Origin: Nilaparvata lugens
Taxonomy: Eukaryota > Arthropoda > Insecta > Hemiptera > Delphacidae
Assembly: GCF_014356525.2 (NCBI RefSeq)
Contig: NC_052505.1
Location: 46,483,844 to 46,547,843 of the forward strand
Direction: 5' to 3'
Length of the DNA stretch: 64,000 bases
Shown here: in pieces, positions 1 through 64,000 of the stretch
How the letters are laid out: each line of letters begins with the position of its first letter
Position numbering within the stretch: the stretch's first letter is position 1
Position numbers and translations under genes: made by a program
The notes under the pieces: generated by a model
The model's database searches: none
Seen by the model: the letters and a program-made list of their open reading frames with translations, nothing else
What the model was told of the DNA's origin: nothing

Positions 1-75
1 TAATTATTACATTATTATTAATAATTATTAATAATAATAATAATAATATAATAATAATAATAATATTAAACATAT
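1..75. repeat. TAA/TAAT-rich simple sequence
   Basis: The first 70 or so bases are almost entirely imperfect TAA and TAAT repeats. No coding potential is visible. Confidence 0.8.
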
Positions 76-151
76 TATCAATTATCAGAAAAATATTATT
101 GAGGTTGAGTGGAATTAGATAGAAAGCAATAATAGAACAGATGTTCTTTTT

Positions 152-1046
152 ACTTTCCTTGCCCTATACCATAGGTAAGGAAAGTATTGATTTCCAAAAA
201 AAATTAAGGTACCCCAATTTCAAGTTTTCTATACGTTTCAAGGTCCCCTGAGTCCAAAAACATGATTTTTGGGTGTTGGTCTGTGTGTGTGTATGTGTAT
301 GTGTGTGTATGTGTGTGTATGTGTGTATGTCTGTGAACACGATAACTCCATTCCTAATTAACCGATTGACTTGAAATTTTAAACTTAAGGTCCTTATACC
401 ATAAGGATCCGACAGTAAGAAATTCAATCAAATTCAATTTAAGATGGCGGAAAAAATGGCGGATAATTACTAAAAAACCATGTTTTTCACGTTTTTCTCG
501 AAAACGACTCTAACAATTTTTTTCAAATTTATACCATGGATAGCTATTTATAAGCCCTATCAACTGACATGAGTCTCATTCCTGGGAAAATTGCAGGAGC
601 TCCGTAATGTTCTTGAGAAAAATGGCAGATAATTACCAAAAAACCATGTTTTTCACAATTCTCTCAAATATAACTTGACCGATTTTTTTTAAAATACATA
701 CCCTGTATAGTTATTTATCAGCTCTATCAACTGGCATGAGTCTCCTTTCTGGGAAACCAATGGGGGGGTTCACCCCATCCTTGAGAAATGGACTCAGTAA
801 CCTCCTTCTCGTGCATGAGGTAGGTAGGTAGCGCAGTTCATAAAAATAACACATAGTGGAGATATTTCATCTGTAGAACAGCTGTTTTTACGACATTAGA
901 AAATGACGACTAAAAAAAATCATCGAATTTCACAATTCACACAAAGAAAAAGTTCTCTGAAAACAATTATATATACACATATATACAGAAGTCTGATCGT
1001 AGTTTCAAATATGAGCAAGGAAAGTTGTGTGAGTGTACCACACCAG
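152..1046 (+). repeat. Dispersed repeat family D, copy without an ORF
   Basis: It begins ACTTTCCTTGC and the inverse word GCAAGGAAAGT occurs at 1015-1025, giving an 11-bp inverted pair. Near the start is a small hairpin (CTTTCCTT...AAGGAAAG around a CCTATACCATAGG core). A TG-rich microsatellite follows at about 280-335, then several lines rich in 'aagatggcgg' and 'aaaacggctc'-type words. The same sequence recurs at 29717-29857, where it is interrupted, and at 39204-43453, where it forms a tandem array in which two units carry a peptidase ORF. No ORF is supportable in this copy. The short frames over the TG stretch are low-complexity artefacts. Confidence 0.7.
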
Positions 1047-1076
1047 ATTTTTTCAATTTCTATCATATTATTTTGT

Positions 1077-1640
1077 TATTTCCAATGATTACAACATATG
1101 TTAGAATATCACATGTCAATCAATAAAATTATCTCATTTCCATATGGCACTCACCTTACCATGTTCATAACCTTATTTAATAGGGCCCTTTCCCATCCTT
1201 TGAAACCCTTTGAGGCAAAATATCTCAAAACCCGTTCTTAGTGCGCGTCTAGCATGTTTGAAGAATATTTATGCAAAGTTTCAAGTCTGTAGGACAATTA
1301 GTTTGAGCTGTAGTGTGATTTTACATCAAAATTTTCGAAAAATGCCCTCTCCTGGACCCCCCTGTGCTCCTGATCGAAATTTTTCTGCACAGATCGAATT
1401 TTTTTTCGTAGCTGAACAAAAAATTTCCTCATGACTTTGCTGTGCAATGAGCGGTTAAAAAGTACACAATTTTGGGGGGCCCCAGCTCCCTCAGGGGGGC
1501 AAATTTCTGAAAATCCTCTCTTAGTGGATGTTTTCAGGCTACCATAAACAATCGGGCAAAATTTCAAGTTTCTAGGCTCAGTAGTTTGGGCTGTGGTGTG
1601 ATTTCAGTCTGTCGGGGCTTAGCCTTTTATAAGTATAGAG
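1077..1640 (+). repeat. Dispersed repeat family C
   Basis: Sequence from about 1080 (ttccaatgattacaacat) to about 1640 closely matches 18817-19230 and 20627-21055. The family contains 'aaaatatctcaaaayccgttcttagtgcgc'-type sequence and a 'ggggggcccagctc' segment. This copy continues past 'tagtggatg' to an apparent natural 3' end. In the other two copies a GAA microsatellite starts at that point. No coding frame is supportable. Confidence 0.7.
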
Positions 1641-4600
1641 AAGATTGAATTATAAATTATTTTTTCAATTGAGTCACATGGTGAATGAATCTGTTTGGAA
1701 AGTTTAAGCCAATCATATGTCATAGAAATGGCACCAAAAGGGATGATCGTTTGAAAGCATCATATATTAATCTATTATCAGCCAGCAAACTTGCCTTATC
1801 ATAATATGCTAGTGCATGTACACTGTATAGGGGAACCGTATATAAAGAATTAAGCAATTTACAAAATTATACAAATTAAGTTATTATTGTAATCTAAGGA
1901 ATTATATTCTACTGCTTGCCACTGACGTCATGCCTACGTCATTCTACCAATGGCGAATTTTCATGCAAATCAATTACACAGAGATTCTCAGAAAAAGGTT
2001 CTAGCCAAAGGCTTAGAAGAAGGCAAGACACTTCCCTTTTAAAATCCTCACCGTTAAGACCTTGTTAAAAAGTTACCAAAGACCTATTAGTGAAATTTTG
2101 TTCGATTTTTGTATTTATCTATTATTTTGTAAATTTATTCATCGATTGATTGTTCCAGAAATTCAAATTTAATTATTCCCTATTTTAATTGGTGAAGGAA
2201 ATATTTAATTAAAATTCCACACGTGCTAAGATCAAAGCCTGGACCAGCCACCGATCATACAAAATTTGATCTAAAGGAACCACGACCGCCAAGAGGATTC
2301 ACGTGAGTTTTATATCTTGGGGCCCCAATCTTCGCTTCGAAAGAAAATATAGTGCAGAAAAATATAAAATTTTCTCTGTTAAAGTAATGGCCAGGCCACG
2401 CCAACAAGCGCTTATAACCATTAAGATCCTAGATTTAATCAGGTATAGAATTTATAAGAACTTATAGTTGATTAACTATCCTCCGCTGCCAGAACCACGA
2501 CCTTGAGTAATTTTAAAAATCTTTTATAATTTGTTTTCATTATTTTTAAAAAACTGTTAAATTTTTAATTATAAAATTCTGTTGGATCATGCATGGTATC
2601 ATGCGAGCACAAGCAAATTTCTAGTTATTTTGTTGATGTTAAACTATTTTCAATCTGTAATCCAAGCTTTAAATCTGCACTGTCAAATTATATATTTTAT
2701 TATATTATATTTCCACTTTGTCAATTCGTCTTTTGAGTTCGATTATTTCTCAAGCCTGTCAATTATTGTGTCTGACACGTTCTATATTATCAAGAACCGA
2801 TCAAGTACGATCGTTGAAATAATTGATTCAACCTGGGTATTGGAACAGATCTAAGTGGATGTAGTGTGCGGGGTCGGATCAAGATTACCTATTCTCTGTC
2901 CTTACCTGCTCATATATCAGCTTTTATCTGTGACCAACTTCGGCTTGGGAGCGAATTTTTCGACTGTATGGCAGATGCAGCTGGAGATAATATAATTTCC
3001 TACAATAGAGCATAAGGCCCGACAAGACTCTGTTCTTAATCCTTCGGAACCTATTAGAGACGCAGTCCCGTAGATTATCTACATCGGGATTTTTGCTTGA
3101 CCTGATTGATTTTATATGCTGTTACATCACAGGTAATAGTTTTAAGATATCTGTATTCAGTGTTTAGCGACCGCTACACTTCCTCTGAAATTTTTATCAT
3201 TATTCAATCAGTCATAAGAAGAATCAAGGGTGAACGAGTGTTTATGCCTCCCGCGATTTAGACGATTGTATCGAATCTTGTAGTGACTCAATCAGTCTGG
3301 TGTTCACTTAGCGTCCACGCACGCATTTTCAAATTCCTAACCTCAATACTGGTGACTCAGTACAAGATTCGTTATACGTGTGTCAACCTAACCTTGGAGG
3401 CGATAGTAATTCCCCAAGAAGAGCTTCACACTATGAACTATTCTTCAAAGTTTGAAAAAATCTGAGTTAGATTTTTGATGCCTAGCAAGGTAGCATCGTA
3501 ATAATCAATTAAACCAATTAGTAAGATTCTGGTAACAAATACAATATTAATATTATGAAGATGTAGGTAGCCAAAGAAAGTAGGTACCAAGATCTTAGAA
3601 TTCTATTCTAAGATGATGGATGAACACTATATACTATTTTCTATTTCACATGTGATTTATTTGAATCAATGTTTCCCAGGTGGGATTGTCAACATCTTGT
3701 CCATCCATTATAATTATGAAGAAATTCCACAACATCTCTGAGTCTACAGTAAATTCTATTCTGTTCTCTGTGCCACTACTAATTATTGGTTGATAGGCGA
3801 GGTTGATACTTGTTCTTAACTGAGTTGGTTCTGAAGAATGGTTCATGAAATACGGTACCAATAATTATGTCAACCAATCATTTTGATAATCAACTACTTG
3901 TCAATCAAACCAATTATTGTTACAACTACTTGTATTCAGATGATTCAATGTATCTCATGATAAAAATACGTATTATTAATACGTCAGAGTCGTTGGTAAT
4001 TCAGGTTTTAATACGTTTTCACGTGTGAATGCTGCAAAATCAAGTAGTATGCAAAATTGATAAGATAGTCATTTTTGAATCGGGAAATATTGGCAGCTTT
4101 ACTAGTTTTAATTACTGAAGTCTGAAGTAGCATTCAATATATAGGAGTTGAAACTCAGCAACTGCACAACTGCAGCAACACTGTCAATTACATTAGGTTT
4201 CATGGTTATCATCCATCACAGGCAAATCAGCTTGTTGCTGAACTTGAATGTACACCTAACTTATCAAGATCGATATAACCAGTTATCCATTTGAAAATTA
4301 TGTAAATTTTTGGCTGCTTCAAGTCCAACCCCAAACCTCCTCGTGTTAGCAGCTGGTTACTGAAGATACTAAATTTACTTTGGTTTTTAGGCGTTGTTGC
4401 AAAAAAGCATTGAAAACACTTTGAAATCTGAAATAATAACAATAAAGATGTAAATTTTTGATGTAATTTTGGAGTATGTAAAACATTTTCCAATTCACCT
4501 ATTCTTCATACCTCAACTGAACCTTTGTACCGAATTCAAATATTTTCTGCTTATTAGTTTTTAAAAAAGTTTATAAAAGGCAGAAGAGACGCACATATTG

Positions 4601-4852
4601 GGCGCATCCTTGGAAACTTCTCAAAATAGTACGTCCTTAGTGTGCGTCTAAAAGTATAACCAAAAATAAGTTTGCCATTTTTGAAAGTTTTTGGCTCAGT
4701 AGACTTTGAGCTATGTTGATGGAATCGGTTATACAAATGGAACGTAGGAGTCATTTCGTTTCTATATAATGTAACTATTGTAGATTGGCATTAACTTAAA
4801 ATTTGTGATTGCTTGCAGAAGTAGATTGCTTCAGATGTGAAGTTGATCTTAA
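1641..4852. other. Mostly unassigned AT-rich DNA, possible decayed LTR leader
   Basis: No protein family is recognised in either strand. Around 2200-2345 the layout is an AT-rich block, then TGGACC, then CACGTGAGTT, then GGGGCCCC. Similarly arranged words occur near 25848 and 50700-50825, so a decayed LTR and leader with a splice-donor-like GTGAGT is possible but unproven. A 130-bp stretch at 4600-4730 loosely resembles repeat family C. Confidence 0.3.
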
Positions 4853-5321
4853 TACCGTAAACCGGGGTGAATTCGGACTACTGTGGCGAAGTCGGACAGA
4901 GCTACCCGCGTCTACTGATTTTGAATTTGGAGGCATTAGACACTCGATATAACCTCAAAAAGTGGTGACTCGAGAAGGCAGTAAGCTGTTGAATGTTGTT
5001 TACATGTTTTAAGAACCAACACACGTGATATTTCGAGTGAATAAATAGAAATTTGAAGTGCCAAAAATATTGATTTACATTTATATTGATCAAAACCTCC
5101 ACAAATCATCGATATCAAAGTAAGTTGAAGCTTGCACTTATTTTTCTTCGATAATACATATTCTCAGCTACATAACCAAACTTTCACATTCTATGTTTTC
5201 GACTTTTTAGTATTTTTTATATAATAAATACTGAAAAGTCACACTTTTCAGGGGCGAATTCGGACATGCCAAGAATGGTTGTAAAATGGTGTTTAAAGTT
5301 TAAATGTCAAAACAAACGTAA

Positions 5322-5790
5322 TTTTTCATTATTCTATGCATTGCGGTACAGATACGGTATCGTGACAAACTTTTTTTTGGGGGGGGGGGCAAAATGTTTT
5401 ATGAGTGAAGGGGTGTACAACATGCCAATATTGTGTAGTTTTTCATTATTTTATGTTTAGCTAATGCATTATTGTGTACCTACATTTTTATTACCTATTC
5501 TATGCATGTCGGTACAGAGGTGTACTGTGATCAACTTTTATTGTTGGGAGGGGGGGAGTAGAATAACTTTTTCTTGAAGGGGGTACAACATGCCAATATT
5601 GTGAACTTTTCATTATTTTATGTTTAGATAAAATGAGTTACAGTGTAATGTTTCATTATTATTAGCTTAGTGGTACGGAGGCGTACCGTGACCTACTTTT
5701 TAAAATGGGGGGGGGGGCAAAAATATTTTTTGTGGAGTACAACATGTCAATATTGTGTAGTTCAGGCATTGACAAAATTCTTTTTTTTTA
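5322..5790 (+). repeat. Three degenerate ~150-bp tandem repeats inside the pogo element
   Basis: Three successive units (about 5322-5470, 5490-5635 and 5650-5790) share an order of words: a 'ggtacRgaggYGTAC' box, a run of 7-10 G, then 'acaacatgYcaatattgtg'. They lie between the left terminus and the transposase start, where a promoter or subterminal binding array would be expected. Their role is not shown by the sequence. Confidence 0.7.
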
Positions 5791-5802
5791 AGGGTTTTCA
5801 AC

Positions 5803-7397
5803 ATGACAAGGAAATATAAGCCAGTCCTTGGGCCAACTGGCCACAAGAAATATAGTGAAGAATCACTTCTAAAAGCTGTAAGAGAGGTGAAGACTGGATT
5901 ACTAACGATACGTAAAGCTGCAGAGAAACATGGGGTCCCAAGGTCTACACTATCAGATTATCTGAAAAGAAGCCGTTCAGGACAAATGCATCGTAAACCG
6001 GGGGGACAACCTGTTTTGTCAAACAATGATGAACAATGTTTGATGGATGGACTCCTTGTATGTGCAGAGTGGGGTTACCCACTACACGCTGCAGACGTGA
6101 AAGATGTTGTGCAGTCTTTTCTGAACCGGAGGGTAGGGTAGTGAAGCGTTTCAAAGACAATAGGCCTGGAGAGGATTGGACTTGGAATTTTTTAAAAAGA
6201 CACCCCCAACTGACCAATAGGTTCGCGGAGAACATCAAGAGGTGCAGAGCAGCAGTTGATGCTGAGGCAGTAAAAAGCTATTTTGAACACTTAGACAAAA
6301 CTCTTGAGCCTGAAGGAAGTGCTGCAATTCCACCTGAAAATTGGGTGAACTTCGATGAAACAAATTTTTCCGATGACCCCGGATCCAAAAAAGTAATTGT
6401 GCGTCGAGGCTGCCGCCGTCCAGAAAGAATAATGGACCACTCTAAAAGCTCCACTAGTGTTATGATGGCAGTAAATGGGAGGGGTGATCTACTGCCACCA
6501 TTCACTGTGTACAAATCTCAATTTTTGTACCCCACCTGGATAGAGGGTGGTCTCCCAGGAATGAGATATGGATGTAGCAAGAGTGGGTGGTTTGACATGC
6601 GCCTGTTTGAGGAATGGTTCATCACGGTGGCCCTCGTCTATTTTCGTGACAAAGTGGGGAGAAAGTTGTTGATTGGTGACAACCTAGCCAGTCACTTCTC
6701 AGCTGAGGTTATAAGACTGTGTAAGCTGAATGGCATTGATTTTGTTTTCTTTCCGCCAAATTCTACCCACTTATTCCAGCCGTTGGATGTTGCAGTTTTC
6801 AGAAGCATGAAAGCTGCCTGGCGTAGCACATTAGGAGAGTGGAAGAAGAGGAACAGAGGTGCTGTGCAAAAATCTGTGTTCCCCAGACTTTTGCGTGAAG
6901 CTATAGAATCCATGGGGGACAAACTTCGAGCGAACATCATTGCTGGATTTAGGGCTACTGGTCTAATCCCATTAGACAAAGAGGAGGTGCTCAAGAAGCT
7001 ACCTAAGCAAGCAGATGATACTTCACCAAATTGGTGCGATGCTCTAAGAGAAAAGTTGGAGGAGACACGAAAAGGTGACACTCCTAAAAGTCGTGGGAAA
7101 CGCGTGACTGTCCATCCAGGGCAGAGCATCACAACAACATGTTTGAATAATGACACCGACAATAACGTCCTGCAAACTGTTATGGCTGAAGAGGAAGGAA
7201 TCTTTGCATCTGAGTCTGAAGAAAGTGATGCTGGCACCTCCCATGAAGAGCTGGTCGACATCCCTGATGAGCACAAGGCTGAAGGTGACTTCGTCCTTGT
7301 TAAATTCGTGACACAAGAAGATAACCGGGACAAAGTTTATGTTGGAAGAATCGAAAACATCCTTGATACAGAGAACACCGAATATGAAACTGCGTAG
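5803..7397 (+). pseudogene. pogo/Tigger transposase, one frameshift
   Basis: This transposase would cut and paste the surrounding element. The first frame (5803-6141, ATG start) holds a psq-type helix-turn-helix at about residues 14-56 (TIRKAAEKHGVPRSTLSDYL). The second frame, open to 7397, continues with the rest of the CENP-B-like DNA-binding region (WTWNFLKRHP) and a DDE_1 catalytic core. The three acidic positions are visible as NFDET, GDNLASH and QPLDVAVF. The C-terminus is acidic and ends with a GDFVLVKFVT-type tail common in insect pogo-like proteins. Frames change around 6125-6141, consistent with one lost base. The rest of the frame is open, so the lesion looks recent. Summed length of about 530 residues is normal for the family. 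A sequencing error at the junction is the main alternative. Confidence 0.9.
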
Positions 7398-8029
7398 AGA
7401 AAAGTTCATGTTCCCTGGACTAGAAGACTTTGTAAATATTAAGAATGTATACTAATATTATCTGATTGTGTTCAATTCATTCCTTCATATTATCTGATTG
7501 TATTTTTGATTTTTTGCATTATTGATTTTGCATTATAGTAAATTTCAATAGTGAATTTTATGGATAAATGCTTCTAATTATTTTTAAAGGGGTTTTCTGT
7601 TTTTTTTTAAAACGAAAATATGTGTCCGAAATAGCCCCTAGTGTCATCAGAATTCGGAAATAAATGCAAAACAACCTGTGTCCGACTTCACCCCAACCCA
7701 TGGGGTGAATCCGGACACAATTTGGGATTTAAAAAAAAAAAACGGGTTGGTGTACAAATATGAAAATGGGATAGAAAGCACCGGGAAGAACAGTAGATTT
7801 TATATTCCAAGTATGAAAATGATCATTTTAATATAAACCACTTAAAATATTTAAAAAACCTGAAAAAGTGTCCGAATTCACCCCGGTTTACGGTACTTTA
7901 CATTTATCTAATACAATACTTTATATGAGTTATCTATTTGCAGTGTTACTTATTCACTTGAAGAAATGCATATGATTGATAGAACTTGTTGGAATAATTT
8001 AGTTTTTTGTACAATATAAGCTACAAGCT

Positions 8030-8560
8030 TACCCAGCGAAATTCGTACCGCTAAAAAGTCAATGTATCTCATGTCACACTTGACTTTATTTGGTGAATCC
8101 ATGACATTTATCTGACAATCAATATCTTCATTTACATCTCAATACGGACTTCCTATGTGCATACAGCATTTATTATTCCGAAAACATATTCTTCTCAATC
8201 AATTGGCAGTAATATCTATTCAGTAAAGTGATGAATTGAAAAAAATAGATAGGTTATAAATCAGTGTTTCAAATATGAATTTTCAATGTTTTCATTAAAC
8301 GATTCATTGTACGATTTGTCTCGGGATGACGTCTTTATTACAGCTGGTATTTTTAGATGCTAAATCATATTATCACAATATGATTTTGAATTATGATCAT
8401 CTTTCCATTCTTTGGTAGCCGCTCGGCCGACAATTTCGAAAACATAGGTCTGTACAATGAATGAGTAAATAGTTATTATTAGCCCTCCTATTAAAATCTC
8501 TGGTCAGAAATCATCCCCAACATTCACACAACATATTCCCAACAAACAAATGCTGTTCTG
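8030..8560 (+). repeat. Dispersed repeat family B, plus copy
   Basis: This non-coding block, from 'cccagcgaa' near 8032 through 'gccgctcggccgacaatttcgaaaacat' sequence near 8425, recurs in reverse orientation at about 16130-17056. The two copies are moderately diverged, and the other copy carries about 350 bp of extra sequence. Confidence 0.65.
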
Positions 8561-8598
8561 TCAAGTAGCTTTCAAGTCCATAAGGATATATATACATG

Positions 8599-9596
8599 GT
8601 GTTTACGAACTCCCTACTAATACTGTAGGGCATTGTTCCTGGATGAAAAACATATCTAAATATCATATTTAAAATGTCCGGAAGTCTTCAGTTACTCACA
8701 TAGTGGACATTTTGCTTTTTTCACTTATTCTTTTTGTAAATAGTCTAATGGTTGAACATACGGAATTGATACTCCGCACAATCATTTATAGCAGCTAGGT
8801 AAAGCTACGAAAAAATTATGATAATTTTTCAAATTCATTAAACAAAATGGCGGCCATTTAAAATACTGTTTCTCAAATAACTCAGAAACCGTTGGTTTGA
8901 AAAAAAATGCAAGAATAACTTTTTCTAGTAAATCTAATTACCTATTGATTGGTACTAGATTTTTCAAGATTGGATCGATATTAACTGGAAGTTTCGAGAA
9001 ATGGAAGTTTTAGTGATAGGTGACCACTGAAAGTTTGTTGCAGTGCAAACCAAGGCATGCTAATAGAGTCGCCTCAATGATGCAACAATCAAATTTGCAT
9101 TGCATGTTTATAGTAAGCGATTTTAGGTCATTTCAAACAATAAAATAGCATTACATTACCCTATAAAAGTGGGTCACCAACCATTAAAGCTGCCATATAT
9201 CAGATATCATTGGTCCAATCAGAAAAAAATAGTACCCTCCGATAGACAATTGAAATTACTGAAACAAGCTATTTGTGTAAAGTTTTTGTATAACCATCGG
9301 TTTCTGAGATATTTAAAAAACAAAATTTTAAATGGTCGCCATTTTGTTTTATGAGTTTGAAAAATTATCATAATTTTTTTTGTAGCCTTTTCCAGTTGTA
9401 ATAAATGGTTGTGCAAAGTTTCAATTTTGTATGTTTAACCAACATTTAGAAACAAAATAAGTGAAAAAAGCAAAATGGCTGCTGTGTGAGTAACTAAAGA
9501 CTTCCGGACAATTTGAATAATATGATATTATTTAGTTATGTTTGTTACCCGGCCAGGAACAATGGCGTAGAATATTGGTAGGCAGTTCGTAAACAC
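8599..9596. mobile_element. ~1-kb foldback (long inverted repeat) element
   Basis: The ends match as inverted repeats starting GTGTTTACGAACT. The similarity continues inward for about 390-410 bp on each side (roughly 8599-8990 against 9190-9596). Shared blocks include 'gtccggaagtct', 'ttttgcttttttcactta', 'acaaaatggcg.ccatttaaaat' and 'tcagaaaccg'. The arms are diverged, with several indels, and surround about 200 bp of unique sequence. No transposase frame is present, so this is a non-autonomous foldback-type element or an old MITE. No target duplication could be fixed. Confidence 0.75.
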
Positions 9597-9682
9597 TCTG
9601 TTCAATAAAGATGAATGAATATTAAAACATTTCATAGCTGAAAACTGTTCTATATTTTAAAACCAAATTTACATTTGTCTTA

Positions 9683-10470
9683 TCCTATTATATTAAGCGA
9701 GCAATTTCTGTATATCTGTTTATATTTTTTCATTTTTATATCTGGTTATCTGGTTACTTATGTTCAACGGATCTCGAAAACGGCTCTAACGATTTTCACT
9801 AAATTTGGAACAAAGTAGGTTTATGATATGAAGACTCGATTGCACTAGGTCTTAACCCTTGGATAACTCGCTGAAGGACATCGAAAGGATAAATACGTCC
9901 TAGGAAAAAAAGCTGGAAATTTTGTCGCCTGTCGATACCGTAATGGAAGAGTGAATGTGTGTGGGATCATCCAGCTGACCTCACTTGAAGAAAAATTAAG
10001 CGAGAGAAACTTATTTTCGTTCATTTCTCTTTTGTAGAGAACATGTTCACTCCAGAAAGTCCAAAATAGTAACTGGATGATGCTGTTAGTGATACATAGT
10101 AGGCTATATTAACAAATATTGTAGCAGACATAGAGTATATCATTCTAAATCGAATTCATAGTATATCTATTCCTAATTGATGATGTGTTTGTTTCTTGAA
10201 GTGTGAATAAATATTGTTATTTTGATGAGTGATAGTAGTTCAACCTAGATTTTGATTTGGACTCTTCACTGTATTATAAATTTGGGAAAAGACAGTTTTG
10301 GGCATAAGCCTGTTGTGCCTCAGCACAACATATAGCTGTAAACATAATTGTACGACTGGGAAAATGAATTAATGTATATAAACTATAAATTCAATCTTTC
10401 CTTACAAATATTCTATGCTTTTACACTTCAGAGCAAAGCTCGGTCCCCCGATATTGTATCTCGTATTTTT
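9683..10470 (+). repeat. Dispersed repeat family A with LINE-like tail
   Basis: The family opens with TATTATATTAAGCGAGCAAT, passes 'cggctctaacgattttcac' and 'cattgcactaggtct', and closes with 'agcaaagctcggtcccccgatat'. Related copies are at 55815-56497 (reverse) and 61014-61552 (5'-truncated). Near 10290 a 'tttgggcataagcctgttgtgcc' stretch resembles LINE 3' untranslated sequence. Immediately after the copy is a TCTAT-rich simple tail (10480-10530). No ORF is supportable. Confidence 0.6.
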
Positions 10471-10587
10471 GAGAAATAAATATTCTATCTATTCTATTCT
10501 ATTTATTCTATTCTATCTATCTGTATTTGCTTAACAACTGATTTCTTTTTATAGGAGATGATAGGTACTGATTCAATCATTATCATC

Positions 10588-10729
10588 GGGCGGTGTGACT
10601 AAAAACGAGTATGACGAGTATTTACTTACAAGTAAAGTATAATGAGTATTTAAACTCCAAGTAAACCAATGTGAATAAAGTGTCGAGTTTACTTGTGACC
10701 ATGTACTCGCCAACCCGAGGATTTACTAG
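10588..10729 (-). mobile_element. PIF/Harbinger terminal fragment
   Basis: The sequence starts GGGCGGTGTGACTAAAAACG, the near-exact inverse of the terminus at 53567-53590 beside the Harbinger transposase relic. It is followed by the same kind of subterminal 'aagtatttact' words. It is cut off at 10729 where an LTR-like sequence begins. Confidence 0.65.
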
Positions 10730-10774
10730 AGTTATGTAGATCAATAGTGTAACTAGTCATTAGTAATCACTTTT
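10730..10774 (+). repeat. 45-bp LTR-start fragment
   Basis: AGTTATGTAGATCAATAGTG and the following 25 bases match 52626-52670 with a single clear difference. At 52626 the same sequence follows a polypurine tract downstream of an env-like relic, so it looks like the first bases of an errantivirus-type LTR. Here it is cut off by the LINE fragment. Confidence 0.55.
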
Positions 10775-10775
10775 A

Positions 10776-11580
10776 ATCACTGGGAAGTTCCGGAATGGTA
10801 ATATTGGCCGAATAGCAGATGGGGATGGTGATTTGCTCATAAGTAAGGAAGATAAGAAGAAAGTTTGGGAGCAATATCTGCAAGATTTATTCCATGATCT
10901 CAGAGTACAACAACCTGCCATGGGAGACAGAACACGACCCAAAATTCTCTTGGAGGAGGTAACTTCAACTATTAAACAGATGAGGGATGGAAAATCAACA
11001 GGCCCAGATGAATTTCCAACAGAGTTTTTGAAGTTACTTGACACGGAGAATTTAAAGATTTTAACGGAAATTTTTAACAACATATACTCAACTGGGCAAA
11101 TTCCAACACAGTGGCTAGAATCAGAGTTCATTGCAATTCCGAAAAAGTCAAGTGCAAGATCTTGTGAGGACTATCGAACTATCAGTTTAATGAGCCACAT
11201 GCTCAAATTGTTTTTAAAAATAACTCACAAACGAATTTATCACAAATGTGAGGAGCAAATTGCACCAAATCAATTTGGTTTTGTGAAAGCTGTGGGCACA
11301 AGGGAGGCTTTGTTTGCTTCGCAGGTTTTGTTTCAGAGATGCAGAGATGTATGTTGTAATGTCTTTGCATGTCTAATTGATTATAAAAAAGCGTTTGACC
11401 GTGTTAGACATGAGCAAATGATGGATGTACTGATGAAAACTGGAATTGACAGAAAAGACCTGAGAATAATAGCTAGCTTGTACTGGAATCAGTCTGCGGT
11501 CCTCAGAGTGGATGGAGAGCATACAGATCTGGTGAAGATCCTGCGTGGAGAGAGGCAGGGTTGCATCTTATCACCAATTA
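10776..11580 (+). pseudogene. LINE reverse transcriptase fragment
   Basis: An open frame runs from about 10776, with no initiating codon of its own, to 11580. It encodes the N-terminal and fingers/palm part of a non-LTR reverse transcriptase. Visible landmarks are GKSTGPDEFPTEFL, an IPKKSSARSCEDYRTISL block, NQFGFVKAVGTREALF, CLIDYKKAFDRVRHEQ with the first catalytic Asp, and GERQGCILSP. The frame stops in AT-rich sequence just before the expected YADD motif, so the enzyme is truncated and cannot act. Wording of the motifs is closest to insect 'endonuclease-reverse transcriptase' LINEs. The fragment at 60740-61015 looks like the missing C-terminus of the same type, but the two are 50 kb apart. 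Confidence 0.85.
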
Positions 11581-11671
11581 TTAATATAATTAAAATAAAA
11601 AAATTATTAAATTATTATTAAATTATAAAATAATAATTGGTCTCTTAAATATTAAGAGACCAACTATTCTT

Positions 11672-13505
11672 GGTCTCTTAAGTCTATCAGGGTGAAGTTT
11701 CAGAACTCCTCTCTTACTTTGATATTTATTTGGTCCAATTCGAGTAGCTGGGAAATATTTTGGCAAATGCTTTTTATCTTGGATATTTCTCACGAACCTT
11801 TCATTTTCTTCATACTCCGGTACTTTTTCACGATTTTTCTTTAGCTTTCCTGTTCTAGTATATTTTTCGTTCTCGATTTTAGCTCTATTTATTTCATGTA
11901 TTATTTTAAGTTCCTTGAAATGTTCATTAGCGCTATGTTCTATGATTTGAGGTCTTGTCATTTCTAAATCTGAGATGTATTTGTTTGGTCCAAATGTCAA
12001 CTTGAAAGGAGTCATGCTAAAGTATTTTTTGATTGAATTGTTGTAAGAAATAATCAAGCTAAGGAGTAGTTTGTCTTCTAGGGTTGAATTTGGTCTGTCA
12101 ATTTCCAAAGAATTGAGAGTTTCAATGAGAGTAGAGTGTGCACGCTCTATTGTGCCTTGTGAATCCGGTAGTCCCGATGGATACATAATAGGGAGTAATG
12201 TCATAAACTGACAAAAATTGTTTTAATAGAGCATTGTCGAATTCTTTTCCTTGGTCCATTTGGATTTTCTTAGGAAGAGGGTGTCTAGCAAAATATTGTT
12301 TTAGGGCCTTAGTTACGGCTACACTTGATAAATTGTCTAAAATATAAGCATCAAGCATTTTACTGAATGTATCAATTAATTATAGTCAACACTTTTTGTT
12401 GTAGATAAGAGAGAACATCAATTTGTAATTCTTGAAACGGAGCCAAAGGTGTAGGTGTTTTTTCATACGCAATTTTGACAGGTTTCCTATATAATATTTC
12501 ACTTGTAAGCAATTACTTCATTTGTTGATGAAATTATTCACATCTCTGTACATAGAGGGCCAAAAATATTCTTTTCTAATTCTAGTATAGTTTCCATTGA
12601 TACCCCTATGGAACGTTTTACCTTCTTGATATCTTTGAATTATGTCAAGCTGTTCGTCTTTGTCGGTCACATCAATCAATTTTTTCGAATAAATTTTAAA
12701 TTTAATCTCGTCTTGGATTAGTTCTACAGTGAAAGTCTGAATTATTTTGTTTTTCCAATCTTCAAGTGTTCTTCCATGAACGTCACCATAAATTCCATAA
12801 GTCTGTATAGGATTAAGATACGTTTTAATTTCGTCAACGTTATTTTTAATGTCGTCAGGATTTGTAAAGAAGAAAGTAATTCTTGGTTTACCAAAAACTT
12901 TTTTGAAATTCGGTTTGGATTTACCACGCTTTATAATCAATTGATTATGTTCAATATTCACAAGTCTAGTCTCATCTGTAATGTGAACTCTAGCATTAGA
13001 ACTTTCCTGTGAATGAACTGTCATTAAACTATCATTGTCACTGTCATTATGTATGTCTTGTTCTTGATTGCATTCAGGTAAAGGGGCTGTAAAAAAGTCA
13101 TTCAAACTATTATTGTCACTGTCGTTACGATCGTCTCGTTCTTGATTGTAATTTTGTTGTATGTTTCTGTCAGTTACACAATCAAGTATTTCGTCCAACA
13201 TTTCTTGGTCAATTACAGGAGCATTTTCGGTATTATTTTGCATGTCGTCTAACAACTAATGAGAAAGTTGTGGATTTATTTCTTTCTCTTTATTTTGGAC
13301 TTCAATAGGATTTCTGCTGAGAGCATCGGCAACTAAATTCGATTTACCTAGGTATTCAATGTCAAAGTTGTTCTAATAACAATTTCCATCGAACTAGCTT
13401 TGAGTTAGGCTCTTTTAATGAATGAAGCCACACTAGCGGCTTGTTATCAGTTCTCACAGTAAACTGGTTTTCGTACAAATAAAGACGATAATGCTTAATA
13501 GACCA
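11672..13505 (-). pseudogene. Ty3/gypsy pol 3' relic (RNase H and integrase), minus copy
   Basis: Reading leftward from 13505 there is a broken RNase H end (TVRTDNKPLVWL, then NLVADALSRN in another frame). Next is an acidic linker with two NDSDN-type repeats in the frame 13255-12518. It is followed by a degenerate zinc-binding integrase domain (KTFHRGINGNYTRIRKEYFW), the integrase core and a basic C-terminal tail with a RLKRP end. Pieces of the D,D,E core are visible as QIDV, MDQGKEF and GTIERAH. At least three stops or frame changes interrupt it (near 13375, 12518 and 12190-12204). The segment 11672-12809 is repeated in inverted orientation at 13530-14667 with the same lesions. Confidence 0.9.
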
Positions 13506-13529
13506 AACTACAATACAGTATATACAGAA

Positions 13530-14667
13530 TATACAGACTTATGGAATTTATGGTGACGTTCATGGAAGAACACTTGAAGATTGGAAAAACAAAATAATTC
13601 AGACTTTCACTAAAGAACTAACCCAAGACGAGATTAAATTTAAAATTTATTCGAAAAAATTGATTGATGTGACCGACAAAGACGAACAGCTTGACATAAT
13701 TCAAAGATATCACGAAGGTAAAACGTTCCATAGGGGTATCAATGGAAACTATACTAGAATTAGAAAAGAATATTATTGGCCCTCTATGTACAGAGATGTG
13801 AATAATTTCATCAACAAATGAAGTAATTGCTTACAAGTGAAATATTATATAGGAAACCTGTCAAAATTGCGTATGAAAAAACATCTACACCTTTGGCTCC
13901 GTTTCAAGAATTACAAATTGATGTTCTCTCTTATCTACAACAAAAAGTGTTGACTATAATTAATTGATACATTCAGTAAAATGCTTGATGCTTATATTTT
14001 AGACAATTTATCAAGTGTAGCCGTAACTAAGGCCCTAAAACAATATTTTGCTAGACACCCTCTTCCTAAGAAAATCCAAATGGACCAAGGAAAAGAATTC
14101 GACAATGCTCTATTAAAACAATTTTTGTCAGTTTATGACATTACTCCCTATTATGTATCCATCGGGACTACCGGATTCACAAGGCACAATAGAGCGTGCA
14201 CACTCTACTCTTATTGAAACTCTCAATTCTTTGGAAATTGACAGACCAAATTCAACCCTAGAAGACAAACTACTCCTTAGCTTGATTATTTCTTACAACA
14301 ATTCAATCAAAAAATACTTTAGCATGACTCCTTTCAAGTTGACATTTGGACCAAACAAATACATCTCAGATTTAGAAATGACAAGACCTCAAATCATAGA
14401 ACATAGCGCTAATGAACATTTCAAGGAACTTAAAATAATACATGAAATAAATAGAGCTAAAATCGAGAACGAAAAATATACTAGAACAGGAAAGCTAAAG
14501 AAAAATCGTGAAAAAGTACCGGAGTATGAAGAAAATGAAAGGTTCGTGAGAAATATCCAAGATAAAAAGCATTTGCCAAAATATTTCCCAGCTACTCGAA
14601 TTGGACCAAATAAATATCAAAGTAAGAGAGGAGTTCTGAAACTTCACCCTGATAGACTTAAGAGACC
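13530..14667 (+). pseudogene. Ty3/gypsy integrase relic, plus copy
   Basis: This is a near-identical inverted copy of 11672-12809, equal in length (1138 bp). It covers the zinc-binding region (TFHRGINGNYTRI), the three core acidic motifs and the integrase tail. It starts abruptly inside the linker, so RNase H is absent. The stop after NNFINK and the frame change near 14135-14217 match those of the minus copy. That indicates duplication after the gene was already dead. A few substitutions distinguish the copies, for example TKELTQD against TVELIQD and EYYW against EYFW. Confidence 0.9.
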
Positions 14668-15140
14668 TCCTTATTCTATAGGTTTAACATTTTCTATAGG
14701 TTTTTAAAAATCTTTCTCAGAATAGCCAACAAGCTGCAGATTTTAAAATCAGAATGATATAGCTCACGAGCGAGTACTTCAGCCCAGGGTCTCACTAGTT
14801 TTTATAGTAAGTTTCATAGAAGCACGGAATAAAGAAGTGCTTATTGCTCATTACTTAGCATTACTTACTTAATTAGCATTAGCAAATGCATTTTTTTAAA
14901 TTAATTTCATCTCTTGACTCACAAACTATTACTTATTAATCTCTTCATTACTCCGTGGTTGAAGGGAAATACTCACATATTATGTGAGACATCTTATTAA
15001 GACGTCTCACAGACGTATAGGCCTACTTCAGCTATGAATATTATTTATACTCATTAAGGTCAAAATGAGTAATGTCGACTATGTAGGCTCATATTGTGTC
15101 CCTTTGTGTTTTGTAAATCAGTTAATTCTTCATCACAGAC
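14668..15140. other. No gene recognised
   Basis: The stretch between the gypsy inverted repeat and the 41-bp hairpin is AT-rich. No coding frame or repeat family could be assigned. Confidence 0.4.
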
Positions 15141-15228
15141 ACACTTTTTCTCTATGTATTTAACACGACATGCAGTCAAAATTTATCTTTTGACTGCATG
15201 TCGTGTTAAATACATAGAGAAAAAGTGT
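15141..15228. repeat. Perfect 41-bp inverted repeat with 6-nt loop
   Basis: The left arm 15141-15181 and right arm 15188-15228 are exact inverse complements. They are separated by TTTATC. The arm begins ACACTTTTTCTCTATGTATT. This is the tightest perfect palindrome seen in the window. It could extrude as a cruciform or, if transcribed, form a fully paired 41-bp stem. The length exceeds a typical animal miRNA stem, and I see no evidence of processing. An inverted duplication made during repair is an alternative origin. Confidence 0.95.
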
Positions 15229-15654
15229 TTTAATACATCGCAGCTCAGAATGGATCAAGGAACCATCATCATTATTATAGAGTTTTCTTGTACCCAAAAT
15301 TGATTTGATGGAAAGTACCTACTGACCGCCTCTTCTTTCCCCATCTGTAGGCTTATAAGAGAGTACTCATTATTCTCACTCGTGAATGACCGTGTAAATA
15401 CGGCAACACCGCGGCAGCTGCATCCCACCTTTTCGCTACTCACCATATCCCTCCAAGTACGAAGTAAATTAAAACACACTATAGAAATGTTGTTTCAGAT
15501 GCAGATAAGAATAATGATAGGACTAGTCCTTTGTCTTCCGGCTCTGGTGTTGACGTACCACTTGACTGAGTGACTGACTCAGCGGGACTAATTCCAATTA
15601 AGACTGGACAATCGACGATAATCAATGAGACTTATAAAATCATCCACTATTCTA

Positions 15655-15910
15655 ATATAACTAACTAGCAAGAACCCGTGCTTCGCAAGGATCTATTTTA
15701 AAACTTGACAAAATGAAAACTTGACGTAATGAAATTTTGAAGAATTGAGAATAGGCCTATAACCATCCTTGGTTAATTAAGAATCTATAAGCAAAATTTC
15801 AAGTTAATTAGTCCAGTAGTTTAGACGTGATGATGCGTCAAACATAATTTTCCTATCCCGTACGTGCATAAGCCAGCTCTTTACTTTATATAATATTATT
15901 ATAGATATAG
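15655..15910. repeat. SINE/LINE-tail-like repeat
   Basis: It contains 'actagcaagaacccgtgcttcgc', then 'aatttcaagttaattagtccagtag', and ends 'tttatataatattattatagatatag'. This arrangement resembles short interspersed or RTE-derived tails that are common in insect genomes. No ORF is present. The assignment is by resemblance only. Confidence 0.45.
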
Positions 15911-16129
15911 TTAACGACTGCAAGAGATAGGACTGTGGAACAGAATAGTGGTGAAACTATGATAGCGCCAGAAGTGTCTCAAACACAATAGTCGGTACTA
16001 CATGAACTTTTTGAAAGTGATTTGAAAAATTGTTAAAACAACAGAACTGAATCCTTATCATTCTACCTTCATTTAGAGAGACCTTTTGTTTGAGCCGAAT
16101 GGAAATCTATTTATAAAAAAATGAATGTC

Positions 16130-17056
16130 TGTTTGTGTGTTTGTTTGTATGTTTGTTTGTTCCCTGTAGACTTGAAAACTACTTGACATAACAGCATGAA
16201 ACTTTGGGAATATGTTGTGTGAATATTGGGGATGGCTTCTGAACAGAAATTTTAATAGGGGGGCTAATAATAATTATTATTTTATTAATCCATTTTACAG
16301 ACATATGTTTTCGAAATTTTCGGCCGAGCGGCTACAGAAGAACGAAAAGATGATCATGATTCAAGATCATATTGTGATAATATTATTTAGCATCTAAAGT
16401 TACCAGCTGTAATAAACATATCACCCTGTGATAAATTATTGTGTACTGGTATTAAAACGGTAGTTTGGAGTTGAAGTGTAGTTGATTGGTACCAGCTGTT
16501 GATAGTGGTTCCTTAGAAGACGGCCTATACAAATAATTATCACTCCCCTATCATTGAGAAACTGGAAAATGTTGAAAAAATCATTCACCCAATGAAAGAG
16601 AGTTATATATATTGTATAGTATATATGCATAGTATTCATATTGCATTTATTTATGAAGAATGAAAGAATAATTTACAATTTTTTGAATTTAGCTTAGCTT
16701 ATATTCATCCTAAAATGGAAAGAATATGGAATTCTGTGTGATTCATCGTACATCGCATATTTCCTGGACCATATATATCGACAATCTACAGCTATGAAAA
16801 CATTGAATATTTTTCTTTGAAACACTGATATAACCTTTTCTTTAATTGAAAACTTTACTGATAGATATTACTACCAATTGATTGAGAAGAATAATATGTT
16901 TTCGGAATAATGAATGCTGCATGACTAAGCACATAGGAAGCCCGTATTGAGATGTAAATGAACATGTTGATTGTCAGATAAATTTCATGATTCACCAAAT
17001 AAAGTCAAGTGTAACATGAGATACTTTGGCGGTACGAGGTTCGCTGGGTAAGCTAA
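16130..17056 (-). repeat. Dispersed repeat family B, minus copy
   Basis: This block is the inverse of 8030-8560. Shared blocks include the 'gccgagcggcta' region near 16323 and the 'aatacgggcttcctatgtgc' region near 16935. About 350 bp around 16440-16790 has no counterpart in the plus copy and is presumably a later insertion. Confidence 0.65.
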
Positions 17057-17216
17057 TTGTAAATTAAGCTTTATTATTAATAGACAACGCTGAAAAAGAT
17101 AGGCTCAATCACCAGGAATACTATAAATCTATGAGGGACCAGTAAGCCATTAATTTTGAGTTGTTCAATTACTTCCATTATGGACACTGGATACATTGAA
17201 ATTTATTAGCTACCGT

Positions 17217-18310
17217 TAGGGATGTCAATCCTGGGACTGATTTCCAATCCCGGTATTTCGGGATTATCCAATATCAATCCCGGGATCCCGGGACTGATCC
17301 CGGGATTGGCAGAATCAGTTTCATGCATTTTTAACCAATTGCTCCTCCTCAATTACATGTTCAGTAACAGTTGTGGAGATGAAAAAGTGCTCATTATAGA
17401 GGGAGAGGATATTATTTAAATGAAAAAATATTTTGGAATAATATTAAAATTCAACATTCTATTTCTATAAATGTTTTCAAGATTAGGAGTAACTTATTTA
17501 CTTGATGTCATACCTTCAATTATCAAGGTGACTCAGCAGAGTCTTTTTTATGTAGAACAAAAGCATTTCTATCCTACATCAGGACGAGATAGAGTTCAAA
17601 CTTTCATCATTTCAAATACTGTGAATTGAATTAATAATAGTATAGAATAATTGTGGTAAGACGCCATACTGACCAAAAAACACGAAAGCTGAACCACTAC
17701 CTACTCTACTAAATGGAATGTTGTAGAGCCAACTATATTTACTTCAACTAGAAATTCTACATATGTTGGAGAAAGAGAAGAGAGTTCTAAGTGCATTTCA
17801 AGGAAATGACATCAGCACTATTGCAAATATTTCGCCGTCTAGACCAGTGAGTATAGAATGTAATCAATATAATTATTATTTTATGTACTGTAATAAATAT
17901 AATTACATTCTATACTCACTAGTCTAGACTGGTAAAAGTGATGCTGTGTACAGAAACAAACCTAGAGACATAGCAATAGATCAACAACCATTCCGCGAAT
18001 AATACAAACCGATAATGGGAATTCTAGTAATGCCATGAGTACATATTATGTATATGCAACTGTAGGCTGTGCCTGTAGAATAAATTGGTCAAACACTTAG
18101 AACAATAAATTGACCATCCAAAACTCATATTCATCACCGTAAATGAATTCTATATTTAATTGTTTTTGGAAAAATACGATTCACAATTTCAGGTTTTCTA
18201 ATCCCGAAAATCCCGGGATTGACGCTTAAGAATCCCGGGATTGTTGGGTATCAAAAATGGACCGGGATCCCGGGATTCGGGATCCCGGGATCCCGGGATT
18301 GACATCCCTA
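17217..18310. mobile_element. Non-autonomous hAT-type element
   Basis: The ends are TAGGGATGTCAATCC and its inverse GGATTGACATCCCTA, followed inward by arrays of CCCGGGATCCCGGGAT-type palindromes. Both sides are flanked by GCTACCGT (17209-17216 and 18311-18318), an 8-bp target duplication characteristic of hAT elements. The element is 1094 bp and has no transposase frame, so it must rely on an enzyme encoded elsewhere. Inside is a 28-bp inverted pair (17837-17864 and 17902-17929, one mismatch). Confidence 0.9.
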
Positions 18311-18504
18311 GCTACCGTACAGAATAAAAAATTTTTGATTGCAGTGACTCCGACTACTGTATTATGAATAACCATTCGGATCAAATATAAGGAATTACTC
18401 GCATCTCTCATCAACTCGTAATTTTTATTCAAAAAATATATATATTGAGTTATATTTAATAAACTCACGGCTAGTACTCAAGTTTATCTTTTTCTGGCCG
18501 TGCT

Positions 18505-19282
18505 ACAAATAAATGTAGGTATTATGTTTGACATTTTCTTTCTGTAATCTTGTTGTCTATTAAGAAAGTTTTCAATGTGATTTTTGATGGCAATAAAATT
18601 TGAATTTGAAAAAAGAATTATCAACAAACTCCTAACCAAAGAAAACCTTTGTGCTCTGTTCTAATCGGAGTGTATGAGACTCCATATACAGCTGATAGAA
18701 GGCGCAAACCGAACTGGCCAAGCATACAACGATGGAACAAACACATGGTAAGCTCGCGCTCTCAATCAACGAAAAATCAATTCGATCAGCTAATTGAAGA
18801 AATTGTTTTAAGCTTTCCAATGATTACAACATTTATGTTAGAATATCATGTGTCAATTATCTCAGTTCCATATGGAGTTCACCTTACCATAAGCTTACTT
18901 AATAGGATCCTTTGAAATCCTTAGAGGCAAAATATCTCAAAATCCGTTCTTAGTGCGCATCTAGCATGTTTGAAGAATATTTGTGCAAAGTTTCAGTCTT
19001 AGGCTAATTAGTTTGAGCTGAAGTGTGATTTTACATCAACTTTCCGAAAAGTGCTTCTCCTGAACCCCCCTGTGCTCCTGATTGGAATTTTTCTGCATAG
19101 ATCTGATTTCTTCGTACCTGAACGAAAAAGTTCCTCATGATTTTGCTGTGCAATGACGGTTGAAAAGTGAAAATTTTGGGGGGCCCAGCTCACTCAGGGG
19201 AGGTGGGCAGATTTCTGAAAATCCTTTCGTAGTGGATGAATAAGAAGACGAAGAAGAAGAAGAAGAAGGAAGAAAAGAAGAA

Positions 19283-19313
<31 letters not shown>

Positions 19314-19913
19314 AAGCAGAAGAAGAAGAAGAAGAAGAAGAAGAAGAAGAAGAGAAGAAGAAGAAGAAGAAGAAGAAGAAAACGAAGAAGAAGAAGAAGA
19401 GAAGAAGAAGAAAAGAAACGAAGAAGAAAAGAAGACGAGAAGAAGAGAAGAAGAAGAAGAAGAAGAAGAAGAAGAAGAGAAGAGAAGAAGAAGAAGAAGA
19501 AGAAGAAGAAGAAGAAGAAGAGAAGAAGAAGAAGAAGAAGAAGAAGAAGAAGAAAAGAGATTATTATGTCGCTTGGCCTGTGATCTGTATAAATGTCCTG
19601 TAACAACTAAAGGTGCGTCCACACATGCCGAACCGAACCTCGAACCGCGCAGCAAACCGTGCATTCTCCGAACATCTTGCCTTTCAACGAACATGAGCAT
19701 ATGTTTCATAATGTTAAAAATCAGCAGTTAATCATTCGCCGTACCGCACTCCGAACCATTCGCCGTGCCGCTTGCCTCTGTTCTAACTGCTCGCCTCACC
19801 TCACTCCTAACGCTGAACTTTGCAGTCAATCAGAGCCCTCGATTACAATTCGCCGTGCAGCTCGCTTCACAATATTTTGGCTATCCATCACAAGTGGAAA
19901 ACATGCAAACATG
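18505..19913 (+). repeat. Segmental duplication, copy 1
   Basis: From 'gctacaaataaatgta' to 'ggaaaacatgcaaacatg' this block is repeated head-to-tail at 20310-21495. It includes repeat family C (about 18817-19230), a long GAA/AAG microsatellite (19231-19561) and a GC-richer tail beginning 'ggtgcgtccacacatgccg'. No gene is supportable. The long Lys/Glu/Arg or Leu/Ser frames over the microsatellite are artefacts. Confidence 0.85.
19231..19561. repeat. GAA/AAG microsatellite, long allele
   Basis: About 330 bp of imperfect GAA/AAG triplets. The paralogous position in copy 2 holds only about 80 bp. Confidence 0.95.
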
Positions 19914-20309
19914 CAGGGCCGTCGCGTCGTTTGTAGCGCCCCGAGGCGAGAACAACCGCGGCGCCCCCCCAACCCCACAACTATTACTATCCCTACGTTT
20001 TTAATGTCTCCACCACGCTGTCTGCTACAGCTTCATACTATGTTCATGTTTGAATGAAGTGTGAGACGTGATTCGGTGAATGAGCCATTACAGTATTACT
20101 CTATTGGTTATATACAGTACATTATTATGTCATGCCACGCTACCATAGCCTACTCTGTAATTCGATGGAACATATTCCCTTATTTGTTTACACAAGATAG
20201 AGATAGGAAGATTAGAAGCTATATTGAATCATTTTCAGATCTTTGTTTGAACAGTCTCGGTCTGGACACCGGATGTCTCGATCTCGATTCGCAGACAATT
20301 TTGGCTTTG

Positions 20310-21058
20310 CTACAAATAAATGTAAGTATTATGTTTGACATTTTCTTTCTGTAGTCTTGTTGTCTATTAAGAAAGTTTTCAATGTGATTTTTGATGGCAA
20401 TAAAATTTGAATTTGAAAAAAGAATTATCAACAAACTCCTAACCAAAGAAAACCTTTGTGCTCTGTTCTAATCGGAGTGTATGAGACTCCAGACTCCATA
20501 TACAGCTGATAGAAGGCGCAAACCGAACTGGCCAAGCATACAACGATGGAACAAACACATGGTAAGCTCGCGCTCTCAATCAACGAAAAATCAATTCGAT
20601 CAGCTAATTGAAGAAATTGTTTTAAGCTTTCCAATGATTACAACATTTATGTTAGAATATCATGTGTCAATTATCTCAGTTCCATATGGAGTTCACCTTA
20701 TCATAAGCTTACTTAAAAGGATCCTTTGAAATCCTTAGAGGCAAAATATCTCAAAATCCGTTCTTAGTGCGCATCTAGCATGTTTGAAGAATATTTGTGC
20801 AAAGTTTCAAGTCTATAGGCTAATTAGTTTGAGCTGAAGTGTGATTTTACATCAACATTTTCCGAAAAGTGCCCTCTCCTGAACCCCCCTGTGCTCCTGA
20901 TTGGAATTTTTCTGCATAGATCTGATTTTTTTCGTACCTGAACGAAAAAGTTCCTCATGATTTTGCTGTGCAATGAACGGTTGAAAAGTGAAAATTTTGG
21001 GGGGCCCAGCTCACTCAGGGGGGGTGGGCAGATTTCTGAAAATCCTTTCGTAGTGGAT

Positions 21059-21090
<32 letters not shown>

Positions 21091-21495
21091 AGAAGAAGAA
21101 GAAGAAGAAAGAAGAAGAAGAAGAAGAAGAAGAAGATAGATTATTATGTCGCTTTGGCCTGTGATCTGTATAAATGTCCTGTAACAACTAAAGGTGCGTC
21201 CACACATGCCGAACCGAACCTCGAACCGCGCAGCAAACCGTGCATTCCTCCGAACATCTTGCCTTTCAACGAACATGAGCATATGTTTCATAATGTTAAA
21301 AATCAGCAGTTAATCATTCGCCGTACCGCACTCCGAACCATTCGCCGTGCCGCTTGCCTCTTTTCTAACTGCTCGCCTCACCTCACTCCTAACGCTGAAC
21401 TTTGCAGCCAATCAGAGCCCTCGATTACAATTCGCCGTGCAGCTCGCTTCACAATATTTTGGCTATCCATCACAAGTGGAAAACATGCAAACATG
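20310..21495 (+). repeat. Segmental duplication, copy 2
   Basis: This is a head-to-tail copy of 18505-19913, with identity above 95 percent by eye outside the microsatellite. Its GAA tract (21056-21137) is about 250 bp shorter. The sequence between the two copies (19914-20309) is not shared and has no recognisable gene. Confidence 0.85.
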
Positions 21496-22440
21496 AATAC
21501 AGAAGTATGGGCCAATTTTTATTTGATTAAATTCATGTTTTGAAGAATTCATTGTTACGAATGATAAATTGATAGGAGCTTATAAATATTTTCTAATTCA
21601 AATGAAATAATTTCTGAAAAAAATAATGATTGGATGAATACCAATATTGAATTATTGTTGACCAAGAACTCAGTACATCGACAATTCATTCAACTTATTC
21701 TGTATTGATAAAATTATAATCATTTTCTCTATTGATAATTAATTTCATCAACTAATCATCAACTAACTGAAAAAAGGACTTCAATTTCCATGAATTTATT
21801 AATAGAATTATATAAATCTAAAGTGTAGGTCATATCTAAATTCACAGAGAGTTCGATTCTTGTTGGCAAGATAGATGTTATTCAATGAAGAAATCATTGT
21901 TATTTTACTAAAAGATAGGATAAAATGAATAGTTCTCTTTCAGGGGGAGTTTTGACAACCCACAAAGCTCATTTTTCATTTGAAGAAATAATATCAAAAA
22001 GGTGCATAGGACCTTACTGTTTTGTTCAGCTTGCCAAAATACCCCTCATTTCAATATTGAAATTTTCCACTGACTGAACAGTGAGTCAATCATTCTATCA
22101 AGGCTTGAATAATTTTGAAATTTTAATTAAATAAAAATGGTAGAGATTAATTATCATGTAGATATCAACACCTCTATTTAAAGACATATTAACTGCAGGC
22201 GTTTTCATATTGCCGATACAGCATTGATAAAACTGTAGACGTTTATTTAGCAGTCTCAAAAAACTGTTCTAGCTGAGAAATTAATAATACATGCCACGTG
22301 TAGGCTTATACATTGCATCAGGAAAACGAAGTTCAAAACTATGGTTTTCCTAAACATATGTTTTTGAGATAATTTCTTTGATGCAGCTGTTTCACATTCA
22401 CCATCATGAATTATACAGAGTTTGTGAAAATAAAAATTGG
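21496..22440. other. AT-rich DNA without recognisable content
   Basis: No long frame, repeat copy or structured element could be supported here. If the candidate BEL LTR to the right is real, this would lie downstream of its primer-binding site on the minus strand, yet no gag is visible. Confidence 0.5.
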
Positions 22441-22467
22441 TAATCCCGTCCTGTCACCAAACCTATG

Positions 22468-22919
22468 GATTGGGGTACAGTTAAGATTTAATTCACGAAA
22501 ACGTCGACAGCCCCAAAAGTAAGTCTATTAATCTGCACTAACCTTGGAACTGGCGAGGAAGTGGACTGTATGTCGTGTGTAGAAGTTACTGCTGACGATA
22601 TCCTGTCTTTATGCATAGGCCTATATGATATTGTACATATATCACGAAACGAAACGAGGTAATTGCGTTCAGCTCGAACGCCACGGAACAGGAGAAACGG
22701 AACGAAACGATGTTGACTTCTCGAGCATGCTTCTTGAAGTGCTGGGTTGAAAGATAAACGGGGAGGATGAAGGAGGGGTGAGGGAGAGAGGTTATCTTGC
22801 CTCTTTGGGAGAGGGGGAAGGGGAGGAAAGCACGAACCAATCAACCCACAATCAAGGCTGCCGATCCTCTGTGAATCCACCATCTCCGCCCGCCTTGGAA
22901 TGCCCCATTTCCAAGAACA
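22468..22919 (-). mobile_element. Candidate BEL/Pao LTR
   Basis: On the minus strand, downstream of the BEL/Pao integrase tail, sequence begins TGTTCTTGGAAATGGGGC. It runs about 450 bp, and just beyond its end is TTGGTGACAGGACGGGATTA, a primer-binding-site-like string of the form seen next to insect BEL LTRs. The partner LTR was not found in the window, so the boundaries are provisional. The 146-residue open frame across this region is not believed to be a protein. Confidence 0.4.
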
Positions 22920-23049
22920 TAAACTCAAAAAAAACTAAAATTTAAAAGTAAAAGAAAAACAAAACAACATGCACTGAACGGTAGAAAAGGAAAAACGAAG
23001 GGAAAAAGAAATAGGAAAGGAAAACGGAAAACTTGGTGTGTGGGTTAAA

Positions 23050-23290
23050 CTAATAGGGAAGTATGGGGGCAAGTTTCCTAACTGGCCTAACATACTCACC
23101 AGAGTTAGTTTTCATGTGAGCTGAGCGCACAACACCCTTAGCATCACTTATGATTTGGGTGACTCTACCTAACGGGTATGATAAGGGTGATGAATTGTCC
23201 TCTTTAAATTCTAAGTAGCATTCGTTAAGACGAGGACAAAAGGGTTTTGTAACTTATAGCATGCAAAATGAAGGATATGAATGTTCAAAA
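23050..23290 (-). pseudogene. BEL/Pao pol C-terminus (DUF5641-like)
   Basis: Reading leftward, an open frame contains SYPLGRVTQIISDAKGVVRS, then SAHMKTNSGEYVRPVRKLAP, and a stop at 23050-23052. This pattern (PLGRV, GVVR, T..G...RPV.KL) matches the domain at the end of BEL/Pao integrases, which would act in proviral DNA insertion. Everything upstream (RT, RNase H, integrase core) is missing here. It is a relic sitting beside a candidate LTR of the same type. Confidence 0.75.
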
Positions 23291-24008
23291 AGCAAGTACA
23301 AATAATATTTATTGATATATGTGAGCAGATAAAATCACAAAAACATAATAAAAAATAAAGGGAAATAGGATCTTATTTTTCTAGGCACATTAATATGTTC
23401 TGTATACTTGAGCCGAATCTGATTGTTTACCAATCAGAGTACAGTATTTGCTCGGCGCTAAAAAATATTTAATTCAAAATCTGCACGTGGTCTTCATTGA
23501 CCGAAGCGAAGCTGAGGTCTTAGTTTTGACTTGATCGGGGGTGATGTCAGGATACACCACCATCAAAGTCAGACACATCTATCCTAGCACTGAAAATCAG
23601 TCTTGTTTTGGCAGTGGCTACTTTTGTCATTCTTGTGCTGAAAAAGAAGAGTCTTGTTTTGGCGGGGCGAGTCCGTGACTAATTTCTCTACCTGGAAAAC
23701 AGTCTCTGGTTGTCAGCTTTTGACGCTTATGTCTGTTAAGCTGGCAGAATAGCTTGGAAATAAACTGGTTTCAATTTTGGCACAGACTGTACTCTCTTTG
23801 AAATATTCTTTTTAGAACTTAGTGTGACTTTAGAAGTGTGTGTGTGACCACCATTGGACAATACTCCTGCGTGACATTGTCTCTTATCTCAACCTTATTT
23901 AGTTCTATTGCTTCCTCTCTCATTCTCTCTCACCCTCCATCACCCTCTCTCTATCACTCCTGCGCCTTTCTCTCACACTCTCTCTCTCTGTCTAACACAC
24001 ACACACTC

Positions 24009-24075
<67 letters not shown>

Positions 24076-24845
24076 ACTCTCTCTCTTACCCGGTTGTGTG
24101 CTAATGCTCTCCTTTCTTCAAAACCATTCAGGGTTTTGTTATTATTTCATACAATGCTTCAGACATAATTATCTACAACCTATCTTGAATTTGACTTTCC
24201 CATGCCTAGATTTGTAAATTTCTTTGTGTGAATAATATTCATTACTATCAACTCTTGCTTGTAATATTGTGAATTCCCCCATTCCACCGAGTAGGATTGT
24301 ATAATATAGTTGATGTAGCATCGTACTGGAGGGTTGATGGTTGAATGTGAGAGAGGGCCGACCGTGCAAAAAAAAACTAAAACTGCAATTCAATTAAATC
24401 CTCACTTCTTCACTTTCTCACTATAGGCCTATATCCTTCAGAACCACACTCTCTTGTGAAATACACAATCCCCTACACTGAAATAATTTGACTCCTTCAA
24501 GTTATGTGCTCCCAACTTGATAATATCACCCATTGTTCTCTCAATAATATTTGTTAAACGAGCGTTAGCAAGTTCTTACTTTTTACTCAAGTTCAATGTT
24601 GTTGCCAATCTGTGAGTTTGCTTGTTTGTTTGAATGCACTACAAAAACTTTAGAAAGAGTTGATCGATCAGCTTCAAATTTTGAACACGCACTCTTCGAA
24701 CCTTTTTACAGATCAAGTTTGTTGAACAACAAAATAGTTTACTCACTTCTTCGTCCTTTTTCAGGATATAAAAGTAACATTGAAAGTACTGCATGAGACA
24801 AAATAACTTGCTCCTGTGTGTCTGCCTGACTATTATCCTTCAGTA

Positions 24846-27165
24846 TGTCACGTGGTATTTTAGCCCCACAAAATATTTTTGAAATGAACTATTGAGCTTC
24901 AATAGAATTATAAAATAGAAAGGAAAGATAGCCTAGTCAAAGTACCACTCAAGTAAAATCGAATGTTATTAGTGATAAAGAGTAATCATATTATCCAAAG
25001 CGATAAGAAAAAACATGCATAATTATAATTCAACAATAATGAGAATCCATTGGCAGAATTAAAAATTATAAAGCGGCTCATTTATTATTGGCAGATCATA
25101 AAAAATAAAAGTTTGCATGTACATTTGAGGTTAGAATTGTTTGTTTTTGTTTTAAATGAATCAATCGATCTAGGATAAATCGATAGTTATTTGAATCAAT
25201 ACCTAACGAATCAGCTGATTGTTCGATCAACCAGTATAAGTTGAATTATAAAGTTTACTCACAAAAGATGTATTATATATACTAGGGAAGGTTTATGTAA
25301 ATAAATAGGGACAACTATTATTGCTGCATGAGTATTTATTACAATCTAAAAAAGTACGAAAACCAAGAGTATACAAAGCTCATATAAAAAATTAAATGTA
25401 CACTACTTGATAGTATCACATATCACGATTTATTTATTGGAATAATCTAAGACAATCACTCCATCTATTTATATAAAAACTTTTTATTTATCTTTCCATA
25501 ACAAAGTTGAAGAAACCCTGAATCTGAAGTAACCAATTGTATTGAGTCTTGTTAAATTAGAAAGCCAATCAGAAGGAAGCTTACAAATCGTTCAAGGAAG
25601 AGATGAAATTTTTCTGGAAATCACTTCTCTTTTGGCTTGTGATCCCGATCTGTGAGGACGCACATGGAAATTAGGGTTCTTTCTTCCTATTAAATTTTTA
25701 AAATCATCAAGCCAATCCCTTTTTTAAATGTAAACTATTTGTAATTAATGTTTATTTATCTGTGAACTCAGTGTTGTTAAAGAGTTTTAATTGTAATCTG
25801 TTCCCATAAATATATCTTTAATACTGAAAGAAATTTATAAGAAATTTGGACCACGCTCGAGCCCAGCAGAGATGAAAAGGACCTGCATAATTAATTATTA
25901 GGAATAATTAATTTACTCCACAAGACCTTCAAGAACATCATTACTGTGAGTGTTTAGTTCAAACGAGCTCGTTTTTAAAGGCCTTTTAATAAGAATTGGG
26001 GAATTGATCAAGGCGCTATATAAATTAATTCAATTTTAAAAAATTCGCAGTATTCATATAGCAATTAATAAAAAATTTATATAAAATATTCACAAAATAT
26101 TCGCAATTCATATAGTCTATAAGAACGTTTTAGGAATTTATTTGATTTATGTAGGAAGCTTACTTCCATGCATGGCACGAACTCATAAAAATCCTGAGAT
26201 CATTGTATAGTTTATTATTATTTGCTCATTGATTTGAATAAGTCATATTAAATCCACAGACCGAACAGGTTTTAAGTTGTAGAATTCTGAATTGACTTGA
26301 AGTTCACGTATCAGTATTAAATACAAATTTATAATTTTTAAAGCTCACAACGGTGAATGCTATTAAGCCTTGTGATAATCATTCAATTTATAGAAAAGAA
26401 CTTATTTAAAGAAAATTATAGATATAAGAATATTTTATATACATTATTTTATGGGAATATATTTTGTGTTTTATGTCAGCATACAAAATCAGAGAAGTTT
26501 TTATTATATCCTAATTCATCTCGTGATATACAGTTTGAGCTGTCTTGGTACCAAGAAAAAATATTCGGCAGCACATAAAAATATTGAATCAATTAATATT
26601 GATCTTATTCAGAGCATTCAGTACTTATCATCCTTTGATGATAGTCATACTAGTCCGCCAGAAAAACCATATTGATAATTAATTATATTAATAAGGTTCC
26701 AGTTATATCATATAAGGATCCAGAGAGCTTCAAGAACTGGCGTTGTAAGTTCTAAGGAATTTCAGAAGGATAAATTGAATACCTGTATTCATAGCGAGCG
26801 TTCTAAAAATCAACTAGAAAAAACCATAGTTGGTCTTCATTATTCTCGATTGGATACATGGTTACTGGTAATCAGTCATCAACTATCTTTTTGATTTCCT
26901 TATTGGTATTCTTCAAGAACTTCACGGAAGCAGCGGTAAGAATTATTAATCACCAGTCATTGAACCCTGTGGTGATTAATTATATTCGGAAAATTCATGC
27001 ATCTAACACTGAGCTAGAGCTGCGGTTTGAGCCCAGCAATTTTGTGAGCCGTACGGCCTTAACTTTCTGCGAATTTATTCGCAAAATAGGGACTTTAGCG
27101 ACCGCTCTTACAAATATCAAGAATACCGCATCATCTGTAAAGGATTAGCAATCTACCACTTCACA
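24846..27165. mobile_element. 2320-bp insertion with 4-bp target duplication AGTA
   Basis: The right arm of the inverted duplication has an uninterrupted site at 48108-48111 (TACT, inverse of AGTA). In this arm AGTA occurs on both sides of 24846-27165. The insert starts TGTCACGTGGTA and ends with the inverse of TGTGAAGTGGTA, imperfect 12-bp terminal repeats with two mismatches. TGT...ACA ends with a 4-bp duplication fit either an LTR element or a Ginger-type DNA transposon. No second LTR and no transposase were recognised, so it is probably non-autonomous or decayed. Weak frames at 26357-26680 and 26858-27148 are inside it. Confidence 0.8.
26858..27148 (+). CDS. Unrecognised 96-residue frame inside the 2320-bp insertion
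   Basis: The frame starts at ATG and opens with a hydrophobic stretch (IFLISLLVFF) that looks like a signal or anchor. It then has a mixed charged region and ends only 17 bases before the end of the insertion. I do not recognise the family. Position and hydrophobic start allow a fragment of an envelope-like or other element protein, but this is a guess. It may equally be a chance frame in AT-rich DNA. Confidence 0.2.
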   Translation: MVTGNQSSTIFLISLLVFFKNFTEAAVRIINHQSLNPVVINYIRKIHASNTELELRFEPSNFVSRTALTFCEFIRKIGTLATALTNIKNTASSVKD

Positions 27166-29716
27166 AGTAGCATACGCGTAATATTAATGATACAAATTAT
27201 GATGGCAGTAGCTATGTCGTTGGTATTATTGATTTAACAAAATTTGAATTCTGATTCTGAATCATTTACCCATACGGCGAAACCTATGAAGTACTATGGA
27301 TTCACGTAGGCCTACAGCGTAATAATTATAGGAAAACAGCTTAATGTTCCTTTTCCAAAGATAATATAACAGTGGGCTCCACTGGGATTCTTATTCAAAT
27401 TGAAAAAAAATTCTGTAGGTAGCTTCAAAATAATTTTGGTCTGCCATCTTCGTTCCGCCACATTGAATCAAAAATTTTCTACGGGGAGGTTTTAATTTAA
27501 TACAAGATTCAAATAAAAAAGAATTTCAAGAGACAATGAATCGTGGAAATCGCTCAATATATCAAACCGTTTCAAAGATATTCACATTTTAGTGTTGAAG
27601 TTTTTGGATATCTTTGATACAGAAATATGGCTCGCCTAGAACAGGATAGATTATTCATCACATATTCTTATCATTATCGTTCCCTAGCAACCTATTTTAA
27701 GCGTTTATATATTAGCTGCTGAGAGAGATTTATGTGATAGATATACCTGAATAATACTATTAAATACTATATTCGACTAAACAACGAGTGACCCAAATGA
27801 AGCGATTCAAATATAAAAAAAAGAAAAATGGGAATGCGAAAAATATTATAATATTTGGAACTCCATAACTTATCATTTGATTGAGAGACATGTATGGGAT
27901 TATTAATTTATTGAACACTAATAATTTAGCAATATTGCACTAATAGTTTCAATTTTAGATGACTCTCTCCTGGATTATTGAGTTATGTGTTGGATATTCC
28001 TCAGTGATTACTGCATCATCTGAGAAAACTCCGTAAAAGTGATATCTGTTCGAAATTAACAGAATGCTCAAGTATAGACATTTAGGAGAAAACAAACATT
28101 TCATTTAATGTTCATTGAAATCGACCACATCAGTATTATTTACACGTGAATTACCGGTAGTGTATTGTTAATGTATTAATATTTGATAAGATAATATGAG
28201 CATCTTATTGGTTTTTCTCTCAATGATTGAAATGAATGGCTTAATTGCTTTTATATAATCATGAAAATTTCACAGTTCGTTACATTCCAGTACAATTATC
28301 TTGTTTCACAATCAATTTCTAAGTAGAGCTCATAAGTGTCGTAATCTTGCCATACAATTACCATACAATAATTGAAGTTGATTTCATTCAACTTCAGTGG
28401 TGCCATTTCACCAAACTGCTAAAAGGGGTGGGGGGCAAAAACCAAGAGGTATTGGTGGGGGGAGGAATACCCCCAAAGGATAGAGGGACCTGGGTTTTTC
28501 CCCATAAATGTTACATTAGAAGATGTTATTATATGCTTCATTTTTTATAATTTTATACAAAATGTGGTTGAAGTATCAATACAAACATATACATTATTAG
28601 TTATTAAATTCAATCATGGAATATTTATTAGAAATATGGGTCTACAGAGAGGCCCTAGAGTAGGAATACACTGAAACAGATTTCTTAAAAATCATGGAAA
28701 AAGATACATTTTTCTTTTACAAACTCAATTTCAACAATTCCATTGGGGATGATATTCTAATTGGAGAATAACTTTCAGTCAGAAAGCTAAAGATACATCA
28801 AGCTGTTCCCATAATTCTCAACAACCCTTTACATAAATTTTTGATTTTCTGATTGTGCCCTTTCTTTTGCTTTCACTGTGATATCTTGCAACTTGTTAAT
28901 TCTCACATTGAAATTTATTCAATAACTCACTCATTGTGCTCTGATCAATAAGTGTACCCATTCTGTATTCAAACTATACCACAGAGGAAAATATATTATT
29001 TATTACTCTGTACCCGTATCCATACTTTCAAGGCAATTTTGCTACATTGTTGATACTGTAGAAGGAATTATACTACTGCTGATAAAGAAAAGTATTAAAT
29101 CATTATGAGACTCTAAGGATTCGTGTAGATAGACCCGCATTTTCATTATTTATCTGATCCTTGAGGGGGGCCTAGGCCCCCTAGGTAAGTAAGCTAAGTA
29201 AGAATTAATATTGATATTTTTATAATACAGTACACCTGAAGAATTGGCAAAGTTTATGGTAAGGGGTGAGGAGGTACTCAGCTCTTCCAACTAACATCGG
29301 ATTAGTTTTGTGCAGTCTACTATAACAGACGTTCCCATATGGATGTTACTATAGACGTATTTATCATCGTATTCAATTTCTGTTTGTTAGTTTGTTTGTA
29401 TGTCTGATGGAAATCGAAAACGGCTCTAACGATTTTGATTAAGTTTGAAATATGGTATATAGTTTGAAATATAGAGTTTGTGATACGAAAACCATCATTT
29501 GGATTAGGACTCATGTTTAGGATAACTCACTGAGGGAACTTAAAAATGATTAGGTACGGTAATAATATTCATCAACCGAGTAGCAGCTGACTGAGAGAGT
29601 TTTCCGTCGTCAGTTGAAAACAGTTGATCAAGAGAGTTTTTCATCGTCAGTTGAAAATAGCTGATCGAGAGAGTTTGACAGATGTGTTGAGTCACCAAGT
29701 TTGTTCCTCATTTTTA

Positions 29717-29857
29717 CTTTCCTTGCCCTATTACCATAGGTAAGGAGAGTATTGCTTCCCGAAAAAAATTAAGGTACCCCAATTTCTAAATTTCTATACG
29801 TTTCAAGGTCTCCTGAGTCCAAAAAACTGGTTTTTGGGTATTGGTCTGTATGTGTTC
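29717..29857 (+). repeat. Start of repeat family D unit, split by LTR element
   Basis: The sequence matches 152-290, including the ACTTTCCTTGC start and the small hairpin, and ends in 'ttgggtattggtctgtatgtg'. The unit resumes with the TG microsatellite at 39206. The 9.3-kb LTR element therefore inserted into this unit. Confidence 0.8.
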
Positions 29858-31865
29858 TGACGTTATTCTTTATATTTAAATAACGATTAGCCTCCTGCTT
29901 GGCATCAGTCGGTAAAGCATGAGATATTTGATATAATCATATAATTAGGTCGTGGTTTTTTAATAGGATTCAGTCTCATAAAAATCTTTCTAGGCCTAGG
30001 TATGGGCTTCTCCTATAACTCTTGTAATTCAATAAAAATAAATATATATAAATATGATACTTATACTATAGTGTTGAGGAATAAAAATAAATTGCACACC
30101 ATAAACATATCATACATATATTAAACAATAATGCAAAAGAAAATAGATCAAGGCAAAAAAATATATAAAGAGCGATAAAAAATATAATATAAAAATAGAA
30201 CAATAATTTAAATCAGTAAAATATCACAGGCTAAACTTTATATTCTAGATTTATGGCGCGAATCATTACCATGTGCCTTTATCTTAAAATTCATATGCAT
30301 CCTTTGGCATGTAGCTGCGATATGCTCTTGTTAATACTTGTTGACTTGGACAATTCAATTAAAAAATAGGTTCTTTAAGATCAACTTGATAAATTAGCCA
30401 CTAATAATCCAAATATATATATATATATTAAAATCTCTAGTACTTAGTAGATTTCTTTGTATCGAATATATATTTTATCTCAGGGTGCAAGATTCGGCAC
30501 CTGACGGAATAGGTAGAGCCATTCATCTAGTGAATTAGAGCTATAACAAACTATCGCAAATTATATTGCAAAAATTAAATATCATATGCATATGTTTTAA
30601 TAGCCTAGATTTTATACTTCTTTGATCCAAATGGAATTTTCTGGAATGTATTGATCTATATTTTTTCTTCAATAAAATACCTTTAATACTAATTTTACTT
30701 GCGCAAGTATTTCTCTTATTAATTTCTTAACTTATAATAAAAACCCTTTCGGCGAGCTAGCTTTGATTATTAGATAGATTCGAAGCACTAGGGCGCCCAT
30801 CACTAATTCAATATTTATCACTCACGTGTCGAAAATCTTCTTGTAAGCCGCCGATGTCGATCCAACTCCATGTGGTCCTGGAATATGGTAGCCGGAATCG
30901 TCTCTTCCAAGGGGTTATAAATTTATTTGAAATTGAAAATGACTTCTGCTTTACAATAGCATCACGAAGTCTTTAAAGAAATTTAATAATTTGATTTAAC
31001 TTTAACTTTTACAAATTTATTAGCAAGGTACTACGCTCTAAAATATTTGGGGTCCTGTCATGGTGGCATTTGGCTGGCAAGTGCTGGTTCTCTTTTCTCA
31101 ATTTTACAAATCTTATTTCCGACTTTCAAATTAACATAAAATTTGAATATCTTAGTCCTCCGCCATTAAGGTTCAAATAGATCGTACAAAAAATATCAAA
31201 TTATTACTCAGGTTGTGCGTTTAATAATTTCTTTGCCTTCGAGCCATATCGATAACATAGACTTTACAATGTTTTTACACAAATCCAGTACATTTATATA
31301 AATATATAGAAATATTTTTGAATTGGCCTACAGTTGCCGCCTATTAACTGCCGTTTTGCTATTGGTGCATGCAAATTTTATTCGGTATTCATGCGCCTGG
31401 TACCTCCTATTTCCTGAATACACTTAATTATTTTTATTTGGTTTTTTGGTTATGCTCTCTACATGCTAGCTAATATTCTATACACTAATATTTATTTCAT
31501 GCTACCTAATAATTAGCCACGTGATCATGTGTTTTTTCACATTGCATACTGTTTGATTGCAATAGAGCTCTGCCAAGGGGTTTTGGTCAGATTCTACGTT
31601 GCTCGATTTGATCGATCTCTAGGTCACCAATCCCTGAATACATATACCTAACCTCAATCTTCAAAATATTTTATATAATAATATATTTCTTAGCAACAAA
31701 TTCCTTCAAATCCTTTTTAGGTTTTTGTACCGTTTAGCCAGAACAAGCTGATGCTATCTAATCTTAGTTATTATCTATTTGGCGATATTAGCCAGTTACT
31801 TTATTTTCAGACCTATTACTATTTCGGTTAGGGATTTTTATCTACCCAAATTCGATGCTTTACAT
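29858..31865 (-). repeat. 3' LTR (relative to coding strand)
   Basis: It differs from its partner at 37199-39203 by a small number of substitutions (for example 'cttggcatc' against 'cttagcatc') and a net 3 bp. Very AT-rich, with no internal ORF of note. Confidence 0.9.
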
Positions 31866-33861
31866 GCGCCCCTGGGTTTGAATTCAAAATATTTGGGAAT
31901 CACAATGTTTTTAATGAAAATCCACCCTTCAATACATCGATATATACTATACTTTATTTATAAATTATACTCTCAGACTTCTATCACAGTTCGCAGACAT
32001 ATCTGCTGCATCTCCTTTAGACCTCTATCAAATACAATAACAAATTCTCCTCCTCAACACACATAAAATATCATAAACATAATCTTCCAAACGCATTCCT
32101 CCTTACAAACACTTAAAACATAATATTTTTAAATTCGCCGCTCGCAGGGCCGCCAACCTAACTACACACATTTCATGATTCTCACAATTGATTCCTTTCA
32201 GACAATAATTTCGATTTACAAAACTTCTGGGCTTATATCTTATAATACTTCTTAGGTCTTAATATAAATAATTTTCTATACATCATGTACAACCTTTTCT
32301 TTTGCTAATGGCTCTTTGGTTTTTTGGTAGCTTGCATTCACTTTAGGTTTTTTCAGGTAACAAACGTGGCATAACTAAAGGTAATAAATATAAAACATAT
32401 GAATAAATATACCGACACTAATAAATATAATAAATAACAATAATAGATAACTTTTTGGGTACAGTACTTCTTTTTTATAATCATGTGTTTAACAGACGTT
32501 ACATTCATTTGATTCTGGTGGCTTTGGCCAGCTGACTGCTTGTTCTACGTTTTACATTGCTTACGTCAGAACTGGTTGTTGAGTCTTGCAAGTAACCTAG
32601 CTTCTACATTTTTCCTCTTTAAAGGTAATTAACAAATCTTAAATATTTTATCCCCGCTTGTGTCCTTTTTTATGTGATGTAACTTATTTAATTACATATT
32701 CAAAAATTACTCCCTTGCTTGTTGCAGGTTTTGATAGTTGGAAGGAAGCGAAAAATCTGATTTGTTGACACGAGGTGGCCTCACCAATATTAAATTTATT
32801 ACGAAAGGTTAGTAATTGGCTTGATAGTGGTGTTTTCTTTGATTTCTTATCATATTATTTCAAATTTTGTGATGTTGCATGTGGAAATGTTGTGATTTAC
32901 TTGCATCTTCTTGCATTCTGTTTGTAGATTGTTGCTGTAGGCCGTTCGGTTATCTGCTGTCCGGTTGTTGAGGCTGTCCTAATTGATAATTTATCTTCAT
33001 GAATATAAAGCCCCGGTATCTGGTATATCCTTTCAAACTATTCCAAGCTTCATTAATGGTAATACCTTTTAATCTGTTCTTTTCCCAATCATCCTGCAGT
33101 CTTAACTCGTCCTTCCTCTTATTTTTATCTAATATTCTTGATCTCGGTTCATTATAACTCATTATGCTCAAGACAATAAACATTTCAATAATATTAAATT
33201 TCCAATTATCAATAATAGATTCTTTCAATACCAGCAATACAATATTTTTCGCCACACTGCACAGAAAGCAGCTGTTTTCCAGTCCCTACGTAGATCTGAA
33301 AGACCTTGTTTGCAGACGACGTCAGAAAAGGGTTTCTTTTCCGGTCTAGGCCAGAAAGTTGTCTCTTTCCAGCCGCTTATGGCTGGAAACAACGCGCTAA
33401 TTATTATTAATAAGTCATCCGCTAGATCGGGCGAGTGTCCACTTTCATAATAAGCTGAAGTCGCCATGATTTTAGTTCCAGTTTCGAATCAAACTAATTC
33501 GCTTCGCAACCAGTTTTATTCAATTATTTATTGTTGATTAGTGCATTCCGAATTTCAAAAATGCTGAAGATGATTGTGGTATTCCAAGTGAAATTTTAAA
33601 AGAATCTGAAATCCTGACTGCAAATCTTCTACCACTAAAATCAAGAGATAGGTACGATAGCTTAACGAGTATTCTTTATTTTGTATTCTTTATTTATTTT
33701 GTCAGCAATACCTGTAGTGTGGCGAAAAATAACGTTCGCACCACGGGCAAAAATGTTTTTCCAGCTCTCAATCTTTTCTAGTCCTCGGCCTACGGCCTCG
33801 GACTTGAAAACCGATTTCGAGCTGGAAAAAATCTCATTTTCTGCTCTAGGTGCGAAATATA
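31866..33861 (-). other. Non-coding internal part of the LTR element
   Basis: Downstream of gag there is 2 kb without a recognisable pol gene. Within it, TTTTTCGCCACACTGC near 33247 and its inverse AGTGTGGCGAAAAATA near 33719 bracket about 490 bp. That block includes the self-complementary words 'ccagccgcttatggctgg' (near 33370) and 'cggcctacggcctcgg' (near 33785), suggesting a small nested element. Short frames at 33225-33467 and 33662-33925 are not recognised. Confidence 0.5.
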
Positions 33862-36666
33862 CTATTCCATCATATCTATAACACAGTCTTTTATCCATAT
33901 CACAACCATAACCAACATTACACACAATATCAAAACATTTATTATCTTTTTAATAGCATAATCTCTCATCATATAATAACTATTTCCTTCCATTTTATTT
34001 ATATTATTTTTCAATTCCTCCAATCTTATTAGCCACCGTCTGTTCTTTATTAGTCCATCTTCCATTTCCTTGTTGCCCATGCACGAATCCATAGTAGTCT
34101 TATCGGTTCCATTTTTAATATATTCATTCAATCCGTTTTTGTCACATTTCTTTAGCCCATTTTGCCAGTCACACCGCTGATTATCTGTTTTAAAACGTAT
34201 GTGCCGCGGATGCAGGTTGTCGGCTTCCTGTCTTCCTCGGTGCCGGTCCGGTGTCCTCCTCGGGCGTTTAAATCGTGCATGCGGCCGGTATGCGCGCACG
34301 TGGTTCCTCCTTCGTCGCTTCTTCCGCCTCCGGGCCTTGCGATGCATGTTCTTCATTCGGTCCTGTATGCTGTCCTCCTCGTCCTGATACCGGTCGGGTG
34401 TCCTCAGGCGCTTCCGTCTCCGGGCCTTGGTTTGCCGTGTGGTGGAATGATGCGCGGGTGTAGGCTCTGTGTGCGGATGCATGGTGGTGGTCAAAACAGG
34501 TAGTATAGTGGCGGTCTCCTCCTGGTGACTGTTTGGGTTTTCCGGCGGTGATTGGTCTTCGGTGGGAAACAGGATACTTAATATGGGTTGATGTTTGCGG
34601 GTTGTTTTAAGTGCATGGTGGGCGGCGTTTTTTAGTGGTAGGCTGTCTTGTATTGTTATATTAGGGGTATCATGTAGACATAGTTTATTAGCTGTAGTTT
34701 TCTGTATATCTGGTGGCGGGTCGTTGGGTGCTGGGTTCCAGGTTTTTTGTTGATTCAATCCTATTGCATGCGCTAATGTATAATTTGTGCTTACTTGTTG
34801 AGGTGGCGGTTTGTAATTTCTGTTGTAATTGTTCTGAGTGTGATTATTATTTGGGTTTAATCGATCACGGCCATCATAGTGATTCCTACGGTTGCTCTGC
34901 TGGGTATAGTGGTTGGTTGTGCGATTTTGAAATTTTTCATTATTCCAGTTACCATTTTGCCTGTGCTCATAGCGGCGTTCAAATTGAGGGGCAGATCGGT
35001 AGCGATCATATGATACCGGTTCATAATTTTGGCTGTTATACTGATTAAATTTTGAGTTATGTTGATTTTGTGCGTATCTCTGGTCTGAACGGTGGTTTGA
35101 TATTGCCATCACAGACTGTATGCCATATAAATGATTTATCAGCTGTTTGCAATCAGTAATGGGTTGTGTGGCGAGTGCCATTCTAACTTGATACGGTAGC
35201 TTCTTTAAAATAATACTTGCTAATGCCGATTCATTAATGGGCTTGCTCAATTGAGAATTTTTAAACTGTAGGGCAGTGACGAAAGTGGTACATGCACCGT
35301 CTAAGTTAGGGTTGAAATCGCATGATATAATGTCCGCTAGCACGTCCAACTGTTTACTTCTGCTCCAATACTGTTCCAGGAAGACAGCTACAAACTCATC
35401 CAATGATGTAAATTCATGTGCTCTACTCCGAAAGAACATCAGGGGTTCGCCAATCAATAAACTAGTCAAACGAAGACGCCACATGCTCCAAGAGGTAGGT
35501 GCAAGAGTTTGTACTAATTTTATCTGATCAATGAATGGTTGAGGTTGCAAATGGCGATCAGTATTATCAAATTTGCCCAGTCCTTGTAATATACTATGTG
35601 CGTTGAGGTTGTCTGTTTGAATCCCTTGAGGTCGTTGTTGAATATGATTTTCTAATGCTGTTATTTTTTCCTGTGTCATCTGCCATTGACTATTATGTGT
35701 AATTTTATTAGCAATTATTTCTTGATTTAATTGAGTCAGAGTGGATTTTTGAATTAGTAGAGTTCCGTTTAAGGCTTAACAGGTTTCTGTATTTTGATTG
35801 ATGCTACCTTGCAGTTGGTTCATTTTTGTGGACATATTAATCTGTTTATTTTGTGTTTCTTTAATACTGTTAAAATTTTTATCAACTGTAGTTGTTAAAT
35901 TTTGATTGGCAACGGTAATTTGTTTGTGGATTTCTTGATGGCAATCGGCCTTAATGTTATTGGTTATATCCTGAATGGGTGTAGTGATTTGTGTGGTTAG
36001 GTTATCTATCCTTTCGTTGAGTTCACAGGTAACCGTATCCAACCTTTCCGATAATCCTGCCTTAACTTTATCCTGACTTTCTTCCTGTAGAGTTATCATT
36101 GCTTTCAGCTCTTCCCTATGATTCTCTACTTTAGTCTCAATCTTATCCAACCGTCGTTCTACTGATTTTATAGCGCCTGCTGTTTCTTTCATGCCCTGTT
36201 CCACTGTTTCTTTATTTGCCTCTTTTATTGCAGCATTCTCTTTTTTAATCTCCTGCATCATATTATCCATTGTGTTTTGTCACATAATATTGAACATACT
36301 GCTAGTTTGTTCCATTATTACCTTTTGAAACGGATCTAACTCTGTGACTGAAAATATACTTTGCTTGCCCAGGTGTGACTCGGCCTCCAGCGATGCGGGT
36401 TCTGCAGGCTGCTCCTCGCCCCCTTCAAAGTTGATCTCTGCTATCCGTTGATTCAATGGTGTGTCAGCGGCGTCGATTCGAGTGGATGATAGAGGTTGCA
36501 GACCTTGTGGATCGAAGACTATCGACCCGACGCTTCCTGGTTCCCTTTCTTGTGGCGTATTGGCATCTACCGTGGTGGGGTTTGATGTGCTTGGAGTCGA
36601 CAAAGTGGGATCTGTGCAACCGCCGTACATATATGAAACTTCAGAGTTTGCGGGAGTGTGATTCAT
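33862..36666 (-). pseudogene. Gag-like polyprotein with two in-frame stops
   Basis: A single reading frame runs from ATG at 36666 to a stop at 33862, about 934 codons. It is interrupted only by TGA at 36280-36282 and TAA at 35776-35778, with no frameshift. Segment one (128 residues) is Pro/Thr/Glu-rich. Segment two (164 residues) is a long coiled coil rich in Lys, Glu, Ile and Asn. Segment three (605 residues from its first Met) has a capsid-like part (FIDQIKLVQTLAPTSWSMWR, then ALASIILKKLPYQVRMALAT). That is followed by an Asn/Gln/Tyr/Arg-rich region, an Arg-rich basic stretch (ARRRKKRRRR) and a hydrophobic C-terminal segment (INVLILCVMLVMVVIW). No CCHC knuckle is visible. It would package element RNA in virus-like particles. 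Both stops could be C-to-T changes or sites of readthrough. The length and the membrane-like end are unusual for Ty3/gypsy gag. Confidence 0.75.
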
Positions 36667-37198
36667 TGTGTCAAATATGATAAATGCTAATTAAAAAAGT
36701 GATAAAATGATAAGCGAAAATGCTTAAAAAAGAGACACAAACCGGGACTTACAGTGAAACAGTGATGTGCAGAGTGTTTGGATACTCATAGACAGGTATT
36801 TATACTTAAGTTTTTTATAATGCTCTAGCGCCCCCAATGTTTTGTTTTAATTCTTGGCTAGTTTACAGGCTGTGACTTATTTTCCAACCGGCTTAAATAC
36901 ATAATATATTCTTGACTAGAAAGTAATAGCAGTTTAGGCTTATAAAATATAATCTCTCTCTATAAACATATATTTTTTACAGTACTAATAATATAAAATT
37001 TTCTTTAAAACATATAATTTCTCTTTATTTAAAGCTATTGATTCCCCAAAAAGTAATACAAATTTTACTTCGCCTGTTTTCCTCAATACTCATATAAGTT
37101 ATCTATAATTTTCAATATGGTTATTGACTTAATTTCAAATAATTATTCAATGAGCTCGGCTCTCATCATCAGTCCCACGTTGGTACGGCATGTTTCTC

Positions 37199-39203
37199 TG
37201 ACGTTATTCTTTATATTTAAATAACGATTAGCCTCCTGCTTAGCATCAGTCGGTAAAGCAAGAGATATTTGATATAATCATATAATTAGGTCGTGGTTTT
37301 TTAATAGGATTCAGTCTCATAAAAATCTTTCCAGGCCTAGGTATGGGCTTCTCCTATAACTCTTGTAATTCAATAAAAATAAATATATATAAATATGATA
37401 CTTATACTATAGTGTTGAGGAATAAAAATAAATTGCACACCATAAACATATCATACATATATTAAACAATAATGCAAAAGAAAATAGATCGAGGCAAAAA
37501 AATATATAAAGAGCGATAAAAAATATAATATAAAAATAGAACAATAATTTAAATCAGTAAAATATCACAGGCTAAACTTTATATTCTAGATTTATGGCAC
37601 GAATCATTACCATGTGCCTTTATCTTAAAATTCATATGCATCCTTTGGCATGTAGCTGCGATATGCTCTTGTTAATACTTGTTGACTTGGACAATTCAAT
37701 TAAAAAATAGGTTCTTTAAGATCAACTTGATAAATTAGCCACTAATAATCCAAATATATATATATATATTAAAATCTCTAGTACTTAGTAGATTTCTTTG
37801 TATCGAATATATATTTTATCTCAGGGTGCAAGATTCGGCACCTGACGGAATAGGTAGAGCCATTCATCTAGTGAATTAGAGCTATAACAAACTATCGCAA
37901 ATTATATTGCAAAAATTAAATATCATATGCATATGTTTTAATAGCCTAGATTTTATACTTCTTTGATCCAAATGGAATTTTCTGAAATGTATTGATCTAT
38001 ATTTTTTCTTCAATAAAATACCTTTAATACTAATTTTACTTGCGCAAGTATTTCTCTTATTAATTTCTTAATTATAATAAAAACCCTTTCGGCGAGCTAG
38101 CTTTGATTATTAGATAGATTCGAAGCACTAGGGCGCCCATCACTAATTCAATATTTATCACTCACGTGTCGAAAATCTTCTTGTAAGCCGCCGATGTCGA
38201 TCCAACTCCATGTGGTCCTGGAATATGGTAGCCGGAATCGTCTCTTCCAAGGGGTTATAAATTTATTTGAAATTGAAAATGACTTCTGCTTTACAATAGC
38301 ATCACGAAGTCTTTAAGAAATTTAATAATTTGATTTAACTTTAACTTTTACAAATTTATTAGCAAGGTACTACGCTCTAAAATATTTGGGGTCCTCTCAT
38401 GGTGGCATTTGGCTGGCGAGTGCTGGTTCTCCTTTCTCAATTTTACAAATCTTATTTCCGACTTTCAAATTAACATAAAATTTGAATATCTTAGTCCTCC
38501 GCCATTTAGGTTCAAATAGATCGTACAAAAAATATCAAATTATTACTCAGGTTGTGCGTTTAATAATTTCTTTGCCTTCGAGCCATATCGATAACATAGA
38601 CTTTACAATGTTTTTACACAAATCCAGTACATTTATATAAATATATAGAAATATTTTTGAATTGGCCTACAGTTGCCGCCTATTAACTGCCGTTTTGCTA
38701 TTGGTGCATGCAAATTTTATTCGGTATTCATGCGCCTGGTACCTCCTATTTCCTGAATACACTTAATTATTTTTATTTGGTTTTTTGGTTATGCTCTCTA
38801 CATGCTAGCTAATATTCTATACACTAATATTTATTTCATGCTACCTAATAATTAGCCACGTGATCATGTGTTTTTTCACATTGCATACTGTTTGATTGCA
38901 ATAGAGCTCTGCCAAGGGGTTTTGGTCAGATTCTACGTTGCTCGATTTGATCGATCTCTAGGTCACCGATCCCTGAATACATATACCTAACCTCAATCTT
39001 CAAAATATTTTATATAATAATATATTTATTAGCAACAAATTCCTTCAAATCCTTTTTAGGTTTTTGTACCGTTTAGCCAGAACAAGCTGATGCTATCTAA
39101 TCTTAGTTATTATCTATTTGGCGATATTAGCCAGTTACTTTATTTTCAGACCTATTACTATTTCGGTTAGGGATTTTTATCTACCCAAATTCGATGCTTT
39201 ACA
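37199..39203 (-). repeat. 5' LTR (relative to coding strand)
   Basis: This is the partner of 29858-31865. On the minus strand it lies upstream of the gag frame, so it should hold the promoter. No TATA assignment is attempted because the sequence is AT-rich throughout. Confidence 0.9.
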
Positions 39204-39204
39204 C

Positions 39205-39245
<41 letters not shown>

Positions 39246-39972
39246 TGTGTGTGTGTGTGTGTGTTGTGTGTGTGTGTGTGTGTGTGTGTTTGTGTTTGTG
39301 TGTGTGTGTGTGTGTTGTGTGTGTGGTGTGTGTTGTGTGTGTGTGTGTGTGTATGTGTGTATGTGCGTCTGTGTAGGACACGATATCTCATCTCCCAATT
39401 AACGGATTGACTTGAAATTGAGAACTTAAGGTCCTTTCACTATAAGGATCCGGCGCGAACAATTTCGATCAAATGCAATTCAAAATGGCGGCTAAAATGG
39501 CGAGAAACAAAAACAGGGTTTTTTGTGATTTTCTCAGAAACGGCTCCAACGATTTTGATCAAATTCATAACCAAAATAGTCATCAATAAGCTCTATCAAC
39601 TGCTAGTCCCATATCTGTAAAAATTTCAGGAGCTTCGCCCCATCAATGCAGATAGATTCCCAATTATCAGGCTTCAGATACAATTGAAACAAAAAAAATC
39701 AACTGGAGTAGATTGAGCATGAAAATCTCTACAATTAATGTTTAGTAACATTTTCACCTAAAATTGAAAATAAGCTTTAAATTCGAGAAAATGTGATTAT
39801 TCAATTGCAAGTTGATTCTATCAAATCACTCACTATGAAGAGATAGCAGACCTCATGTGTGTCTCCAGCGTTATTGCCCTGTCACCAGCTGGCTCAAATC
39901 TTTGAATAGTAGACTTTAGATGCGCGGGAACACTAGCGTCAGGTGATGAATTTTCATAACGGCAAGGAAAGT
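39204..39972 (+). repeat. Family D array, unit 0 (no peptidase)
   Basis: It continues the unit begun at 29717: TG microsatellite (39206-39365), then the shared non-coding body to 'actatgaagagata' at about 39846. It then has a 46-bp segment found nowhere else in the array (starting GCAGACCTCATGTGTG), then the shared tail 'ctcaaatctttgaatagtag' and GCAAGGAAAGT at 39962-39972. Where units 1 and 2 carry the peptidase, this unit has the 46-bp segment. Confidence 0.85.
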
Positions 39973-40008
39973 TGTGTGAGTGCGCCACACCAGATTTTTG
40001 GGTATTGG

Positions 40009-40068
<60 letters not shown>

Positions 40069-41734
40069 AGTGTATGTGTACACGATATCTCATCACCCAA
40101 TAAACGGAATGACTTGAAATTTGGAACTTAAGGTCCTTCCCCTATAAGGATCCGACACGAACAATTTCGATCTAATGCAATTCAAGATGGCGGATAAAAT
40201 GGCCAAAATGTTGTCAAAAACAGGGTTTTCCGCGATTTACTCGAAAACGGCTCCAACGATTTTGATCAAATTTATACCTAAAATAGTCATTGATAAGCTT
40301 TATCAACTGCCACAAGTCCCATATCTGTAAAAATTCCAGGAGCTCCGCCCCATTTATGAAAAGTTTGATTTTGGATTCCCAATTATCAGGCTTCAGATAC
40401 AATCTAAGAAAAAAATTCCAATTGGAAAAGATTGAGCATGAATACAATTAATGTTCAGTAACATTTTCACCTAAAATTTTAAATAAGCTCGAAATTCGAG
40501 AAAATGTTATTATTTCAATTGCAAACAGTTCAACAAATGTTGATTCTATTAAATCATTCACTATGAAGAGATAAAATCGACGGCGAGCGCCCTGTGTTGG
40601 AGAGTGGTGGAGACGATGCTGAACTTCGGCGCGAGAACGAGTCATTAAGAAAACAATTGGCGCGCTTAAGGTGTGAGTGGGAGGCAGCTGTTGACCGCTC
40701 TATTCAAAATGAGTTGCTAGTGATGAGCATTTCTGAGAGGAGTGTAGTGGACAGCGCAGTGCAGACCGACAGCGATGCTTTGGAGGAAAATTCTTGTGGT
40801 GATCTCGCGGATAATAACTCTCAGGACTCGCCAGATTTCGTTTCAATGTCAAATCATATAAAATCTATTGAATATTATAAACAACAAAGTGAGAAACTGA
40901 AAAGTGACGTTGAAGAGTTGACAGCTGTCAACTCATCTTTAAATGAAGAACTGTTAAAACTCAATAAGACTGTTGATAGTTTGCTTCGAGTTGATAAAGA
41001 GAATGATGATCTTAAACTCAAGTTGAAATTATTAGTTGACAGAAAAAATGATCATTTTAGTAGTAGTGATAAATGGGTTGAGGATCATATAATTGCTGAC
41101 TATTTTAGTAGTTTCAATAATAGTGTAGGTTCAAATTTGAATTGTTTATTTTTCAGCCCTGCTATAGCTCAGCTACTCAAGGCTGGTACTGAAGAAAGTG
41201 TTAAGGACACAATCCTCAACTCTTCATATGCTGATTGTAAATTTGTATGTTTGTGTGTGAATAATGGTGATAATGTCGAAAGGCCTGATGATGGCAACCA
41301 TTGGTCCCTTCTATTCATTCACAGGGAGTGTCATACACATACAGCTAAAGCCTATCACTTCGACTCTATATTGGGCATAAATAATAAATCTGCTCTGAAA
41401 ATTGTAAATAATCTAAATATATCGGAGTCATGTTATATGGAAGTCCCCTGCATTCAGCAGAGGAACGGGTATGAATGTGGAATCAATGTTTTAATTAATG
41501 CAAAATTTATATTGAATTACTATTGTGTGCCTGGTATTGATGAACCTTTTTCTGATTGGTATATTGAGTCCATGAAGAATATTAATGTGAATAAGCAGAG
41601 TGCTGGAACTGCGCTTTTGACACCTCCTAGCTCTTCTCCTGTTCCATCCCCCTCACTCAAATCTTTGAATAGTAGACTTTAGATGCGCGGGAACACTAGC
41701 GTCAGGTGATGAATTTTCATAACGCAAGGAAAGT
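39973..41734 (+). repeat. Family D array, unit 1 (intact peptidase frame)
   Basis: The period is 1762 bp, measured between successive GCAAGGAAAGT words (39962 and 41724). Order: TG microsatellite (40009-40070), non-coding body, peptidase frame, shared tail. The junction lacks the first 130 bp of the full family D head. Tail sequence 'ccacaccaga' runs straight into 'tttttgggtattgg'. Confidence 0.9.
40594..41682 (+). CDS. C48-family (Ulp1/SENP-like) cysteine peptidase of a repeat element
   Basis: Ulp1/SENP peptidases cleave SUMO or related tags from proteins. The catalytic residues are visible by position: His236 in GNHWSLLFIH, Asp257 in AYHFDSI, Gln289 and Cys295 in QQRNGYECGINV, the Q-x-N-x-x-[DE]-C-G signature. 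The spacing is normal for the family. Residues 1-150 are charged coiled coil (LRRENESLRKQLARL; QSEKLKSDVEELTAVNSSL), which could oligomerise or bind a partner. The tail is Ser/Pro-rich. The open frame has no ATG before 40723. Numbering here counts from a GTG at 40594, and the frame is open back to 40567, so either translation starts at Met44 or an upstream exon is spliced in. It sits in a tandemly repeated element, not in a host-like gene context. Whether it is expressed is unknown. Confidence 0.85.
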   Translation: MLESGGDDAELRRENESLRKQLARLRCEWEAAVDRSIQNELLVMSISERSVVDSAVQTDSDALEENSCGDLADNNSQDSPDFVSMSNHIKSIEYYKQQSEKLKSDVEELTAVNSSLNEELLKLNKTVDSLLRVDKENDDLKLKLKLLVDRKNDHFSSSDKWVEDHIIADYFSSFNNSVGSNLNCLFFSPAIAQLLKAGTEESVKDTILNSSYADCKFVCLCVNNGDNVERPDDGNHWSLLFIHRECHTHTAKAYHFDSILGINNKSALKIVNNLNISESCYMEVPCIQQRNGYECGINVLINAKFILNYYCVPGIDEPFSDWYIESMKNINVNKQSAGTALLTPPSSSPVPSPSLKSLNSRL

Positions 41735-41769
41735 TGTGTGAGTGCGCCACACCAGATTTTTGGGTATTG

Positions 41770-41816
<47 letters not shown>

Positions 41817-41929
41817 GTGTGTGTGTGGTGTGTGTGTGTGTGTGTTGTGTGTGTGTGTGGTGTGTGTGTGTGTGTGTGTGTGTTGTGTGTGTGGTGTGTG
41901 TGTGTGTGTGTTGTGTGTGTGTGGTGTGT

Positions 41930-41963
<34 letters not shown>

Positions 41964-43453
41964 CGGAATGACTTGAAATTTGGAACTTAAGGTCCTTCCC
42001 CTATAAGGATCCGACACGAACAATTTCGATCTAATGCAATTCAAGATGGCGGATAAAATGGCCAAAATGTTGTCAAAAACAGGGTTTTCCGCGATTTACT
42101 CGAAAACGGCTCCAACGATTTTGATCAAATTTATACCTAAAATAGTCATTGATAAGCTTTATCAACTGCCACAAGTCCCATATCTGTAAAAATTCCAGGA
42201 GCTCCGCCCCATTTATGCAAAGTTTGATTTTGGATTCCCAATTATCAGGCTTCAGATACAATCTAAGAAAGAAAATTCCAATTGGAAAAGATTGAGCATG
42301 AATACAATTAATGTTCAGTAACATTTTCACCTAAAATTTTAAATAAGCTCGAAATTCGAGAAAATGTTATTATTTCAATTGCAAACAGTTTGACAACTGT
42401 TGATTCTATTAAATCATTCACTATGAAGAGATAAAATCGACGGCGAGCGCCCTGTGTTGGAGAGTGGTGGAGACGATGCTGAACTTCGGCGCGAGAACGA
42501 GTCATTAAGAAAACAATTGGCGCGCTTAAGGTGTGAGTGGGAGGCAGCTGTTGACCGCTCTATTCAAAAGAGTTGCTAGTGATGAGCATTTCTGAGAGGA
42601 GTGTAGTGGACAGCGCAGTGCAGACCGACAGCGATGCTTTGGAGGAAAATTCTTGTGGTGATCTCGCGGATAATAACTCTCAGGACTCGCCAGATTTCGT
42701 TTCAATGTCAAATCATATAAAATCTATTGAATATTATAAACAACAAAGTGAGAAACTGAAAAGTGACGTTGAAGAGTTGACAGCTGTCAACTCATCTTTA
42801 AATGAAGAACTGTTAAAACTCAATAAGACTGTTGATAGTTTGCTTCGAGTTGATAAAGAGAATGATGATCTTAAACTCAAGTTGAAATTATTAGTTGACA
42901 GAAAAAATGATCATTTTAGTAGTAGTGATGAATGGGTTGAGGATCATATAATTGCTGACTATTTTAGTAGTTTCAATAATAGTGTAGGTTCAAATTTGAA
43001 TTGTTTATTTTTCAGCCCTGCTATAACTCAGCTACTAAAGGCTGGTACTGAAGAAAGTGTTAAGGACACAATCCTCAACTCTTCATATGCTGATTGTAAA
43101 TTTGTATTTTTGTGTGTGAATAATGGTGATAATGTCGAAAGGCCTGATGATGGCAACCATTGGTCCCTTCTATTCATTCACAGGGAGTGTCATACTCATA
43201 CAGCTAAAGCCTATTCGACTCTATATTGGGCATAAATAATAAATCTGCTCTGAAAATTGTAAATAATCTAAATATATCGGAGTCATGTTATATGGAAGTC
43301 CCCTGCATTCAGCAGAGGAACGGGTATGAATGTGGAATCAATGTTTTAATTAATGCAAAATTTATATTGAATTACTATTGTGTGCCTGGTATTGATGAAC
43401 CTTTTTCGGATTGGTATATTGAGCTCATGAAGAATATTAATGTGAATGAATAG
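41735..43453 (+). repeat. Family D array, unit 2 (broken peptidase)
   Basis: The order is the same as unit 1, with a longer interrupted TG tract (41771-41961). Similarity to unit 1 stops near 43446, so the shared tail and GCAAGGAAAGT are absent and the array ends here. Confidence 0.9.
42454..43453 (+). pseudogene. C48 peptidase pseudogene (second copy)
   Basis: This copy is about 98 percent identical by eye to 40594-41593. One base is missing near 42570, which breaks the coiled-coil start. Five bases are missing near 43214, which remove the catalytic His-Phe-Asp neighbourhood and shift the frame. The Gln/Cys signature survives in another frame (43226-43453), and a stop follows VNE, ahead of where unit 1 has its Ser/Pro tail. 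It cannot make an active enzyme. Confidence 0.9.
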
Positions 43454-45696
43454 TATAAATTGAAAATATAGTATAAATGAAATATAAATATAATGGGGTA
43501 CCTTAGTCCTCCGACACACCCAGAACCTGACAGGAGTGGACAGCGACTATCTCATCCATCGACACCGTACGCCAGCGACAGGGAAAGACTGTTTTGAAAG
43601 AGTCTCGAATTGGCGTGTGCGTTAGGCGCCAAAACCGGACACTTTTACATCCGTACAGAAACGACAAAGTCAGACACATCAAATCTCTGACACTTCAAAA
43701 ACAAGACAGTCAGGTTATACTTCTTGGACGGACTGTACTACGCAGAGCTGACTGGTTTTCAAACAATGGTATTGTTCTGATGAATCCCCACATGTAGGCT
43801 ATTCTTAACAAGACCATGGACAATTTATTTCTGAAACCTATCACTCTTTTCTATCCCTCTTCGTAGTAATATCAGTCGATGACTTATCTTGTAACTGTAT
43901 AATTCCTATTTATCAGTCCTATATATATTTTATAAGTCCTATATATCATTCCTATTTTGTGCAGTTGTCTCTCTTTTCTGCAGTTATTTGGAGCTTAAAT
44001 AATAGAACTATTAGTAAATTTCATGACACAAAACAAAAATAGCTTCACTTAATAGGTCAATTGTCAAGATTAGTGAGTACACTGAAACTTCTCTATAATT
44101 CGTAGTTTTGTCATCAAAAACACTGTAATTAGTATTCCCATAAAGATAAATACACTAATATGCCATAGTAACTGATAACTCCAGTAATGAGTTCATCGAA
44201 AATTATGCTACAGTAACTAATAACTCCAGTGATGAGGAGACCGAAAATCACATCAACTGATGAAGTGAATTGGAAAAAAGGGTGTTGTGATTTATCATTA
44301 GTAAGCTGCATGCAATTACCACAATTTACCCATTTATCCATAACAGCTAATGCTATTCAAGAATAATCACATATACTGTCCTTAATGCCCCGAATTCAGC
44401 TGATTAATATACAAATTTTACATCAACTCGCTTTCGTTAATGTCTGTCTGCCTGTCTAGGTATTGTTTGTTTCCAACATAGCCTATATGTATTAGATAAT
44501 ACAACTTGTGATAGCAATACCTTTAACGTAATAGTAATTGGTATTATTAGTTTAGGGATTTTGAATTCTGATTGTTAATTATTTACCCATACGGAGTGAA
44601 CTTTAAAGTTCTATGGATTCACATATAATAATATAACTAGAGACACCCTTGGTTGAAGAACTCGCTCTTGAACAGTTGTATTGATCTCTGAAATCTTTTA
44701 CAAGTATGTCAAATCAATATTTAACAATATTTTCTAATATTCATTCATATAGGCTATATTATGAATTAATTATGGGCAAAGATGGGATCAGTATCAATGA
44801 TATAATTTTCTCGTATTTTGTTTTATCAGCCTCGATATTGCAGAGCTTGATATATAATTCGTCACCCTCCAAAATTCGTATTAAATGCTTGGTCCCGTAA
44901 GCTACAAATTATATAGGTTCTACTGTGTTGAATGTAGTCTAGGCCTACTGGAGGGTTAATTACTCGAACATTGAGAATTTTGAATATAATAAAATTATTC
45001 AGTATTGTTTTTCATTTTGAATGTCGTTTTCAATACTGGAAGATATACAGTTATCATTTCCCAAATAGCGGGAAAATGTTATTTTTTCATGATAATATTT
45101 TGATGATTGATTTTTCTACGTTTCAACGACGGGATTTGCTTTTGTCTGTATATGTATGTTGGCATGTTTGTAAATTAGCTTTTGATGATTACAGCTTGGC
45201 AATGCTCTCGGTTTTATTTATAACAGGTAATATTGTCATCGTCAATACACGCCAATCAGTCATTGGATGTTTTTCCGATGTCCGAAGGGCTAATTGAAGT
45301 GACATATTGACAATGAGATCTGTTTATAAATGCTGTACGAGGTCTACTGTTCACAGAACTACTAGCTACAAGTATTCAACTGCAGAAGTCGGAAATAGAC
45401 ATTTCATTTTACTCATGGAAGACACCCACCCTTATCTATCTACTTCACGTCTATGAAGATAACAATATCAAAGAAACAGAGTTGAAAGTACAAAGACATA
45501 GAGATGGAAATTTAGAAGTGAATGAATTGCTATAATTCAATTACTCAGGTATATCAAAACTGACTACTTTAGCATTTACCTGATTGATATTACCGCAATC
45601 ATTATGTTTTAAATTCAAATTTGCGTTGCGTTGCTGTCACTCGGCTGCTCTCTGCACCATTTTCTCGAATCATGCAATAACTTCAAAAAAATGACG
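43454..45696. other. Mixed non-coding DNA between array and right arm
   Basis: A 67-residue frame at 43594-43797 (KSLTLQKQDSQVILLGRTVL) has a protein-like composition but no recognised family. It could be a 3' exon of the neighbouring element. At 44160-44245 a ~45-bp unit 'taactccagtratgag' is duplicated. About 44440-44640 resembles the inverse-arm sequence near 27185-27320. Near 45340, 'gaggtctactgttcacagaactactag' recurs at 50243. The 108-residue frame at 44971-45297 is not recognised. Confidence 0.4.
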
Positions 45697-48600
45697 TCAA
45701 CAAACTTGGTGACTCAACACATCTGTCTCGTTTTCAACTGACAATGGCAAACTCTTTCGATCAGCTGTTTTCAACTGACGATGAAAAACTCTCTTGATCA
45801 ACTGTTTTTAACTGACGACGGAAAACTCTCTCAGTCAGCTGCTACTCGGTTGATGAATATTATTACCGTACCTAATCATTTTTAAGTTCCCTCAGTGAGT
45901 TATCCTAAACATGAGTCCTAATCCAAATGATGATTCTCGTATCACAAAATCTATATTTCAAACTATATACTATATTTCAAACTTAATCAAAATCGTTAGA
46001 GCCGTTTTCGATTTCCATCAGACATACAAACAAACTAACAAACAGAAATTGAATACGATGATAAATACGTCTATAGTAACATCCATATGGGAACGTCTGT
46101 TATAGTAGACTGCACAAAACTAATCCGATGTTAGTTGGAAGAGCTGAGTACCTCCTCACCCCTTACCATAAACTTTGCCAATTCTTCAGGTGTACTGTAT
46201 TATGAAAATATCAATATTAATTCTTACTTATAATCAGCTGCCTAGGGGGCCTAGGCCCCCCTCAAGGATCAGATAAATAATGAAAATGCAGGTCTATCTA
46301 CACGAATCCTCAGAGTCTCATAATGATTTAATACTTTTCTTTATCAGCAGTAGTATAATTCCTTCTACAGTATCAACAATGTAGCAAAATTGCCTTGAAA
46401 GTATCGGTAGAGAGTAATAAATAATATATTTTTCTCTGTGGTATAATTTGAATACAGAATGGGTACACTTATTGATCAGAGAACAATAAGTGAGTTATTG
46501 AATAAATTTCAATGTGAGAATTAACAAGTTGCAAGATGTCACAGTGAAAGCAAAAGAAAGGGCACAATCAGACAATCAAAAATGTATGTAAAGGGTTGTT
46601 GAGAATTAAGGAAACAGCTTGATGTATCTTGAGCTTTCTAACTGGAAGTTATTTTCCAATTAGAATATGATCCACAATGAAATTGTTGAAAATGTCATTG
46701 TAAAAGAAAAATGTATCTTTTTTCATGATTTTTAAGAAATCTGTTTCAGTGTATTCCTACTCTAGGGCCTCTCTGTAGACCCATATTTCTAATACCACAT
46801 TTGTATAAAATTGGAAAAAATGAAGCATATAATAACATCTTCTAATGTAACATTTATGGGGAAAAACCCAGGTTCCTCTATCCTTTGGGGGTATATTCCT
46901 CCCCCCCCCCCAATACCATTTGGTTTTACCCCCCCCCTTTAGCAGTTTGGTGAAATGGCACCACTGAAGTTGAATGAAATCAACTTGGTAATTGTATGGC
47001 AAAAGCAATTAAGCCATTCATTTCAATCATTGAGAGAAAAACCAATAAGATGCTCATATTATCTTCTCAAATCTTAATACATTAACAATACACTACCGGT
47101 AATTCACGTGTAAATAATACTAGATTTAAATGAACATTATGGTCGATTTAATGGTCGATTTAAATGAACATTAAATGAAATGTTTGTTTTCTTCTGAATG
47201 TCTATACTTGAGCATTCTGTTAATTTCGAACAGAGATCACTTTTACGGAGTTTTCTCAGATGATGCAGCATTCACTGAGGAATATCCAACACATAACTCA
47301 ATAATCCAGGAGAGAGTCATCTAAAATTAAAACTATTAGTGCAATATTGCTAAATTATTAGTGTTTTTCAATAAATTATTAATCCGATAAATGTCTCTTA
47401 ATTAAATGATAAGTTATGGAATTCCAAATATTATAATATTTTTCGCATTCCCATTTTTCTTTTTTTTATATTTGAATCGCTTCATTTGGGTCACTCGTTG
47501 TTTAGTCGAATATAGTATTTAATAGTATTATTCAGGTATATCTATCACATAAATCTCTCTCAGCAGCTACTATATAAACGCTTAAAATAGGTTGCTAGGG
47601 AACGATAATGATAAGAATATGTGATGAATAATCTATCCTGTTCTAGGCGAGCCATATTTCTGTATCAAAGATATCCAAAAACTTCAACACTAAAATGTGA
47701 ATATCTTTGAAACGGTTTGATATATTTATGAGCGATTTCCACCATTCATTGTCTCTTGAAATTCTTTATTATTCGAATCTTGTATTAAAACCTTCCCATA
47801 GAAAATTTTTGATTCAATGTGGCGGAACGAAGATGGCAGACCAAAATTATTTTGAAGCTACCTATAGAATTTTTTCAATTTGAATAAAATCCCAGTGGAG
47901 CCCACTGTTATATTATCTTTGGAAAAGGAACATTAAGCTGTTTTCCTATTAATATTACGCTGTAGGCCTAAGTGAATCCATAGGACTTCATAGGTTTCTC
48001 CGTATGGTTAAATGATTCAGAATCAGAATTCAAATTTTGTTAAATCAATAATACCAACGACATAGCAACTGCCATCACAATTTGTATCATTAATATTACG
48101 CGTATGCTACTGAAGGATAATAGTCAGGCAGACACACAGGAGCAAGTTATTTTGTCTCATGCAGTACTTTCAATGTTACTTTTATATCCTGAAAAAGGAC
48201 GAAGAAGTGAGTAAAATATTTTGTTGTTCAACGAACTTGACCTGTAAAAAGGTTCGAAGAGTGCGTGTTCAAAATTTGAAGCTGATCGATCAACTCTTTC
48301 TAAAGTTATTGTAGTGCATTCAAACAAACAAGCAAACCCACAGACTGGCAACAACTTTGAACTTGAGTAAAAAGTAAGAACTTGCTAACGCTCGTTCAAC
48401 AAATATTATTGAGAGAACAACGGGCGGTATTATCAAGTTGGGAGCACATAACTTGAAGGAGTAAAATTATTTCAGTGTAGGGGATTGTGTATTTCACAAG
48501 AGAGTGTGGTTCTGAGGGATATAGGCCTATAGTGAGAAAGTGAAGAAGTGAGGATTTAATTGAATTGCAGTTTTAGTTTTTTTTTGCACGGCCGGCCCTC

Positions 48601-49252
48601 TCTCACATTCAACCATTAACCCTCCAGTACGATGCTACATCAACTATATTATACAATTCTACTCGGTGGAATGGGGGAATTCACAATATTACAAGCAAGA
48701 GTTGATAGTAATGAATATTATTGACACAAAGAAATTTACAAATCTAGGCATGGGAAAGTCAAATTCAAGATAGGTTGTAGATAATTATGTCTGAAGCATT
48801 GTATGAAATAATAACAAAACCCTGAGGGGTTTTGAAGAAAGGAGAGCATTAGCACACAACCGGGTAAGAGAGAGAGAGTGTTAGAGAGTTAGAGAGAGAG
48901 AGTGTGAGAGAGAGAGAGAGCGAGAGAGAGAATGAGAGAGGAAGCAATAGAACTAAATAAGGTTGAGATAAGAGACAATGTCACGCAGGAGTATTGTCCA
49001 CACTTCTACAGTCACACTAAGTTCTAAAAAGAATATTTCAAAGAAAGTACAGTCTTCTCCAAAATTGAAACCAGTTTACTTCCAAGCTATTCTGTCAGCT
49101 TAACTCACATAAGCGTCAAAAGCTGATAGCGACAACCAGAGACTGTTTTCCAGGTAGAGAAATTAGTCACGGACTCGCCCCGCCAAAACAAGACTGATTT
49201 TCAGTGCTAGGATGGATGTGTCTGACTTTGACGGTGGTGTATCCTGACGTCG
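45697..49252 (-). repeat. Right arm of large inverted duplication
   Basis: This is the inverse of 23536-29711 without the 2320-bp insertion. It has three 37-bp tandem units at 45728-45845, poly-C tracts near 46899-46938 (poly-G in the other arm), and an AG microsatellite at 48865-48935. No convincing coding frame. Confidence 0.9.
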
Positions 49253-49547
49253 CCCCGTCGGAGGACTTAAGGTGGCGCGTACCCGATCGTTTTTCGTCTG
49301 TTTGTTTGCTTGTTTGTACCGCAGTTACAGTCGCAGTTATTGTCCGATTTGGATGAAATTTGGTATGCAAGTTCATTGAAACAAGGCGCATAAACGTATG
49401 TGTAACGATTCTTGATAAAACCTCTGGTTTTTTTTGTAATATTTAAAAAACCAAACTATCCTCAATCCAGAAAGAATGTGTTTTCGAAGATACAGCGATT
49501 CATTACCATACTTTTTTGCATCTATTGTTACGAGCACGTGATGGGCG

Positions 49548-49610
49548 AGTCTGTTAGACCGTGGTCTGTCATTCTGTAGGACCCAGGTTCTCGATCCTCG
49601 TTCCTGCCAG
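49548..49610 (+). repeat. tRNA-like SINE head
   Basis: TGGGCGAGTCTGTTAGACCG resembles a pol III A box. About 30 bases on, GGTTCTCGATCCTCG resembles a B box with one extra base. It ends TGCCA then a T run. A clover-leaf could not be drawn with confidence, so a decayed tRNA-derived SINE is more likely than a functional tRNA. Confidence 0.35.
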
Positions 49611-49903
49611 ATTTTTTTTTTGCAGATAATACTAATATTGTTTTATCTTATTCTAATAATATATCATTATAAAATAAATTATTATGACGAGATAGAATAA
49701 TTAAATTGAATCATCTTATTATTATTATTAAATTGATTTAAAAAATTAATTGGATAAATAATTATTTTAAAAAAATCTTTATTTTATTGGAGTCCAATAC
49801 TGCAGTTGTAGAGAAAAATGTGTATGTAAAGGTATAAAGGTAATTTTTTTTCCTTTTTGTGTAGTTGAGAAGTTGATACTGTGGTAATTATTAACATTAA
49901 ATT

Positions 49904-50069
49904 AAAAAGACCAAGAAATTGTCAAAAAACCACAGATTATTGATACTTAGAAATACCGGTTTCGGTAATTACACCATTGTCAATCTCTGATAAACTCTGA
50001 TAATGACCGAAACCGGTCTTTCTGAGTATCAATAAATCTGTGGTTTTTTGACAATTTCTTAGTCTTTTT
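49904..50069. mobile_element. 166-bp foldback/MITE
   Basis: The arms 49904-49966 and 50006-50069 are inverse copies with a few mismatches. They start AAAAAGACCAAGAAATTGTC and end at ACCGGTTTCGGT. The loop is about 40 bp. There is no coding capacity. Confidence 0.85.
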
Positions 50070-51416
50070 CATTTTAAAGGTATGTATTTGATATAAAAGT
50101 ACTCCTTGATAAGTCCGGTGTCCCTTGAAACAGGGTGCAGCACTTCCAATGGAGAAAATAATAGATGACAATCATGGCTAAATCTTCACAAAATACTGTA
50201 CTTACTGTACTGGAAACAGATTGAAAGTTGTAATCATGAGCGAGGTCTACTGTTCGCAGAACTACTAGTTAAAACTATAAGAATTTGTAATTGTTGTAGA
50301 ATGCATGAAAGACTAAAATAAAATAAAATAAAAGTTAAGGATAGAAATATTCGTGTTTAATATAGTAATATGTTCTCGTACTGTGGACTACTTGACAGTA
50401 TTAAATTGTGTCATTGCGGATTATTTGAAATCCACCAATAGAAGAAGATATTTAAATTTTATGCAAATTTAGAATTGGAAGTATCATTGAAAGAGAATAA
50501 GGGAAGACCAACTCCCCACTTGTTTGCCAGAGACCGACCAAGACGCCAACCATCACGAGAGCAATGGACTGATTCCCTTATAAAAATTAATTTTTATTTA
50601 TTGCCAAAGTTTAAATCTTAAACAACTTTTAATAAGTAATAATCCTAACTCAGTGAAGTCGCTCTATGACATGAATTATTAATTTAAAAATCCCCATTGG
50701 AGAGGACGACAGCAGCCCAACAGAAAGGCATAGGACACACGAGGCGAATCCATGCCACATCTTTAAATTTGTGAAAAATCTACGCACGTGAGTTACAGAA
50801 TAATTTCTTGAGAGGGCCCTCAGTGCAACGAATTAATAGAAATTGCATAAAGCTAGCTCGTCGCAGGTTTTACTTAAAAATCAAGCTTGATTTAAACATA
50901 ATTGCGCAAGTAGTACCATAAATAAGGGAAAAGTCCTATTTAGAATACAGATGAGGACTAAATGTTGAATTATATATCACTAGTTGAAATTATTAAATAT
51001 GCTCAGTTAATGTATTTAAATATCAGTATTATTAGCATAAGAAGAATTATATTAGCATAAGAAGCTCAAAAGTTCATAAGATAAATTATTTATCTAACTT
51101 CCACTGACAGCCGAACTTATACCCTGGGAATTTATATTCAAAGTATCTAATATTATTGGAATATTGAATTATAAAATTCTAATTCGATAAGCAGAAGCGA
51201 GTCGAATAATTGATCTATAGAAATCTGTAAAATGTATGCTGATATAAAAATTATGAAAGTTATTAGTTGATGCTATTAAGCAGAATAAGAGCTTTAATTG
51301 AGCCATCTGGGATATTTTTCTTGTGTATTTTATCATATTGTATTTACTTTTATTGTTTCGTATAATTATTATTTTTTGCTCGTTGATTTCATTGTAATTA
51401 TATATTTATTGATTGA

Positions 51417-52612
51417 ATGGTGTATCATTCATTTTTAATCCTGTCTTCATGCATGACCAATCTTGTACTAGTATTTTTATTTATTATTATTATTATTGGC
51501 AAATTAATAGAACTATCAACCAACTATATTCTTCATCGAATGAGTTGGATAAATCAGCGATATACAGTATCGATCACTAAATCTTCAGAAATAATACGTT
51601 CTCAAGATTTATTAAAATGGTTCAACCTAATCACTGAATTCAAATTGACTGAAATACAGGGTCATAGTATTAAGTCGAAGCAGTATTACAACCTCTTCAA
51701 CATCTATAATATTGTGGAGCCAGTCAATACAGCGGTAAAGATTGCCGATTGATGAAGCAGCAGCAGTTTGCAGCAATTGATAGCAGAATTTGGTAAAGCT
51801 CCTCGAAGAGCTGGTAAGAACCATATGGTATTCTTATTTCAGGAGGCGCCAAAATATGAAAAATATTCAAATTTCACATGCTCTACCGACAGATTGCCAG
51901 CTGGGCACATGTAGGTCAAATACGGCTTCACAAATATTAAGAGAATTAATTCTAACAACAATATTTTGAATAAAATTACAAATGAAACTTTGGATTCAAT
52001 TGAAAAACTTCAAATTGTAAATTTTATTTCTGTAACTTTAGTGCTTTTGGATGATGAAATTAACGACATAATTGATTCAATTTTGTATTGTGAAAATGAA
52101 AAGCTTCACCCTTCCATATTATCACAAAAAGATTTGTACTTAATTGTAAATAATAAGAATTATTCTTTAGCCAGTAATGATATGAAAGTGTTGTCGGAGA
52201 TAAGCAAAGCTACATGCATATTGTCGAAAAGTCTATTAACTTTTATCATTCATATTCCTAAGCTCAATGTGATTTTTGATGGGTACGATTTACTCTCATA
52301 TCCTACCTGTTAAAAATGGTTCGAAAGTATTCACAATGAAATAAACTGATGATGTTTTATCTGTTTCGAAAGATAACAAAATTTGGAAATTGTATAATTG
52401 TATGGACTTCTCAAATAATTCTTTTTGTAAAGATTCTAAAATTGTAACTGACGAATGAATTTTATCATTATTCCATAATGAACCTTTACAAAAATTGTTT
52501 GTGTAGTGATGTTGATAATCCAAAGATTATTCATGCTTTAACTTAATTAATTGAGATTTTTGGTAATTCATAGCTTTTAGTAATTTTTGGAAGTTCGTGG
52601 GCGAACTTGAAT
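51417..52612 (+). pseudogene. Errantivirus-type envelope relic
   Basis: Frames at 51417-51752 and 51966-52313 are separated by stops. The second contains a helix-rich stretch followed by LHPSILSQKDLYLI and later LLTFIIHIPKL, the pattern found in the fusion-protein-like env of insect gypsy/errantiviruses. Env would mediate membrane fusion and spread between cells. Here several stops and frame changes between 51750 and 52612 make it non-functional. Placement just before a polypurine tract and LTR start supports the call. It is an old endogenous copy, and the family assignment is by pattern only. Confidence 0.5.
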
Positions 52613-52820
52613 TTTAGGAGGGAGGAGTTATGTAGATCAATAGTGTAATTAGTCATTAGTAATCACTTTTCGATTTGCTTTGTCTTTATTGTCATGAGCC
52701 GCTTGGAGCGCCCGGACCGTCAGTCGGTGCTCAGCTCTCGTTGTGTTAACATCATATTATTCAATAAAAATAATTTTTTAAAAACTGAATTCAATGTTAT
52801 TTAAATCTATCTTAAGAAGT
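52613..52820 (+). mobile_element. Polypurine tract and LTR (errantivirus-type)
   Basis: TTTTAGGAGGGAGG precedes AGTTATGTAGATCAATAGTG at 52626. AGTTA-type LTR starts after a purine run are typical of errantiviruses. An AATAAA occurs at 52764. The first 45 bp recur at 10730-10774. The right boundary near 52820 is set by the start of Harbinger-like sequence. Confidence 0.5.
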
Positions 52821-53590
52821 ATTTACCTGCGAGTAATGCAAGAAAGGCAAGCATATACTTGTAGCGCCACACATCAGGCTACTAGACATCATATCATGTT
52901 GTTACTTGTCTGTTTTCGCCACTAAACGCCGATTGCACGTGAGTGCAATCTATAGCACCAACGACAGTCGGAATGCGAAATTTTGAAGCCCAATCTGTCA
53001 CAGCCTGATCCATATCTTCCTTCAATAGTGCGTGGAAATTTAATCCAATCTTCAGACTTTGACTCTATTTTATCCAAAACACTGGAAAATATTCTGCTGA
53101 CGGTACTTCTTTTAACCCCCATGTCGTTGGCAAAACCACTTTGGAATCCTGGATCACTAAGGTATCTCAGAAAAATTTCCATCTTTTTCCGTGCAGTTAA
53201 TCCTCCACCCATTTCATCAGTGTTTTCATCAAGAAAGGGCGAAGTGAGAAAATCTACGTTTTCGCTCTCAAACCGTAATAGGGACTTATATCACGCCGGT
53301 CTCTATAACGTTACACACCACGCAGGTTCATAAATGCAGCCACCTCTCGTGTACAAATACGACTGCAAGTCTGGGGTCGGGTCGACTTGCGAATGGACGA
53401 GTATTTACTTGCTACAGAAGTATTTACTTGCGTTTATTCACACCAAAATTGGCATTTTTTCGGGGGTTTACTAGCCTCTCAAGTATTTACTCGCGATTAA
53501 GAGTAAATACTTGTTTTATTCACTTCAATTTTGGCGTTTACTTGTCATTCAAGTATTTACTTGTCCTACTCGTTTTTATTCACACCGCCC
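52821..53590 (-). mobile_element. PIF/Harbinger element remnant
   Basis: The right end (53567-53590) is the inverse of GGGCGGTGTGAATAAAAACG. Subterminal 'aagtatttacttgcg' words recur near 53408, 53480, 53550 and, in altered form, at 52821. A partial transposase lies inside. The opposite terminus is not adjacent, and a matching one occurs at 10588. Confidence 0.75.
52920..53292 (-). pseudogene. PIF/Harbinger transposase N-terminal fragment
   Basis: Reading leftward the frame contains GLTARKKMEIFLRYLSDPGF, then SGFANDMGVKRSTVSRIFSS (a helix-turn-helix-like region), then WIKFP. After one frameshift near 53018-53030 it reads IPTVVGAIDCTHV, which includes the first catalytic Asp of the Harbinger DDE domain. 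The rest of the enzyme is missing. Open sequence extends upstream of the first ATG at 53212 to about 53290, so the true start may lie there or in another exon. Confidence 0.85.
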
Positions 53591-55814
53591 AATATAAGTA
53601 TCGTATTGCCAGTCTACACATGACACTACCCATTAACCGCTTGTGGCCTTTCTCAAGTTACTGTCCCTGATGCAACTAATTGTATAATGTGTCCTTGGTC
53701 ACATTACAAGTCCTCCCATTCATATCACCTGCTTATCCTTTTTGTTATTCCAAATAATGAATCGCTTACTGGACTGATATCCCGCAAAATCGCTCATTGC
53801 ACGTAACCATTGTGAGTTATTGTGGATGCTGTTTTGATACTAAAGATTATTGAACAATATAGAAGTTGGAAAGGAAAATGAGAAGTTTGTCATGAAAATT
53901 GAAGCCATCAAAACCTTGGTGTATTGGAAAAAACTTCTTGCTACAACCTTCTCTTGTCGTTATAGCTTGAGAAGAAACATGTTTGAAATGCATACTCTAT
54001 ACAAGTTACGGTTCATACTGTATACAAGTGATTTATCTATCTATCCACCCAACTAACTTATATCATTGGAACTCTCTCACAGATCTTAAGCTTTGAAGCT
54101 TGAAGAGTATTCAAGTAGGGATCAGGATTCTCACACTATAAAAACATTATAATACTATAAGAAACTTAATTCAGTTACTGAATTCCATTCTACATCGAGA
54201 CTTATTGTAGTTAAAAAGGGATTTTATAGTATGTGGAAATAAAAAAAGGGGATTCATATTGATTTGATTCGAAGCAGTTTGTTTGAAGACTTGCCCAGTC
54301 GAGCGCATCTTACAGCACAATCAAGTTCATGTCGGTACCAACCCCCCCCCCCCCATTACACAAACAATAAAATAATTTATTCATGACTTGAAAGAGTTAT
54401 ATAATAATAAAATATAAAATTCAACATCAGCCTCTTCGAAGAGTATTTTGAAGGTTTTTAATAAAGTATTATTGTCTTGATCTCGAAAAGAACAGAAACG
54501 CTTTCCTTTATCCAGTTCTAAACGGGTTTATTATTTCAAATTCCAGTAGATTTCTATGACTATGACGTCAAATATGTTGCCTTGGTTCATTACCGACTCA
54601 GTGCTATGCATTTTCTGTGTTTGGTAGGCTATTCTCGTATTGTGCCAAAACTTGCCTCAGAATTTCTGGTGTAGGCTCATGCGACTGAGCAGCAATCCTG
54701 TTGAGAAGACCTCTTACATAATCCATAATGTACATCACTTCAACAGACCAGTTCTCCAATTGGAGGTCAGTGTCAAGTTGTCCAAATAGATAAATAACGG
54801 CTACTATACTGAATTCATTGTGACTAGCCTACTATGTTGAGCTTTAGTACAACAAAGATATTCAATCTTAAACAATAATTTTTATGAAACGCTAAATTAA
54901 TGTGAATCGCTCTTTAATGAATTCGTATTATATTTCTTTTTTCACAGTTAATTATTATCAATATCAATATTGATGTAACATACTGTACTCAGCCTATTTG
55001 GACATGATTAAGTAGCATTGTAGTGAAACCATGGTATATGGTAGTATATATGGTTAATACCATGGTACATGGTAGTAGGCTACTCCCGCAAACATCTGAA
55101 GATATAATTTCGCTGCTGGTAAAATCTCAGCAACAATAGTTCTACTATGTTGAACTGTATAGAATATTTTTGTTGAATGTGGAGAACATATATAGGCCTA
55201 TCATATCTCAATATTGTATATTCAATGTACATTCTATGAATATTATATGAATAGGCTGATAATGTTTCTTCTCTAAAGTAAATTACATGTCAAAATCCCA
55301 AAAGAATGGCAAATATAATCTAATAGGCTGAAACTCTGAAACACAAAATATCATGCGAATGAAACACACATGAAGTACCGTAATTTACAATAGAATTTTC
55401 AATCTGTATTCATTCATGAATATCATTGTGAATATATTACTGTTAAAATTATATCACGAAATAATTATCAAATAGTATAGAATGCAGTTCACTCTATACC
55501 ACAGAAAAATAAAGATTGTCTATTCTATCTGGGTCTTATGCAAAATAATGGATTACTCAAAATGAAATATTTTGTGATGGTGATTTCAATATTCCATATT
55601 TGATAGATTTGTTGCCTTTGATTGATTTCTACCAATCAAAATATCAGGGAAGTAGAAACATTTATATTTTTCAGCTCTCTTGAAAATTGTCACTTTATAA
55701 TGTAATGTGAAGGATAGTGAATTATAATACAATAGAGGGCTGTAGAAAGCGAAATAAAATGTGGCAGGATCTGTAATATGTTGTTTGATTCAGCTGTAAA
55801 GCTTGCATTTCAAG
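53591..55814. other. AT-rich DNA, no gene recognised
   Basis: Contains a poly-C run at about 54341-54353 and 'taggcct'-type words. No frame above background and no clear repeat copy were found. Confidence 0.5.
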
Positions 55815-56497
55815 AGTTAAATATCGGGGCACCGAGCTTCGCCACTACCTCCGTAAACAAAGCCATAGTGCATGACAGGTGGTTGATGGTAACGTCAGCA
55901 CGAGTAGGGTTCCTACACCAATAAAACCACTACCTAGCTGATTTATAGATCAGTTGAAATCAACAAATTTTGATTGGTCTAGGAGCTCTACCTGTGCTGA
56001 CGTCACCAGAATGCACTATGGCTTTGTTTACGGAGGTAGTGGCTTCGCTCATTATTTTTATTTATTGATAAACAGAACACAATTAATTCTTCAAAATGAT
56101 CGTGTTTATATTTTACAGCTGGCTATACGTCAGCTTATGAATTTCCGGGATGAGATATTTTGATTTTACACATACCGAGTGCGTCTCACTCACTTTTTTA
56201 TTATCCACAGACGACGAAAGTCTCAGCTGTTTTTCCAAGGATGCATGTCGTTCAGCGTGTTTTCCCAGGAATGAGACCTAGTGCAATGGAATTTTTATAT
56301 CATAAGCCTGCTATGTTCCAAATTTCGTGAAAATCGTTAGAGTAGTTTTTGAAAGCCGTTGGACATAAATAACCATAAATAAATATAAATAACCAAATTT
56401 AAAAAAATGAATATAAATAGCCAAATATAAAAAAATATATAAATAACCAAGTATAAAAATATATACAGAAATTGCTCGCTTAATATAATAGGATTAT
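55815..56497 (-). repeat. Dispersed repeat family A, minus copy, split by a MITE
   Basis: This is the inverse of the family at 9683-10470. It starts at the TATTATATTAAGCGAGC word beside the LINE 3' end and finishes with 'gaagctcggtgccccgatatt' near 55818. The MITE at 55843-56041 lies inside its terminal 'gagcttcgctc' word. Confidence 0.7.
55843..56041. mobile_element. 199-bp MITE, 7-bp target duplication
   Basis: Perfect 31-bp terminal inverted repeats start CACTACCTCCGTAAACAAAG. Flanks are GCTTCGC at 55836-55842 and 56042-56048. No coding capacity. The 7-bp duplication and CA start leave the superfamily open (P-like or hAT-like). Confidence 0.9.
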
Positions 56498-56515
56498 ATT
56501 CACATCAATTATCAT

Positions 56516-59395
56516 CTAATTAATCAGTAATAATTCTTCACCTAGACAATTTATTATTCTATGGCAATAGAAGGACAATTGGTGTTTGCAAGATGTAAGT
56601 CTAGTGAATAGGTTATTGTAGGTATTGAAAACATTTGGACGTATTAGATATGGTGTATTACGAGTAGTGAATTTGTCTTTGTTTTTATTAATGTACAGAA
56701 TTGCGTTAGTTACGTATGTTTGTCTCAATGTTGGTAAATCAATTTCTTTAAATAGTAGTCTACTAGGGTACATTCTCGGTCTTCCCAGGGCTGCTCTGAT
56801 AATATGTTTCTGTAGAACAAAAAGTTTATTGAAGTGAGTATCCTGAGCTGCCCCCCATGCCTCAATGCTATATTGAAATAAAGAGTGTGCATAAGCAAAA
56901 TAAATGTTTCTAATAATACTTGGATGTTTAATTTTATTGATTTTGTAGAAAATATAAGTCAGATATTTTAATTTTGAGCAAAGGTGAAGTATATGTGCAT
57001 TCCATTTCAAGTTTTGATCTATAATTATACCTAAGTATTTAATTGTTTCAACTTTTTCTATAACTTTGCAAGAGCAGTCCACAGAGACTTCATTATGGTT
57101 ATGCATTTTTAGCTGTAATCTATTGGGAGGTTGTCCGCTATTATTTGGTGAGAATGCAATAAATTTTGTTTTGTCTACATTCAAAGTGAGAATGTGAGTT
57201 TGTAACCAGTAGTTCGTGATTGACAGCCCTCTATTTGCATTATCATAAGCTTCGTTCCATGATTCCCCTGTGAAAATTAATGCTGTATCATCTGCAAATG
57301 ATACTATATTGCAATTTGGTATATTTAGCTTATATAAATCATTTACATAAATCAAGAATAATAGAGGTGAAAGTACCGTTCCTTGTGGAAGTCCAAATTC
57401 TGAGGTGTGTCTACTGTCAGTTTTTTTGTTAAGGGTGAGGATCTGCTTCCTGTTCGCGAGGTATGAAGCAAAAAGGTTTTTTGCTGCACCTCTAACACCA
57501 CAATTTTCTAATTTATTTAACAATATTATGTGTGGAATGGTATCGAATGCTTTTGCAAGATCCAAAAACACTGATATTGTCTTTTTATTATCATTGAAAT
57601 TACTGCTTATAATTCCGGTTAAGTGAAGAATTGCATTTTTTGTTGATTTTCCCGCCTGGAATCCATACTGAAATTTTTCTATAAAATTATTTTTATTTAG
57701 AAAGTTCAAAAGCCTCATTTTTAGTATTTTTTCAATTATTTTTGAAATATTAGTAAGAAGACTAATAGGTCGGTAGTTCTCAGGTTTTGACAGATCACCA
57801 GATTTGGGAATTGGTTTGATCACAGCAATTTCGAAAATTTCGAGGAATACACCATTAATAAAGCATTTGTTAAATATGAATTCTAGAGGATGTACAATGA
57901 AGTTGGAGATTTTTTTAAGACAAGTTCCTGTTATTTCGTCATATCCGGGTGAAGAGTTATTACCAAGAGTAGATATTATTTGTTCTATTTCAATTGTATT
58001 TGTTGAATGAATGAAAAAACTGTTTTTTGGGGGTTCTGATAGCGGAGGAGGGATGATTATAGCAGCATTTGGGCCATTTTCATTCAATATTTTATCTGCA
58101 TATTTATGACCCACATTAGCGAAATGTGAATTCAGTACTTCTGGCTCTAAGTTTGGTTCCCTACGTTCGTTTTTAACACCAATTATTTCTCTAATGTAAT
58201 GCCATGTTTTTTTATTATTTCCCTTGGCCTCATCAAACTTGCCATCAAAGTAATTTATTTTTGTCTGTTTGATTAATTTATTTAACTTGTTCCTATAATT
58301 CTTGTATTCTTCTTTCAGTCTGTTATTGAAAGGTTCTTTTATTAGTTTACAGTGCATCTTATCTCGTTTTCTTATACAACTCAAGATTCCATCAGTCATC
58401 CATGATTTCAAATGCGTTTTCCTATGACTTATATTAATTTTTTTTGTGTTATTTGTAATGTGACCATTCAATGTTTTTATAAAATTTTCAGCTAAGATAT
58501 TCACATCATTACAGTTAGATAGAAGAATGTTGCTCCAAGTCTCATTTTCAAGAGAAGAAGAAAGATTTGTATAATTTATTATTGATTTTGTTTTATTAAA
58601 TGCACTATTATTGTTACTTCTCAATTTATTATGCCCTATGTGTATGGATGTACAGTAGTGATCGGTAATAGAAGTTTTCAAGACTGTACCAATTATATCA
58701 CCAGTATTTGTGTTACAATTTTTGAAAAATATGTGGTCAATACAAGTACTACTCTCACCCAACTCTCTCGTAGGCTTATTTACAAAAGATTTAAATCCAT
58801 TTAGATGCATAACGCTAAGATATTCACTTGACACATTTCCAACCTCCAATATGTTTAAATTCATATCTCCAACAATAATTACATTTCTATCCGTATCAAA
58901 ATTGGTCAATGCTGCATCTAAACTATTTATAAAATCAAAAACGTTTAAAGAAGGAGAACGATAGATGGATATTAGGGTATAATTCTTACTGTCTACCTTG
59001 AAATCAATAAACATTGAAGTTGAGTAACCTATAATATCTTCTGATATATGAAATTCAATATTTCTATCCACAAACACACATATTCCATCACTTCTAGTAT
59101 ATCTACCACACTTTGAAACCATCTGATAACCTTCTATATTATAATTGCAAAATTGGTCATCAGTAATCCATGTTTCAGTTAAAACAATAAATTGAAATCG
59201 GACTCTGCTTTCCTTCAGGTAGCAAAGCAGTTGATCAAAATTTTTGTTTATACTTCGTATATTCATATGCAATACATTTAAGAATAATGATGAAGTTAGT
59301 GCATATTGTCTTGGTTCATAGTCAAAAAAGTTATCTATTTCAATTGTATCATAGCATTCAAAATCAATTTCATCTAATTCATCTGCAAATGGCAT
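56516..59395 (-). CDS. LINE ORF2: APE endonuclease and reverse transcriptase
   Basis: This 959-residue protein would nick target DNA and reverse-transcribe the element RNA. Residues about 38-255 are an AP-endonuclease-like domain (LNVLHMNIRSINKN, VLTETWITDDQF, IIVGDMNLNILE, STCIDHIFF, ITDHYCTSIH). Residues about 480-760 are the reverse transcriptase: NYRPISLLTNISKI, FQYGFQAGKST, VFLDLAKAFDTI with the first catalytic Asp, GLPQGTVLSPLLF, SFADDTALI with the catalytic Asp pair, and VETIKYLGIIID. The C-terminus has the helical, His-rich stretch usual in the group. No RNase H was seen. The ATG at 59395 is used because the frame upstream is short. All catalytic motifs are intact. Confidence 0.95.
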   Translation of the reverse strand: MPFADELDEIDFECYDTIEIDNFFDYEPRQYALTSSLFLNVLHMNIRSINKNFDQLLCYLKESRVRFQFIVLTETWITDDQFCNYNIEGYQMVSKCGRYTRSDGICVFVDRNIEFHISEDIIGYSTSMFIDFKVDSKNYTLISIYRSPSLNVFDFINSLDAALTNFDTDRNVIIVGDMNLNILEVGNVSSEYLSVMHLNGFKSFVNKPTRELGESSTCIDHIFFKNCNTNTGDIIGTVLKTSITDHYCTSIHIGHNKLRSNNNSAFNKTKSIINYTNLSSSLENETWSNILLSNCNDVNILAENFIKTLNGHITNNTKKINISHRKTHLKSWMTDGILSCIRKRDKMHCKLIKEPFNNRLKEEYKNYRNKLNKLIKQTKINYFDGKFDEAKGNNKKTWHYIREIIGVKNERREPNLEPEVLNSHFANVGHKYADKILNENGPNAAIIIPPPLSEPPKNSFFIHSTNTIEIEQIISTLGNNSSPGYDEITGTCLKKISNFIVHPLEFIFNKCFINGVFLEIFEIAVIKPIPKSGDLSKPENYRPISLLTNISKIIEKILKMRLLNFLNKNNFIEKFQYGFQAGKSTKNAILHLTGIISSNFNDNKKTISVFLDLAKAFDTIPHIILLNKLENCGVRGAAKNLFASYLANRKQILTLNKKTDSRHTSEFGLPQGTVLSPLLFLIYVNDLYKLNIPNCNIVSFADDTALIFTGESWNEAYDNANRGLSITNYWLQTHILTLNVDKTKFIAFSPNNSGQPPNRLQLKMHNHNEVSVDCSCKVIEKVETIKYLGIIIDQNLKWNAHILHLCSKLKYLTYIFYKINKIKHPSIIRNIYFAYAHSLFQYSIEAWGAAQDTHFNKLFVLQKHIIRAALGRPRMYPSRLLFKEIDLPTLRQTYVTNAILYINKNKDKFTTRNTPYLIRPNVFNTYNNLFTRLTSCKHQLSFYCHRIINCLGEELLLIN

Positions 59396-59631
59396 TTAAT
59401 AAAAGTGAGAAAAAAAAATAAAAATCAATAAGTGAAAATTAAATTAAATTATTAGAAAAATAAAACAATAAACAAATCGAGTCTTACCTGTAGACTCCTA
59501 TCAACTAATTAATATTATAAAGGTATTCTCTATGTATGTTTATACTGAAAGAACTAAGATAAAATAAACAATACTTTTTGTATGAGATTCCTATCATGTA
59601 TATTATGTACAATAACAAATGCAACTACTGA

Positions 59632-60531
59632 TTACATATTGTTAAATATCTCGAGATCCTCATCTTTTACAACTCTTATCGCTGGAGATTCTGGTGTTTT
59701 TCGAATAAAAACTTTGCCTTCCCTAACCCATGCGAAAGCAATTTTTTTGTCTCTTTTCAATGATTTGGCTTTTCCCAACAGAATTTTATTCACTCTGGTC
59801 AAATGTTCATTGATATATATTATGTTGTCTGGTGAGAGACGAGCGTCTAGTGAAGTTGTAGTTAGCAGGTTACCTCTTCCTTTTGCTGCAGCCAACCATC
59901 TAAGTTTTGAAGATCTCGATACAAATTTGCATATTATTGGTTTGATAGATTTATTCCTGGTCGGTACCCTGTGAGCAATAGACACATCCTCGTCTTTGAA
60001 TGGAATGTCCAAAATGGTTGCAATGTTATTTAGTATACTGTAGACGTTTTCATTCTTGGTCACAGGAACACCCGAAATTTCAATATTGTCTATGCGCGAT
60101 CTTTGATTCAACTCATTTATTTCAAGCCGGTACTTATTATTTTCTGTTTTCAATTGTTCACAGTTCTCTTTAATTGTTTTATTTTCTACTCTAAGCTCAT
60201 CCATGGTTAGTTTCATATTACTTATTGTGTTAGTCAGAGTAGCGATTTCTTTTTTAAATTCCTTGAACTTACCGTCGATAAATTCTTTTAATGCTTTAAC
60301 AGTGTCCTCGGTATTTTCACTGGAATCACTAGAGTCATTCAAGCTTTCTTTTTTGGTCATGATACAATCCTCGCACTTCCAGGTCGCCTTACGTTGACCT
60401 AACTTACGAAGATTTTTGTTGTTTTTCAGTCTCGTACACTCCGGATGAAAGCAATTTTTGCATACACTACACTCAATATATTTGTTAGCACTTTCAAATT
60501 CTGAACTGCACTTAAAACAATTTTTCTCCAT
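59632..60531 (-). CDS. LINE ORF1: PHD-type zinc finger, coiled coil, Baculo_FP-like domain
   Basis: This 299-residue protein would bind element RNA as a chaperone. Residues about 4-57 carry a C4HC3 pattern (CFKCSSEF, CSVCKNCFHPEC, WKCEDC) like a PHD finger. Residues about 85-145 are coiled coil (LTMDELRVENKTIKENCEQL). Residues about 150-290 (IEISGVPVTKNENVYSIL, IAHRVPTRNK, ICKFVSRSSKLRWLAAAK) resemble the Baculo_FP-like nucleic-acid-binding domain found in many insect CR1/Jockey ORF1 proteins. The ATG at 60531 precedes the zinc finger directly. The frame is intact. Confidence 0.85.
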   Translation of the reverse strand: MEKNCFKCSSEFESANKYIECSVCKNCFHPECTRLKNNKNLRKLGQRKATWKCEDCIMTKKESLNDSSDSSENTEDTVKALKEFIDGKFKEFKKEIATLTNTISNMKLTMDELRVENKTIKENCEQLKTENNKYRLEINELNQRSRIDNIEISGVPVTKNENVYSILNNIATILDIPFKDEDVSIAHRVPTRNKSIKPIICKFVSRSSKLRWLAAAKGRGNLLTTTSLDARLSPDNIIYINEHLTRVNKILLGKAKSLKRDKKIAFAWVREGKVFIRKTPESPAIRVVKDEDLEIFNNM

Positions 60532-60739
60532 TTTAGATTAAGTTAAGTTACTGTACTTTTGTAGGTTAATTACTGAAATTATAGAGAATAGTATACTTTG
60601 TTATTTGACAGGAGCCAGCAGACCGAGCTATCGCGATAAGATTAGAAACATCCGTCCGCTATCACGGTCTGAACTGAACTGAAGAAGGAGAAGAGTGGAG
60701 AAGGAGAACCAATGCTGAGCTTGAACTATTAATAAAAGG

Positions 60740-61015
60740 CCGTAGTATAGTACGCTTCATAAAGGCACAGAGACTAAGGTGGTTCGGACATATTTATAGG
60801 ATGGAGGAAACCAGAATGCCAAAAATAGTGCTTAAAGAGAAGCTTCACTCAAGAAGAAAACAAGGCAGACCAAGAATTCGATGGGAAGATGAGATAAGGG
60901 ATGATTTGATAAGGATGGGTTATAGAGGATGGAGAGGATTTATAATGGATAGAAACGTTTGGAGGAATGTTGTGGAGGAGGCCAAAGCCCACAATGGGCT
61001 GTAGAGCTATAACAG
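60740..61015 (+). pseudogene. C-terminal end of a second LINE reverse transcriptase
   Basis: The frame reads RSIVRFIKAQRLRWFGHIYR, then KQGRPRIRWEDEIRDDL and GWRGFIMDRNVWRNVVEEAK, ending AHNGL and a stop at about 61002. This is the conserved tail of the same kind of insect LINE polyprotein as the fragment at 10776-11580. It is 5'-truncated and ends in a GAAAGAAAGAAAG tail, as expected for incomplete target-primed insertion. Confidence 0.85.
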
Positions 61016-61552
61016 AAAGAAAGAAAGTAGGTTTATAATATGAAGATTCGATTGCACTAGGTCTCATCCCTGGGAAAATTCGCTGAAGGACAATAAAAGG
61101 ATAATTATTATCCATCCTTGGAAAAACAGCTGATAATAATTATTTCGTCGTCTGTTGGTGATGGAAGTGAGTGAGCGAGTTCATGTGTGTGGGACTGTCA
61201 AAATTATGACGCAGCTGTTGAGCTTTTGTAATCATTCAATCAGGTACTTAGTGCCGGTTGCAAAAAATCCGGGTTATTTTCAATCCTGATTAATTCCAGT
61301 AGATCCATCTTTTTGAAATAGTCTTCTCTGATTTGGTTCACGTGAAGTTAATGAGGATTAAAATTTAACCGGCTTTTGTGCAACTGGGCCTTTGTGAGGG
61401 AAATTTTTGCATTCCTCTGGGAATTAATCTCAATTTACTGTGATTAGATAGAACATTTCTTTATGAATGTTATTATAATTTCTTCTTTCGTAATACACTT
61501 TTTATGCTTTTGTACTCCAGAGCGAAGCTCGGTCCCCGATATTTAAGTTGAA
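61014..61552 (+). repeat. Dispersed repeat family A, 5'-truncated copy with MITE
   Basis: It starts directly after the LINE tail at 'gtaggtttataatatgaagattcgattg'. It contains a MITE at 61252-61390 and ends 'agcgaagctcggtccccgatatt'. Confidence 0.65.
61252..61390. mobile_element. MITE with GCCGGTTGCA-type ends
   Basis: The left end TGCCGGTTGCAAAAAATCCGG and the inverse of the right end CCCAGTTGCACAAAAGCCGG are imperfect inverted repeats. They continue with 'atcctgattaaytcca' words on both sides. The style is common in insect genomes. No target duplication was fixed. Confidence 0.6.
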
Positions 61553-62880
61553 TCGGAAAAAATTGCGGCAGATCAATATGTAGGATTTTGATACAGCTGA
61601 AAAATGCTCTTCTCCCAAATATGAGCACAGCCGTTAAAAGAGTACCTCTCTACTCTGCGTTGAAGCATCGTACTTAGTTTGGCAATGGAAAGAGAACGTG
61701 TTTTCATTATTCAGCCTATTAACTTTTAGTGTAATGCGTTATCTGCTGGCGAGAGAGAGTGCTAGTACCGTAATACATTTTAAATGAGGGCAGGCAGTTG
61801 ATCTTCAAAAAGAACCTCCGACCGCGGTACGTGAGTAACGAATGATTCATGAATATTTTTCATATGAATAAATAAAACGACCTCACTGATGAACTTATCC
61901 AATTTTCACTTTGAAAGAACATCGTGGTACCAACCAATTTAAAAAAACCAACTCAAAGTTGCTTTCTGAGCTTGCACTAGGAATATATCCTTTTGAACTC
62001 ATTTTCGGGCTTCACACATTTTGCTACAGAGTGGTATGAGGATATTGAGTAAATCGTTTACAAGAGTATAATCTATTATGTTACAATCGTTGAAACCAGA
62101 CTTTTTCTAGTTAACTTTGATGATTTCATCATTCAAATATTCATACTGACTTGATCTTAATTATACAGAAACTGAACAAAAAACAGAAATGGAATAGAGT
62201 TAAATTGATCAAGAATGAACCAAAATATGCTACTGAGAAGTTTATAAAGCCTCTCTCATTAATTTATTGAATACAGTACCAGCGCTATGTCAACAAATTA
62301 AATTCATATTTGGATCTAGGCATTCAATTAGGAAATGAAGTGGAGTGCAATATTTCGCTTAGAACTCGACAAAAGCTGGCAGCATTTCGATCACCATTTC
62401 GTGGTGTTGAACAATCCCCCTGATTGAGTTGGTACATTTACTATTATTATCAATCAGTATGCAGCGCACAAAAATGATGAAAGCTGTTTCCTGGTTGTAT
62501 TAGTTATCATAATGATTGATACTGCAAGCAGTAACTAAATTAAAATGTTGCGCCACTGAAACTCTGACCAGCTTGAAGCGAAACGACAAACGTATATCAT
62601 TATTGATTCAACTACTATAGCATACTATTCCTATGGAAACAAAACGTTACAACACATTTTAGAGCAATATTGATTGAATTTATTACATTGCAAAATGAAA
62701 AAATTCTTATTCCATTAGAACTGAATGAAACTTTTTCATCTGAAAATTCTATCGAGATAATTGAATTAAAAAAAATGGATTAGAAAGAATTCAATGTTGT
62801 GTGACTGAGAATTATAATTAATGGAAGTGCGAATTCTATCAACAGTGGAATAATCTCCTTCTATACTTATAAAATTCTTA
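61553..62880. other. AT-rich DNA, no gene recognised
   Basis: No supportable ORF or repeat copy. Short frames here are at background for this composition. Confidence 0.5.
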
Positions 62881-62882
62881 TC

Positions 62883-62928
62883 TCACTGACTCACTGACTC
62901 ACTGACTCACTGACTCACTGACTCACTG
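62883..62928 (+). repeat. CTGACTCA 8-bp minisatellite
   Basis: About five and a half copies of the 8-bp unit CTGACTCA precede 'ggaaaactactggatggatt', a layout often seen at one end of insect interspersed repeats. Confidence 0.9.
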
Positions 62929-64000
62929 ATTACGATTTCTGGAAAACTACTGGATGGATTGCAACAAAACTTGGAATATAGATTCCTTATACGTCCTAGG
63001 TGCTCACTAAGAAATATTTTGGCGATATCTCAACTCTAAGGGTGGTTTTCAAGGGTTTAAAGTTCGTCTTTTAGCATGTATATTCTTCTTCTCCTAATTT
63101 CTTAATTATAATTGAAATTTCTATATCATATGTTACCATAGAACTATAATCTAGAGAGAGTACCTCTTCGAAACAGTTGTTAACTGGCAATTAAATTAAT
63201 AATTTTGTCAGGTTGGCATTAAGTTCAGATGACTTCATTAAGTTGACACCAAGTTGAAGAACTAATTAAAATGCATTTATCGAGAACAAATTGATTGGGC
63301 ACTGCTGCTTCAATCAGAGCTATCATTTTTCATAAAACAAATTTTTATGACGGGAGTTGCTTCTATCAATATTGATCCTATTCTATCAAGACTAATTTTG
63401 TTTGTATATCCGACAGATCGCGAAAACTACTTAAACAATTTCGATGAAATTTTAATAATTCAGTATGACATATGGAGGGTATTTTTAAAATTTCAGAAGT
63501 GTCCGTTGTGGAATCTGTTTGCATAGAATGAAGAAATTCGGCCTAAGTTCAACCTTGGGCGAAAGAAAGGGGCTATTCATTAAAACGGTCAAATAGCTGT
63601 TGTTGCTTTTCCCAATGTAAAAATATCTCCCATAGAAGTAAGGCGCTTTTCCCATGAATCAATTATTCTCAAACATTGATTGCTCTACCGAAGAAAATAG
63701 ATGAAGGTACCTTTCGATAAAAATATTAGAGAATATGCATAACAGTTCGTTGACTGTCAGTATTCCTCATTATAGCATCAATGCTCCTCATTCAAACAAT
63801 TCTGACAAATTGATGTGAATCTTACTATAATCTGGTTACTTTAGATCAGATGAAGATGATAATGTTAATGATCGCTACTGTTTCAATTTCAAACATGTTT
63901 GACATTTTTGCTTTTGATGCCAACTGTTATTATTATGTGAAATAAGCTCTCCTTGAATGAAATCATAATCATAGAAGTCAATTATACCATAGAGAAACAA
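62929..64000. other. Interspersed repeat body, then unassigned DNA
   Basis: 62930-63560 contains repeat-like text ('aaaacttggaatatagattccttatacgt', and a second 'gcgaaaactacttaaacaatttcgatgaaat' near 63420). 63560-64000 holds nothing I recognise. Confidence 0.35.

Follow-up and report, generated by a model that had tools for sequence, protein, structure and literature searches.

A peptidase-bearing repeat array in Nilaparvata lugens reads as nested HINE and LINE wreckage

TG tracts and head-to-tail repeats at positions 39204–43453 of a 64,000-nucleotide stretch of the planthopper Nilaparvata lugens genome (the window) accompany two frames related to Ulp1-type (C48) peptidases, which raises the question of whether this peptidase travels as part of a mobile or satellite-like unit of its own. 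Analysis of the window, together with searches of the 1.085-Gb assembly, makes it very probable that the locus is nested mobile-element wreckage, composed of a pile of HINEs (non-autonomous, DINE-1-like Helentrons), a piece of a LINE, one tandem duplication and a later insertion and deletions. No peptidase cassette element exists at the locus, the features of which are as follows.

152–1047, plus strand: solitary HINE relative with both ends present and flanking T-runs
29711–29852, plus strand: 5′ head of the first HINE copy (unit 1), with a T-run, the subterminal inverted repeat (subTIR) ACTTTCCTTGC at 29716, a hairpin and the internal T-run TTTTTGGGTATTGG at 29831
29853–39203, minus strand: LTR-retrotransposon-like insertion (class tentative) in the TG tract of unit 1
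39204–39994, plus strand: remainder of unit 1, with TG tract, non-coding body, 3′ tail, subTIR GCAAGGAAAGT (39962) and a short 3′ inverted repeat
39893–41655, plus strand: tandem duplication, copy 1, with unit 1 tail, T-run junction, TG tract, subfamily-B HINE body and LINE ORF1 piece
39982–40008, plus strand: head-to-tail junction GCGCCACACCAGATTTTTGGGTATTGG, with a second occurrence at 41744–41770
40573–41659, plus strand: internal piece of LINE ORF1 (coiled coil and C48 peptidase), in the open frame 40567–41682
41656–43447, plus strand: tandem duplication, copy 2, truncated at its right end
42434–43447, plus strand: repeat of the LINE ORF1 piece, with a disrupted frame

The preliminary description had proposed head-to-tail units of about 1.76 kb, each with a TG microsatellite and two with a peptidase frame. 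The repeats, the TG tracts (69–188 bp, flanking the units) and the two frames are present, but the units are unequal, and the 1.76-kb period comprises two copies only. Peptidase units 2 and 3 lie head to tail and are 97% alike, whereas unit 1 carries no peptidase and falls into a different subfamily, matching unit 2 at 90.6% over body and tail and another copy, on C2, at 95.5%. A reading in which unit 1 had lost its head was dropped when the head was located at 29711, on the far side of the LTR-element-like insertion. This insertion carries direct repeats of ~2.0 kb (~29853–31864 and 37190–39203; 99.06% identity over 2026 aligned bp) with minus-strand frames between them; it gave no Pfam match over cut-off and no target-site duplication was seen, and its class is tentative.

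The carrier repeat has HINE anatomy, with 11-bp subTIRs, a 5′ hairpin, a TG tract and T-runs at both ends. In eight copies compared by eye, the subTIR pair is exact at seven 5′ ends and all eight 3′ ends, and T-runs lie on both sides of every copy. Exact matches to its 35-nt head number 10,681 genome-wide, and the solitary copy at 152–1047 is a relative, bearing out the earlier suggestion of a short repeat family that also exists without the peptidase. The subTIRs, 5′ inverted repeat, microsatellite, short 3′ palindrome, T-rich insertion, T-runs at both ends and very high copy number are shared with the HINEs described in part of PMC4067079. Both HINE 3′ ends that were folded contain a 5-bp stem (GTGTG..CACAC), with energies no better than those of shuffled sequences (z = 0.03 and −0.76), and the HINE tail pattern had no matches in a viral collection. 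Unlike the HINEs in that account, the present family has no linked autonomous partner at the 10 places examined, and its LINE piece has the look of a local accident rather than of general cargo. These 10 distinct places correspond to 11 Rep/helicase loci (one being in both sets), drawn from 69 genomic PF14214 matches; none of them, neither the five 9.9-kb loci nor the six 3.5-kb ones, contained the subTIR when up to one substitution was allowed, and a scan of five Rep/helicase frames revealed no endonuclease domain.

The head-to-tail junction GCGCCACACCAGATTTTTGGGTATTGG has 47 matches genome-wide, two in the window and 45 outside it on many contigs. The structure shows HINE copies, which as non-autonomous rolling-circle elements insert into T-runs, piled up head to tail, because the internal T-run TTTTTGGGTATTGG of one is abutted by the 3′ end of another; here, unit 1 (subfamily A) meets a subfamily-B copy in this way. 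At one further locus, L031, self-insertion into a T-run is evident from two stacked heads, as in the self-inserted Fusarium Helitron2-type composites with stacked 5′ ends (PMC5148889, in part). By contrast with those composites, the planthopper junctions recur at one internal T-run and the window array is single-headed, with no stacked B head upstream of the unit 1 head. At two further junction loci there is likewise just one head, and plain self-insertion therefore does not account for every array.

The open frame of unit 2 encodes 371 aa and matches Pfam PF02902 (7e-05, 23.2 bits, cut-off 20.7), in keeping with the C48 identity previously assigned to it, as well as PDB entries for NopD (7.8e-13), an entry named type III effector (3.5e-13) and SENP8 (1.3e-08). 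All four catalytic residues named in the preliminary description are present (His245, Asp266, Gln298 and Cys304 in the 40567 frame, nine above the earlier numbering) and agree with the NopD alignment; by eye, the same order of His, Asp, Gln and Cys recurs in P0002, P0004, P0005 and the L054 ORF1. By this catalytic order the protein is a member of family C48, with predicted protease activity. In unit 3, a 1-nt and a 4-nt deletion shift the frame, which ends early (226 aa). A homologue search with the peptidase piece alone returned one protein, probably because relatives with a full ORF1 fall outside the length limits of the search; with the full ORF1, five proteins were recovered (7998 candidates scored). 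The window peptidase is 98% identical to N. lugens LOC120352353.

The peptidase derives from the interior of a LINE ORF1. Over 1087 positions, the window piece differs at nine (99.2% identity) from LINE copies on C3 and C7, and the four genomic copies compared (C3, C7, C4 and C14) have a common 3′ end, variable 5′ ends and a TTTGACTT-type tail. Both frames are open in the C3 copy (ORF1 of 791 aa, ORF2 of 983 aa) and in the C7 copy (722 and 983 aa), the ORF1 of the latter corresponding to the LOC120352353 gene model; those of C4 and C14 are broken. The C3 ORF1 comprises, in order, a FLYWCH finger, a coiled coil, the C48 domain and an SGNH esterase-like end, and ORF2 an endonuclease and a reverse transcriptase (Pfam: FLYWCH, C48, APE and RVT_1; RVT_1 9.1e-30, Exo_endo_phos 1.9e-11). 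As a single sequence, the esterase end scored 0.073 in Pfam, under the cut-off, but a profile of six ORF1 sequences, two of them nearly identical, matched the LINE ORF1-encoded protein 4c1b at this end (4.6e-4), in addition to SENP8 (1.2e-18). The earlier statement was that neither transposase nor reverse transcriptase accompanies the peptidase; at the source the neighbouring frame is an endonuclease-reverse transcriptase, and no transposase adjoins the peptidase there. The preliminary description would have counted as refuted if the copies proved to be fragments of a known larger transposon with a transposase beside Ulp1; this is nearly the case, the piece having come from a larger mobile element that is a LINE.

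Two LINE families in this genome combine C48 with an esterase-like end in ORF1. No description of such an ORF1, or of the source LINE itself, was found in papers, a provisional novelty given that Repbase lay outside the search; among ORF2 relatives, the top one (56%) belongs to Graphocephala atropunctata. Between two LINE copies, dN/dS over the piece is 0.39, a weak estimate that rests on 14 nonsynonymous and 9 synonymous changes. In the viral collection, 14 pattern stretches were picked up with the ORF1 alignment, none of them confirmed. A coiled coil and a C-terminal SGNH esterase ahead of an APE-RT ORF2 are shared with the type IV ORF1s of CR1, L2 and RTEX elements and ZfL2-1, to which the 4c1b match links the planthopper protein, as far as these are covered in the relevant parts of PMC3905857 and PMC4120745. 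Some type IV ORF1s carry a zinc finger or leucine zipper, and the esterase ORF1s in Repbase in 2013 were said to lack an RRM or other structural RNA-binding domain (PMC3905857); the planthopper ORF1 differs from the type described there in its additional N-terminal FLYWCH finger and C48 peptidase. NeSL and Utopia LINEs also contain a Ulp1-like protease, but in the account of PMC4640811, again in part, it forms the N-terminus of the protein that also contains the reverse transcriptase and a restriction-like endonuclease, whereas in the planthopper an APE-type LINE encodes the protease in a separate ORF1.

How the LINE piece came to recur is indicated by its joints. The left HINE–LINE joint has two genomic matches, both exact and both in the window units, compared with five chance matches at one mismatch for the reversed pattern used as a control; GAAGAGATAAAATCGACGG can serve as a query for other assemblies. 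Microhomology amounts to 3 bp (ATA) at the left joint and 4 bp (CTCA, at 39893 and 41656) at the right. Units 2 and 3 have in common three substitutions not seen in the four LINE copies, which points to a single origin of both pieces. Of 101 columns, 99 agree between the tails of units 1 and 2 (the best of the other copies reach 95 of 101–102), and the unit 2 tail reads as a copy of the unit 1 tail; the 1.76-kb period can consequently be put down to a single tandem duplication, with microhomology of 4 bp. The two duplication copies diverge by ~1% in tail and LINE piece, carry private differences and have differing right ends. Gene conversion between tails could imitate a duplication signal. 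Since neither the 3′ part of the LINE nor the B tail is present, a LINE insertion is indistinguishable from a deletion joint.

An alternative that was initially favoured, and that now appears unlikely, is that a HINE took up the ORF1 fragment as a passenger during rolling-circle replication. Such capture of gene fragments is reported for Helentrons in part of PMC4067079, and both joints show microhomology. However, the left joint was found only in two adjacent units, no mobilized copy was seen, and the tail that follows the right joint is that of unit 1, which places this joint at the breakpoint of a local tandem duplication; capture was dropped once this had emerged. There is even less reason to regard the tandem layout as an artefact of assembly across the TG tracts, a possibility raised from the outset: these tracts do flank the units and the copies differ by only ~1% where they were compared, but private differences and distinct right ends separate them, and the 45 matches to the junction outside the window, on many contigs, make such a cause improbable. 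Least plausible of all is the proposed new peptidase-bearing element or satellite-like amplification of a cassette, for although two such units do lie head to tail at 97% identity, they are the only joint-bearing units found genome-wide (a second search, with 40 of 7125 candidates scored, agreed), unit 1 is of another subfamily and unit 3 is broken.

In the preferred sequence of events, the HINE pile came first; a LINE copy, probably 5′-truncated, or a deletion joint would then have linked the B body with the middle of LINE ORF1 through ATA. A single duplication at CTCA, suggested by sequence identity, would then have copied the unit 1 tail, junction, B body and LINE piece to give the 1.76-kb period. 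An apparently LTR-type element split unit 1, and the small deletions broke the second peptidase frame.

The apparent peptidase cassette thus arose as a side effect of piled-up rolling-circle elements and a single duplication, and carries a warning for the annotation of comparable loci; the gene model LOC120352353, for its part, corresponds to a LINE ORF1. The source LINEs, with their C48 and esterase-like ORF1, are of greater interest than the window array. The function of ORF1 in esterase-type LINEs is unsettled; if the C48 peptidase works anywhere, it is predicted to do so within the LINE ORF1 protein, where it may trim that protein or remove ubiquitin-like tags during ribonucleoprotein assembly. 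Similar FLYWCH ends are joined to divergent C48 and ORF2 sequences, a possible sign of domain swapping. It is a tentative proposal, a little short of evenly balanced, that the planthopper LINEs and probable relatives in other species form a group with a new ORF1, composed of FLYWCH, coiled coil, active SENP8/NopD-like C48 and SGNH esterase, that its families exchange domains, and that the peptidase processes ORF1 or strips SUMO or NEDD8 from host restriction factors. These LINEs raise the testable question of why a retrotransposon should encode a deSUMOylating or deNEDDylating type of protease alongside an esterase and a zinc finger.

The window holds, at 39204–43453, three head-to-tail repeat copies (units 1–3), of which units 2 and 3 contain a C48 (Ulp1-type) peptidase frame and unit 1 does not. 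Both the presence of this frame in two units and its catalytic residues, as given in the preliminary description, are confirmed, the earlier residue numbering lying 9 below that of the frame starting at 40567. In sequence searches, NopD and SENP8 are the nearest solved structures to the C48 domain, and Nilaparvata lugens LOC120352353 matches the peptidase at 98% over 84% of the frame.

In the 1.085-Gb assembly containing the window (at C2:46483844–46547843), query positions 599–1687 also match outside the context of the carrier repeat (40 of 7,125 candidates scored), on contigs C7, C3, C4 and C14, and in part on C5. The first four copies, compared with their flanks, have a common 3' end and differing 5' ends. 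An ORF2 of 983 aa is encoded by both the C3 and the C7 copy, with an ORF1 of 791 aa in C3 and of 722 aa in C7; frames are broken in the C4 and C14 copies, the latter also being split by an insert. Pfam detects FLYWCH (2.5e-07), C48 (2.4e-06), Exo_endo_phos (1.9e-11) and RVT_1 (9.1e-30) in the C3 copy, with a single-sequence esterase match in ORF1 under the cut-off (0.073). A six-sequence ORF1 profile matches SENP8 (1.2e-18) and the LINE ORF1-encoded protein 4c1b (4.6e-4), which we take to be the ZfL2-1 esterase. The window piece, which differs from the C3 and C7 copies at 9 of 1,087 bases, therefore derives from the interior of a LINE ORF1.

The carrier has the anatomy of a HINE, a non-autonomous Helentron, and its features fit the HINEs described in the available text of PMC4067079. 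Eight copies (the solitary window copy at 152–1047 and seven other genomic copies, one of them, L022, a composite of 1,959 bp; L019 was excluded as covering the same place as L007) share a T-run, ACTTTCCTTGC (mismatched in one of the eight), a 5' inverted repeat, a TG tract, a body, GCAAGGAAAGT, a short 3' inverted repeat and a T-run. Folding is much more stable than in shuffled sequences for the 5' hairpin (z −6.12) but not for the 3' hairpin (z 0.03 and −0.76). Genome-wide, there are 10,681 exact matches to the 35-nt head and none to the control. Helitron_like_N has 69 matches in the genome, but no autonomous partner was found: the subTIR is present in none of five loci of 9.9 kb and none of six of 3.5 kb (one place being common to both sets), and the five scanned Rep/helicase frames contain no endonuclease domain.

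A genome-wide search for the left joint between HINE and LINE piece (GAAGAGATA/AAATCGAC), allowing at most one mismatch, found it in units 2 and 3 of the window alone, each time exactly; the reversed pattern, as control, was matched five times, which is what chance gives at one mismatch. Three substitutions common to units 2 and 3 are absent from all four LINE copies, so these units descend from one joint. The tail of unit 2 equals that of unit 1 in 99 of 101 columns, including TTTAGATG, which is in none of 11 other tails listed; other tails reach at most 95, excluding L025_2, which is cut by other sequence and reached 56. Over body and tail, units 1 and 2 differ by 9.4%. Judged from these sequences, the simplest history would be a single tandem duplication of ~1.76 kb, running from CTCA of the unit 1 tail to CTCA of the LINE piece. 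The duplication copies are identical in 116 of 117 columns of tail and junction and 1,006 of 1,014 of the LINE piece (gap columns excluded in both), and in 471 of 494 of the subfamily-B HINE body, where the count takes in a poorly aligned segment at the TG tract. On this history, what was taken for the cassette's right end is a breakpoint of the duplication. The tandem peptidase cassette proposed earlier, in a little-described element or by satellite-like amplification, is not borne out. A LINE copy truncated on insertion may have its 5' end at the left joint, and such insertions frequently show microhomology according to the text available from PMC4245944; alternatively, the left joint may stem from a deletion.

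Unit 1 is itself split. The segment 29841–31864 is repeated at 37180–39203 (99.06% over 2,026 bp), and this second repeat ends exactly at the start of the unit 1 TG tract, with the unit 1 head ending on the other side. Between these ~2.0-kb direct repeats lie minus-strand frames of 637, 167 and 136 aa. We tentatively take 29853–39203 to be an LTR-type element inserted in the unit 1 HINE, a class assignment that is tentative because its frames have no Pfam match above cut-off and no target-site duplication was seen. The locus is real sequence with an ordinary cause: a HINE pile-up, a LINE fragment and one duplication.

An inverted repeat (28920–29715 versus 45687–46500, 93.5%, extending at least that far) brackets the array and holds 37-bp tandem repeats in opposite orientation (29594–29676 and 45730–45841). 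Elsewhere in the window, 5773–7397 is transposase-like and pogo-like, with a Psq-type helix-turn-helix then DDE_1 in two overlapping frames. Two oppositely oriented frames, of 199 and 196 aa (11623–12222, minus; 14117–14707, plus), are nearly identical; integrase-like by eye only, they look as if part of a retroelement had been inverted or duplicated.

Genome-wide, the HINE–HINE junction GCGCCACACCAGATTTTTGGGTATTGG is matched 47 times, exactly in 21 cases and with one mismatch in 26, against none for the reversed pattern; the window accounts for two of these matches, and the five sites inspected, window included, for eight. At one, L031, a second HINE holds a complete HINE in its internal T-run, and the head of this host is stacked upstream. 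This is self-insertion, as known for Helitron2-type elements from the portion of PMC5148889 at hand. A single head is found at a two-copy site (L025), at a four-copy site (L033) and likewise in the window array (unit 1 head at 29711), and a partial head at L032. Single-head arrays could arise if one of two neighbouring heads in direct repeat is lost, or by rolling-circle read-through. In the four-copy array (C2:45389200–45394400), neighbours are 94–97% alike and the outer copies 89.6%, a gradation that may record stepwise exchange.

Four protein relatives of the full ORF1 probably belong to LINEs. P0002, a metagenome protein of 875 aa with at least 53 matches in the genome that holds the window (52 of 2,184 candidates scored), has C48 above and SGNH under the Pfam cut-off, and its alignment takes in the FLYWCH region; P0004 combines C48 with a weak esterase match (0.15), P0005 an esterase with C48 slightly below its cut-off, and P0003 FLYWCH with a sub-cut-off esterase match, without C48. 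Two further LINEs bear on this variation:

L054:560–5883 (C9:39381759–39387082), LINE of a further family, ORF1 with FLYWCH, C48 and an esterase-like end
L053:802–5242, LINE of another family, ORF1 with FLYWCH and, by alignment only, an esterase-like end; C48 absent

In L054, ORF1 has FLYWCH (2.8e-07) and C48 (3.6e-10), and its alignment to the first ORF1 extends through the esterase end, where Pfam reports no esterase; its ORF2 is only 28% identical to that of the first LINE. By eye, the first ~60 aligned ORF1 residues, at the FLYWCH end, are far more alike than the remainder, which suggests ORF1 domain exchange between LINE families. With C48 in L054 and none in L053, C48 is a module in some of these LINEs. 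The window also contains, at 56516–60537 on the minus strand, a nearly intact LINE of a different type, whose ORF1 has PHD-like and Baculo_FP domains and whose ORF2, of 959 aa, has RVT_1. Esterase LINEs occur across many animal phyla (PMC3905857, in part), and in NeSL and Utopia a Ulp1-like protease is present but differently arranged, as far as the available text of PMC4640811 describes them. A literature search found no paper on the ORF1 combination of FLYWCH, C48 and esterase, and it is in these source LINEs that the value of the finding lies.
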